From the NCBI GenBank assembly GCA_001795385.1, contig MGOU01000016.1, forward strand, positions 1 to 46,105: a stretch of 46,105 nucleotides of DNA, given 5' to 3'. The position numbers and the translations under genes were made by a program. A model generated the notes under the pieces. The model saw only the letters and a program-made list of their open reading frames with translations. It made no database searches and had not been told where the DNA came from. This DNA is from Clostridiales bacterium GWD2_32_19 (GTDB taxonomy: Bacteria > Bacillota > Clostridia > Lachnospirales > UBA12420). Positions 1 to 46,105 of this stretch are shown here, in pieces; position 1 is the stretch's first letter; the number at the start of each line of letters is the position of its first letter.

Positions 1-50
1 CCTTTATTAATTCCAACTCTTAACCCATGTGGATTTACTTTTTGTCCCAT
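1..50 (-). CDS. rpsC: 30S ribosomal protein S3, N-terminal fragment
   Basis: Only the first 16 codons are present; the gene runs off the left edge. The start (ATG at 50-48) is preceded by a strong GGAGG site, and the peptide begins MGQKVNPHGLRVGI, the highly conserved S3 N-terminus. It follows rplV by 10 bases, the normal S10-operon order. S3 lies on the small-subunit head at the mRNA entry channel (family knowledge). Confidence 0.93.
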   Translation of the reverse strand, partial: MGQKVNPHGLRVGINK

Positions 51-60
51 GTTCTACCTC

Positions 61-453
61 CTATCTACTATTAAGTGCTATAGTTATATGACTTGTTTTC
101 ATTACTCTTGCCTCAGCTTGACCTTTAGATCTTGCTGCAATTCTCTTCATTTTTGGTCCTTGATTTGCAGTAGCCATCTCAATATATAATTTACTTGCGT
201 CCATTCCCATATTGTTTTCAGCATTTGCTGCAGCAGATTTTACAACTTTCTCTATAACAGTTGATGACTTGCTTGTTGTGTATATTAGTATTCCTAATGC
301 TTCCTTAATATCTTTTCCTCTTATAAGATCTAAAAGATATTTAGCTTTCATACTTGATATTCTTGCATATCTCGCATGTGCCATCGGCTTTCTACTTTGT
401 TTCTCTAATTCATTTCTTTCTCTCTTTATTTTCGATCTATGTCCTTTAGCCAT
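61..453 (-). CDS. rplV: 50S ribosomal protein L22
   Basis: L22 lines the polypeptide exit tunnel. The core from about residue 24 (AHARYARISSMKAKYLLDLIRG) to the basic C-terminal hairpin region (NQGPKMKRIAARSKGQA) is typical of the family. At 130 residues it is longer than the usual 110-115. The excess is a basic N-terminal tail of about 22 residues beginning MAKGHRSKIKRERN. The start is kept here because a GGAGG site precedes this ATG. It lies between rpsS and rpsC in the S10 operon and should be co-transcribed from the promoter upstream of rpsJ. Confidence 0.95.
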   Translation of the reverse strand: MAKGHRSKIKRERNELEKQSRKPMAHARYARISSMKAKYLLDLIRGKDIKEALGILIYTTSKSSTVIEKVVKSAAANAENNMGMDASKLYIEMATANQGPKMKRIAARSKGQAEARVMKTSHITIALNSR

Positions 454-469
454 CTATATCCCTCCTATC

Positions 470-763
470 CTATTTTTTAACAGATGATTTCTTTTCAGTT
501 TCTTTGCCTCTTCCGTGTCCTCTGTATGTTCTTGTTTGTGCAAATTCTCCCAACTTATGTCCAACCATATCTTCTGTTATATATACAGGAACATGTTTTC
601 TACCATCATGTATAGCTAACGTATGTCCAACCATTTGTGGGAATATTGTTGATCTTCTCGACCAAACTTTCAATACTTTTTTATCGTCTTTTTCGTTCAT
701 TACTTCTATTTTTTTAAGCAATCTTGGATCTGCATAAGGTCCTTTACTTAAAGATCTAGCCAT
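470..763 (-). CDS. rpsS: 30S ribosomal protein S19
   Basis: A 97-residue protein of normal length. It begins [18 protein letters not shown] and carries the conserved [15 protein letters not shown] and [18 protein letters not shown] segments. S19 binds 16S rRNA in the small-subunit head together with S13. An AGGGAGG ribosome binding site precedes the ATG. It follows rplB after about 90 bases; that gap contains a degenerate A/T-rich repeat (see findings). Confidence 0.97.
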
Positions 764-852
764 AGTTTTACCTCCCTTTAATTAAGTTAAAAATTGAGAG
801 TTGTAAGTTAATTGAAAACTCATTTTTCAATCTCTATTTTCAATTTTAAGTT

Positions 853-1686
853 TTATTTCGAATTTCTTTTTCTTACAATATATTTATTTGATGCTTTGTT
901 TTTCTTTCTTGTTTTAAGTCCTAATGCTGGTTTACCCCAAGGCGATACTGGTGCTTTTTTACCTATACCTGTTTTTCCTTCTCCACCACCGTGAGGGTGG
1001 TCGTTAGGGTTCATAGCTGATCCACGAACTGTTGGTCTTATTCCCATATGTCTTTTTTTACCTGCACTACCTATATTAATCAATTCTTGTTCAATATTAC
1101 CTACTTGACCAATAGTAGCCTTGCAATTAACAGGTATAAGTCTCATTTCATTTGATGGCAATTTTAATGTTGCAAATTTTTCATCTTTAGCCATTAGTTG
1201 TGATTCCATACCTGCTGCACGAGCGATTTGAGCTCCTTTTCCTGGTATCATTTCTATATTATGTACCATGGAACCTACTGGTATTGCTGAAATAGGTAGG
1301 CAGTTTCCTGATTTAATTTCTGCATCTTTCCCATTCATTAAAACTTCTCCAACCTTTAGGCCTTTTGTAGCTATAATGTATCTTTTTTCTCCATCAGCAT
1401 ATACTAATAATGCTATGTTGGCTGTACGGTTTGGGTCATATTCTATACCTACTACTTTTGCCGGTATATCATCTTTATTTCTTTTAAAATCTATTATTCT
1501 GTATTTTCTTGCTTCTCCGCCGCCTCTATGTCTAACAGTTATCTTCCCTTGTGCATTTCTTCCTGCAGTCTTTTTGAGTGGTGCAAGTAATGATTTTTCT
1601 GGAACTGTTTTTGTTATTTCCGAAAAATCAGAAGCTGTCATGTTTCTTCTTGACGGTGTATATGGATTATATTTTCTAATACCCAC
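853..1686 (-). CDS. rplB: 50S ribosomal protein L2
   Basis: A 277-residue L2 of normal length. It has the N-terminal RNA-binding OB-fold region with [16 protein letters not shown] (about residues 48-63). The C-terminal peptidyl-transferase-region signature follows ([17 protein letters not shown], about residues 220-236), including the conserved histidine needed for 50S activity in the family. The start ATG has a GGAGG site just upstream. It is part of the S10 operon between rplW and rpsS. Confidence 0.97.
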
Positions 1687-1746
1687 GTTTTTTTCCTCCT
1701 TTTATTAATTGAAAGTTGAGATAATTTTTCTTTTTCAATTTTCAAT

Positions 1747-2148
1747 TTATTTAGCAAATAGTTCGATGTCCTTGCTATCGTTTGTTAATGTTACTATTGC
1801 TTTCTTCTTTTTGCTTGTTTTTCCTTGTGTATTTCCTCTTCTTTTTGTTTTTCCATCAGTTATTGCAGTTGTTACTGCTTTTACTTTAACTCCTACAAAC
1901 ATCTTTTCAACTGCTTCTTTTACTTGAGTCTTAGTTGATTGCGGATTAACAAGAAAAGTATATTTTCTTATTTCTATTTCTTCCTTTTGAACTTTTCCAG
2001 TTTTATCTTTCACAGCTCTTAGAACTTTTTTACCACTTTCTTCAACTAATTGTTTTTTTACTTTTTCTACCTGAACACTCATATTTTTCATAGAAGCTTC
2101 TGTTATTACAGGTTTTAAAATGACATCATAATATTTTAAATCAGCCAT
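1747..2148 (-). CDS. rplW: 50S ribosomal protein L23 with an internal insertion
   Basis: L23 sits at the exit of the ribosomal tunnel and is the docking site for trigger factor and SRP. The N-terminus ([14 protein letters not shown]) and the second half ([31 protein letters not shown], then the basic loop and NDSKDIELF) match the family. The protein has 133 residues rather than about 95-100. The extra roughly 30 residues, rich in Lys and Glu, fall between residues 22 and 61, before the KYTF strand. The start ATG overlaps the rplD stop by one base (TAATG), indicating translational coupling. The reading frame is intact throughout, so this is a true insertion and not a frameshift artefact. Confidence 0.93.
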
Positions 2149-2780
2149 TATGCGTACACCTCCTGCATGTTTTCTATTGCTCTTCTTGTTACTATAAAAT
2201 TATCATATTTCATTATATCATAAACATTTAATGTGTTTATTCCTGATGTTTTTATTCCTGGTATGTTTCTAGCTGACAATATTACATTTCTTGTGTGCTT
2301 GTCATCTCCATCATCAAGTACTAATACTGCTTTTTTAATTTTAAAATTATCTAAAATTGTCTTTACTTCTTTAGTTCTTATACTATCCATTTTTATTTCT
2401 GATATAACTATCAACTTGTTTTGCAACACTCTTGAAGTTAAGGCAGATTTTAATGCTAGTCTTTTTTCTTTCCTATTTAATGTATAGGAAAAATCTCTTG
2501 GTTTTGGTGCAAATACTACACCTCCACCCTTCCATTGTGGCGAACGTATAGAACCTTGTCTAGCTCTACCTGTTCCTTTTTGCTTCCATGGTTTTCTTCC
2601 CCCACCTCTAACTTCTGCACGAGTTAGGGTGCTTTTTGTTCCTTGTCTTAAGTTCGCAAGTTGATTTACTACAACTTCATGAACTAATGTTTCATTTATT
2701 TCAACACCGAATATTGCTTCATTAAGCTCTATCTCGCCTATTTGCTCGGCCTGTGTGTTATAAACTGCTACTTTTACCAT
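2148..2780 (-). CDS. rplD: 50S ribosomal protein L4
   Basis: L4 binds domain I of 23S rRNA and extends a loop into the exit tunnel. The signature is clear: [19 protein letters not shown], then the tunnel loop with [19 protein letters not shown], then [10 protein letters not shown]. The C-terminal globular domain ends in [14 protein letters not shown]. The ATG at 2780 was chosen because GGAGG lies 7 bases before it; the in-frame TTG five codons upstream is inside that site. Length is 210 residues, normal for the family. Confidence 0.96.
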
Positions 2781-2866
2781 TCTTTTTTCCTCCAATCACA
2801 ATATATCATATATTGTATACTTCTCTGTATATTTTAGTTTGTTTTGTTTTTCATATGTTTATTTAA

Positions 2867-3505
2867 TTATGCTTTAACTGCATTTCTTAAAGTTACTATA
2901 GAATTTACTGCTCCTGGAACTGCACCTTTTATCAAGATAACATTTTTTTCCATATCTATTCTGACTACTTCTAGAGATTGAACAGTTATTGTAACGCTTC
3001 CCATGTGTCCTGGTAGCTTTTTACCTTTTCTAACTCGTCCTGGGCTTGTGTTAGCTCCCATAGAACCAGATACTCTGTGAGATTTAGAACCATGTGACAT
3101 AGGTCCTCTATGTTGATTATGTCTCTTTATTGAACCTTGGAATCCTTTTCCTTTTGAAGTTCCTGTTACATCAACAATATCTCCTTCAGAAAATATATCC
3201 GCTTTAATCTCAGAACCTACTAGATATTCAGAAGCATTATCAATTCTAAATTCACTTAAGAATTTTTTGTAATTTTCTTCTGTAAGTCCTGACTTTTCTA
3301 AATGCCCTTTTAAAGGCTTTGTTACTTTACGTGCTTTAACTACTCCAAATCCTACTTGTACAGCGCTATATCCGTCTTTTTCTTCTGTTTTCACTTGTGT
3401 AATTACGCATGGGCCTGCTTCAAGTACTGTTACAGGTATTTGCATTCCTTGTTCATTAAATACTTGCGTCATACCCAATTTTTTAGCCATTATAGCTTTT
3501 TTCAT
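2867..3505 (-). CDS. rplC: 50S ribosomal protein L3
   Basis: An L3 of 212 residues. It starts [20 protein letters not shown] and has the central glutamine-rich signature region ([20 protein letters not shown], about residues 120-139) that approaches the peptidyl-transferase centre. The KKLPGHMGS segment follows. The ATG at 3505 follows AGGAGGG with good spacing; the upstream in-frame ATG has no site of its own. It is the second gene of the operon, 65 bases after rpsJ. Confidence 0.96.
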
Positions 3506-3570
3506 TGTATTCCCTCCTTCATTCATAATAAAAGCATTTTAATTGTTTACTTCAATAATAATCTTTATTT

Positions 3571-3882
3571 TTATTTTACATCAACTTTTATATCTACACC
3601 TGCTGGCAAGTCAAGATTCATTAAAGCATCTATTGTTTGTTGTGATGGACCTAAGATGTCTATCAATCTCTTATGCGTCCTCATTTCAAACTGTTCCCTA
3701 GAATCTTTATATTTGTGAACCGCCCTAAGAATCGTCACTACCTCTCTTCTTGTAGGTAATGGTATCGGACCACTTACTTGTGCGCCTGTTTTTTTAGCAG
3801 TTGCAATAATTTTTTGAGCTGATTGATCAATTAATTTATGATCATATGCTTTTAAATTGATTCTAATTTTTTGGTTTGCCAT
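3571..3882 (-). CDS. rpsJ: 30S ribosomal protein S10
   Basis: S10 of 103 residues, the normal length. It begins [19 protein letters not shown] and contains the conserved [40 protein letters not shown] stretch, read as consecutive shorter motifs. It is a small-subunit head protein and also NusE in transcription antitermination (family knowledge). The ATG at 3882 follows AAAGGAGG; in-frame codons upstream lie in the leader and do not resemble S10. It is the first gene of the operon, with its own promoter about 230 bases upstream. Confidence 0.96.
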
Positions 3883-4103
3883 AAAAAAAGAGCCTCCTTT
3901 TCGTATTAAAGTTTCATACGACAGTGGTTCCCTGTACACTTATCCGTGTGTGTCGTATATATATGACAAATAAGTTTTCACTTATCTTATACTAAACACG
4001 TTTGTACAGTGAGCTTGTCGTCCGTTTCGTGAACTGGACATCGTTCTGCGTGAAAACCCACCTTCGGTGGCAACCTCTCGCTTCATTACTCTTGCGTCAC
4101 ATG
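3883..4103 (-). promoter_or_regulatory. Structured 5' leader of the S10 operon
   Basis: About 220 bases separate the promoter from rpsJ and hold no gene. Several hairpins are visible. CCACC/GGTGG closes a 3-base loop at 4058-4070. ATAAGT/ACTTAT closes a TTTC loop at 3970-3985. ATACGACA (3915-3922) pairs with TGTCGTAT (3950-3957). The region is noticeably richer in G+C than the neighbouring non-coding DNA. Autogenous control or attenuation of the ribosomal operon is an inference; no family was recognised. Confidence 0.5.
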
Positions 4104-4109
4104 TTTTAT

Positions 4110-4138
4110 ATTCTACCATAGGTTTCCATAAATTGCAA
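4110..4138 (-). promoter_or_regulatory. Sigma-A promoter of the S10 operon
   Basis: Minus-strand -35 TTGCAA (4138-4133), a 17-base spacer and -10 TAGAAT (4115-4110). It directs transcription into the rpsJ leader. It lies back to back with the promoter of the divergent lipoprotein gene. Confidence 0.7.
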
Positions 4139-4176
4139 GTAGTTTTTATTTTTTTTTTATTTTTTTTCTATATCTA

Positions 4177-4205
4177 TTTACAATTATATAAATATATGGT
4201 ATTAT
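4177..4205 (+). promoter_or_regulatory. Sigma-A promoter of the small lipoprotein gene
   Basis: Plus-strand -35 TTTACA (4177-4182), a 17-base spacer and -10 TATTAT (4200-4205). It lies 34 bases before the lipoprotein start codon and is divergent from the S10 operon promoter. Confidence 0.7.
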
Positions 4206-4239
4206 TTTTTAAGAATTTGTATATAGGGAGGTGTGTTAA

Positions 4240-4506
4240 ATGAAAAAAATGTTAACTCTAGCATTTGTTGCTGTATTATCTGTATCTGTATTATTCGGAT
4301 GTGCTAGCAATGAAAAAGCTCCAGAAGTTACTACTCCAGAAGTTACTGCTCCAGAAGTTAGTACAGATGAAACTCCTGTAACTGAAGAAACAACTGTTAC
4401 TGATGTTACTGATGTTACTGATGAAAAAGTAGTTGATGATAAAGCAACTGTTGATCAAACTAAAGTAGCTACTGACGAAACTACTACTACTAAAACAGTT
4501 AAATAA
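4240..4506 (+). CDS. Small Thr/Val/Glu/Asp-rich lipoprotein, function unknown
   Basis: An 88-residue product, the only convincing plus-strand gene in the window. It has a lipoprotein signal peptide: MKKM, a hydrophobic stretch, then lipobox LFGC with the lipidated Cys at residue 21. The mature part is low-complexity and acidic, with repeats of PEVT/PEVS and VTD and no recognisable fold. It looks like a surface-exposed flexible tether or spacer. The GGGAGG site and the upstream promoter support expression. I do not recognise a named family. The repeats could expand or contract by slippage. Confidence 0.8.
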   Translation: MKKMLTLAFVAVLSVSVLFGCASNEKAPEVTTPEVTAPEVSTDETPVTEETTVTDVTDVTDEKVVDDKATVDQTKVATDETTTTKTVK

Positions 4507-4554
4507 TTTATTGTTTATTATTTAGTTAATAACATTACAAATCATAAACGATAC

Positions 4555-4584
4555 AAAAACTAGACACATGTGTCTAGTTTTTTT
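4555..4584. terminator. Bidirectional rho-independent terminator
   Basis: A perfect 20-base palindrome (4559-4578: ACTAGACACA and its complement) is flanked by A-run and T-run. It lies between the convergent lipoprotein gene (plus) and spoVAE (minus), so it can terminate both. Confidence 0.85.
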
Positions 4585-4586
4585 GT

Positions 4587-4943
4587 TTACGCTTTTGCTT
4601 TTGGATTAAATATTAATGCAATTATATAACCAAAAACTATAACGGCACTTATTCCAGCTGCAGTTGCCTTTAATCCACCAGTTAGGACTCCCATAAATCC
4701 CTCTGTATTTACTTCATTTATTACGCCCTTAGCAAGTGCATATCCAAATCCAGGCAACGGAACGGTAGCCCCTGCTCCTGCAAAATTTACAATAGGCTCG
4801 TATATACCAAGTGCAGTTAATATTACCCCTAATGTTACAAATAACACCAATATTCTAGCAGGCATTAACTGAGTTTTATCTAATAAAATTTGTCCTATTA
4901 CACAAATTATTCCACCAACTATAAATGCATTTACATAATCCAT
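4587..4943 (-). CDS. spoVAE: Stage V sporulation protein AE (SpoVAE/AEb type)
   Basis: A 118-residue membrane protein with about four hydrophobic segments and the family signatures IVGGIICVIGQILLDKT near the N-terminus and GAGATVPLPGFGYALAKG in the middle. In the spore former model it is a forespore inner-membrane component of the SpoVA channel for Ca-dipicolinic acid. The ATG at 4943 follows TGGAGG. It is the last gene of the spoVA block and ends at the bidirectional terminator. It is paralogous to spoVAC, sharing the GGxICVIGQI motif. Confidence 0.92.
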   Translation of the reverse strand: MDYVNAFIVGGIICVIGQILLDKTQLMPARILVLFVTLGVILTALGIYEPIVNFAGAGATVPLPGFGYALAKGVINEVNTEGFMGVLTGGLKATAAGISAVIVFGYIIALIFNPKAKA

Positions 4944-4961
4944 AATAAAACCTCCAGTTTT

Positions 4962-5031
4962 CAAAGTACAAAGTTCAAAGAACAAAGTACAAAATCCTTA
5001 ATTCTTCATTCTTTGCTCTCAGTTCTCAATC
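4962..5031. repeat. Ten contiguous degenerate heptamers
   Basis: Ten successive 7-base units, each starting with C on the plus strand: CAAAGTA, CAAAGTT, CAAAGAA, CAAAGTA, CAAAATC, CTTAATT, CTTCATT, CTTTGCT, CTCAGTT, CTCAATC. The phase never breaks over 70 bases. The last two units overlap the final codons and stop of spoVAD. A related array lies at 6567-6594. Confidence 0.7.
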
Positions 5032-6026
5032 GCTACCGCATGAGCTATTCCTGGTATTGATTCTCCTTGCTGAAGTGATACCTGGCTCAACATCGCTCCA
5101 GTAGCTACAAATAATACCTTTTTCCACTTTCCTTTCCCCATTTCACTGAGAATATATCCCGCAAGTGTTACAGCTCCACAACCGCAACCGCTACCTCCGG
5201 AGTGTGTATCTTGTTTATCTGCTTCAAATATTTCAATCCCACAATCCATATATTTACTTGTTATATCATAATTATATTGTTTAAGTATATCTAATAGCAA
5301 CTCTTTACCCACTTTACCCAAATCGCCTGTTACAATTAAATCATAATAGTTTTCATCTCTTTCTGTATCAATAAAGTGGTTAATTATAGTATCTGCTGCT
5401 GCTGGAGCCATTACTGCACCCATGTTCATTGCATCTTTTATGTTAAAGTCTACTATCTTTCCAGTTGTTATATATGTTATTTTGGGACCTTCTCCTGATT
5501 CTGCTAAAAATATGGCTCCACTTCCTGTTACTGTCCATGTTGAAGTAAGCGGTCTTTGCCCTCCTAATTCTAGTGGCGACCTAAACTGCTTTTCTGCACA
5601 GCAGAAGTGGCTCGATGTAGACGCGATTACATAGTCTGCAAAACCTCCCTCTACTATAATAGCTGCTACACTTAGACTTTCTGCCATCGTAGAGCATGCA
5701 CCGTAAACACCAATAAATGGTACCTTAAAGTTTCTTATACCAAATGTGCTTGCTGTAAGTTGATTTAACAAATCTCCACTTATTATATATTTTACATCAT
5801 CTATGGTTTTGTTTGCTTTTTCTATGACTTTTTCTAGAGCCTTTTCTATCAATTTACTTTCTGCCTTTTCCCATGTACTTTCTCCATAAAGTTCATCTTC
5901 TATTATTGTATCGAAATAAGTCGCGAGCGGTCCTTCTCCTTCCCTGGGCCCTACTATTGACGAAGATGCCAAAATCACAGGGGGATTATCAAATCGTATA
6001 GTTTGCTTACCTAAATGTTTATTCAA
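5019..6026 (-). CDS. spoVAD: Stage V sporulation protein AD
   Basis: A 335-residue thiolase-fold protein. In Bacillus, SpoVAD is a peripheral protein of the forespore inner membrane that binds dipicolinic acid. Typical features are TIRFDNPPVILASSSIVGPREG near the N-terminus, GVYGACSTMAESL (about residues 107-119), and the Gly/Cys-rich HSGGSGCGCGAV near residue 275. The start appears to be TTG at 6026, preceded by AGAGGAG; no ATG is available nearby. The C-terminal codons are formed by the heptamer repeat. It lies between spoVAC and spoVAE. Confidence 0.93.
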   Translation of the reverse strand: MNKHLGKQTIRFDNPPVILASSSIVGPREGEGPLATYFDTIIEDELYGESTWEKAESKLIEKALEKVIEKANKTIDDVKYIISGDLLNQLTASTFGIRNFKVPFIGVYGACSTMAESLSVAAIIVEGGFADYVIASTSSHFCCAEKQFRSPLELGGQRPLTSTWTVTGSGAIFLAESGEGPKITYITTGKIVDFNIKDAMNMGAVMAPAAADTIINHFIDTERDENYYDLIVTGDLGKVGKELLLDILKQYNYDITSKYMDCGIEIFEADKQDTHSGGSGCGCGAVTLAGYILSEMGKGKWKKVLFVATGAMLSQVSLQQGESIPGIAHAVAIEN

Positions 6027-6102
6027 ATTATTGCACTCTCCTCTGCTTTTAGTTTTTTTAAGGATTGATTACTTATTTTTAGGAACCGTCCCCTTTAACT
6101 TG

Positions 6103-6549
6103 CTACTTAAAAAAGTAATAGATTATTCCTACAACCACTGAACTTATGACTCCGTACACTATGACTGGGCCCGCTACCGTAAACATTCTAGCTCCCATTC
6201 CTAATATATATCCTTCTTTCTTGTACTCCATTGCAGGTGCAACAACAGAGTTGGAAAACCCAGTAATCGGTACTATTGATCCTGCTCCTGCATATTTTCC
6301 TATGTTATCATATATATTCAAACCAGTAAGTAGAGCCCCTATAAATATAAGTATTACGGTTGTCATCATAGCTGCATCATCTTTTGCATATCCATATGTT
6401 TTTAGTACCTCTGTTATTATCTGTCCTATTACACATATAGTCCCTCCTACAAAAAAGGCCCACGCACAATTTACTCCCATATTACTACTCGGTGATGCTT
6501 TTTCTACCATTTCTTTGTAATTCTGCTTTATCTGTTTCGCTTTATCCAT
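6103..6549 (-). CDS. spoVAC: Stage V sporulation protein AC
   Basis: A 148-residue membrane protein with a cytoplasmic N-terminus (MDKAKQIKQNYKEMVEKASPSS). About four hydrophobic segments follow, including FFVGGTICVIGQIITE and the GAGSIVPITGFSNSVV loop. In Bacillus SpoVAC acts as a mechanosensitive channel component for dipicolinate release. The ATG at 6549 follows TGGAGG with 5-base spacing; nine upstream in-frame codons are excluded. Confidence 0.93.
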   Translation of the reverse strand: MDKAKQIKQNYKEMVEKASPSSNMGVNCAWAFFVGGTICVIGQIITEVLKTYGYAKDDAAMMTTVILIFIGALLTGLNIYDNIGKYAGAGSIVPITGFSNSVVAPAMEYKKEGYILGMGARMFTVAGPVIVYGVISSVVVGIIYYFFK

Positions 6550-6566
6550 GTTAACCTCCATGTTTT

Positions 6567-6594
6567 CAAAGTACAAAGAACAAAGTACAAATTT
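6567..6594. repeat. Second heptamer array
   Basis: Four 7-base units (CAAAGTA, CAAAGAA, CAAAGTA, CAAATTT) in the spoVAB-spoVAC gap. Three are identical to units of the array at 4962-5031, so the two arrays share an origin. Confidence 0.65.
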
Positions 6595-6647
6595 AATGAG
6601 TCTTTATTATTGTTTATTGTACTTTATTAATTAATCTTTTTTCTTTA

Positions 6648-7058
6648 TCATTTCATGACCGTCCAATATATTATTGAACCTACCATTTTTCCTAGTGCTA
6701 TGCTTATAACAACATATACAAGTCCTGTTCTAATCCTTATTCTTTCCTTTATAACCGGTAGAACGTTTATTATCTCTACTAATGATATTGCAACTATTCC
6801 TACAAATACTCCAGAAAAGAAGCCTAGAATTCCTAACCACACCTCATTTATATGAAAATTTATATCAATTATCATAGCCAATGTTCCAGTCGTTATACCT
6901 ATAAGAATCATGTTTTGATATAAATTATTATATTTCTTAGTTCCTGTCACATTTACCATTTTTGTTATTATTCCAACAGATATTATAAATGCAGTTACTG
7001 CAAGACCTATTGCTGCTCCTGCTCCAAATCCTATAAACATCATCACAATCTCTATCAT
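6648..7058 (-). CDS. spoVAB: Stage V sporulation protein AB
   Basis: A 136-residue, very hydrophobic protein with about four membrane segments. The opening MIEIVMMFIGFGAGAAIGLAVTAFI, the lone NVTGTKKY loop and the order spoVAA-spoVAB-spoVAC fit SpoVAB. The ATG at 7058 lies two bases after the spoVAA stop, so translation is probably coupled. An AAAGGAA site is inside the end of spoVAA. It is poorly conserved in sequence across families, so the call depends partly on synteny. Confidence 0.85.
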   Translation of the reverse strand: MIEIVMMFIGFGAGAAIGLAVTAFIISVGIITKMVNVTGTKKYNNLYQNMILIGITTGTLAMIIDINFHINEVWLGILGFFSGVFVGIVAISLVEIINVLPVIKERIRIRTGLVYVVISIALGKMVGSIIYWTVMK

Positions 7059-7060
7059 AA

Positions 7061-7720
7061 TTAGCCCAAATTCCTTTTCTTTATTTTCTCCACTGTACAT
7101 TTGTAGAGTTCGTCTTGATACTTATCTATCTCTACCTCAAGAGGTGTTGGAGAGTTTTTAAATTTTAACCAAAAATGATTGAAAAACACTATAATTCCTA
7201 CCGCAAGACCTATTGAATATGGAATTTGTATAATATATGGTTTTTGTATACTATTACCTGTAAGCATTTTATATATTTGCTGATGTACCTCGGTCATAGC
7301 AACATCTGTATGGAATGTCATTATGGCGACACTAGCTCCGAAAAATATCGTCAAGCATACAAATACAATTTTTACAAATTCCCACATCTTGGATGGCCTT
7401 TTTTCTCCGTTTAAATACTCTATTACAATATCCTGTTCCCCTATGCTCTCTATATCAACTTCTGGATGAACATTTCTTATTTTATTGATAACATCGACTA
7501 TATCTACCGAATGCAAAGACTTTTCCTGTTTGCCAATATCATATATTTTTATCTCTTCTATTTCCTTCTTTAATATATCATCTGCAATAACCTTTGCAAT
7601 ATCTGATATTTTCAAACTTGTATCACTAGTTATACTCACCTTCTTTTCTAGCTTTATATATACTTTATTACTTGCTATACAAATCACCTCTTTTGTGTTC
7701 TTATAATTATATTTTTCCAT
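7061..7720 (-). CDS. spoVAA: Stage V sporulation protein AA
   Basis: A 219-residue protein. The soluble N-terminal half of about 115 residues contains IYLKLEKKV-like strand patterns (IYDIGKQEKSLHSVDIVDVINKI). Two membrane segments follow, at about residues 119-140 and 165-185. This matches SpoVAA, whose N-terminal domain faces the forespore/core side in the spoVA complex. It is the first gene of the spoVA block, downstream of sigF. The terminator-like hairpin between sigF and spoVAA suggests that a separate, probably sigma-G, promoter drives spoVA. I could not find a convincing -10/-35 pair. Confidence 0.88.
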   Translation of the reverse strand: MEKYNYKNTKEVICIASNKVYIKLEKKVSITSDTSLKISDIAKVIADDILKKEIEEIKIYDIGKQEKSLHSVDIVDVINKIRNVHPEVDIESIGEQDIVIEYLNGEKRPSKMWEFVKIVFVCLTIFFGASVAIMTFHTDVAMTEVHQQIYKMLTGNSIQKPYIIQIPYSIGLAVGIIVFFNHFWLKFKNSPTPLEVEIDKYQDELYKCTVEKIKKRNLG

Positions 7721-7738
7721 TTCTTTCAGATTTTATAC

Positions 7739-7768
7739 AAAAAAAGAAGTATGCAATGCAAACTTCTC
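7739..7768 (-). terminator. Terminator between sigF and spoVAA
   Basis: Minus-strand hairpin AGAAGT/ACTTCT with an inner TGC/GCA pair across a T-T mismatch, followed by seven T. It would separate transcription of the spoIIA operon from the later spoVA operon. Confidence 0.65.
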
Positions 7769-7805
7769 TGTTTTATAAAGATTATTTTTCCCTTACGAGT
7801 GTACT

Positions 7806-8543
7806 CTACGCGTTTTCGTCCTCCAAATCATTTCTCATCTTCTCTATCGCACGTTTTTCTATCCTAGAAATCTGTACTTGTGTCTTATTCAAAATTTTCG
7901 CAACCTCGTCTTGCTTTTTATCTCCATAATACCTAAGAATAACTACCTGTTGTTCCTCTTTATCTAATTTGCTAAGTTCTTGATTTATGAGCACCTTGTT
8001 TTCCACCTCTTCACTTTCATGTTTTGGGCTCTCTATTTTATCAATCAACATTATATTGCATCCATCAGAACTATATATATTATCGTATAAGTATTCTATT
8101 CTTGTGTTTTCTCTTACTTCTAGCGCTGATGTTATTTCTTTTTCTGACACACCTATACTATGTGCAAGCTCTGATATTTTTGGTTCTCTATTGTATACAT
8201 TCTTTAGATTTTCTCTTTCTTTCTTTATTTTTATATATATTTCCTTATCATGTCTACTTACCTTTACCGGGCTATCATCTCTTAGGAAAAGCTTTATTTC
8301 AGATAGTATCAGTATATACGCATATGTAGAAAATTTTGCATTGTAGTTTTCATTAAAGTTTTGAATAGCTTTTATAAGTCCTATACATCCTATCTGAAAC
8401 AAATCATCTTTATCATAACTACTTGTATGTATTCTTCGTACTATACTCCACACTAATTTCAGGTTTTCTTTAACTATAGTTTCTTTCGAATCTTTATCGC
8501 CACTTTGGGCTTTATCTATCAGTTCTAGTATATCCACCAGCAT
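7806..8543 (-). CDS. sigF: RNA polymerase sigma factor SigF (forespore-specific)
   Basis: A 245-residue sigma-70-type factor with region 2 (DLFQIGCIGLIKAIQNFNENYNAKFSTYAY, about residues 46-75), region 3 (LAHSIGVSEKEI) and a C-terminal region 4 helix-turn-helix (KQDEVAKILNKTQVQISRIEKRAIEKM). Assignment as sigma-F rather than sigma-G rests on its position directly after spoIIAB, four bases apart, as in Bacillus. It drives early forespore gene expression. The protein is held inactive by SpoIIAB. Confidence 0.94.
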   Translation of the reverse strand: MLVDILELIDKAQSGDKDSKETIVKENLKLVWSIVRRIHTSSYDKDDLFQIGCIGLIKAIQNFNENYNAKFSTYAYILILSEIKLFLRDDSPVKVSRHDKEIYIKIKKERENLKNVYNREPKISELAHSIGVSEKEITSALEVRENTRIEYLYDNIYSSDGCNIMLIDKIESPKHESEEVENKVLINQELSKLDKEEQQVVILRYYGDKKQDEVAKILNKTQVQISRIEKRAIEKMRNDLEDENA

Positions 8544-8546
8544 CAG

Positions 8547-8981
8547 TTACTCTTCTATTCTTTTTATCATTTTCACTATAGTACCTGCGCCTACTTTTGA
8601 CTCTACCATTATTTCATCCATGAAACTTTGCATTATTGTAAAACCCATACCTGCTCTCTCTTCGTCAGGCTTTGAAGTATATGCTGGTTCTATTGCCTTC
8701 TCTATACTTTCAATACCCACCCCTTTATCCTCTATCGTTATGTGTACTTCCATGTCTTTTATTCCACATCTTACATATATAAAATCCTCCTTACCTTCAT
8801 ATGCGTATATAACAGCATTCGTAACTGCTTCTGATACAGCTGTTTTTATCTCCGTAATAACACTTACCGTAGGATCTAGCTGTGATACAAACGCTGCTAC
8901 TGTCGCTCTTGCAAAACTTTCATTTTCTGACCTATTCAAAAATTGTAATCTCATTTCATTATCAAATGCTACATTCATCAT
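8547..8981 (-). CDS. spoIIAB: Anti-sigma-F factor SpoIIAB (serine kinase)
   Basis: A 144-residue GHKL-fold kinase. N box (EIKTAVSEAVTNAVIYAYEG, about residues 43-62), G1 box (EDKGVGI) and G2 box (ERAGMGFTIMQSFMD) are all present. It binds and inhibits sigma-F, and phosphorylates SpoIIAA on serine. An AAAGGAG site precedes two adjacent ATG codons (8981 and 8978); either could be used. It sits between spoIIAA and sigF, the invariant order of this switch. Confidence 0.95.
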   Translation of the reverse strand: MMNVAFDNEMRLQFLNRSENESFARATVAAFVSQLDPTVSVITEIKTAVSEAVTNAVIYAYEGKEDFIYVRCGIKDMEVHITIEDKGVGIESIEKAIEPAYTSKPDEERAGMGFTIMQSFMDEIMVESKVGAGTIVKMIKRIEE

Positions 8982-9019
8982 AATAAATTACTCCTTTCTT
9001 AGAAACACCATAGTATTAT

Positions 9020-9355
9020 TTACACTAGATCCATTACTTCACCCAAAGTATCATATTTCTTTGCTACACTATATACTCCTGATATTCTAAATATATCGTC
9101 TAAATTATCCTTAACATTTACGAGAAAAACTCCGCCATCCTTATCTTCAACCTTTCTATATCTACCTAGTATCATACCTATACCCGAACTATCCATAAAT
9201 TCAACATTAGTAAAGTCAAATATAACATTTTTTATGTCATCGCTCTCTATTACATCATCAATTTCCACTCTAAGCGTCTTGCTTTCATGATGATCAATCT
9301 CCCCAATAAATTTCACCAACATATTTTTACCTATACACTTATAAACCAAACTCAT
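9020..9355 (-). CDS. spoIIAA: Anti-anti-sigma factor SpoIIAA
   Basis: A 111-residue STAS-domain protein. Its phosphorylated serine is in FMDSSGIGMILGRYR (about residues 56-70). When dephosphorylated in the forespore it displaces sigma-F from SpoIIAB. The ATG at 9355 follows GGGAGG with 8-base spacing. It heads the spoIIA operon. The 140 bases upstream contain TTTGTAGAA (9416-9424) and TTTGTCATT (9373-9381), weak matches to the Spo0A box; no clear sigma-H promoter was found. Confidence 0.94.
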   Translation of the reverse strand: MSLVYKCIGKNMLVKFIGEIDHHESKTLRVEIDDVIESDDIKNVIFDFTNVEFMDSSGIGMILGRYRKVEDKDGGVFLVNVKDNLDDIFRISGVYSVAKKYDTLGEVMDLV

Positions 9356-9497
9356 TTTTTTTCCTCCCATTATTTGTCATTTGTATTTTACACTCTGTAA
9401 CTATAACATACTTCATTTGTAGAAAAACATAAAAACTCGTTACTACACTCTATGATTATCACCTTTGTAAAATTATTATTATAGTGCACTACAATAC

Positions 9498-9525
9498 AAA
9501 AAAAACAGAACTTTTTACAGTTCTG
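9498..9525 (-). terminator. Rho-independent terminator after the DUF1934 gene
   Basis: Minus-strand hairpin CAGAACT/AGTTCTG with a 6-base loop and eight T, immediately after the DUF1934 stop codon. It separates the cell-wall operon from spoIIA. Confidence 0.85.
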
Positions 9526-9912
9526 CTATCTTACTACAATCGTAAGTTCCTTTTCCATTATTTCTGCACTAACAGTCATATCATATTTTATGCTTATATC
9601 ATAATCATAAGCTTGTTGCTTTACTTTTAATTCCTTGGTCAGTATTGACATATCCATTGACCCGCAAGGTGTTTGATACTTAAAATCGTATTTTTGTTTT
9701 TCTTTAAATATCATATTTGTAGGTGGATTTGTATATTTAGTCAGATAAATAGAGTCTTTTTCTATCTTAATATAGTTTTTAACCTTATCATCATCCAAAT
9801 ACTCTATATACTCTGAATCATTTTTTTTAATGTATTTCCCTGTTGTTTTTAGTTCAGTAGTTTGTCCAGCATCTATGCCTTTAACTTCTATATTTACAAC
9901 TCGTTCAACCAT
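9526..9912 (-). CDS. DUF1934 (YwiB-like) beta-barrel protein
   Basis: A 128-residue soluble protein with alternating polar/hydrophobic beta strands. It includes the pattern KNYIKIEKDSIYLTKYTNPPTNMIFKEKQKYDF and then YQTPCGSMDMSILTKEL with the conserved TPCG-type turn. This matches the DUF1934/YwiB lipocalin-like family; its biochemical role is unknown. It lies downstream of murF, separated by a 40-bp palindrome (9936-9975) located 23 bp upstream of its start. The AAGAGGAT site precedes the ATG. It is followed directly by a terminator, so it is the last gene of the unit. Confidence 0.8.
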   Translation of the reverse strand: MVERVVNIEVKGIDAGQTTELKTTGKYIKKNDSEYIEYLDDDKVKNYIKIEKDSIYLTKYTNPPTNMIFKEKQKYDFKYQTPCGSMDMSILTKELKVKQQAYDYDISIKYDMTVSAEIMEKELTIVVR

Positions 9913-9935
9913 AATAGTACCATCCTCTTTTTATC

Positions 9936-9975
9936 GGTAGTGTAAATTATATATAGTACTAAATATTACACTATC
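9936..9975. repeat. 40-bp near-palindrome, copy A
   Basis: It begins GGTAGTGT and ends ACACTATC, with AGTACT near the centre. It is 36/40 identical to copy B at 22532-22571. The 8-base TTTTTATC occurs directly on both sides, either a target duplication or coincidence. It lies between murF and the DUF1934 gene, 23 bp before the latter's start codon. Confidence 0.75.
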
Positions 9976-9978
9976 TTT

Positions 9979-11355
9979 TTATCTAATATTATCTTTAAAA
10001 TAGTTTACTATTTCATTAAATTTATTTCCGTTAGATGCTTTTACAAGCACTACATCATCTTGCTTAATTGTATTACTTAAAAACTCATATGCTTCGCTTT
10101 TCTCATTAAAGTAATAAGCCTCTTTTGATTCTTTTACTATATTATATGTGTGTTTTACTTCTTTACCTATTAGAACAACTACATCTATTGGCTTGCTTTT
10201 TAAATATTCACCTAATTCATTGTGTTTTTCTTCTGAGAAACTCCCTAGTTCTAGTATGTCGCCTAAAATAGCAATTTTTCTCCTATCGCCATATGTATTT
10301 ATCGTTGTTTCTACAGCGCTCATCATAGATAATAAGCTAGCATTATAACAATCGTCAATAATTGTTATATTTCTTTCGAAATTTATTACGCTATATCTTC
10401 TACTTGGAAGCTCGAATTTTTTAATACCCTTTGTTATTTGATTATCTGTTAGTTTAAACAACCTCCCAATCACAAAAGAAAACATAACTGGATACATAAT
10501 ATAACTTAGTACATTATTTACCTCGAATTCAGCTATTTCTTCATTATAGTTAGCTCTGATTTTAGTAAGTTCACCATTTATGCGGCTCACCCCTTCAGAG
10601 TAGCAATCATTTTCTTTATTTTCTCCTACAAATATAACTTCATTATCTATATTTAACAGTCTTAAATACTCGTCATCTCCATTTAAAATGACTACTCCAT
10701 CATCTTTCATGTGCTCAAAAATTTCACTTTTGGCCTTAAGTATTCCTTCTTTGCTTCCTAAATTACCTATATGCGAATCTCCTATATTCGTTATCAGTGC
10801 TATATCAGGTTTTGCAACTTTGCTTAACCTTTCTATCTCTCCAAAACTATTCATACCCATTTCTAATATTGCTATGTCGTATGTTTCGTCTATATTAAAC
10901 ACTGTGATGGGCAAACCAACTTGATTATTATAATTACCTTCTGTCTTTAAAACCTTATATTTTTCACTCAAAACATTATATATCATGTCTTTGGTTGTTG
11001 TCTTCCCAACACTACCTGTTATTGCTATAATGGGTAGTTTAAAGTTCCTCAAATAACCCTCTGCCATGTCTAAAAAGGCCTGATTTGTATCATTTACTTT
11101 TATAATCAGTACATCATTTTTGCTTATATTACTACTGACTTCTTTATCAGTAATAAAACCTATAGCTCCCTTTGAAACAACTTCTTCTATAAAGTTGTTT
11201 CCATCCATTGTTTCACCTTTTATCGGAATAAAGAAGTCACCTGGTTTTATAGTTCTAGAATCGGTTGATATATTTAATATATCAACCGATTCATTTTCAC
11301 TTAATTTAGTCCCTTTTGTCCACTTTATTATATCCTTTTCGCTTATCTTTTTCAT
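9979..11355 (-). CDS. murF: UDP-N-acetylmuramoyl-tripeptide--D-alanyl-D-alanine ligase
   Basis: A Mur ligase of about 458 residues that adds D-Ala-D-Ala to the UDP-MurNAc-tripeptide in the cytoplasm. N-terminal domain: STDSRTIKPGDFFIPIKGETMDGNNF. ATP-binding loop: ITGSVGKTTTKDM (about residues 112-124). Central domain: EGNYNNQVGLP and EMGMNSFGEIERL. C-terminal domain: IIDDCYNASLLSM and ILGDILELG. These are MurF-specific signatures. The ATG at 11355 follows GAAGGGA and lies two bases after the ddl stop. This is biologically neat, since Ddl makes its substrate. Confidence 0.96.
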   Translation of the reverse strand: MKKISEKDIIKWTKGTKLSENESVDILNISTDSRTIKPGDFFIPIKGETMDGNNFIEEVVSKGAIGFITDKEVSSNISKNDVLIIKVNDTNQAFLDMAEGYLRNFKLPIIAITGSVGKTTTKDMIYNVLSEKYKVLKTEGNYNNQVGLPITVFNIDETYDIAILEMGMNSFGEIERLSKVAKPDIALITNIGDSHIGNLGSKEGILKAKSEIFEHMKDDGVVILNGDDEYLRLLNIDNEVIFVGENKENDCYSEGVSRINGELTKIRANYNEEIAEFEVNNVLSYIMYPVMFSFVIGRLFKLTDNQITKGIKKFELPSRRYSVINFERNITIIDDCYNASLLSMMSAVETTINTYGDRRKIAILGDILELGSFSEEKHNELGEYLKSKPIDVVVLIGKEVKHTYNIVKESKEAYYFNEKSEAYEFLSNTIKQDDVVLVKASNGNKFNEIVNYFKDNIR

Positions 11356-11356
11356 G

Positions 11357-12400
11357 TTAGTCCCTTCTTTCAAGTGATAACTCTATCAATCTGTCTATCA
11401 GTTCGGTTTTGCTTATTCCTTCATGCTCCATTAGCATCGGATACATACTTATTGGTGTAAATCCAGGCAATGTGTTAATTTCATTGAAAACTACATCATT
11501 TGTACCTTTCTCAACAAAAAAGTCCAATCTTGATAACCCTTTGCAATCTAGTATTTTATATATTTCTTTTGTATATTCTCTAATCTTCTTTATAGTACTT
11601 TCTTCTAAATTTGTAGGTATTATAGCCTTTGAATCATCGCTTATATATTTAGTTTCATAATCATAAAACTCTGCATTATATGTTATTTCTCCGACAGTAC
11701 TAATTATTGGGTCTTCATTGCCTAATACAGCACATTCTACTTCTATTCCCTCTATTCCTTCTTCTATTAATACTTTTTCATCATATTTAAATGCAGTATT
11801 TATTCCTTCTATTAGCTCTTTTCTATTCTTTGCTTTTGATATTCCTATAGATGAACCACTATTTGCAGGTTTTATAAAGCAAGGATATCCTGTCTTTTTC
11901 TCAATGACTTCTAAATCATATGTATCTTTTACAACTATATATTTTGCTTGTGGTATATTTATTGTATTGACTATAATTTTAGTGAACGCTTTATCCATGC
12001 ATATAGCTGAACTTATCGTATTACATCCCACATATGGAATACCTGCGAGTTCTAGTAATCCTTGAATTTTTCCATCTTCTCCAGTGTTGCCATGTATTAT
12101 ATTGAAAACTACATCTATTTTAAATACCTTAGTTCCTTCATTTTCTAACACCAGTAAGCTTTTCGTGTTGTTTGGCAATATATATGCCTCTTTGCCTTCC
12201 TGTTCCCATGTTCCATCTTTCACTTTAGCTGAATTGTAGTTTTCACAAATCAACCACTTTCCTTCTTTAGTAATGCCTAATACAAAAATATTATATTTTC
12301 CTTTATCTATATTATCTAAAATCATCCCTGCGGAAGTTCTTGAAACCTCGTGCTCTGTCGATTTTCCTCCAAATACGATTAATAAATTCTTTTTAAGCAT
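11357..12400 (-). CDS. ddl: D-alanine--D-alanine ligase
   Basis: A 347-residue ATP-grasp ligase. N-terminal VFGGKSTEHEVSRTSAG, central IHGNTGEDGKIQGLLELAGIPYVG, ATP-grasp PCFIKPANSGSSIGISK, and C-terminal GLSRLDFF with FNEINTLPGFTPISMYP are all present. The omega-loop region contains YDYETKY, as in D-Ala-D-Ala enzymes rather than D-lactate ligases (family knowledge), so the normal dipeptide is expected. It feeds MurF, encoded directly downstream. Confidence 0.96.
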   Translation of the reverse strand: MLKKNLLIVFGGKSTEHEVSRTSAGMILDNIDKGKYNIFVLGITKEGKWLICENYNSAKVKDGTWEQEGKEAYILPNNTKSLLVLENEGTKVFKIDVVFNIIHGNTGEDGKIQGLLELAGIPYVGCNTISSAICMDKAFTKIIVNTINIPQAKYIVVKDTYDLEVIEKKTGYPCFIKPANSGSSIGISKAKNRKELIEGINTAFKYDEKVLIEEGIEGIEVECAVLGNEDPIISTVGEITYNAEFYDYETKYISDDSKAIIPTNLEESTIKKIREYTKEIYKILDCKGLSRLDFFVEKGTNDVVFNEINTLPGFTPISMYPMLMEHEGISKTELIDRLIELSLERRD

Positions 12401-12434
12401 TTACACATCTCCTTTAATAAATACATTGTAAGCA

Positions 12435-13784
12435 CTATCTACGAGCTACAAATTCTTTAAATTTTTCTCCTCTTTCTTTATAATCCTTAAAAGCTCCAAA
12501 ACTTGCAGAAGCAGGAGACATAAGACAAGTTTTACCTTTCTCTGTTACTTCCTTCGCTATACTTACTGCTTCTTCTAAACCATCAAGATATAGTACATTT
12601 TGATTCTCATTTCTATTATATGCCATGTCATATACTTTCTTGCCTGTATCGTATACACATAATATGTTCCTCACATTTGATTCTACTAAGAAATCTGCAA
12701 TCCCTTTGTAATCCACACCCTTGTCGTGTCCTCCAACTATCAGTGTATCTACATTCTTTAGTGCTTTAATTCCTTCCATAGTTGGCTCTGGTATTGTAGC
12801 TTGAGAATCATTATAAAATCTTATTTCACCATATGTGCCTACATATTCAAGTCTATGCGGTTCAGGCTTATAACTATATATACTGTTTTCTATATCATCA
12901 TTACTTATATTTAGCAACTTGCATGCTGCGATTACGGCCATCATGTTATATATATTATGGTCCCCTATTAGGTTACGCTTGTTATTTAAATTATAAACTT
13001 GCTCTCCATTATATGTAATATAGTCTTTCACGACACACACATCAGTACCTTCTGTATCCATTTGACTTATACTTATTTTTTTTGATTTTACATTTATATC
13101 AATAGCAAAACCATTTACAACATCATTATCTTTATTATATATAAATATATCCTTATCATTTTGATGCTTTACAATATTAAACTTAGCTTTTTGATAATTT
13201 TCAAGTGTTCCATGATTGCTTAAATGGTCTTTGAACATATTAAGCATTATTGCTATACGGGGAGAATTACAGATATATTCTAGTTGAAATGATGATAATT
13301 CGTATATAATCGTTGTATCTTTACCTATATTCTCTATCTGATCAAATGCTGGCACCCCGACATTTCCAACCAAAACAACATCTACACCCGCATTTTTAAG
13401 TATGTGCGTTATTAATGTTACTATTGTTGTTTTACCCTTAGTACCTGTAACACCTATTATATTTTTACTATACTGTTTTAAAAACATGTCTGTCTGTGAA
13501 GTTATATTTTCTATTTCGCTCGAATCTTCTAATATGATCCCTGGACTTTTGATTACCATGTCATAATCTTTCATGCATTTTAGATAATCTTCTCCTAAAT
13601 GAAGTGTTACCTTTTCATCATGCTTTATAAGCTCGTCATTTTTAATGCTTTCAACTTTATCTGCAACGCCTAAATGTATATCTTTTAATTCTTTCCTTAT
13701 AAAATTATATGTTGACTTTCCTTCTCTTCCAAAACCGAGTATAAGTATTTTTTTATTTTTCAATTCGTTATATATGTTATTCAT
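12435..13784 (-). CDS. murD: UDP-N-acetylmuramoyl-L-alanine--D-glutamate ligase
   Basis: A 449-residue Mur ligase that adds D-Glu to UDP-MurNAc-L-Ala. Domain 1 has ILILGFGREGKSTYNF and the conserved MVIKSPGI. The P-loop is IGVTGTKGKTTIV (about residues 109-121). ELSSFQLEYI and NMFKDHLSNHGT mark the catalytic region. C-terminal PHRLEYVG, NDSQATIPEPT and LIVGGHDKGVDY are MurD-type. The ATG at 13784 is preferred to one three codons upstream, because the latter abuts GGAGG with no spacing. It is followed by ddl and preceded by murI, which supplies its D-glutamate. Confidence 0.95.
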   Translation of the reverse strand: MNNIYNELKNKKILILGFGREGKSTYNFIRKELKDIHLGVADKVESIKNDELIKHDEKVTLHLGEDYLKCMKDYDMVIKSPGIILEDSSEIENITSQTDMFLKQYSKNIIGVTGTKGKTTIVTLITHILKNAGVDVVLVGNVGVPAFDQIENIGKDTTIIYELSSFQLEYICNSPRIAIMLNMFKDHLSNHGTLENYQKAKFNIVKHQNDKDIFIYNKDNDVVNGFAIDINVKSKKISISQMDTEGTDVCVVKDYITYNGEQVYNLNNKRNLIGDHNIYNMMAVIAACKLLNISNDDIENSIYSYKPEPHRLEYVGTYGEIRFYNDSQATIPEPTMEGIKALKNVDTLIVGGHDKGVDYKGIADFLVESNVRNILCVYDTGKKVYDMAYNRNENQNVLYLDGLEEAVSIAKEVTEKGKTCLMSPASASFGAFKDYKERGEKFKEFVARR

Positions 13785-13801
13785 TATTTTCATCCTCCCT
13801 A

Positions 13802-14602
13802 TTACTTTATATCCACATTTTCTTCTATCTTAATATTTATATCATCAAATAGGTTTTCAAAATACTTTTTATATCTCTCACATGAATCGCTAAAATATAA
13901 TTCCATGTTACCTCTGGTGTCGCTAGTGTTTTGTATTTTCTTTTCCATAATATCTTTTATCACATATTCAACTATTGGTATAGAAGTATTAATTATTTTG
14001 ATTTTATTATTAAAATATTTTTCAATGTTATCTTCCCATACCGTATAGTGTGTGCAGCCTAAAACTATTGCTTCCGGCTGTATTTCTTTATACTGGTACA
14101 AACTCCTTTCTATTGCATCCTCAACTATTACACCGTCTAGTAACCCTTGCTCAATAATAGGAACAAAGAGTGGACATGCTTTGGAATGAACTTGTATAGT
14201 TGTTGCTGCCTCTTTTACCTTTCTCTCATATATATTACTTTGTATCGTTGCACTTGTGGCTATCACGCCTATTTTATCAAATCCAGCTTTCTTGATATAT
14301 GCAATCGTTGGGTCTATTACATCAGCAACAGGCATTTGTGCGGTATCTTTTATTACATCAAGTGCAACTGAACTCATCGTATTGCACGCTATCACTATAT
14401 ATTTAACATCTTGCTTACATAGAAATCCTATTATTTGTTTAGCAAATTCTCTTATGTTTTCTTTAGATTTATCTCCATAAGGAACTCTTGCATTATCTCC
14501 AAAATATATTATATTCTCGTTTGGAAGTCTTTCTCTGAGAAGCTTTACAACCGTAAGTCCTCCTAGTCCTGAATCTATTACTGCCACTTTTTTGTTATTC
14601 AT
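13802..14602 (-). CDS. murI: Glutamate racemase
   Basis: A 266-residue cofactor-independent racemase that makes D-glutamate for MurD. Both catalytic cysteines are present: IVIACNTMSSVA (Cys near residue 73) and AIVLGCTHYTVW (Cys near residue 185). The N-terminal AVIDSGLGGLTVVK and YFGDNARVPYGDKS complete the signature. The ATG at 14602 follows TTAGGAG. Its first eight bases overlap the end of the upstream O-antigen-ligase-like gene, indicating coupled translation. Confidence 0.95.
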   Translation of the reverse strand: MNNKKVAVIDSGLGGLTVVKLLRERLPNENIIYFGDNARVPYGDKSKENIREFAKQIIGFLCKQDVKYIVIACNTMSSVALDVIKDTAQMPVADVIDPTIAYIKKAGFDKIGVIATSATIQSNIYERKVKEAATTIQVHSKACPLFVPIIEQGLLDGVIVEDAIERSLYQYKEIQPEAIVLGCTHYTVWEDNIEKYFNNKIKIINTSIPIVEYVIKDIMEKKIQNTSDTRGNMELYFSDSCERYKKYFENLFDDINIKIEENVDIK

Positions 14603-15809
14603 TATCCCATCTCCTAATTTCAACATACTGGCTTGTCAAAAAGAAAACCACATAAAACATTGCCGCATTTTTATAGTAAAAGAGCGTATGTTCAGCTATT
14701 CCATTTATCATAAATCCAGTCAGTATCGATATTCCCATAATAAGAATCAGTTTTTGCATTTTTTTATTGCTATGTAGTATAACTTTTATATAGTTAAAAT
14801 ATATTTGACCTATAAAAACCACAAATGCTATAAGACCTATTACTCCTGATTCTGCAAAGACTTCTAACACTGTATTATGTGCATGTGCGACTATTTTAGT
14901 CTTACCGAGATAATTATTGTATTCCTCCATGTAAGCACCACTTCCATAACCTACACCTGTAAAAAAGTTATCATTTATCATTTGCATCGTCGTTTCCCAT
15001 ATTTTAAGCCGATAGTCCACTGTCGAGTCATGCACACTCATACTCCTTATTCTTGACATAAGCACTGATGGTAAAAATGGTATGATGCATATCCCACCAA
15101 TTATGAGATATAAAATGTATTTTATGTTTAGGAGCACTATAAATATTACGATTGCAGCTACAAATCCAAGCATTCCAGTTCTTGAAAATGTAAGCCCTAG
15201 ACTTATTATAAATATAATTACTGAAAGAGCATAGTAAGCTTTCACTATTAACTTTCTTTCATTTAACATCATAAATAATGCAATAGGTATTACTATAACC
15301 AAAAATATAGCAAGTAAATTCGGATTTTCAAAAGTTGAAATCACCCTAAACTTAATTTCATCCCTTACGCTTGGGTCTAGCCACGCTTTTTGCATAGGTT
15401 TAATGTACACCGCTTGATAAAACCCATATAAACACACAAGTAATGTTGACATGTTTATAAGATGCAGTACCCGTTTTACAAGTTTATCATTTGATATAAC
15501 ATTTCTAGTTATCATGCCAAAAATAATTATTATAATATAAAATGCATACTCAAAAGCACTAAGTACTTGTGCTTTTGAAAATATAGTTGCAATTAAAAAT
15601 GCTACAGACATTATCAGTAAATAAACATCTAACTTATTGTATGTATATATTCTTTCTTTTACAATTATTTTCCTTAAAAGGTATATAACTATACACCCTA
15701 TCATTAGCTTTACAAGTCCTGTAGGCGACACAAAAGGTATCAAAAAAATTGTACCCATAACACACATTATTTCTATTATCTTCAAAAAATACTTTATCTT
15801 ATTCATCAT
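14595..15809 (-). CDS. O-antigen ligase/polymerase family membrane protein
   Basis: A 404-residue polytopic membrane protein with about ten to twelve hydrophobic segments. A large extracytoplasmic loop near residues 285-315 contains GVGYGSGAYMEEYNNYLG and the characteristic AHAHNTVLEVFAESGVIGL. That loop is the Wzy_C/WaaL family signature. In Gram-positive bacteria such proteins ligate or polymerise surface polysaccharides or wall glycans; the substrate cannot be predicted. It is co-transcribed between cca and murI, suggesting a cell-surface role. Confidence 0.85.
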   Translation of the reverse strand: MMNKIKYFLKIIEIMCVMGTIFLIPFVSPTGLVKLMIGCIVIYLLRKIIVKERIYTYNKLDVYLLIMSVAFLIATIFSKAQVLSAFEYAFYIIIIIFGMITRNVISNDKLVKRVLHLINMSTLLVCLYGFYQAVYIKPMQKAWLDPSVRDEIKFRVISTFENPNLLAIFLVIVIPIALFMMLNERKLIVKAYYALSVIIFIISLGLTFSRTGMLGFVAAIVIFIVLLNIKYILYLIIGGICIIPFLPSVLMSRIRSMSVHDSTVDYRLKIWETTMQMINDNFFTGVGYGSGAYMEEYNNYLGKTKIVAHAHNTVLEVFAESGVIGLIAFVVFIGQIYFNYIKVILHSNKKMQKLILIMGISILTGFMINGIAEHTLFYYKNAAMFYVVFFLTSQYVEIRRWDNE

Positions 15810-15838
15810 CTTATCCCTCTCATGTCAAATATATCATT

Positions 15839-17173
15839 TTAGCCATGCTTTCTATTCCTTTTCACAACATCTATCAGCTTCTCTTTGTCGTTCATCTCAG
15901 GGTACTCTACCACCAGTTTAAATAATTTTTCTAGTATCACACCGATTTCTTTACCTTCTGTTATACCAATACTTATTAGGTCACGCCCATCTATCTTCAT
16001 TTCACCTTTAGATATGCATTGCTGTTTTTTTTTAATTTCATAGTATATTTTCTCTATTTCGCGGCTTTTCTTTATATCCTCTTTCTTTATTTCTAGATTC
16101 TTAGCTGAGTCATCTGCTCTCTGTACTGCCAGCAAATCTAGAAAAATATCATCTCCTATTTTAGCAACAGCCTTTCTAACCGATTTTTCTGATGCAAGCA
16201 TCCTATAATCATGAAACCTTATAAGCCTTGTTATTTTTTTAATACTCTTATTATCAAACTTCAATCTACTCAAAATTTTGCCGGCCAAACTTTCACTTAC
16301 TACTCCATGTCCATAAAAATGTCCAATTCCTTTTTTATCAAAGCTCTTTGTAAGTGGTTTTCCAAAATCGTGTAAAAGCATGGTCCATCTAAGTACAGGA
16401 TCTTTTTCAATGTTTCTTACTGCTTCTAATGTATGATCTGCTACATTATATATATGATACGGATTGTCCTGTTCAAATCCTATACACTTTTCAAATTCTG
16501 GTAATATGTGTTGCATGAGACCTGATTCATGTAAACTCATGATTTTTTCTGGATGGCTCGATGTCAAAATTTTAGTTAGTTCTTCTCTAACTCTCTCTGC
16601 ACTTATATTTTTAATAAGGTTATTATTTTGCTTTATCGACTCAAATGTTTCCTTTTCTATTTCAAATCCTAATTGTGCTGAAAACCTTATGGCTCTTAGC
16701 ATACGCAAGCCATCTTCATTAAATCTATCGTTCGGATTCCCTACACATCTTATAATCTTTCTTTCTATATCTAGTGTACCATCAAATAAATCTATCATTC
16801 CATCTATATCATTATATGCAATCGCATTTATAGTAAAATCTCGTCTTTTTAAATCTTCCTCTATCTTCTTCGTAAAAAATACCTCTTCTGGTCGTCTGTT
16901 ATCAATATACTCCCCATCTATCCTGTATGTTGTGACTTCCACCTGCCCACCCTGAGTAAGCACCGTCACTGTACCATGTTTGATGCCTGTATCTACTGTT
17001 TTCTCAAATATCTTCTTAATATCCTCAGGCTCTCCTGATGTGGTTATATCCCAATCATTTGGAGTTCTATTCATAAGTGTGTCTCTAACACAACCCCCAA
17101 CTACATAGGCTTCATATCCACTATTTATAATCATATCCACTACTAACTTTATACTTGCTGGTATATTTATCAT
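15839..17173 (-). CDS. cca: CCA-adding tRNA nucleotidyltransferase with HD domain
   Basis: A 444-residue class II nucleotidyltransferase that adds or repairs the 3' CCA of tRNAs. Head domain: YVVGGCVRDTLMNRTPNDWDITTSG, with the catalytic D-W-D at about residues 40-42. RRDFTINAIAYN is the neck motif, and RFNEDGLRMLRAIRFSAQLGF follows. A C-terminal HD domain has LLHDFGKP and RFHDYR. The ATG at 17173 follows AGAGGGA; the upstream in-frame stretch lacks homology and overlaps the promoter. It is the first gene of the cell-wall run. Confidence 0.94.
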   Translation of the reverse strand: MINIPASIKLVVDMIINSGYEAYVVGGCVRDTLMNRTPNDWDITTSGEPEDIKKIFEKTVDTGIKHGTVTVLTQGGQVEVTTYRIDGEYIDNRRPEEVFFTKKIEEDLKRRDFTINAIAYNDIDGMIDLFDGTLDIERKIIRCVGNPNDRFNEDGLRMLRAIRFSAQLGFEIEKETFESIKQNNNLIKNISAERVREELTKILTSSHPEKIMSLHESGLMQHILPEFEKCIGFEQDNPYHIYNVADHTLEAVRNIEKDPVLRWTMLLHDFGKPLTKSFDKKGIGHFYGHGVVSESLAGKILSRLKFDNKSIKKITRLIRFHDYRMLASEKSVRKAVAKIGDDIFLDLLAVQRADDSAKNLEIKKEDIKKSREIEKIYYEIKKKQQCISKGEMKIDGRDLISIGITEGKEIGVILEKLFKLVVEYPEMNDKEKLIDVVKRNRKHG

Positions 17174-17210
17174 AAAATTCCCTCTTTCTCCAATATGTAA
17201 TCTGTAAATT

Positions 17211-17239
17211 ATTATACTACATTTACAATATTTTGACAA
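17211..17239 (-). promoter_or_regulatory. Sigma-A promoter of the cca-mur operon
   Basis: Minus-strand -35 TTGTCA (17239-17234), a 17-base spacer and a consensus -10 TATAAT (17216-17211), 38 bases before the cca start codon. Confidence 0.8.
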
Positions 17240-17242
17240 CAT

Positions 17243-17288
17243 CAAAACAAAAAACGTGTTATAAATATATGCACGTTTTTTGTTTTGG
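17243..17288. terminator. Rho-independent terminator after the phospholipase-D-fold gene
   Basis: A long, nearly perfect inverted repeat (CAAAACAAAAAACGTG and its complement, about 15-16 bp) surrounds a 13-base loop. The A and T runs allow function on both strands. It insulates the cca promoter. Confidence 0.85.
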
Positions 17289-17332
17289 TATAAATTATAT
17301 ATTTTAATTTAGTTAATTTATATACTCTATCT

Positions 17333-18772
17333 TTAAAAAGTCGATAAACCCAATTCTTCTTGTATATAATAAACTATCCACTTAAGTAAATTATCTTCAT
17401 AAAAACTTTCAGTATCTAAAGTAAAGTCTCCATCTTTATTTTCCCACATTTTATTTAGGTACTCATTGACTTCAACGAATAATCCCTCATTCTTACCCAT
17501 CTCTAATTTAATATTTGTTTCTAGGTTAAAATCACCAATGTTCCTTCTTGTATAGTTTGCAGAACCCGCTATTATTGTGCTTTTTTCTTGTGTATCTATT
17601 TTAATTAACTTAGTATGGAACTGCTCTCCGTTTGTGCTATACCACCTAACTTTAATTTTCTCTTGCGTGTTTTTGATTAATTCACAAGCTACCTGCCTAT
17701 TGGGTACTCCATTCTTTTTAACTCCGAAAGCATCCTTGTTTGCATCCATTATTAATTTTACATCCACGCCTCTGTTTGATGCTTTTATAAATGATTTAAC
17801 TAAATCTCTGTCCGATATATAAAATATAGCTAGAAATATACTGTCACCCTTTTTAGTTTGATTCACTTCTTTTATTATTTCTTCTTTTATTTTACCTTCT
17901 GTTATTATCGTTGCCATTATATCGCCTTTGTTTTCAACTTTCTTTACAGTATTTTTGTCAATATCTAATGTTTCCCCAGACAGCTTAGCAACAGCCTCTT
18001 CAGATTTTAGAATATCTTTTATAATGTCTCCACTAAAACTGAACCCCACATTAGAGTGTAGTGAACTAGCGTCATGTGGGTTAGCAGATGCAATCAACCC
18101 TTCATTTTCTGTAAGCACTACCTTCCTGTGGTTAGCTTTAAACTTCAACAGCTTCAAAAAACCTCTTATATTTACTTCAGGAGAATCCTTAGAAAATGGG
18201 TTTGTTATATATCCTGCACCCTCCACACCAAACCAATTTAAAAACAGATTATGTACACCTGCATATAAAAAGTTACTTTCTCTAAGCTTATCTAAATCAG
18301 TTATAATAATCTCTATGTTATTCTCTTTTAATATCTTTATATATTTCGTTTCATATACTCCATAAAAATTATTTATTGGATCAGTTATAAAAACAATTTT
18401 TATATCTTTGTTTAACTTTTTCTTTTCGATCAGCTTATTTACTATATCATTTGAAATCGGTATGAATTCATTATTCTTGCTTCGGTCATAATCATCATTA
18501 AACAGAAACATATCTATCAATATAAAATCCTCAGCTTCATCTATCATACGATATATTTTAGAAAATATCTCTTGTTCAATTACTCTTTTTCCATCTTTTT
18601 GATATGTCATATCCTTTAGAAATTCAACATCGTCTATTCTATAACTATCAGATTTATAAGATATTCCCGTTGGAAGAGGCTTATATAACCCCACAATTAT
18701 TACAAAAAACAATAACCCTATTAAACCCTTAATAACAAACTTTCTATCAAATTTTATCTTTGGTATATTCAT
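17333..18772 (-). CDS. Membrane-anchored phospholipase D-like protein
   Basis: A 479-residue protein with one N-terminal membrane segment (about residues 13-33) followed by a large, probably extracytoplasmic, PLD-fold region. There are two HKD-type motifs: NHRKVVLTENEGLIASANPHD near residue 220, and FHTKLIKID followed by GSANYTRRNIGDFN near residue 385. Both keep His, Lys and the downstream Asn. The superfamily includes cardiolipin synthases, phospholipases and nucleases, so the substrate is uncertain. The gene stands alone between two terminators. An 11-bp inverted repeat (18791-18832) lies about 18 bases before its start and may be a 5'-UTR hairpin. Confidence 0.82.
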   Translation of the reverse strand: MNIPKIKFDRKFVIKGLIGLLFFVIIVGLYKPLPTGISYKSDSYRIDDVEFLKDMTYQKDGKRVIEQEIFSKIYRMIDEAEDFILIDMFLFNDDYDRSKNNEFIPISNDIVNKLIEKKKLNKDIKIVFITDPINNFYGVYETKYIKILKENNIEIIITDLDKLRESNFLYAGVHNLFLNWFGVEGAGYITNPFSKDSPEVNIRGFLKLLKFKANHRKVVLTENEGLIASANPHDASSLHSNVGFSFSGDIIKDILKSEEAVAKLSGETLDIDKNTVKKVENKGDIMATIITEGKIKEEIIKEVNQTKKGDSIFLAIFYISDRDLVKSFIKASNRGVDVKLIMDANKDAFGVKKNGVPNRQVACELIKNTQEKIKVRWYSTNGEQFHTKLIKIDTQEKSTIIAGSANYTRRNIGDFNLETNIKLEMGKNEGLFVEVNEYLNKMWENKDGDFTLDTESFYEDNLLKWIVYYIQEELGLSTF

Positions 18773-18881
18773 ACTATAAAACCCCCATTTAAAATAACTA
18801 TTTCATCAATATCATGATTATATAGTTATTTTTACTTATTTGCAATAATTTTAACAAATTTTTATATTTTGCTACCTTTTT

Positions 18882-18934
18882 CGTAAACAAAAAACTAATT
18901 GCATTTTATTCGCAATTAGCTTTTTGTTTATACG
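18882..18934. terminator. Rho-independent terminator after the beta-propeller gene
   Basis: An inverted repeat of about 20 bp (arms CGTAAACAAAAA and CTAATTGC with complementary partners, one mismatch) around a 9-base loop. It lies 39 bases downstream of the stop codon of the gene at 18973-21372. Confidence 0.85.
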
Positions 18935-18972
18935 ATATTATTTATAAATGTTTTTATACCATTCCATTATTA

Positions 18973-21372
18973 TCAGTCAATCTTCAAACTTCCAACTTCC
19001 TTCATATCTCCTAAATCGTTTGCTTTTATCAAGTTATTTGAAAATGTATATATAGTGTCTTTTATATATACTGCTCTTCTTATTTCTTTCTCACTATTGC
19101 CATAATAACTTCCAGATTTTTTATACTCATCTTCTTCAATGTGAGTTATTTTACCTTTTAATTTAAATCCTTCTTGTAGGTCTATACTGTATGTGAAAAG
19201 CCCTTGATAGTTGAACTGCCCGTAGTTCGGATAGTTGTCTTTATTCACTACCTTTTCTCCTGCCGCAAGTTTATATTCATTTACTGGAAATGCCAATAGG
19301 TTTTTCTCTTTTGAGAATACAAGAGCTTTTGGATTTTGTAATAATTCAGAACTTGTACCTCTATCTCCTATTTTCTCAACAAACATTTCTTTTGGATTAT
19401 TTACATCACTAACATCAAACATCGCTATCTTCATACCTAGATAATAGGCATTTGTTCCACCTTCTGTTGAAAGTTCTATCGTGTCTTTACCAAATCCTAT
19501 TATATGATTTTCGTCATATGGATGTAAGTACTCGCTGAATCCAGGTATTTTGAGTGCACCTAATACTGCTGGCTTCTCTGGATTACTTAAATCTATCACA
19601 AATAGTGGATCTGTATTTTTAAATGTTACCATATACAATTTGTTACCCATAAATCTTGTCGAATATATTTTTTCTCCCGGCGCTATATCCTCGAGAGTTC
19701 CTATTGTCTTCATCATTTTGTCAAGCACATATACATTATTCTTTGATGTATCGTCCCATGTATTTCCTGTAGTTGTTGCTATTCTGAAAAAATCATTATC
19801 CTCGTCCATAGAATATTGATTCAATATTGTTCCTTTCACTTCACCTTTTGCTTCATAATCCATTCCATTATTCTCAAATTTAAACTTATATATATTTGTA
19901 TTCATTTTTACATCATTACTCATTGTCTTAATCGAATAATTCCTAGTTATATTTGACACATATAAATTTTCAAGAGAACAATATACATTTTGCCCGGCTC
20001 CAAGATATGTATCTATATTTACTTTTTCTTCTTTGCTCACATCAACTGCCGCTACTATCATATAATTATCCATCTTAAAATCAGGGAAATACCTCATATC
20101 TTCACATTTTACCTTTATATCTTCTTCGGACACTAGACTATCACGGTAATAGGGTAGTATATCTTCATCTACTTGTATATTATAATTATAGTAAGCGTTT
20201 TTATTAGAAATAAGATACAGCATATTCCCTATTTTTCTAGAAGAAATATAATCTCCTTCAACTGAAAAATGTCTTAATTCCTTTATATCTTCTTTATTCT
20301 CTATATTAAATATTTTCACTTCTAACATATCATTTCTTCTAAAATTATAATCCGGCATAATCATTTTTGAATTTATAGAATCCTCATAATAAACATTTTG
20401 AGGATAAGTTCTTCCTATTATTATTAAATTTTTATCGTCAAGATACATCTCTTGTGGAGTATAGCTCTCCTTTTCATTGAATGTTAGTGTTTTTATTACT
20501 TTCATATCTGAGCTTGGATACGATTTTGAAATGGTTACCTTATTATTTGATAAATAATAAATATACTCCCCATCTGTTTTTATTATATCAGACTCATCCA
20601 CACCTTTTACTTGTACATTTGTTTCTGAATAGTCGTTCTTCACCTTTTCGGAACTTTGTTGACTACTTTCAGCCATTGCACCTGTCGCTGCACCCATTGT
20701 CGTTACCAAATTTGCTGATTTAATCATGTCATTCCTATATTCTCCATTGTTTCCAGATGATTCTGCCAGAAATTTCTTTAGTGTCGCTATGTCTCCAACT
20801 ATCGGAAGCTCGTTTATCTTTTTTATTATTTCACTAGAAATACCAGCTACATCCGCACTCGTTATTTCATTATCCCCTATTATTATCAATTTATCTTCGT
20901 AGAAAACTTTTTTACCAAGAGCTTCAGCTATAGCACGTAAAGGTACAAAAGTTCTCTCTTCTATTATTTTAGCTTCAGTATCAATAGCTATTTTTTTGCC
21001 ATCTTGAGTTATTTCTTTACTTCCGATAACTATCTCTAGATTTTTACCATTATGTACTATCGTCACTTTTTTGTTGTTTGCATCCCACTTTACATCAGCC
21101 TTAAATCCTTCTGCTATAACCCTCACAGGTACTAATGTTCTATCAGCTTCAAGTACTGGTATCACCCTTTTATTTTCACTATCAATATAAAGTTCATTCC
21201 CGTTCACTAGCGCTCTCGGGCTACCCAAATACATACAAACCGACTTATCTACTATGCTTTGCGATTCAGCATCAGCTAATGTTTGACCACAGCCTCCTAC
21301 ATAAAATAAAACTGCTATCAACATCACAATCACAATCACACTTACTACCATACCACTTACTAATTTTTTCAT
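18973..21372 (-). CDS. Secreted beta-propeller protein with copper-amine-oxidase-like N-terminal repeats
   Basis: About 799 residues. The signal peptide ends in VGGC (Cys28), so it is probably lipidated. Next comes a copper-amine-oxidase-N-like domain of two half-repeats (VIPVLEADRTLVPVRVIAEGF and RTFVPLRAIAEALGKKV, about residues 70-170). These domains are stalk or wall-associated modules in Firmicutes. The remainder begins with QVKGVDESDIIKTDGEYIYYLS, the hallmark of the Beta_propel (PF09826-type) family, with many repeated strand pairs such as RFMGNKLYMVTF. No catalytic function is known. The ATG at 21372 follows AAAGGA. It has its own promoter and terminator. Confidence 0.85.
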   Translation of the reverse strand: MKKLVSGMVVSVIVIVMLIAVLFYVGGCGQTLADAESQSIVDKSVCMYLGSPRALVNGNELYIDSENKRVIPVLEADRTLVPVRVIAEGFKADVKWDANNKKVTIVHNGKNLEIVIGSKEITQDGKKIAIDTEAKIIEERTFVPLRAIAEALGKKVFYEDKLIIIGDNEITSADVAGISSEIIKKINELPIVGDIATLKKFLAESSGNNGEYRNDMIKSANLVTTMGAATGAMAESSQQSSEKVKNDYSETNVQVKGVDESDIIKTDGEYIYYLSNNKVTISKSYPSSDMKVIKTLTFNEKESYTPQEMYLDDKNLIIIGRTYPQNVYYEDSINSKMIMPDYNFRRNDMLEVKIFNIENKEDIKELRHFSVEGDYISSRKIGNMLYLISNKNAYYNYNIQVDEDILPYYRDSLVSEEDIKVKCEDMRYFPDFKMDNYMIVAAVDVSKEEKVNIDTYLGAGQNVYCSLENLYVSNITRNYSIKTMSNDVKMNTNIYKFKFENNGMDYEAKGEVKGTILNQYSMDEDNDFFRIATTTGNTWDDTSKNNVYVLDKMMKTIGTLEDIAPGEKIYSTRFMGNKLYMVTFKNTDPLFVIDLSNPEKPAVLGALKIPGFSEYLHPYDENHIIGFGKDTIELSTEGGTNAYYLGMKIAMFDVSDVNNPKEMFVEKIGDRGTSSELLQNPKALVFSKEKNLLAFPVNEYKLAAGEKVVNKDNYPNYGQFNYQGLFTYSIDLQEGFKLKGKITHIEEDEYKKSGSYYGNSEKEIRRAVYIKDTIYTFSNNLIKANDLGDMKEVGSLKID

Positions 21373-21444
21373 CTTAACACCATCCTTTTTTATTTTTAGA
21401 CGATTTATCTTTCTATTTTGTTCCATGTTATTATGTACTATTTC

Positions 21445-21473
21445 ATTATATATGTTTTCTTGATTTTTATCAA
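21445..21473 (-). promoter_or_regulatory. Sigma-A promoter of the beta-propeller gene
   Basis: Minus-strand -35 TTGATA (21473-21468), a 17-base spacer and consensus -10 TATAAT (21450-21445), 72 bases before the start codon. A 16-base perfect palindrome TCAGATATATATCTGA (21514-21529) lies just upstream. Confidence 0.75.
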
Positions 21474-21584
21474 TATTATTTCACTTATATTTTGCTATTC
21501 TTATCTTTTTATGTCAGATATATATCTGAAAACTCAATTGCTGTTGTTTGGATAAGTCGGTTATCACATAACATGATATGATAA

Positions 21585-22508
21585 TTAGTATTTTATTAAT
21601 AATCCGTTTATATGTAATCCTGCTGCTGTTCCAATAAGCAGAACATTATCCCCTCTTTTTATTATGTTGTTATCAATCGCATGTTTTAACGCAAATGGCA
21701 CAGAAGCCGAAACCATATTTCCATAATCGTTAACTATATTAAGATATGTACCCTTTTTAAGACCTACCTTTTTAAGTATAATATCAAGAAGTTTACTAGC
21801 TTGGTGAGGAATAATATAATCTACTTTTTCATTAACATTTTCATAAAATTCCTCTAAAAATTGTGGTAATTTTTTCATTGCTAGTTTTGCTACATTAATA
21901 CCTTGCATATCAAACATATATTGCTCTTTATTCTCTTCTGAATATTTACACGGAGGCAAACTAGTACCCCCACCAGCTACTTGTGTTTGATGTGCTCCCT
22001 CGGACCATGTTTTCTGCAATCCGTAAATAACACCTACCTTGCTTGTTTCATCTTTTGCCACAACTATAGCTACAGCAGCATCACTAAAAAGCTCATAGCT
22101 TTCCCTTTGATTTTTGTTTAATCCGAGTGACGGAACATCACTTGCTACAATTAGTACTTTATTGTATCTACCCGCATCTATCATATATGACATTATATCA
22201 AGTGCAGCTATAAAGCTTGTACATGTTGTATTAATATCAACGCAAGGTATATCTAAACCCTGTGCAATATGTTCATGTATCAAAGAAGACATGTTTGGAA
22301 TCGGTTGTATAGTTACTGCAGAACATGACACAATGCAGTCAATATCCTTTATATCGAGTTCTGAATTTTTTAATGCTTCCCCTATTGCAGAAACTGCCAG
22401 ATGCAGCTGTGTTTCATCTCCGGTTATTCTATACCTAATATCATTATCAAAACTTACGGTTTCCTTTGGAAGGTAAGACCCCATACCTAAAATGCGAATA
22501 TTTCTCAT
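21585..22508 (-). CDS. KAS III / OleA-like beta-ketoacyl synthase
   Basis: A 307-residue thiolase-fold condensing enzyme with a complete Cys-His-Asn triad: Cys96 in DINTTCTSF, His235 in IIPHQASK and Asn264 in NDYGNMVSASVPF. FabH proteins are usually 315-325 residues. This one lacks the segment that normally carries the DTSDEWI-type motif after residue 25, so it is probably not the housekeeping FabH. A role in condensing acyl thioesters in a dedicated pathway fits its operon. Copy B of the 40-bp palindrome lies 23 bp before the start. It is the last gene of the five-gene cluster. Confidence 0.82.
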   Translation of the reverse strand: MRNIRILGMGSYLPKETVSFDNDIRYRITGDETQLHLAVSAIGEALKNSELDIKDIDCIVSCSAVTIQPIPNMSSLIHEHIAQGLDIPCVDINTTCTSFIAALDIMSYMIDAGRYNKVLIVASDVPSLGLNKNQRESYELFSDAAVAIVVAKDETSKVGVIYGLQKTWSEGAHQTQVAGGGTSLPPCKYSEENKEQYMFDMQGINVAKLAMKKLPQFLEEFYENVNEKVDYIIPHQASKLLDIILKKVGLKKGTYLNIVNDYGNMVSASVPFALKHAIDNNIIKRGDNVLLIGTAAGLHINGLLIKY

Positions 22509-22531
22509 GTTTTTTCCCCCTTACTTATCTA

Positions 22532-22571
22532 GGTAGTGTCAAATATTTATAGTACTAAATACTACACTATC
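22532..22571. repeat. 40-bp near-palindrome, copy B
   Basis: 36/40 identical to copy A (9936-9975), in the same orientation. The end arms are GGTAGTGT and ACACTATC, with a TAGTACTA core. It lies in the gap between the glycosyltransferase and KAS III genes, exactly 23 bp before the KAS III start codon. Confidence 0.75.
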
Positions 22572-22629
22572 CTTTATATTCAATATATTTTATTGTCTTT
22601 TTACAAATCTATTTCTTTAACAGCCCCCA

Positions 22630-23781
22630 TTATAACGTTTTGTTATATTCTAGTTTTTCACCTTGAATCGTTATACTGTTTTTTCGCCATTGTATTTTAT
22701 TAGGACTTATTAGTGAATGTATGTAGTGTATAGGTTGTACATAATCAGAAATCATTTCAAATAAAGGTGCGAAAATATTTTCTCTTGAATTTAGATACTT
22801 CTTTCTAGTAACCAAATTTATTATGCTTTTTAAATAATGTATAGTCACAAATATAAAAATATATTTAAGTCCCAGTCCTATAGCAACTGTTAGTAACATT
22901 AATGGCATAATTGATGGAAATACTACTAGAATAATTAACAATGGGTGTATATTATCTTTTAAATATTTATTTGCAAAAATCATCCATCTTTTCATTAGAC
23001 TACAATAATGTCTAATCCCGCTAATTGTAGTCCCCACCCTGCACGGAACCGTATGTTGAATTGTTTTAATCTTATTTTTTAACATTAATTTTGCAATTTC
23101 ATATTCATCACAAAGCTTATCCTCTATTACCGAAAAAACTTCGTACTCTTTCATTAATTCAGTTTTAGCAAAATAGCACATTCCGTTAATCGTATTATTT
23201 AAACCCAGCTTCGACATCGGTAAATATGTAAGTAACGAGTTTCCATTTACAAATCCCGTCACCAATCTAGAAAGTATACCATTATAGTTTGAATAATATG
23301 GTGTACCAGTTACTATGCAGTTTTCTGCGTCAAGTAACTCTTTTATTTTTGGAAGTGTACTAAAATCTATAATTGAATCATCATCTAAGGCAATCATATA
23401 CTTTTTACAATATTTAAGTCCTAATTTTTGCTTATATACTTTTGCATTTAGATTTTTAGGAATCTCATCACATACTATTATTGTTATATCTCTCATACTA
23501 ATACTCTTAATTTCATTTACTATTTCTCTTGCTTCATTATCATTGTAATCAATAATCCAAACAAAATTTATATCTTTACTCTTTCTAATATTCTCATTTA
23601 AATCATTCTTAAAGTTACGATCTCCAGAAACAATCGGTTGAATTACTGTAAACTCACTAAACGAACAATCGCTACTTGATAAGTTGTTTTTCATTTCACT
23701 TTGATAACTCATCATTAGATAAATTCTAATTGTATATATCGATATATAAATAACCAATAAAATTATAAATATAATACTCAC
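22630..23781 (-). CDS. Ceramide-glucosyltransferase-like (GT21/HpnI-like) membrane glycosyltransferase
   Basis: A 383-residue protein with an N-terminal membrane helix (about residues 2-24), a GT-A domain, and C-terminal membrane segments near residues 280-320. The metal-binding ALDDDS (133-136), the acidic IEDKLCDEYEIA (219-230) and KRW (264-266) match the D1/D2/D3/(Q/R)xxRW pattern of ceramide glucosyltransferase relatives such as HpnI. In that family a sugar nucleotide is transferred to a lipid hydroxyl. It is flanked by lipid-type enzymes, so a lipid acceptor made by the cluster is a reasonable inference. The true donor is unknown. Confidence 0.8.
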   Translation of the reverse strand: MSIIFIILLVIYISIYTIRIYLMMSYQSEMKNNLSSSDCSFSEFTVIQPIVSGDRNFKNDLNENIRKSKDINFVWIIDYNDNEAREIVNEIKSISMRDITIIVCDEIPKNLNAKVYKQKLGLKYCKKYMIALDDDSIIDFSTLPKIKELLDAENCIVTGTPYYSNYNGILSRLVTGFVNGNSLLTYLPMSKLGLNNTINGMCYFAKTELMKEYEVFSVIEDKLCDEYEIAKLMLKNKIKTIQHTVPCRVGTTISGIRHYCSLMKRWMIFANKYLKDNIHPLLIILVVFPSIMPLMLLTVAIGLGLKYIFIFVTIHYLKSIINLVTRKKYLNSRENIFAPLFEMISDYVQPIHYIHSLISPNKIQWRKNSITIQGEKLEYNKTL

Positions 23782-23846
23782 ATTCCCACCCTACCTTAAA
23801 ATTTATTTTAATTCGATTGCTACCACTCTAAGCTATAATAAATTCT

Positions 23847-25154
23847 CTATATTTTAAATTTGCGTTCTACCCGTCTTAACTTCTTACCACTTTCCACTCT
23901 AATACTTTCAAAGTTTATCTGTGACAGCTCAAAATTCATCATCTTCGATAGTTTATAAAACTCATTTTTAATATTTATTTTCACACTTTCATCAGCTTTT
24001 TCAACTTCATTAATTTGAATCTCTATTTTATTTACTGCTAGTTGGATAACCCTGTATTCAGTAATATCACTTGCATATAAAATGCATCTTCGAATGAAGT
24101 CTGGATACACTGTCACAAATTCATCTGAATCCTCATTTTTAAATATAAAACTATCATCTTCCCTACCCTCTATCTTGTCTATCGCCATATACACAGAGCC
24201 ACACATGCATTTTTCCTGCTTATCCACCAATATATCATTTAATCTATATCTTATAATAGGTTGTGTTTTTCTAGTAAAGTCTGTTATTATTGGGATAAAT
24301 CTATTTTTATCGATATACTCTTTTTCTATCTTTACTATGTCTTCGTTTATATGTAGTGTTCCACACTCACAAGTATAAGCTAGAAATCCCTCTGTGCATT
24401 GATATACCTGATGTATTATTTCCTTTTTAAATGCCTTTTTAATTTTCTCCTCATCAGTTTTTTCTAATACCTCAGCAACAGATATAATTTTCTCTGGTAT
24501 TACTTTGAGTAATCCGCTAGTCCTCAAGTCAGACAATTTTATTAAAACTTGTGGTGGAGCAATTAGAATATCTGGCATAAACTCATTCAACCTATCTATG
24601 TAATCATCGATTTTAATCATCATATCAAAAAAGTTAAATTCTATATTTTTAGACTTAACAGATTGATACAGGTTACTATCCGCTCTCATAAAAAACGCTA
24701 TCTTATACTTTGATGAGATTCCCTTTGGCAGCATTTTTGCAAACATTGCACCTGCCCATACACTTTTCTCAGCATCACTTGCCAAAAATAATCCTCGATG
24801 TCCCGAGGTCCCTGACGATAAACCTACAGTTATTCCTTTCAGCTTTTCTTGGAACTCTCGGCTTTTCTCTGAAGAAATTGCTAGTTCAAAAGCCTTCTCT
24901 TTGTTTACACCTAGCGTATTAAGTTCATTAAAGTTATCCATCATTATTTGCTTGTTTATTATAGGCATCTTGTTTAACTCTTCAAGATTATATCCTTTAT
25001 ACAGATTTTTATAAAATTCAGATTTACCTACTACATATCTCAAGTGTTGCATAATCCTTTTATTTTGATACTTTTCTAGCTTTTGCCTATCCTTAAATTT
25101 TAAAAGATACTTGTATTTAATGTAGCTTTTCAATATTAAAATCTTCTCTAGCAT
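23847..25154 (-). CDS. F390-synthetase/PaaK-like adenylate-forming enzyme
   Basis: A 435-residue member of the phenylacetate-CoA-ligase/coenzyme-F390-synthetase-related branch. The phosphate-binding loop is GLSSGTSGHRG (about residues 111-121). A YQCTEG motif followed by a Cys-rich TCECG and a later MCG suggests a metal-binding site, and RKTQPIIRYRLNDIL precedes the C-terminal lobe. It probably activates a carboxylate as an acyl-adenylate. The ATG at 25154 follows GGAGG and overlaps the end of the upstream metallo-hydrolase gene by 38 bases. It may replace OleC, a different adenylate-forming enzyme, in the cluster. Confidence 0.82.
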   Translation of the reverse strand: MLEKILILKSYIKYKYLLKFKDRQKLEKYQNKRIMQHLRYVVGKSEFYKNLYKGYNLEELNKMPIINKQIMMDNFNELNTLGVNKEKAFELAISSEKSREFQEKLKGITVGLSSGTSGHRGLFLASDAEKSVWAGAMFAKMLPKGISSKYKIAFFMRADSNLYQSVKSKNIEFNFFDMMIKIDDYIDRLNEFMPDILIAPPQVLIKLSDLRTSGLLKVIPEKIISVAEVLEKTDEEKIKKAFKKEIIHQVYQCTEGFLAYTCECGTLHINEDIVKIEKEYIDKNRFIPIITDFTRKTQPIIRYRLNDILVDKQEKCMCGSVYMAIDKIEGREDDSFIFKNEDSDEFVTVYPDFIRRCILYASDITEYRVIQLAVNKIEIQINEVEKADESVKINIKNEFYKLSKMMNFELSQINFESIRVESGKKLRRVERKFKI

Positions 25155-25950
25155 ACTTTTGCACCTCCTCATCTGTAACTATCTCGTGGCTAGCAATTAA
25201 CTTTATCTCCGTATTTGATGCCAAATAATCCTTTAAATACTTTTGGGTGTTTACATAATTATTATAGCTACTTTGAATCATCCTAGCTATCAATTTTAGC
25301 TTTATATCCTGATTTATCTCATCTTCTCTCCAATAAGAATCTGCAACGAAAAATAAGTTTCCTCTTTTTAGTAACATTCCCAACTGTCCCTTAGAATGTC
25401 CCCTTAGATTAACCAAAATTATCTCACCATCATCAAACAGGTCGTAGCCCTCTAAATAATCACTCACTTTCAGTCTTGTATGAGTATCTTCGACTACATC
25501 TATTCTCCCTTCTATATTTTTAGGAATCATATTTTTAAAAATCAATGAATGTATTGTACTACACTTTAGTTCTTCAAAATTTCCCTTACTCGTAACAATT
25601 TTAGCATTATTAAAATAATTTAACCCACCGATATGGTCAGGGTGAAAGTGAGACATGACTACATAAGAAATATCCTCACACTTTACATTGATTTTACTCA
25701 GTTTATTTTTTATATTATCTTTTTCATCTATAAATGTTGGATTTAGTACATTGTACACTCTACCAATCAATCCACTCTTATATATCAGCTCCGAATATCC
25801 AGTATCAAACAATATCCACCCTTCGGTCGAATGTTCAATAATCACACAGTTTGCAGGAAAATTTACTTTCTCTTTTCTATATCCTTCATATACTTTGCTT
25901 AAATCATTCACACAGTAACCACATTCCGTTATATACACTTTTTTAATCAT
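25117..25950 (-). CDS. Lactonase-like metallo-beta-lactamase-fold hydrolase
   Basis: A 277-residue MBL-fold protein with the metal motif SHFHPDHIGG (His101, His103, Asp105, His106), the GHSKGQLG third-histidine motif, ADSYW, and a final ASHE. Its length and GHSxGQ motif resemble AHL-lactonase-type enzymes. Lactone or thioester hydrolysis is therefore plausible. The start overlaps the end of the reductase gene by 8 bases, and its 3' end overlaps the adenylating-enzyme gene. It could act on an activated or lactonised intermediate; this is an inference. Confidence 0.83.
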   Translation of the reverse strand: MIKKVYITECGYCVNDLSKVYEGYRKEKVNFPANCVIIEHSTEGWILFDTGYSELIYKSGLIGRVYNVLNPTFIDEKDNIKNKLSKINVKCEDISYVVMSHFHPDHIGGLNYFNNAKIVTSKGNFEELKCSTIHSLIFKNMIPKNIEGRIDVVEDTHTRLKVSDYLEGYDLFDDGEIILVNLRGHSKGQLGMLLKRGNLFFVADSYWREDEINQDIKLKLIARMIQSSYNNYVNTQKYLKDYLASNTEIKLIASHEIVTDEEVQKYAREDFNIEKLH

Positions 25951-26935
25951 TGTTTTCTCTCCACCATTTCGAGTAAATTTTCAAACCTTCTTTTATCGTG
26001 TATATTGGTTTATATCCTAATAACTTCTTTGCTTTTTCTATATCCAATGTTTGGCTGTTTCCTATTGTGCATACTGTATACCTAGTTAGAATCGGTTCTT
26101 TTTCTATGTTAAGTACTCTATACACTTTTTCTAATATAGTTGCTATACTATAAGCCACCCTAAAATTCACATTTTTATACTTAGGTTTTATATTTAACTC
26201 TGCAAATAGCATATCCAAAATCTCTTTAAATTTAATACTTTCATCATTTGTAATATTAAATATCTCCCCACTGATGTTTTCTTTAATCACGCTCAAGAAT
26301 ATAGCTTCTACAACATTTTCAACATAAGTTATATCTACCAGCTGCTCTCCATCACTCATAAGTGGTATCCCCGTTTTCCCATTCACATTGATCAATCTTG
26401 GTATAATACTAGTATCTCCAACTCCAAATATCCCTCTTGGTCTAATTACTACTGTGTACAAACCTTCTTCATTAGCCTTTTTAACCTCTTCTTCAGCCAA
26501 TAATTTAGTAGCTATGTAGTTATTGAGTTTGTTGTTCTTCGGTACTTCATTTTCTTTTATTTTAAATTTATCCTTCCCTTCAGTATATATACTCGGAGAA
26601 GACACAAACACTAGCCTTTCTACCCCATTTTGCATGCACGCATTTATTATATTTTTTGTTCCTATAACATTGGCTTCATAAAATTTTCTATACTCTCCCC
26701 ACACAGTAGATAATGCACCAGCATGAACCACAAAGTCAACACCCTTACACACTTCCACTAGTTTGCTTTCATCTGTCAAATCAACCTTAATAAATTCTAT
26801 ATTATTAGAACTTATTTCTTTACCTGCTTTCTCATTCCTTCCAATAGCTTTCACACAAAAGCCTTCTTTCTCAAATCTTTTCACTAAATATTTACCCAAA
26901 AAGCCAGTTGCCCCCGTTACCAGTATTGTTTTCAT
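25943..26935 (-). CDS. NAD(P)-dependent 3-beta-HSD/OleD-like reductase
   Basis: A 330-residue extended short-chain dehydrogenase. Nucleotide-binding TGATGFLG is at residues 7-14, and the catalytic Tyr140-x3-Lys144 lies in NNYIATKLLAEE. IRPRGIFGVGDTSIIPRLI (about residues 165-183) is characteristic of the 3-beta-HSD/OleD group, which reduces 2-alkyl-3-ketoacids. It is the first gene of the cluster, with a promoter at 26989-27017. It supports a condense-then-reduce pathway with the KAS III-like gene, but sugar epimerases share this fold and cannot be excluded. Confidence 0.82.
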   Translation of the reverse strand: MKTILVTGATGFLGKYLVKRFEKEGFCVKAIGRNEKAGKEISSNNIEFIKVDLTDESKLVEVCKGVDFVVHAGALSTVWGEYRKFYEANVIGTKNIINACMQNGVERLVFVSSPSIYTEGKDKFKIKENEVPKNNKLNNYIATKLLAEEEVKKANEEGLYTVVIRPRGIFGVGDTSIIPRLINVNGKTGIPLMSDGEQLVDITYVENVVEAIFLSVIKENISGEIFNITNDESIKFKEILDMLFAELNIKPKYKNVNFRVAYSIATILEKVYRVLNIEKEPILTRYTVCTIGNSQTLDIEKAKKLLGYKPIYTIKEGLKIYSKWWRENND

Positions 26936-26988
26936 ATTCTATCCACCTTCTAAATTTCATAATTTTTAATATTTTATCTTATTGTTAC

Positions 26989-27017
26989 ATTTTATAACAT
27001 TTTAATAATATTATCAA
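26989..27017 (-). promoter_or_regulatory. Sigma-A promoter of the lipid-like cluster
   Basis: Minus-strand -35 TTGATA (27017-27012), a 17-base spacer and -10 TAAAAT (26994-26989), 53 bases before the reductase start codon. Confidence 0.6.
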
Positions 27018-27089
27018 TGTTTTAAGACAAAATAATCTCCAACCTCACATAATCTACTTTATGATTTTACAAATTTAAAAACAACCAAT

Positions 27090-27128
27090 AAAAAACATTC
27101 CAAAGCAGAGATGCAAGGAGTGTTTTTT
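27090..27128. terminator. Terminator downstream of hsdR
   Basis: Arms AAAAAACATTCC and GGAGTGTTTTTT pair with one G-T wobble around a 15-base loop. It lies 135 bases after the hsdR stop and before the lipid-cluster promoter. The remaining 27129-27262 shows only a 40-codon remnant (27075-27197, minus) with no ribosome binding site. Confidence 0.75.
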
Positions 27129-27262
27129 AGTGTCATTTACAGTGTCATGAGTGTCTTCTTTAATAGGTTCGACATCAAATTTAAATGTTACCCTCATGAA
27201 TTGTCGGTTATATTAAATACGCTATAATATGTCATTTAACTATGTTATAAACATTACATATT

Positions 27263-30200
27263 TTACATTCCGACTCTTTCTTTCTTTCTAGCCTTCCTAT
27301 ATACCTCAGGTCTCATCAGTGTCATCATATAACTCATAAAATTCTCGTCATTGAACATCTTAACAAAGAACTCTTCGTTCTTTTCATATCTTTGGACTGC
27401 GATATCCTTAAATCGTTGTTCAAAGATGAATTTGAAGGTTGCTTCATCATTATTTTTCGCGAAACTTGCTAATGTTTCATCTTGAACCAAGTCTTCTTGC
27501 ATTTGCATCATTACTTTATCTTGATCACCAAAGCTTGTCCCGAATTTTTCATTTATTTTTTCTAGAATGATTGAAAGCGGATCTCTCTTTTCTTTTTTGC
27601 CGCCTATTCCACCTGATATCGGCTTTACTCCTTCTTCGTTTTCCCCTAGTTCTATGCTGCCCTCAAAGTCTTTCTCTAGCCTATAGTATTCGAGTAGCAA
27701 TTCATTATCGAGCATAAGTGTTTCCCTATTATCCTTAGGCAAAAGCTTATTTAGCAATTTAGCATATACAAAGAATCGCTGTAGTTCGGTATCAAACATT
27801 CTACAAATTTGTGTTACAAATGAATATGTACGTATAAATGTTCCAAGTGTTGATTTAAATTCATTTCTTTCTGCATCTGTTTTTGCCTTGTATCTATCAA
27901 CTGCAGGTTTCAAGAATGTAGTCAGTTTTCCCACATTACTCGCACTTTCGCTACCACTGTAAAACACATTTACAAACCCATCTATTTCCGTTTGTTGATA
28001 TATTTTGAAGTCATTTAAGCCATTCTTTAATGTATAAATTACATTAGGATTAGTCTCTTCTCCTAATATTGTAGCATCATAAAACGGTTCAAATGATTTC
28101 TTTATGTCTTCTGCACTATTAACAAAGTCTAGCACAAATGTATCTTCTTTACCGTCACACATTCTATTTATACGTGATAATGTTTGCACAGCTTTCACAT
28201 CGTAAAGCTTTTTATCCACAAACATTGTATGAAGTAGTGGCTCGTCAAATCCAGTTTGATACTTTTCCGCAACTATAAGCATGTTGAAATCATCTGTCTT
28301 AAAATACTCTTTAAGTTGAGATTCCTTAATGGTATTACCAATATTATCTTTATTAATTTTTTCTTCTGTCCAGTCGTTGCCATCGTCATCTACCGTACCC
28401 GAAAATGCTACTAAAACATCTAAATCTTTGTACCCTTTTTCTTTTATGTATCTTCTAAACTCAAATAAATATCTAACCGCGTGCAACCTAGAGCCTGTTA
28501 CCACCATTGCTTTGGCTTTTCCACCTATTTTTTTCTTTGTTACTTCCCTAAATTGCTCTACTATTATAGCAGTTTTTTGTGCTAGGTTATGTGGATGTAG
28601 TGATTCAAATTTTGTTATAGCTTTTACCCCTTGTGAGGCATCTAATTCTGGGTCTTCGGCAATTGACTTTGCTATCTTATAATACATATTATAAGTAGTA
28701 TAATTTTGCAGGACATCAAGAATGAACCCTTCTTCTATGGCTTGTCTCATAGAGTATATATGAAAGGCTTGGTACTTTCCGTCTGGCTGTCTTTCTCCAA
28801 ACATTTGAAGTGTTTTAGCTTTAGGTGTTGCTGTAAATGCGAAGAACGATAGATTCTTTTGTAACCCGTGCGTTGCAAGTTCATTTAGCATTTTATCCTC
28901 ATCATCAACAAACTCAGCCTCGGCTTTGCCTTCCATTCGTGCGTATTCTTCAAGTATATCTTTCGTATCCGCTAGAGCTATCTTCAGCTTTTTAGCTGCT
29001 TCACCTGTTTGTGATGAGTGGGCTTCGTCAACTATCACTGCAAAGTTTTTATTTGTACCGGTCACCTCTTTATATATCACGGGGAACTTTTGCAGTGTTG
29101 TTATGATTATTGCTTTTCCTGAGTTTATAGCATCTTTTAGCTGCGCAGATTTCTTGTCTATCTTCTCTACTACTCCCAGTTTATGATCAAACTGATATAT
29201 GGTGTCCTGAAGTTGGCTATCTAGTACTTTTCTGTCTGTTATTACAATTACCGAGTTAAATATCTTTTCATCACTCGCGTTGTGAAGTCCCGAGAGCCTG
29301 TGTGCAAGCCAAGCAATAGAGTTTGACTTTCCAGAGCCAGCAGAGTGTTGTATAAGATAATTCTTACCACTGCCATTTTCTTTTACATCATTTAGAAGTT
29401 TACTCACAACATCAAGTTGATGATATCTAGGAAATATGATTTTTTCTTTTTTTACATTTCTTCCGTCTTTATCTTTCTCTTCTTTAACTTCAAGATGTAT
29501 ATACTTATTTAGTATTTCAAGTAGTATGTCTTTATTAAGCACATTTTTCCATAAGTATGACGTGTCATAGTCATCCTCTATATTTGGATTTCCTGCTCTA
29601 CCTATATTACCAGCACCACCCGAACCTTGGTTAAATGGCAAGAACCTAGTTGCTGCTCCCATTAGCTTTGTAGTCATATAGACTTCACTGATGTCAACCA
29701 CAAAGTGCACCAAAGCACGATTTCTAAATTCAAATATTGGTTCATTTGGATTGCGGTCGTACATATATTGTTTCTTACCATTTTCAACTGACTGTCCTGT
29801 AAACTGATTTTTTAGTTCTAGTGTTACTATCGGGATGCCATTTACAAACAAAGCCATGTCCAAGCTATTTTCATTTTTTACAGAATAGTGAAGCTGTCTT
29901 ACACATGTTAATATGTTTTCGTTGTATAGTCTTGTGGTATCTTCATTTATACCATTTTCAGGTTTGAAATATACCACACGAAAGCTTATACCTCTATCTT
30001 TAAATCCAACACGAAAAACATTTATAAGCCCCCTTTGCTTTACCTCTTTGCAAAACGTGGTTATAAATGCTTTGTGGCTTTCACTACCGTATACAACTTG
30101 ATATCTTTCCCATTCTTTCGGTTGGGTGTTTTCTATAAATGTAAATAAAGTGTGTGTTTCTAGAGCGAGTGCTCTGTCGAACGAGTTATCCCCGCCCTTA

Positions 30201-30268
30201 ATGTATCCACCTTTAGTGATTAGATAGTCTTCAATCGCATCTTCTAGCCTTTTTTCCCTAACATCCAT
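27263..30268 (-). CDS. hsdR: Type I restriction enzyme, HsdR (endonuclease/translocase) subunit
   Basis: A 1001-residue R subunit. The N-terminal nuclease domain has a PD-(D/E)xK site (DMALFVNGIPIVTLELKN, Asp138 and Glu151-x-Lys153). It is followed by a superfamily-2 translocase with Walker A HSAGSGKS (308-315), DEAH box VIVDEAHSS (412-419), and motif VI-type QTLSRINR. It cuts DNA at a distance after ATP-driven translocation when guided by HsdM/HsdS. It is last in the operon, 119 bases after the Shedu-like gene. That gap contains a 7-bp hairpin (30315-30333). The frame is intact, so the system could be functional. Confidence 0.94.
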   Translation of the reverse strand: MDVREKRLEDAIEDYLITKGGYIKGGDNSFDRALALETHTLFTFIENTQPKEWERYQVVYGSESHKAFITTFCKEVKQRGLINVFRVGFKDRGISFRVVYFKPENGINEDTTRLYNENILTCVRQLHYSVKNENSLDMALFVNGIPIVTLELKNQFTGQSVENGKKQYMYDRNPNEPIFEFRNRALVHFVVDISEVYMTTKLMGAATRFLPFNQGSGGAGNIGRAGNPNIEDDYDTSYLWKNVLNKDILLEILNKYIHLEVKEEKDKDGRNVKKEKIIFPRYHQLDVVSKLLNDVKENGSGKNYLIQHSAGSGKSNSIAWLAHRLSGLHNASDEKIFNSVIVITDRKVLDSQLQDTIYQFDHKLGVVEKIDKKSAQLKDAINSGKAIIITTLQKFPVIYKEVTGTNKNFAVIVDEAHSSQTGEAAKKLKIALADTKDILEEYARMEGKAEAEFVDDEDKMLNELATHGLQKNLSFFAFTATPKAKTLQMFGERQPDGKYQAFHIYSMRQAIEEGFILDVLQNYTTYNMYYKIAKSIAEDPELDASQGVKAITKFESLHPHNLAQKTAIIVEQFREVTKKKIGGKAKAMVVTGSRLHAVRYLFEFRRYIKEKGYKDLDVLVAFSGTVDDDGNDWTEEKINKDNIGNTIKESQLKEYFKTDDFNMLIVAEKYQTGFDEPLLHTMFVDKKLYDVKAVQTLSRINRMCDGKEDTFVLDFVNSAEDIKKSFEPFYDATILGEETNPNVIYTLKNGLNDFKIYQQTEIDGFVNVFYSGSESASNVGKLTTFLKPAVDRYKAKTDAERNEFKSTLGTFIRTYSFVTQICRMFDTELQRFFVYAKLLNKLLPKDNRETLMLDNELLLEYYRLEKDFEGSIELGENEEGVKPISGGIGGKKEKRDPLSIILEKINEKFGTSFGDQDKVMMQMQEDLVQDETLASFAKNNDEATFKFIFEQRFKDIAVQRYEKNEEFFVKMFNDENFMSYMMTLMRPEVYRKARKKERVGM

Positions 30269-30387
30269 CTACCTTCACCTCTGTCTTTAGTATTTTTTGT
30301 TTTCATTTATATTTCTCCAACTACTGGTTGGAGTTTTAAATATTCTTTATATATTTGAAGTATATTATATAATAATTACTATCACAA

Positions 30388-31338
30388 CTAATAAGTTGCT
30401 TTTCCAATTATATTTAAAGCACTGTCATATAAATTGTCATAATGTAATATACATAGTTTTTCATTGTCTTTATGTCTTCGTTTAATCCTATATGTATTCT
30501 CGTCAAAGTCCTCTCTTCTACCCGCAACTACGACATAATGAATTCTACTCTTGTCATAATTTATAAAACACTCAGGTAATAATTGGTTTGGATGTTTATC
30601 CTTTGTAAACTGCTCCTTTAATGATGTAAAATTTGAATCTAACCAGCACTCCCAATCATGCACCTGCTTTATTCCTTTCCTAAATGACCCACCTAACTCA
30701 CCACATTTTATTGTGATATTTTTTTTCGGGTCCTCAAGTTCTACAAAAACAAACTCATATCCTCCAGAACTTCTTCCAATAATTAAATAATCAACTTTCC
30801 ACGAAGTTCCTAACATAAATTCAGGAAATACAAAAGTATCATGATGTCCAAAATTATAATTTTCCTCTAATATAGAGCCAATTATGAAATATGATTTAGT
30901 ATCTCTTATATGGTTTAGAATTATCTGTTCTGTGATTTTATCTTGACTTAATAATTTTAGAAATTCACTCGATTTTATTTTTAATTCTTCTGTATTAGCA
31001 AGTTCTACAATATCTAGTAAGTTATTAGGGAAAAGACTTATATAGTGTCTGGCTGACTTGGGATATTCCGAGTATTTATTAACTCTTCCTATTAAAGTCT
31101 TTCCATCTTTTTTTCGCTTCTCATTTTCTAAAATCTTCGAATATATTTCTATATCTTCTTTTGACATTGCTCTATAATCTACATCATAAAGTTTCACATG
31201 ATCCCCCCAAATATTTTTTGATAAGTATAATCTTAAGTAATTGCATGTTAAATATTTCTTTAAAACCATTGGTGAGAGAAAATTCATTATCAATATTTCT
31301 GCAACCTCTAGTCGCAGTTTTTTCATTACTAGGAACAA
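30388..31338 (-). CDS. Shedu (SduA/DUF4263)-like nuclease embedded in the type I operon
   Basis: A 316-residue protein. The C-terminal half carries the Shedu-type nuclease pattern: SWKVDYLIIGRSSGG (Asp183), FVFVELEDPKK (Glu200-Leu-Glu202) and FRKGIKQVHDWECWL (Gln225, Asp228). This is a D-...-ExE/ExK and Q arrangement typical of DUF4263 proteins. The N-terminal 165 residues contain no domain I recognise. SduA proteins confer phage resistance in Bacillus (established family). The start is uncertain: TTG at 31338 or ATG at 31326. The gene lies 15 bases after hsdS, so it should be co-expressed with the restriction system. Confidence 0.72.
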   Translation of the reverse strand: MFLVMKKLRLEVAEILIMNFLSPMVLKKYLTCNYLRLYLSKNIWGDHVKLYDVDYRAMSKEDIEIYSKILENEKRKKDGKTLIGRVNKYSEYPKSARHYISLFPNNLLDIVELANTEELKIKSSEFLKLLSQDKITEQIILNHIRDTKSYFIIGSILEENYNFGHHDTFVFPEFMLGTSWKVDYLIIGRSSGGYEFVFVELEDPKKNITIKCGELGGSFRKGIKQVHDWECWLDSNFTSLKEQFTKDKHPNQLLPECFINYDKSRIHYVVVAGRREDFDENTYRIKRRHKDNEKLCILHYDNLYDSALNIIGKATY

Positions 31339-31353
31339 AGTAATCTCTCTTTT

Positions 31354-32613
31354 TTACTTTATCTCTATTTTACCTGTAACCGCTTCATATATTAATGATT
31401 TTTTATATGTTTCTAGTTTTTCTATAAGTTTTTGCTTTTGTACTAGTATTTTATCTATTTTGTTGCATTTATTATCTAGGTAGTCAGCTATTACTTGTTG
31501 TTCCTCCGACTTTGGTAATGGTACTACTGCATCTGAAAAGTCATTGCCACTTAAACCGTATCTCGTCATTCCATTCGCTCTATAACAAAACCAATTTCTT
31601 AAGTAAAATGCTCCAAATAAGTATTTTTCATATTCTAAACACATTTTTATATTAGGCCTAAATCTCATTAAGTGATAACCAAATAATGTATTGGGCAAAG
31701 TATCTTTTATGACTGTGCAATGGCCAATGTCATTCGGGGTTTCTGAAGAATTAGTGAATAGAACATCACCTTTTTCAAGATTACAACATTTAGCTTTATT
31801 TACATTAGCTGAAACAATAAGATATTCTTCGCTATCATAAATTTCTTTAATACTATTTCTATACACATCCATGTAATGAATAGATTTGTATAAAGGTTCT
31901 TCTACCTGTATCTTCTTATCTACACCATTAGATGATAATTCCCCCATAAACTTCATTTTTCTTACTTCCCACCACTCAGGTATCTCCCCTATCCACTCTA
32001 TCCCACTATCTTTCATCCTCGCAGTTTTATCCAAGCCCTTAGTTACTGCCTCAGTAATAAGCGATTGCTTGTATGACTTGAGTTTTTCTATAACTGCATT
32101 TTGTTTTTCTATTGTGGTGTCTATTTTAATGCATTTTTCATCTAGGTAATCACTTATAATTTGTTGTTCTGCTGTCTTTCCAAAAGCTATAGGAAAATTC
32201 ATCAGCATTGGCAATCGTATTGAATCCACAGTTGATTTTGCATTTCCTTTCTCTATTTCTTTACAAAAATTTTCCGCCATGTAATAATATAAATACTTTC
32301 CAAGTATATTTTTAAATTTATGAACATTATATACTCTTTGGTGATAGTCAAATTTCCCATTTATATAATGAAAAACTTTTCCTGCTCCTACTCCATCTCC
32401 TGCAATTAATATAGCCTCACCATCGTAGGAATATGTGGAAATTCGTTCAACAATAGGTGACCGCACATAAAATGGATATTCTCCCTCTTTTTCAGCATTT
32501 ATCGCATCTTTATCCCCTGTATTTATATCACATAAAAATCTTAGCCTTGCTATCTCCCAATCCTCAGGTATCTCCCCTATCCATTCTATCCCGCTATCTT
32601 TCATCCTCCTCAT
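31354..32613 (-). CDS. hsdS: Type I restriction enzyme, HsdS (specificity) subunit
   Basis: A 419-residue S subunit with two target-recognition halves. Each begins with MKDSGIEWIGEIPE (residues 4 and 200) and ends with a conserved helical spacer (EQQIISDYLDEKC..., EQQVIADYLDNKC...). The two variable regions differ, so a bipartite target is expected. The start ATG overlaps the rhuM stop (ATGA). The 45-bp coding repeat at 31976-32020 and 32564-32608 gives a recombination site for exchanging recognition domains. Confidence 0.93.
   Translation of the reverse strand: MRRMKDSGIEWIGEIPEDWEIARLRFLCDINTGDKDAINAEKEGEYPFYVRSPIVERISTYSYDGEAILIAGDGVGAGKVFHYINGKFDYHQRVYNVHKFKNILGKYLYYYMAENFCKEIEKGNAKSTVDSIRLPMLMNFPIAFGKTAEQQIISDYLDEKCIKIDTTIEKQNAVIEKLKSYKQSLITEAVTKGLDKTARMKDSGIEWIGEIPEWWEVRKMKFMGELSSNGVDKKIQVEEPLYKSIHYMDVYRNSIKEIYDSEEYLIVSANVNKAKCCNLEKGDVLFTNSSETPNDIGHCTVIKDTLPNTLFGYHLMRFRPNIKMCLEYEKYLFGAFYLRNWFCYRANGMTRYGLSGNDFSDAVVPLPKSEEQQVIADYLDNKCNKIDKILVQKQKLIEKLETYKKSLIYEAVTGKIEIK
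31976..32020. repeat. 45-bp direct repeat in hsdS, second copy
   Basis: 43/45 identical to 32564-32608. It encodes the start of the second specificity half (around residues 200-213). Confidence 0.85.
32564..32608. repeat. 45-bp direct repeat in hsdS, first copy
   Basis: Encodes the start of the first specificity half (around residues 2-18). It is 43/45 identical and in the same orientation as 31976-32020, 588 bp apart. Confidence 0.85.
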
Positions 32614-33632
32614 TTACCCACACCACCGTTCTTACCAAGCATCTTCACAGTTTTATCTATACTCTCCAGAAAGTGTTTTTCCACTTCCGACAGTTCATCT
32701 TTAGTCTTTTCTTTATATTTCTCATACTCTTCATTTGCTTTTCTCATTGCCTCTTCATGCGATATCTTTCCTGCATGTTCAAGCACCTCTCTACCTGATA
32801 CTTTTATGAAATCATCTAGCTTTGTTATCCAGTCAACCATGTACATAGGCTTTCTACTTTTTGCTTGTAGCTCTGCAAACTCTAGGTACATATTCACTAT
32901 TCTGTTTAGTGTGTCTACTTCATCTTCGGTAAGATAATTTTTCGCTGTCTTTATGTCTGACTTCTTCGGCATTTCGCCTGTCCATGAGGTCAGCCCTACA
33001 AATGGCTTGTCTGCATTTACTCTACTATATATAACCTCAGCTGCTGTCTCCCCATGAGCTGAAAAGTGCATTTTGTTTTGTACTGTTGCAAAAAATGTCT
33101 GAGTAGTCTTTGATCTAGGGTCGTAGTCTACACTAGTTGCATATATCTCCAAGACTTTACTGTAAAATACCTTTTCGCTGGAGCGAATATCTCGTATACG
33201 TGCTAAAAGTTCATCGAAATATTTACCTCCACCTGCTTTTTTAAGCAAGTCATCATTCATTGTAAAACCTTTTATTATGTACTCTTTTAGTCTCTCAGTC
33301 GCCCATATTCTAAATTGTGTACCACGAAGTGACTTTACACGATAACCTACTGATATTATTACGTCAAGACTGTAAGTTTTAGTACTTCTCTTTACCTCTC
33401 TATTACCTTCATTTTGAACTTGTAAGTATTCCTTACAAGTTGAATTTTCTATCAATTCACCTTCATTATAAAGGTTCTTTATGTGCATCGTTATATTTTG
33501 TGTACTTGTCTGAAATAACTCAGCCATTTGCGCCTGAGTCAGCCAAACCGTCTCATTTTCAAGCTTTACATCTATCTTCGTCTGCCCATCCACTGTATTA
33601 TATATTAGCATTTCCGTATTATTTTCAATCAT
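32610..33632 (-). CDS. RhuM-family protein
   Basis: A 340-residue protein with the RhuM signatures: ENETVWLTQAQMAELFQTSTQNITMHIKNLY (a winged-helix/HTH-like N-terminus, about residues 25-55), SLDVIISVGYRVKS, and RGTQFRIWATERLKEYIIKGF. The C-terminal region contains helical, coiled-coil-like segments. RhuM genes are frequent companions of type I restriction loci. The molecular role is unknown; the name derives from a Salmonella pathogenicity island gene. ATGA overlaps on both sides (hsdM before, hsdS after) show tight translational coupling. Confidence 0.88.
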   Translation of the reverse strand: MIENNTEMLIYNTVDGQTKIDVKLENETVWLTQAQMAELFQTSTQNITMHIKNLYNEGELIENSTCKEYLQVQNEGNREVKRSTKTYSLDVIISVGYRVKSLRGTQFRIWATERLKEYIIKGFTMNDDLLKKAGGGKYFDELLARIRDIRSSEKVFYSKVLEIYATSVDYDPRSKTTQTFFATVQNKMHFSAHGETAAEVIYSRVNADKPFVGLTSWTGEMPKKSDIKTAKNYLTEDEVDTLNRIVNMYLEFAELQAKSRKPMYMVDWITKLDDFIKVSGREVLEHAGKISHEEAMRKANEEYEKYKEKTKDELSEVEKHFLESIDKTVKMLGKNGGVGK

Positions 33633-35356
33633 TCGCCAAATACCTCCTTGAGTGTACCCTCAAGTTCAGCCTCTATATCCATGATTTCTTTCATTAAATC
33701 CATACTTGCTTGAGGTTTAGTGTATTTGTAGAAATGTCTAGTAAATGGTATTTCATACCCTACTTTAGTTTTACTTTCATCTATCCAAGCATCTGGTGCA
33801 AAAGGCAACACTTCTCTCTTGAAGTATTGCTTTATATCATCCGTCATTGGTACACTCTCTGTATCTCTTAAGCTTGTATCTGGCTGAGCTTTTTTGTTTT
33901 TAAGAATCTCTTTCCCATTCTCGTCCTTCATTGGTCTTTCTACAGTAATTTTATAATATCCAAAGTCCTCGTTATTAAATACTTTGCTCACATCATTTTG
34001 AGCAAAGTCACCATATATTTTAGTTATCTCTTCAATATATTTTGTAGGTATGTCATTTCTCTTATTTCCGAGCGACTTCCTTCTTTTTTCATACATATTA
34101 TTTGCATTTATTAGCTGTATCTTCCCTTTTCTATGCGCCGCCTTCTTATTAGAAAGCACCCATATATAGGTAGCAATACCTGTATTATAAAACAAATCAT
34201 TGGGCAAAGCTATTATAGCCTCAAGTAAATCATTTTCTATTATGTGTTTTCTTATGTCAGATGGCCCTGATCCAGCGTCTCCAGTAAATAGTGGCGAACC
34301 ATTATGTATTATAGCGATGCGACTTCCACCATCTTTTATATCCTTCATTTTAGATAGTGCCGTAAGCAAAAATAACATTTGCCCGTCCCCAATAGCAGGA
34401 ATCCCTGGCCCAAATCTACCCGCAAATCCTAGTTTTGCCTCTTTATCTATTGCGGCCTTATCATTTTTCCACTCACGCCCAAAAGGTGGATTTGATAATA
34501 TATAATCGAACTTATTTTCTTTAAATTCATCATTTGAAAGGGTGTTACCGTTTTTGATATAGTCTGCATTTGCACCTTTTATTAAAATATCTGATTTACA
34601 TATTGCATAAGTCTGATCATTTATTTCTTGTCCAAAGCACAGCAATTTAGCATTTGCATTTACTCTCTTTAAATATTCTTCGGCAACTGTCAACATACCG
34701 CCTGTCCCACATGCTGGGTCATAAATAGTCTTAGCAACTTGATTACCTGCAAGCAGTTTACCATCCTCAGTAAACAAGATATTAACCATAAGCTCTATAA
34801 CTTCTCTCGGAGTGTAATGTTGTCCCGCATCTTCGTTGTGAGATTCAGAAAACTTCCTGATTATCTCTTCGAACACATATCCCATCTCAAGATTAGATAT
34901 CTTATCAGGGTGCAAATCAGCATTAGGTGATGTAAACTCTTGAATAACTATATACAATAAATTCTTCTCGGCAAGTCTGGCAAGTTGTACATCGAAATTA
35001 AACTTTTCTATTATACCTCTAACATCTTCCGAAAATCCATTCAAATAGTTCTTAAAGTTAGCCTCTATATTATCAGGGGCTTCAAGAATCTTCTTAAATG
35101 TAAACTTACTCGTATTATAAAAAGAATACCCCGACACCTTCTTCAGAAGTTCATGTTTCATAGGCATATTTTTCAGTTCTTCGTTCTTTGCTACTACAGC
35201 ATCCTTTGTGGCTTCAAGTATGCAGTCAAATCTCCTAATAACCGTAAGAGGAAGTATCGCCTCCCCATACTCATGTGGCTTATACACCCCTGTCAATTTA
35301 TCCGCTATCGCCCATATCAGGTTAGCCTTTTCATTTATATTCGCTGTTAAACTCAT
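33629..35356 (-). CDS. hsdM: Type I restriction enzyme, HsdM (N6-adenine methyltransferase) subunit
   Basis: A 575-residue M subunit. The N-terminal helical HsdM_N region covers about residues 8-140. SAM-binding motif I, YDPACGTGGML, is at 212-222, and catalytic NPPFG is at 289-293. It transfers methyl groups to adenine in the sequence read by HsdS, protecting host DNA and forming the M2S core. It is the first gene of the operon. AAAGGAG precedes the ATG. No convincing promoter was found in the 275-base gap upstream (35357-35631). Confidence 0.95.
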   Translation of the reverse strand: MSLTANINEKANLIWAIADKLTGVYKPHEYGEAILPLTVIRRFDCILEATKDAVVAKNEELKNMPMKHELLKKVSGYSFYNTSKFTFKKILEAPDNIEANFKNYLNGFSEDVRGIIEKFNFDVQLARLAEKNLLYIVIQEFTSPNADLHPDKISNLEMGYVFEEIIRKFSESHNEDAGQHYTPREVIELMVNILFTEDGKLLAGNQVAKTIYDPACGTGGMLTVAEEYLKRVNANAKLLCFGQEINDQTYAICKSDILIKGANADYIKNGNTLSNDEFKENKFDYILSNPPFGREWKNDKAAIDKEAKLGFAGRFGPGIPAIGDGQMLFLLTALSKMKDIKDGGSRIAIIHNGSPLFTGDAGSGPSDIRKHIIENDLLEAIIALPNDLFYNTGIATYIWVLSNKKAAHRKGKIQLINANNMYEKRRKSLGNKRNDIPTKYIEEITKIYGDFAQNDVSKVFNNEDFGYYKITVERPMKDENGKEILKNKKAQPDTSLRDTESVPMTDDIKQYFKREVLPFAPDAWIDESKTKVGYEIPFTRHFYKYTKPQASMDLMKEIMDIEAELEGTLKEVFGE

Positions 35357-35631
35357 AGTTTAAGTCTCCTTTGTTGTTTTATACTATCAAAAGCACTTCA
35401 TTTCAGTCCATATTTATCTTTTCTTTAGCTTTTCAGACTATTTTATACTTTAGAACAATTTCTATTCTATCCCCTTTGTTTTATTATGATACCCATACTC
35501 CTTAGGTGATAAATCTTTATCAAAGTTGCTCTTAACCCTACCACTTTAATGTCTCAATTATTACCTTATTCATAGTTTTAGCCCCTTTCTCATTGCCCAT
35601 ATCCTATTATCTTATATTACTCAAATCATAC

Positions 35632-37080
35632 CTACCTTAAATTTTGTGGCGTCAAAGTTACTACTCCTTTATCTTTATCCCAGTTTATTTTATATCCAAA
35701 CACTTTAAATTCATCTACCGGCATAAAATCGCCTTCATTTTCCTCCGTTATATGCTTTTTAGAAATTCCTTTCATTATTACATCCCTTTTTTTTCCATCG
35801 ATGCAATGTACGCCTTTGAATGTTTTTACCACACTATCTGTAGCAAATTCCGCAGTAGAATGTTGTATGCCAAAAATATACGACCAGTCCAATCTATCTA
35901 AATTTATAAAAACATTATCATTTCGAATAATACTTTGAACTTTTGCTTCCTTTTCCCCATTTTTAATATTACCCCCGTTTAAATCTATAATAATATCATT
36001 CTTATACATATCTTCTTTAAAAGCTCTTTCTGTTATACGAACAAAATCTCCAAATGTGTTTATGCTAGCAAAATCTTCTTTCTCTATGCTATACGTATCT
36101 GATATATATTTTACACAAGTCGATATCGTAATACCATATCCCGACATTCTCGAACTTATTGGTTTGTATCTAATTTTTAAATTATCTACATTTCCATCAT
36201 AAACTATATGTACTATGTTATATTGGTCGTAACTCATCAATTTCTCATTTCTACAAATATCTTTAAATTCTTTAAATATTTCATAATCCTTTTTTATTTC
36301 TTCTTTATAGTTATACTTATTATTTGGATGTAGCACGCCCACAGTATAAACTTTATAATTAGAACTGTATGAATCAGCATTTATTTTCTGACCATTCAAT
36401 TTATTTTCAGGTCTAACTTTCATTTCCACTGATTTAACCTTGCTTCTTATATTCAAGTCTTGATAATAGTCATTTATTTTATTGTCTATAGACTCGATAT
36501 AAAATTGCTTATCATAAGAATCATCCTTCATATATAACGCTTTCTTTGTTTTTACACTCTTTTGTATTCTTGAGTTAAAAAAGCCATAACCCGTTTGTCT
36601 GTATTCATATTTATAATCTACCATTTTGTAGTCATTGTCATTATACTTGTTTTTTAAATATTCCCTGAATATTTTATCTTGATTATATTCACCTATAAAT
36701 GTATTTTCTATTATGTAACTCGTATTTCCCATAAAGAAACTAAGCATACCGACTATAATTAGGATTACATAGTATATTTTAAAGCCCTTTGTAAAATGAA
36801 CATCCTTATTTATAATATAAAATAATTCACTAGAAAAAGCCAGTGCAATTAAACATGCTAATTGGATTAAACTCATTGTTACTCTATTTAAAAAAGTATA
36901 CTCACTATACGTGTTTAATATTAAAAATATCTTTATAAACATTACAACAAGCACTATATTAAAATTCAACAGCCTGTTCTTTAGTTTTATAATGCTATTG
37001 TATTTTCCTTCAGTTTTAGTTGCAAATGATTTATACACATACATAATTATTAAATAACTAATTATCCCTGTTACTAACAT
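35632..37080 (-). CDS. Membrane protein with C-terminal copper-amine-oxidase-like module
   Basis: A 482-residue protein. Four hydrophobic segments lie in the first ~145 residues (for example VTGIISYLIIMYVY, IVLVVMFIKIFLIL, LIQLACLIALAF, IYYVILIIVGMLSFF). A large soluble region follows. The C-terminus (about residues 370-482: IIIDLNGG..., NVFINLDRLDWSYIFGI, MPVDEFKVFGYKINWDKDKGVVTLTP) resembles the stalk-like copper-amine-oxidase N domain. The middle ~220 residues are unrecognised. An AGGGGG site precedes the ATG. It sits between hsdM and the NERD helicase, so its relation to defence is only positional. Confidence 0.65.
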   Translation of the reverse strand: MLVTGIISYLIIMYVYKSFATKTEGKYNSIIKLKNRLLNFNIVLVVMFIKIFLILNTYSEYTFLNRVTMSLIQLACLIALAFSSELFYIINKDVHFTKGFKIYYVILIIVGMLSFFMGNTSYIIENTFIGEYNQDKIFREYLKNKYNDNDYKMVDYKYEYRQTGYGFFNSRIQKSVKTKKALYMKDDSYDKQFYIESIDNKINDYYQDLNIRSKVKSVEMKVRPENKLNGQKINADSYSSNYKVYTVGVLHPNNKYNYKEEIKKDYEIFKEFKDICRNEKLMSYDQYNIVHIVYDGNVDNLKIRYKPISSRMSGYGITISTCVKYISDTYSIEKEDFASINTFGDFVRITERAFKEDMYKNDIIIDLNGGNIKNGEKEAKVQSIIRNDNVFINLDRLDWSYIFGIQHSTAEFATDSVVKTFKGVHCIDGKKRDVIMKGISKKHITEENEGDFMPVDEFKVFGYKINWDKDKGVVTLTPQNLR

Positions 37081-37188
37081 TTATATCATCCCCCTTGAAT
37101 TTTTGTTGTGTTCTAACTTTATATTATTAATTCACTACATTTATCTTTCTATGTTATATTTGCTTTGCGTACCTCGTCCCTACCGTAT

Positions 37189-38964
37189 TTACCCCTTTAA
37201 CTTTTCATAAACCCTTTCTAAAGTTTGCGTTATTTGGTTGTGAGAACTATATGTGATAACAAGCACATCTCTTGCTCTTGTCATTCCTACATATATTAAC
37301 TTTTTATACTCATTGTACCCTCTTTTTTCTAGGTAATCGTTCAACCCACATATAAATACAACTTTAAAGTCCAGTCCCTTTACACTATGTATGGTAGATA
37401 GCTTAACTGCCTCTGCATCTAATTTTAAGGCATATTTATTTCTATTTATATTTTCAAATTTTATTTTGTTTTTCACAAATTCTCTTTCCACTGCATCTGA
37501 CATCTTAGTAATAGGATATACAACGCATATATCCTTTTCTCTTATCTTTGTTTTACTCCTCAAGAGTTTTATTTTTTCACAAATATCATTCACTTCACAA
37601 TTGAAACTATTACAATATATCAGTTTTGGTTTACTTCCTGAACGCAAGTTCATATTTGGCTCTATTAGATAATCATTGTCATCCTCTTCCTGTACTAAGC
37701 ACAATTGCTCATAATTTGATGACATCAAGAAGCCGTACGCATATTCAAGTATTTGTCTTGTATTTCTGTAGTTTTCAGTTAGTTGGGTTGTTCTTCCTTT
37801 TGCATTTATCCCCACTGATTTTAAAGTATATTTTCTCGAATACAAATTTTGTGCTCCATCAGATACAAAAAACAAGTGACTTTTTTCAGAATCCCTAAGC
37901 ATTTTTATTATGAACTTCAGCCATGTTTGCTCGAAATCTTGCCCTTCATCTATAAGTATGGCATCATACTTAGGAAACTCTGTCAATATTTTTTTCTCAC
38001 ATTGTGATAATAAACTTGTAACTGAGAAATCATCATTTATATAGTTATTCTCAGACAACAAATTCAACTTCTTTGCTATCATATTCATCCATGCATGAAA
38101 ATTATATACCTTTATATTTTGTCTTTGACTACAACTTATATTATTACTTATTACCTTTGATAATACTTTATTATATGTGAGTACCAGTATGTTCCAATCT
38201 TCATGACTATCTGCCAAATATTTGGCCCTACACATAAGTATTACTGTTTTTCCACTTCCAGCGCAACCCTTTATTACTCTATGCCCATATCCTATTGTTT
38301 TTGAAAATTGCTCTTGCTCCAAGCTCATTAAATTTATAATATCATCAGATGAATGATGAATGACCACTTCTTCGCATAAGTTTTTTCTAACATTATTTAT
38401 GTCCTCTTCTTTTATCTTTTTTCCTACTATCTTATACGGTAGTAGCATATCTAACTTATCAATTAGTTTATCTTTATATTTATTGAATTCTGAAATTTCT
38501 TCCTTAAATATAAAGCACTTTCTATCTTTCTCATCAACCGTATTTATTAGTTTATTATAAAATTCTTTCCTTGTTATGTTGCAAAATACAACTGCGTGTC
38601 CATAATTTATTTTTAAGTACCCATCTTTATACAATTGTTGATCCTTTTCTAATTTTCTCACTATTTCTATCATATAATATCTGACTTGTTCAATTGGATT
38701 TCTAAGTTTTTCATCTTTATATGTTTCATATATATATTTATCTGCTTTTTTTATGTAGTTAACATTCCAATCCTTTACTTCTAGCACAGTAATGTTCAGC
38801 TCATTTGATAGAATAACAAAATCAGGATGCTTTCCATTAATTCTTAGATTGTACCAAACAATATAGTCATCAGGTAATTTAGTCTTTAATATGGTGAATA
38901 TCTTCTTTTCCCCATAAGTCGCTTTGTCATAAACAGATATATTTTCTGGTATCATCTTTGCCAT
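37189..38964 (-). CDS. NERD nuclease-domain / UvrD-like superfamily-1 helicase
   Basis: 591 residues. The N-terminal NERD nuclease-related domain has YGEKKIF, HPDFVIL (Asp48) and ITVLEVKDW (Glu62-x-Lys64), a PD-(D/E)xK-like set. An SF1 helicase follows: Walker A VIKGCAGSGKT (230-240), Walker B ILIDEGQDF (336-344), QLTENYRN, STIHSVKGLDFKVVF and YVGMTRARD. The ATG at 38964 follows AGGAGG; the 32 upstream in-frame codons are excluded. The architecture suggests DNA degradation coupled to unwinding, and such proteins occur in defence and mobile islands. A specific anti-phage role is not proven. Confidence 0.88.
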   Translation of the reverse strand: MAKMIPENISVYDKATYGEKKIFTILKTKLPDDYIVWYNLRINGKHPDFVILSNELNITVLEVKDWNVNYIKKADKYIYETYKDEKLRNPIEQVRYYMIEIVRKLEKDQQLYKDGYLKINYGHAVVFCNITRKEFYNKLINTVDEKDRKCFIFKEEISEFNKYKDKLIDKLDMLLPYKIVGKKIKEEDINNVRKNLCEEVVIHHSSDDIINLMSLEQEQFSKTIGYGHRVIKGCAGSGKTVILMCRAKYLADSHEDWNILVLTYNKVLSKVISNNISCSQRQNIKVYNFHAWMNMIAKKLNLLSENNYINDDFSVTSLLSQCEKKILTEFPKYDAILIDEGQDFEQTWLKFIIKMLRDSEKSHLFFVSDGAQNLYSRKYTLKSVGINAKGRTTQLTENYRNTRQILEYAYGFLMSSNYEQLCLVQEEDDNDYLIEPNMNLRSGSKPKLIYCNSFNCEVNDICEKIKLLRSKTKIREKDICVVYPITKMSDAVEREFVKNKIKFENINRNKYALKLDAEAVKLSTIHSVKGLDFKVVFICGLNDYLEKRGYNEYKKLIYVGMTRARDVLVITYSSHNQITQTLERVYEKLKG

Positions 38965-39011
38965 AACTTTTATCCTCCTGTACGCTGTATAATTCATTAT
39001 TATATAACTAA

Positions 39012-39122
39012 AAATCGTGTTGGATACGGCGTTAATCCACATGCAACTCAAACTAAACAAATATTTTATATTTGGTTTTCATTACGCAAATTGATTTAAC
39101 ATACCGCGTCCCCACACGATTT
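39012..39122. repeat. 111-bp inverted-repeat element upstream of the NERD-helicase
   Basis: The ends are perfect 9-base inverted repeats (AAATCGTGT and ACACGATTT). The arms continue imperfectly for about 26 bases (GGATACGGCGTTAATC versus a related complement). An inner 10-bp hairpin is at about 39053-39076. No coding capacity was seen. It could be a MITE-like insertion or a folded leader of the helicase transcript. Confidence 0.45.
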
Positions 39123-39298
39123 CCTTTATTTATGTTGATTTTATTATACATAACTTTTCCAGTTTTTTCAACAGATTTCCATATATTTTTATTTTATTCT
39201 CTCCAAGCCTTCCCCCCCTCTGGCTAGTCTGCCTACTTTATCTTACACTCTTCTGTTTATATTTATGAGTCATTGTAACCTAGGGTTGATCTTAATGT

Positions 39299-39344
39299 AA
39301 AAGAAGATACAAGCCGCAGATTTTCCTTGGCTTGTATCTTCTTT
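39299..39344. terminator. Strong hairpin terminator downstream of the NUDIX gene
   Basis: Perfect 16-bp arms (AAAGAAGATACAAGCC and its complement) surround a 13-base loop, followed by a T-rich tract on either strand. It is 120 bases past the NUDIX stop. The other sequence between 38965 and 39464, apart from the element at 39012-39122, shows nothing recognisable. Confidence 0.7.
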
Positions 39345-39464
39345 AGATAAGATTATTAAAATGTATCTGCCTATAAGTGCCTTTCATTAAACATCCGAGT
39401 GCTTTAGGGACAGCTTTACGAACATCAGGCCAAACTTTAATAATTCCGATAGCTCTCTATTTAC

Positions 39465-39962
39465 TTAATTTTCGGAAATGATTGTGTCTTCATCTGAATG
39501 TGTCGTTATTCCTAAAAATTTTCTTGCTACTTCTACAGCATCAGTTACCTGATCATGCCCAACTTGTCCCCAGTTTAGTAGTTGTGGCACCTTTGTTGGA
39601 GGTGTTAAAAAACGACCATATATACGACCATTATCTGAATCTGGTTTAGAGGGTCCTATGTTCTCGATTACAGCTGCCATTCTCACTTGAGCATATGGTA
39701 TAGAACCATTCTCCTCATCAACCAATTGATACCCAACCATATAAGCCGTTCCTATTACAACATTTACTTCTTCTAACAACTCCCTCTTTAATGTTGCTTC
39801 CATATCCGCATCATACTCTTCTGGTCGTCCTCCTGCTAACTTGTACTTATTGTCTTCAATTCGTAAAAGCATACGCCCATCACTTGAAAAGATCAATCCA
39901 TAAACTTGATTTACTTTTAAATTTGCAGGAATCTCTCCTGAACACCATGTAATAATAGCCAT
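39465..39962 (-). CDS. NUDIX hydrolase
   Basis: A 165-residue NUDIX-fold protein. The Nudix box reads GGRPEEYDADMEATLKRELLEEVNV, with Gly, the catalytic REXXEE glutamates (RELLEE) and a Val in place of the usual final Gly. It hydrolyses nucleoside diphosphates linked to another group; the substrate cannot be assigned. The ATG at 39962 follows TGGAGGG. A 20-base palindrome (39996-40015) lies 33 bases upstream of it. The 38 in-frame codons upstream span that palindrome and are not part of the gene. Confidence 0.85.
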   Translation of the reverse strand: MAIITWCSGEIPANLKVNQVYGLIFSSDGRMLLRIEDNKYKLAGGRPEEYDADMEATLKRELLEEVNVVIGTAYMVGYQLVDEENGSIPYAQVRMAAVIENIGPSKPDSDNGRIYGRFLTPPTKVPQLLNWGQVGHDQVTDAVEVARKFLGITTHSDEDTIISEN

Positions 39963-39995
39963 AATATTAAACCCTCCATATATTATTATTTTATA

Positions 39996-40015
39996 ACCCA
40001 TCAATGTTGATGGGT
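39996..40015. promoter_or_regulatory. Palindrome upstream of the NUDIX gene
   Basis: A 9-bp inverted repeat (ACCCATCAA / TTGATGGGT) separated by two bases, located in the leader of the NUDIX gene. It is an operator candidate or a 5'-UTR hairpin. Confidence 0.4.
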
Positions 40016-40072
40016 ATTCCCTTAGTCCTGATACATGAATTAAATTTATACACCCCTCTTTTCTATAATCTA

Positions 40073-40769
40073 TCAAGAAATGCCTAACAAAAGTTTTCCA
40101 GTGCTGTGAGGAAAATTATTATTACTATTTAACTTAATAATCTTTAATTTTTCAGCGAATGAAACTTCAGTCATAGAACATTCAGTAGCTTGCTTTTCAG
40201 CGGCTAATGCTTTCTTTTAAGAATCACCTTCCATATTAAAAGAATCACCTCTAAGGTAATCTGAAAACGCATAATATAGTGCACTCGCTTTTTCTTTCGA
40301 TGTAGTACTAAAAATGTTTGTCTTGTCTTTCATAAGATACCTTAATTCCAAATGCCAATCTTCAAAAAATTTATGATTATAATTAAAAAACCTTTTCTGC
40401 TCTATTTTTATTGTCTAACCATTTTCAACATCTCCTCCGTGGGGCTCAATTCTTTTATCAAAATCACTATACAACAAGGTTGCACCTAAATATTGGGGAT
40501 GTAATCTGGAGAATAATCTAAAACCATTTTTCATAATGAATCATTTCTATAATCGCACGTGCTCGCGCACGATAATGTGAACTAATTTTTATAACTACAA
40601 TCGGAACTTTAGGTGCTCTATAAAAAACACCATCTAATATCGGCTCAAAAACATAAACTATTTTTTTGAACCATCTTAATAACTTATCGTCTTTAACATA
40701 AAATCTGTTTACTAAAAAATTGTCAGGTTTTCGGAGTATATTTGGGGTCAGATACCATAGCTTTGTCAA
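40073..40769 (-). pseudogene. Decayed gene of unknown family, about 230 codons
   Basis: Two open segments join into one ancestral frame. The first (40769-40518) ends ...RARAIIEMIHYEKWF-stop. A one-base slip in the A5 run near 40529 would continue it as EKNGFRLFSRLHPQYLGATLLYSDFDKR. The second segment (40534-40073) is interrupted in frame by TAG after ...GGDVENG and by TAA after ...NMEGDS. It then continues as KALAAEKQATECSMTE and ends at TGA (40075-40073). A further slip near the 5' end is likely, because an ATG frame starts MLDKAMVSDPKYTPK. I do not recognise the family. Decay of this kind fits the accessory region. Confidence 0.55.
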
Positions 40770-40854
40770 GCATTTTTACAAAAAATATCTCACCCCAAAA
40801 AATAATTAGTCGTTTTTTTAAATCTATATATGTCAAAAGCTATTATTCATACAC

Positions 40855-40940
40855 TACTTATTACTTAAATTCACCCTGTGCGCTCCGAGTTTACCGCGAA
40901 TGCGGCATTGACTAATTATACCATAGGAATTTAATAAGTA
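40855..40940. other. G+C-richer intergenic island with imperfect inverted arms
   Basis: Roughly complementary arms (CTACTTATTACTTAAATTC and GAATTTAATAAGTAAAAGTAG, several mismatches or bulges) enclose about 55 bases with a CCGC-GAAT-GCGG hairpin. The core is richer in G+C than its surroundings. There is no coding frame and no known family was recognised. Sequence from 40941 to 41060 shows nothing else. Confidence 0.3.
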
Positions 40941-41060
40941 AAAGTAGGTTTAGACTAATCTGACCCGCGTACTTTAATGTACAAGGACTCGAAACGAATT
41001 ACCTAGCTTTTTACTTCAAAGTTATTGACTTTATGTAGTTTTATTATATAATATATTTAT

Positions 41061-41131
41061 CAAAAAGTTAGTTTTAAACTCGTGTTAGATATACGTCTCG
41101 TATATCTTGAGTCAATGAAACTGACTTTTTG
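41061..41131. repeat. Long three-part hairpin at the end of a decayed gene
   Basis: Outer arms CAAAAAGTTAGTTT / AAACTGACTTTTTG (one G-T), middle pair ACTC/GAGT, inner arms AGATATACG/CGTATATCT with loop TCT. It includes the 3' end of the pseudogene at 41074-41320 and may have served as its terminator. Confidence 0.6.
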
Positions 41132-41320
41132 TTTTTTCTAAATTCTAATAATGATTTTTTTGTTAATCTTGGGATTTTTACTTTTAATAGTTCTTTATCC
41201 TCTGCTGTTGTATAGCTTCCACTTGATATCACAAGGTCAGCTATGATTGATGTCTTGCATAGTCCTTTCAGGTATCTTTACTTTAACACATTTTACTAAA
41301 TACTTTTTATTGAATTCCAT
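41074..41320 (-). pseudogene. Frameshifted small gene, unknown family
   Basis: The frame starting at ATG 41320 reads MEFNKKYLVKCVKVKIPER. It must shift near 41260-41270 into a second frame that continues CKTSIIADLVISSGSYTTAED, then KELLKVKIPRLTKKSLLEFRK and finally SVSLTQDIRDVYLTRV-stop (TAA at 41076-41074). The combined product of about 82 residues is coherent, but no ribosome binding site is visible before the ATG. The 5' end abuts the terminator of the UlaG-like gene, so only a remnant may remain. Confidence 0.5.
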
Positions 41321-41321
41321 A

Positions 41322-41352
41322 CAAAAAGGACTGACACTAAGTGCAGTCCCTC
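41322..41352 (-). terminator. Rho-independent terminator after the UlaG-like gene
   Basis: Minus-strand stem GGGACTGCAC / GTGTCAGTCC with one bulge or mismatch, loop TTA, then five T. It is 83 bases downstream of the metallo-hydrolase stop. Confidence 0.75.
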
Positions 41353-41434
41353 CAAAATTATATGTATTTTCCTAGCTCTCCATCAAACTCTGTCTTACTC
41401 AACTTCACAATCTCCGAATCTCCACCTATCTTCA

Positions 41435-42082
41435 TTAGATTTCTGTAGTTTCTCCGTTCGCTAATATTTTATATTTTACTCCGAACTCTTCGAAGGTTTT
41501 CTTCACTTTTTCTATATCCACTGGATGCATGGGGGCGTCCATATGTACAGGTATTACCAACTCTGCACCGGCTTCCTTTGCAAACAAACTCAATTCCCAC
41601 TCAGTCATACACACATGCCCTGAAACACATCCGCATATTATGTCTGCCTTATAATTATTAGGAAAGCATATCGTGTCACTTGTTATATAGACCTTTTTAT
41701 CTCCATCGTCAATAATATAGCCTACATTTTCATACACTTCCTTGCCTCCCTTAAACAAAGGTATGTACCCATGAACAGCTGCCACTACTTCGATTTCTAT
41801 TCCTTTGAGTTCTAATATGTCTAAATCTGCTTCGACGATGTTGATTGCTAACTGTGGATATGCTTTTTGCACTTCCTCAGTAGAGAATATCTCTGCATCA
41901 AAATTCTTTATAATCTCTGCATGACAGTGATCACCATGTTTATGAGTTATAAGTATATAGTCTGCTTTAGCCCATTCATCTATATATTCCTCTTTAAAAC
42001 ATAATGTACCTGGATCTACAAGTATTTTCTTACCTTTAGTTTCTAACATAACACATGATTGTGGATATTTTGTAATTTTCAT
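41435..42082 (-). CDS. UlaG-like metallo-beta-lactamase-fold hydrolase
   Basis: A 215-residue protein with the motif ILITHKHGDHCHAE (about residues 44-57), SDTICFPN and IPVHMDAPMHPVD. The N-terminal MKITKYPQSCVMLETKGKKILVDPG is typical of the UlaG/YcjU-type L-ascorbate-6-phosphate lactonase superfamily. The natural substrate is unknown. An AAGGAGG site precedes the ATG. It lies 51 bases downstream of the PEP-synthase-like gene in the same direction, so the two may form an operon, with its terminator at 41322-41352. Confidence 0.85.
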   Translation of the reverse strand: MKITKYPQSCVMLETKGKKILVDPGTLCFKEEYIDEWAKADYILITHKHGDHCHAEIIKNFDAEIFSTEEVQKAYPQLAINIVEADLDILELKGIEIEVVAAVHGYIPLFKGGKEVYENVGYIIDDGDKKVYITSDTICFPNNYKADIICGCVSGHVCMTEWELSLFAKEAGAELVIPVHMDAPMHPVDIEKVKKTFEEFGVKYKILANGETTEI

Positions 42083-42133
42083 ATAATTTTACCTCCTTTT
42101 TAATTCTTTTAATTAAATTTCGCATTCTGTTTC

Positions 42134-43870
42134 CTACTCATGCATAATTTTAACTATACCTCTATTCCCATTTAGATATAATTCATTGTGAAGTTGTTTC
42201 TTCAATTCCAGCATAGCATCTTTCCCAATTCCTGTAACACATGGAATTCCTAATTCACGTGCTATTATAGCCGAATGGCATAAAAAACCACCTACAGCAG
42301 TTATTAAACCACTAGACTTTACCATTATATCTAACCAGTCTGGATCTGTCAACCAAGTTAATAAAATGTTGCCTTCTTCAAATTCATCAGCTTCGTTTGG
42401 TTTATTAATATACTTACCAGTGCCTGTGATTTCGCCACTTGAAGCTGCAACCCCTTTATAACCATCACTACCAACAGTTACTTCGTCATTTTTTATATCT
42501 ATTATTCTCGTTACAGGTCTAAACTGTAACATTATTAAATCATTTTCTATAATACACCATTCAAAATCCGATATTTCTCCCAATTGTTTTTGATATTCAA
42601 TCAACTTCTTTCCAATTTCATTATCTAAACTCGAATTTTCTTTTATCTGGCCATTTTGCCAAAACTCAGCTGTAGGTGTTACTTTTCCTGAAACAAGTTT
42701 TTCACCATTGCCGCTTACCCATTCAAGAATTCCGCCTTCTTCTGAATTACCAATCCATACTCCTGCATAATCTGGTTCTCTATATTCTTGAATAATAACA
42801 GCCATTTGTGGACTTTTGCACTTGTTTTTTTCTATGTAAACCTGAAGTCTCTTATTATTCACAGACATCTCTACATTTTCTATATTTTCTCTAATACTTC
42901 CAAAAGAAATACCCAAGAACGAATCAAACATTCCTGCAAATGAATTGTTCTTACCATCTTCAATATCTGCTGAACTTCTAATTGCATAACTCATATCATA
43001 TGAATTTTCTATCTTGTTTTCAATCTTTTTTATTAAATCTCCTTTATTGTATCCTATTGGTAAAACATATGTTCTAGGAATTACTAAGCTTTTAGAATTT
43101 AATACAGAAAGTCCATATGCTTTTCCACCAACAAATTCCACAATTTCTTCTTTTGTGAGTAAGTTCGTTAATGCTGTTATCTCGTCTATTGATAAAATAC
43201 TTTTTTCTCTCATTTGGCCTAACAATCTTTTCTTTAATACTAAAGTTTCTAATTTGTAAGGGTTTACATTGTTTTCTCCAAAATATTCACATTGTATACC
43301 ATATGTTTCTCCATCTACTACTTCTCCAAAATATTTATGTTGTAAATCTTGCCATCTCTTCATTACTAAATATCTGTCGATTTCTGGAGTAATTTCAAAA
43401 TCTATCGCTTCTTCAATTTTCACCTTTTTCATATCTTCTGATAAATAATACTTATCAATTTTTTCAACATACCTCAAATATTCTTTAGAATATTTATCTT
43501 TTATCTTATTTATAACATCATCACTAAATTCACTATACTCATTTAAACACTCCAAGAAATAGAAATATGTTAATCCTCTTGTTACTAAATTAAACTTCCT
43601 TTCAAAATCTTCTATATCTTTTGATTTTTTGAAACATTCATCTGTCTTATTATGTAAAGATGCAAATACCTCTTCCATTTCTCCGGCTTCCAAAGTATTC
43701 TCTAATCTCTCTATAATTGCTAATAATTCATTCCTAAATGCAAAATCATAAAATCCTTCATATATCATTCTATTACTAAAGCTAACTACCTCATTAGATA
43801 TAAAACCTTCAATTTTATTTGCATATTCTAAATATTCCTCATATTTAAATGAATCTTCTATAGAAATCAT
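42134..43870 (-). CDS. PEP-synthase-like phosphotransferase: ATP-grasp plus swivelling histidine domain
   Basis: About 578 residues. An N-terminal helical region of about 225 residues is unrecognised. A pyruvate-phosphate-dikinase-type ATP-binding domain follows (about 245-475: FVGGKAYGLSVLNS, IPRTYVLPIGYN, YAIRSSADIEDGKNNSFAGMFDSFLG, SPQMAVIIQEY, FEWCIIENDLIMLQFRPVT). Last is a PEP-utilising mobile domain with the phospho-histidine (His ~532) in GGFLCHSAIIARELGIPCVTG. The C-terminal PEP/pyruvate barrel is missing. Rifampicin phosphotransferases share these two modules but have an extra substrate domain between them, absent here. The ATG at 43870 follows AGGAGG. The substrate is unknown. Confidence 0.82.
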   Translation of the reverse strand: MISIEDSFKYEEYLEYANKIEGFISNEVVSFSNRMIYEGFYDFAFRNELLAIIERLENTLEAGEMEEVFASLHNKTDECFKKSKDIEDFERKFNLVTRGLTYFYFLECLNEYSEFSDDVINKIKDKYSKEYLRYVEKIDKYYLSEDMKKVKIEEAIDFEITPEIDRYLVMKRWQDLQHKYFGEVVDGETYGIQCEYFGENNVNPYKLETLVLKKRLLGQMREKSILSIDEITALTNLLTKEEIVEFVGGKAYGLSVLNSKSLVIPRTYVLPIGYNKGDLIKKIENKIENSYDMSYAIRSSADIEDGKNNSFAGMFDSFLGISFGSIRENIENVEMSVNNKRLQVYIEKNKCKSPQMAVIIQEYREPDYAGVWIGNSEEGGILEWVSGNGEKLVSGKVTPTAEFWQNGQIKENSSLDNEIGKKLIEYQKQLGEISDFEWCIIENDLIMLQFRPVTRIIDIKNDEVTVGSDGYKGVAASSGEITGTGKYINKPNEADEFEEGNILLTWLTDPDWLDIMVKSSGLITAVGGFLCHSAIIARELGIPCVTGIGKDAMLELKKQLHNELYLNGNRGIVKIMHE

Positions 43871-43985
43871 ATTATTCCTCCTCTTCACAAACCATATCTC
43901 CCTTATTCTAACAATATTTAAAATCATAAATACGATATTGCTTCGTACCTCTCAATGATAAAACTATAATGCTTGAAAAATAAAC

Positions 43986-44012
43986 AAAGTCCAGATACAC
44001 TATCTAGACTTT
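43986..44012. terminator. Hairpin terminator candidate
   Basis: AAAGTC-c-AGATA / TATCT-a-GACTTT, 11 paired bases with one mismatch and a CAC loop. It lies between the tRNA remnant and the PEP-synthase-like gene. It would stop transcription coming from the XRE gene or the tRNA remnant. Confidence 0.5.
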
Positions 44013-44017
44013 ACATA

Positions 44018-44050
44018 GCGCGAGACGAGACTCGAACTCGCGACCCTCAC
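44018..44050 (-). other. 3' fragment of a tRNA gene (remnant or attachment-site half)
   Basis: The minus strand reads a complete T-arm: stem GCGAG, loop TTCGAGT, stem CTCGT (44041-44025). It is followed by an acceptor-like strand CTCGCGC (44024-44018) and preceded by GAGGGTC, like a variable loop. No matching GCGCGAG 5' acceptor, D-arm or anticodon arm is seen within the next ~80 bases. No CCA is encoded. It resembles the tRNA 3' end left at a mobile-element junction. Confidence 0.55.
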
Positions 44051-44175
44051 ACTACAGAAATGGGATATGATCAGTTTTATGTGCTTTTACATTTTCCCGT
44101 GACAACTCTTCATCAAAACTTCCACGATTTCCAGACTCATCATCTTATTATGTTGTCATATCACTTTCTACTCTA

Positions 44176-44577
44176 CTATTTATCATTTTCTATTGGTTCT
44201 TCAACAACTACCTCCACTCTTAATCCCATTGCCTCAATTAATCTTCCAAATGTATCTAGACGTGGCGGGCCACATTTCTTATTCGCTTCCATTCTAGCTA
44301 TAGCTGATTGCTCTATTCCAGATAATTTTGCAAGATCCCTTTGAGTTATGCCGAGCCCTTTTCGAGCACTAATAAAATCAGCTAATAAGGAACTCCAATC
44401 ATCACTTATATCTGAATTGGATTTTGATTTTTCTAAAGGCTCGTCTGTAATAGGTTTACTTAAGATTTCTACATCAACCGGGTCCTCTATTTGTATATTT
44501 TTTTCATTAGGCCCCTCAGCAAAATAATCCGTTAAATTTTCCGAACCTATAAGATCGTCATCTTTAACAATACCCAT
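44176..44577 (-). CDS. XRE-family helix-turn-helix regulator
   Basis: A 133-residue protein. The N-terminal ~60 residues are acidic and probably disordered. The C-terminal half is an HTH domain: ADFISARKGLGITQRDLAKLSGIEQSAIARMEANKKCGPPRLDTFGRLIEAMGLRVEV. The layout resembles HigA/XRE antitoxins that follow a RelE-type toxin, but no toxin gene is adjacent downstream or upstream. AAGGGGG precedes the ATG. It is separated from the AbiEii gene by a 339-base gap with two palindromes, so it may be independently regulated. Confidence 0.85.
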   Translation of the reverse strand: MGIVKDDDLIGSENLTDYFAEGPNEKNIQIEDPVDVEILSKPITDEPLEKSKSNSDISDDWSSLLADFISARKGLGITQRDLAKLSGIEQSAIARMEANKKCGPPRLDTFGRLIEAMGLRVEVVVEEPIENDK

Positions 44578-44749
44578 TTTTCATCCCCCTTAATACTATA
44601 AATATTCTATTGTATTTTAACAATATATATATTTAAAATCGCATCCCGTATAAATAATATTTTACCATAAAAAGTAATATTTGTAAATAATTATTTGCTA
44701 AAAATTTTCAATATCTACCTTTAAATTCAATTATTTATTTGGTCTATTC

Positions 44750-44776
44750 ATTCTATAGTTTTCAAAACTATAGAAT
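44750..44776. promoter_or_regulatory. 27-base perfect palindrome upstream of the XRE gene
   Basis: Two perfect 13-base arms (ATTCTATAGTTTT and its complement) around a single C, 173 bases upstream of the XRE start. It is a candidate operator for the HTH protein or a hairpin. Confidence 0.5.
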
Positions 44777-44836
44777 CATTCCATCTAAACTTGATTCACC
44801 GCTCGTTGGATGTCCCCCTGGAAAACACCATAATCA

Positions 44837-44888
44837 CTTTATATCAACAGTGATAATATAAATTAATATTATTACTGTTGATATAAAG
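44837..44888. terminator. 52-base hairpin after the AbiEii-like gene
   Basis: 15-bp perfect outer arms (CTTTATATCAACAGT / ACTGTTGATATAAAG), one G-T pair and seven more inner pairs form a 23-bp stem with a 6-base loop. It begins 28 bases after the AbiEii stop. No long T run follows, so it may instead be an RNA-stabilising hairpin or mobile-repeat end. The rest of 44578-44916 contains no gene. Confidence 0.5.
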
Positions 44889-44916
44889 TATATATTAAAT
44901 TGGTTTTATCCTCTTT

Positions 44917-46035
44917 TTATTTATCTTTAACAACAGCATCTGATACTTCCTCATTTATGTGAATATCATACAATTCAATTGCTTTGTACCAATAATAGTA
45001 AGCCTCTGGACTGAACTTTTTGATACTTTTTAATCCTTTAATAAACTTCACATTAGTTATATTAAGTTTTTCCACTTCTATAAGATTATCATAATGCTCT
45101 ATTTCAGTATGTTGGTATTTTAGTAATAAAACTAAATATGCAACCTTTCCTGCATCTAATACTGCATCCTCTATAATATAATTTTTATAAGCAGTATACC
45201 CTCTCATCTTCTGAATCCCGTTTTCTAGTTCTCTATACTTTTCTTTCTCTATCGCCCCTCTAAAAGCTATTATTATGCACGTTTCAAACGTATCCATAAG
45301 GACGTTCTCATAGTTTATATCTGTTAACCCTCTATACCCCAGTTCATTTTCTACTATCTTCAAGAAAGTTTGCTCTATTGTTTTACAGTACTTCACTTCA
45401 TCGAACAAATTAGCTATATCAAATAACTGTTTAATAATTTCTAGTTCTTTATCCATTCCATACATAATCCCTGTAGTGTTGGGTGCAAAAGCCGTAAGTT
45501 TGTCCCCTAATATACATTCTATCTGTGGAACATACACCTTTAAATTTTCCCCTTCCGTCAATATAAACTCGCCTTTTATTTCTTTCTCCATAAGATTACT
45601 ATACGGGTTTTCCTCAAAAAGGATATCTAGCATAACATACTTCTCTCTACTATCTAATTCTGATTTATAATAGAATTTATAATGTGCCTTCGGAATATCT
45701 CGGGGATTCTCTCTAAAGTTCCCCTCGAACCTATAAAATACTTCCCCACTGTTACAAATTTTTTCAAATAATCCTTCTAGTTTCTCTTTATTTGTTGTAT
45801 TTCCAATAATTATATCTATATCAATTGAAAATCTATGTATCTTAGAAAGAAGTAAGAGTAATGATGTTCCACCCTTAAAAATAAATTCTATTTCTTGTTT
45901 TTTGAGGCCTTCAAGTAAATATAACGCATATATAACTTTCTCTATTAATTCACAATTTGCCCTTTTGTTACCTGTTTTAAAATATTCTAATCTACCTACT
46001 ATCGACTCCCTAGTAAAACTTGTTAAACTTATCAT
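44917..46035 (-). CDS. AbiEii/AbiGii-type nucleotidyltransferase (toxin-like)
   Basis: 372 residues. The nucleotidyltransferase signature is FIFKGGTSLLLLLSKIHRFSIDIDIII (about residues 50-76), with G-G-T-S and the D-x-D carboxylates. The middle contains LDILFEENPYS and the conserved QIECILGDKLTAFAPNT, and a helical C-terminus follows. Family members are toxins of type IV-like toxin-antitoxin/abortive-infection pairs. They modify tRNA or other targets with nucleotides (established for AbiEii/MenT relatives). The ATG at 46035 follows AAGGAG. The usual AbiEi antitoxin gene would lie beyond the right edge and cannot be seen. Confidence 0.83.
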   Translation of the reverse strand: MISLTSFTRESIVGRLEYFKTGNKRANCELIEKVIYALYLLEGLKKQEIEFIFKGGTSLLLLLSKIHRFSIDIDIIIGNTTNKEKLEGLFEKICNSGEVFYRFEGNFRENPRDIPKAHYKFYYKSELDSREKYVMLDILFEENPYSNLMEKEIKGEFILTEGENLKVYVPQIECILGDKLTAFAPNTTGIMYGMDKELEIIKQLFDIANLFDEVKYCKTIEQTFLKIVENELGYRGLTDINYENVLMDTFETCIIIAFRGAIEKEKYRELENGIQKMRGYTAYKNYIIEDAVLDAGKVAYLVLLLKYQHTEIEHYDNLIEVEKLNITNVKFIKGLKSIKKFSPEAYYYWYKAIELYDIHINEEVSDAVVKDK

Positions 46036-46105
46036 TAGTACCACTCCTTGTATAATAACGTTATCAAATAAGTTTCCCAACTGAATATAAATATGTATAA
46101 TTATA

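Follow-up and report, generated by a model that had tools for sequence, protein, structure and literature searches.

A conserved four-gene unit with a ketosynthase of the MxnB/CorB-containing clade and an exchangeable tailoring gene in Clostridiales bacterium GWD2_32_19

Introduction

What would five adjacent genes make when their enzyme classes are familiar and their combination belongs to no named pathway? The question is raised by a locus on contig MGOU01000016.1 of Clostridiales bacterium GWD2_32_19, analyzed here as a stretch of 46,105 nucleotides (the window). An earlier note on this DNA had read the genes as an OleA/OleD-like lipid or ketide cluster with an added glycosyltransferase. 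All five open reading frames were found again, on the minus strand at 21585-26935, with the same coordinates and in the families that had been given for them (Table 1). The enzyme classes are known already, and the combination is neither OleABCD nor FabH. The NCBI family names that apply to genes of such loci, TIGR02304, NF005541 (PRK07204) and NF005315 (PRK06849), carry no pathway assignment, and a literature search among open-access articles, with subscription journals mostly outside it, returned no paper on the cassette or its product.

Results

Gene set and layout

Table 1. Features of the five-gene cluster in the window
Feature	Position	Strand	Place in cluster	Remarks
Extended SDR, OleD-like	25943..26935	-	core gene	GATGFLG cofactor motif at residue 8; Tyr140-x3-Lys144
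MBL-fold zinc hydrolase, lactonase-like	25117..25950	-	core gene	full zinc-ligand set
Adenylate-forming enzyme, TIGR02304, PaaK branch of the ANL superfamily	23847..25172	-	core gene	
Membrane glycosyltransferase, Glyco_transf_21 type	22630..23781	-	tailoring slot	GTG start
KAS III-type ketosynthase, MxnB/CorB-containing clade	21585..22508	-	core gene	Cys96-His235-Asn264
Promoter-like site, TTGATA-17-TAAAAT	26989..27017	-	5' of the SDR gene	consensus match only

The SDR and MBL genes overlap by 8 bases, and the MBL and adenylase genes by 56 as listed. Since a ribosome site, AGGAGGTG, lies just 5' of the internal Met7 of the adenylase, its true start is probably Met7 at base 25154, which would make the second overlap 38 bases instead of 56; the overlap of the first three genes that had been reported thus holds, probably with this smaller figure. 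Gaps of 65 bases between adenylase and glycosyltransferase and of 121 bases between glycosyltransferase and ketosynthase follow. Promoter-like matches across the region were not much more numerous than in shuffled sequence, and the Rfam and promoter scans gave nothing specific to the five-gene cluster. No ACP or PKS gene lies close to it.

Co-conservation of the four core genes

The SDR, MBL, adenylase and ketosynthase genes are a true biosynthetic unit. All four were recovered at 21 loci in Clostridia, Bacilli, Fusobacterium and alpha-, beta- and gammaproteobacteria when bacterial genome contigs, one sample of the phylum and one of gammaproteobacteria, plasmids and E. coli were scanned. TIGR02304 genes occur in scattered lineages, and at nearly every well-covered locus the other three genes lie alongside. 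Besides Fusobacterium, carriers of the core on the firmicute side include Bacilli, Aerococcaceae, Ruminococcaceae, other Clostridia, Lysinibacillus, Pontibacillus and Paenibacillus; the proteobacterial carriers are Haemophilus, Providencia, E. coli, Pseudomonas, Paraburkholderia, Burkholderia, Rhizobium, Paracoccus and Ketogulonicigenium. The adenylase was found without the other three genes in an archaeal MAG (L013), on a Pseudomonas megaplasmid (L027) and at two further loci whose TIGR02304 matches are weak (L036 and L037), and another Pseudomonas megaplasmid (L091) has only the MBL-adenylase pair.

The four genes diverge in a correlated way, with r of 0.66-0.83 between their distance matrices, a figure of which part may reflect host kinship. 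None of 2000 Mantel permutations reached as high a value for any pair. Additionally, the seven strongest ketosynthase matches among 398 genomes of the phylum all fall within the nine TIGR02304-positive genomes (seven of nine; hypergeometric 1e-13). The residues expected for catalysis are invariant: the ketosynthase triad in 22/22 proteins, the MBL ligands in 21/21, the SDR Tyr/Lys pair in 21/21, and Lys431 and Glu261 of the adenylase in 22/22.

A related cassette is present in 672 of 5426 complete E. coli genomes (about 12%), 671 of which cover at least 80% of the query, and carriers include the uropathogenic strain CFT073 as well as JJ1887. There it adjoins narGHJI, between narI and the tyrT/purU region, in the order KAS-SDR-MBL-adenylase-PAP2-fatty acid hydroxylase-desaturase.

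The window cassette itself sits in a variable region that adjoins a defence island. No TIGR02304 gene above the cut-off was found in the two genus-mates or in the rest of the 391-genome class sample. The neighbouring beta-propeller gene is kept in both genus-mates, with 82-85% protein identity. In one of them (G002), other genes lie between it and the orthologue of the gene at 41.4 kb in the window, and in the other (G001) the contig ends soon after it; the same stretch in the window holds the cassette and a group of type I restriction, Shedu-like, RhuM-like and NERD-UvrD genes. Such variability between genus-mates, next to a defence island, would fit unrelated genes adjacent by chance or the leftovers of an island. 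That explanation is scarcely credible: the same four families recur at 21 loci in several phyla, their catalytic residues are invariant, the genes show no decay, and the probability of the co-occurrence in the phylum sample by chance is about 1e-13. The correlated divergence of the four core genes together with that co-occurrence led us to reject it for them.

Identity of the ketosynthase

The window ketosynthase belongs to the Pfam family ACP_syn_III and has the intact Cys-His-Asn triad that had been noted before, as Cys96, His235 and Asn264, which is invariant in the 22 cluster ketosynthases compared. Among solved structures its highest sequence scores are to MxnB (145 bits) and CorB (136), followed by the best FabH at 97 and OleA at about 40; identity between the cluster ketosynthases and MxnB/CorB is about 28-30%. 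In a 42-row tree, 25 cluster ketosynthases and MxnB/CorB form one set with support of 98/96, which leaves OleA outside, and the FabH-type proteins stand apart at 97/95. The placement of MxnB and CorB, which share a long branch of their own, inside or beside the cluster clade has support of just 66/68. The subclade of the window enzyme comprises six loci (100/100).

At the site of OleA Glu117, the window enzyme reads Gln68-x-Ile70-Pro71. The pattern Gln-x-[IL]-Pro is found in 25/25 cluster ketosynthases and Gln-x-Val-Pro in MxnB/CorB, and the FabH and OleA rows lack it, two reference OleA proteins reading LEPS. The window enzyme also has the further MxnB/CorB-type active-site signatures Cys-x-Ser-Phe and Pro-His-Gln-x-Ser. 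In the literature, Glu117-Pro is present in all but two of the aligned OleA proteins (PMC7064751). MxnB and CorB, which lack the glutamate of OleA and PpyS, nonetheless join two chains (PMC4578411, PMC5724707); they carry Val94 at that site, and a beta-ketoacyl nucleophile has been suggested to need no such base (PMC4578411). Judged by clade and active-site signature, the window enzyme is an MxnB/CorB-clade ketosynthase. The OleA-like identity proposed in the earlier note is contradicted by this grouping (98/96), by Ile70 in place of the essential Glu117, and by the weak sequence matches to OleA models and structures.

Housekeeping FabH was likewise rejected as an identity. The window enzyme scores 149-153 bits against TIGR00747 (FabH), for which 292 are needed, it lies outside the FabH side of the tree (97/95), and the genome has a separate housekeeping FabH on another contig (C10, 377 bits). 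The two findings that the earlier note had said would sink its proposal, families that are not co-conserved and a ketosynthase that is the genome's sole housekeeping FabH, were thus neither of them seen for the four core genes. Against NF005541 (PRK07204) the window enzyme reaches 292 bits with a cut-off of 402, which some cluster ketosynthases pass. The predicted structure matched MxnB with Z of 35.4, CorB with 35.2, FabH with 35.0 and OleA with 33.3, so that MxnB and FabH are not separated, and with this tie a simple FabH-like reaction would be possible. Compared with FabH, members of the window subclade are missing about 25 residues at the N terminus. In FabH this element is located at the CoA pocket, by the CoA adenine, and its loss may point to ACP-bound substrates.

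The other core enzymes

The SDR (Pfam 3Beta_HSD) has OleD as its nearest named family, with 235 bits to the OleD model and 148 to the next non-OleD family, and in this sense the earlier description as OleD-like is sound, though the score is below the curated cut-off of 580. Within one genome the cluster SDR scored 242 bits to OleD and the next SDR 66. In a tree of sampled SDRs the cluster proteins adjoin OleD with modest support (83/89 and 81/58).

The MBL (Pfam Lactamase_B) has the AiiA and GcL lactonases and 4-pyridoxolactonase as relatives, and its dinuclear zinc site of the pattern HxHxDH + His + Asp + His is complete (His101, His103, Asp105, His106, His185, Asp204 and His255); against named lactonase models its best score is 73 bits, short of the cut-off of 325. 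The adenylase matches TIGR02304, "F390 synthetase-related", with 547 bits (cut-off 252), and its structure model matches PaaK-type ligases. It keeps the P-loop, Thr260-Glu261 and Lys431, the last a candidate catalytic lysine, and Cys268, His274, Cys322 and Cys324 look like a zinc site. In tblastn searches of two real ole loci, OleC and OleB included, neither the adenylase nor the MBL had a match at E <= 1.

An exchangeable tailoring slot

Tailoring enzymes of different kinds occupy the place of the fifth gene. This slot holds a GT21-type glycosyltransferase in the window and at the Fusobacterium locus (L029), a GT1 enzyme at four loci (L006, L008, L032 and L009), ATP-grasp+GNAT in Bacillales, Haemophilus, Paraburkholderia and Rhizobium, PAP2+FA_hydroxylase+FA_desaturase in E. 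coli and Providencia, and a divergently transcribed sulfotransferase at some other loci. The Paenibacillus ATP-grasp protein scores 364 bits in NF005315 (PRK06849; cut-off 406). Even within the six-locus subclade of the window ketosynthase, a glycosyltransferase adjoins the core at five loci and ATP-grasp+GNAT at the sixth. The five glycosyltransferases are of two types unrelated to each other, GT21 in the window and Fusobacterium and GT1 (macrolide/UDPGT family) in Aerococcaceae, Ruminococcaceae and L032. Of the five families whose co-conservation had been anticipated, the four core families therefore travel together at the 21 loci and the glycosyltransferase does not.

The window glycosyltransferase scores 60.5 bits in Pfam Glyco_transf_21, with a gathering cut-off of 21.7. 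The motif that defines the GT21 ceramide glucosyltransferases is (Q/R)xxRW; the window enzyme has DDD at 133-135 and LxxRW at this place, and in the alignment it shares LMKRW with the Fusobacterium cluster enzyme, besides which 72,556 plasmid records gave no other relative. A sequence search of the PDB returned no match. The enzyme passes the Pfam cut-off but lacks the defining motif. The likeness to ceramide glucosyltransferases claimed earlier comes down to resemblance at the Pfam level.

Discussion

Proposed pathway

We put at about one half (roughly 0.5) the probability that the five genes encode a dedicated, horizontally moving lipid or ketide pathway, in which the four core enzymes build the product and the exchangeable tailoring enzyme finishes it. 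From the enzyme classes and their known relatives we infer substrates, order of steps and product as follows. The adenylase would use ATP to activate a carboxylic acid, which it would hand on to a thiol (CoA or ACP) or, at a later stage, to the acceptor. The ketosynthase would load one acyl group on Cys96 and then couple it through a C-C bond to a second thioester; because the enzyme lacks the glutamate base of OleA, we propose that the alpha-carbon of this thioester is already acidic (beta-ketoacyl or malonyl), as in MxnB/CorB. The OleD-like SDR would turn the new 3-keto group into a 3-hydroxyl, and the MBL would hydrolyse the thioester, or a lactone derived from it, to free the product, a hydroxylated and probably long-chain acyl compound. 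In the window, the glycosyltransferase would then place a sugar on a hydroxyl or carboxyl at the membrane. The PAP2+FA_hydroxylase+FA_desaturase set at enterobacterial loci and the membrane glycosyltransferase in the window favour a lipid. More tentatively, the cassette may make an undescribed class of bacterial lipid, through a mobile set of four enzymes with a chain-joining ketosynthase of the MxnB/CorB clade outside PKS systems and with lineage-specific tailoring by sugar, amide, hydroxylation/desaturation and perhaps sulfate.

Alternative explanations and comparison with known systems

Rather than joining two chains, the ketosynthase may carry out a FabH-like decarboxylative condensation of malonyl-ACP with an atypical primer supplied by the adenylase, with the SDR as ketoreductase and the MBL as thioesterase, to give a modified fatty acid in membrane lipids. 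Its Cys-His-Asn triad is that of decarboxylating enzymes, it scores 153-165 bits against FabH models, its structure model ties with FabH, and a fatty-acid hydroxylase and desaturase accompany the enterobacterial loci. We nevertheless regard this route as rather unlikely, given the separate housekeeping FabH of the genome, the firm tree split from FabH with the FabH cut-off missed, and the loss of FabH's N-terminal element in the short subclade. An OleABCD-type route, with the ketosynthase as OleA, the SDR as OleD, the adenylase as an OleC substitute that closes a beta-lactone and the MBL as an OleB substitute or lactonase, would yield a beta-lactone or olefin, glycosylated here. OleC also belongs to the ANL superfamily, the cluster SDRs are nearest to OleD, and the MBL relatives are lactonases; a cluster of OleA, glycosyltransferase, OleC, P450 and OleD has moreover been described (PMC7064751). 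The route is quite improbable all the same: Gln-x-Ile-Pro replaces Glu117-Pro, the ketosynthase lies outside the OleA clade, and the adenylase matches PaaK-type ligases and, like the MBL, has no match in two ole loci. We rejected membership in OleABCD on the missing glutamate, the ketosynthase tree, the absence of OleB/OleC relatives and the SDR score below the OleD cut-off.

The adenylase and ketosynthase may also build a diffusible pyrone, ketone or lactone as a signal, with the MBL as a PqsE-like thioesterase or tuner of its level. A ligase, a KAS III enzyme and an MBL enzyme are the classes that build PQS, and a TetR regulator adjoins some loci. Photopyrone and the CorB/MxnB products are alpha-pyrones (PMC4578411). 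This too seems improbable, since no dedicated receptor or regulator is common to the loci and none was seen in the window, and the reductase, the glycosyltransferase and the membrane fatty-acid enzymes suggest a lipid.

The preferred reading, a dedicated pathway with an exchangeable finishing step, places the cassette beside several known systems. With MxnB/CorB of myxopyronin and corallopyronin biosynthesis it shares the ketosynthase clade, the Cys-His-Asn triad and Gln-x-hydrophobic-Pro instead of OleA's glutamate, but its partners are an SDR, an MBL and a PaaK-type ligase, no modular PKS or carrier proteins are nearby, and the window subclade lacks the roughly 25 N-terminal residues. Like OleABCD it combines a condensing enzyme, an OleD-like reductase, an ANL-superfamily adenylase and a hydrolase, with a glycosyltransferase known from one ole cluster (PMC7064751); it differs in a ketosynthase that is not OleA, an adenylase of the PaaK branch and not OleC, and an MBL in place of OleB. 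The PQS pathway (PqsA, PqsD, PqsE) likewise has a ligase, a KAS III enzyme and an MBL hydrolase in one set, whereas the cassette adds a conserved SDR, its ligase is PaaK-type and its ketosynthase is of another clade. The PaaK-type natural-product ligases NatL2, AjiA1 and ClxA are fold neighbours of the adenylase model at 13-18% identity, and the solved PaaK-type ligases shown bind aryl acids.

Four catalytically intact enzymes travel together between distant bacteria, yet their families bear placeholder names. Should the product be a new lipid or signal, several orphan families could gain a function at once. The proposed pathway, if true, would reveal a role for a chain-joining ketosynthase outside polyketide assembly lines, and labels like "FabH", "F390 synthetase" and "lactonase", as given to genes at loci of this kind, would need correcting.

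Genes beside the cassette

In the window, the genes for subunits R, S and M of a type I restriction-modification system were found with a Shedu-like gene and a RhuM-family gene interposed among them. The NERD+UvrD helicase protein and the AbiEii-type nucleotidyltransferase encoded further along are consistent with a defence island adjoining the cassette. An S10-Clostridia ribosomal protein leader RNA was also detected at 4015-4094 (58.9 bits against a gathering threshold of 35.1), and the SpoVA-type sporulation genes SpoVAE, SpoVAD and SpoVAC were recognised by eye at 4587-6576; SpoVAD is a thiolase-fold protein too, without relation to the cassette finding.

Coordinates of the defence-type genes and of the cassette and adenylase loci
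Feature	Sequence	Position
Locus encoding type I restriction-modification subunits R, S and M	window	27263-35356
Shedu-like SduA_C/DUF4263 protein, inside that locus	window	30388-31338
RhuM-family protein, inside that locus	window	32610-33632
NERD+UvrD helicase protein	window	37189-39060
AbiEii-type nucleotidyltransferase	window	44917-46080
Enterobacterial cassette version	L024	7149-14030
Enterobacterial cassette version	L030	1501-8382
Pseudomonas megaplasmid adenylase locus	L027	7905-9203
Pseudomonas megaplasmid adenylase locus	L091	6950-8212

Cassette and adenylase in other bacteria

The E. coli cassette, present in 672 of 5426 complete genomes, is flanked by narI and tyrT/purU, and RefSeq names no pathway for the enterobacterial version (loci L024 and L030). 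On Pseudomonas megaplasmids, the adenylase was found either alone or with the MBL-fold hydrolase as its sole cassette partner (loci L027 and L091), which suggests that this enzyme is able to work in other contexts.
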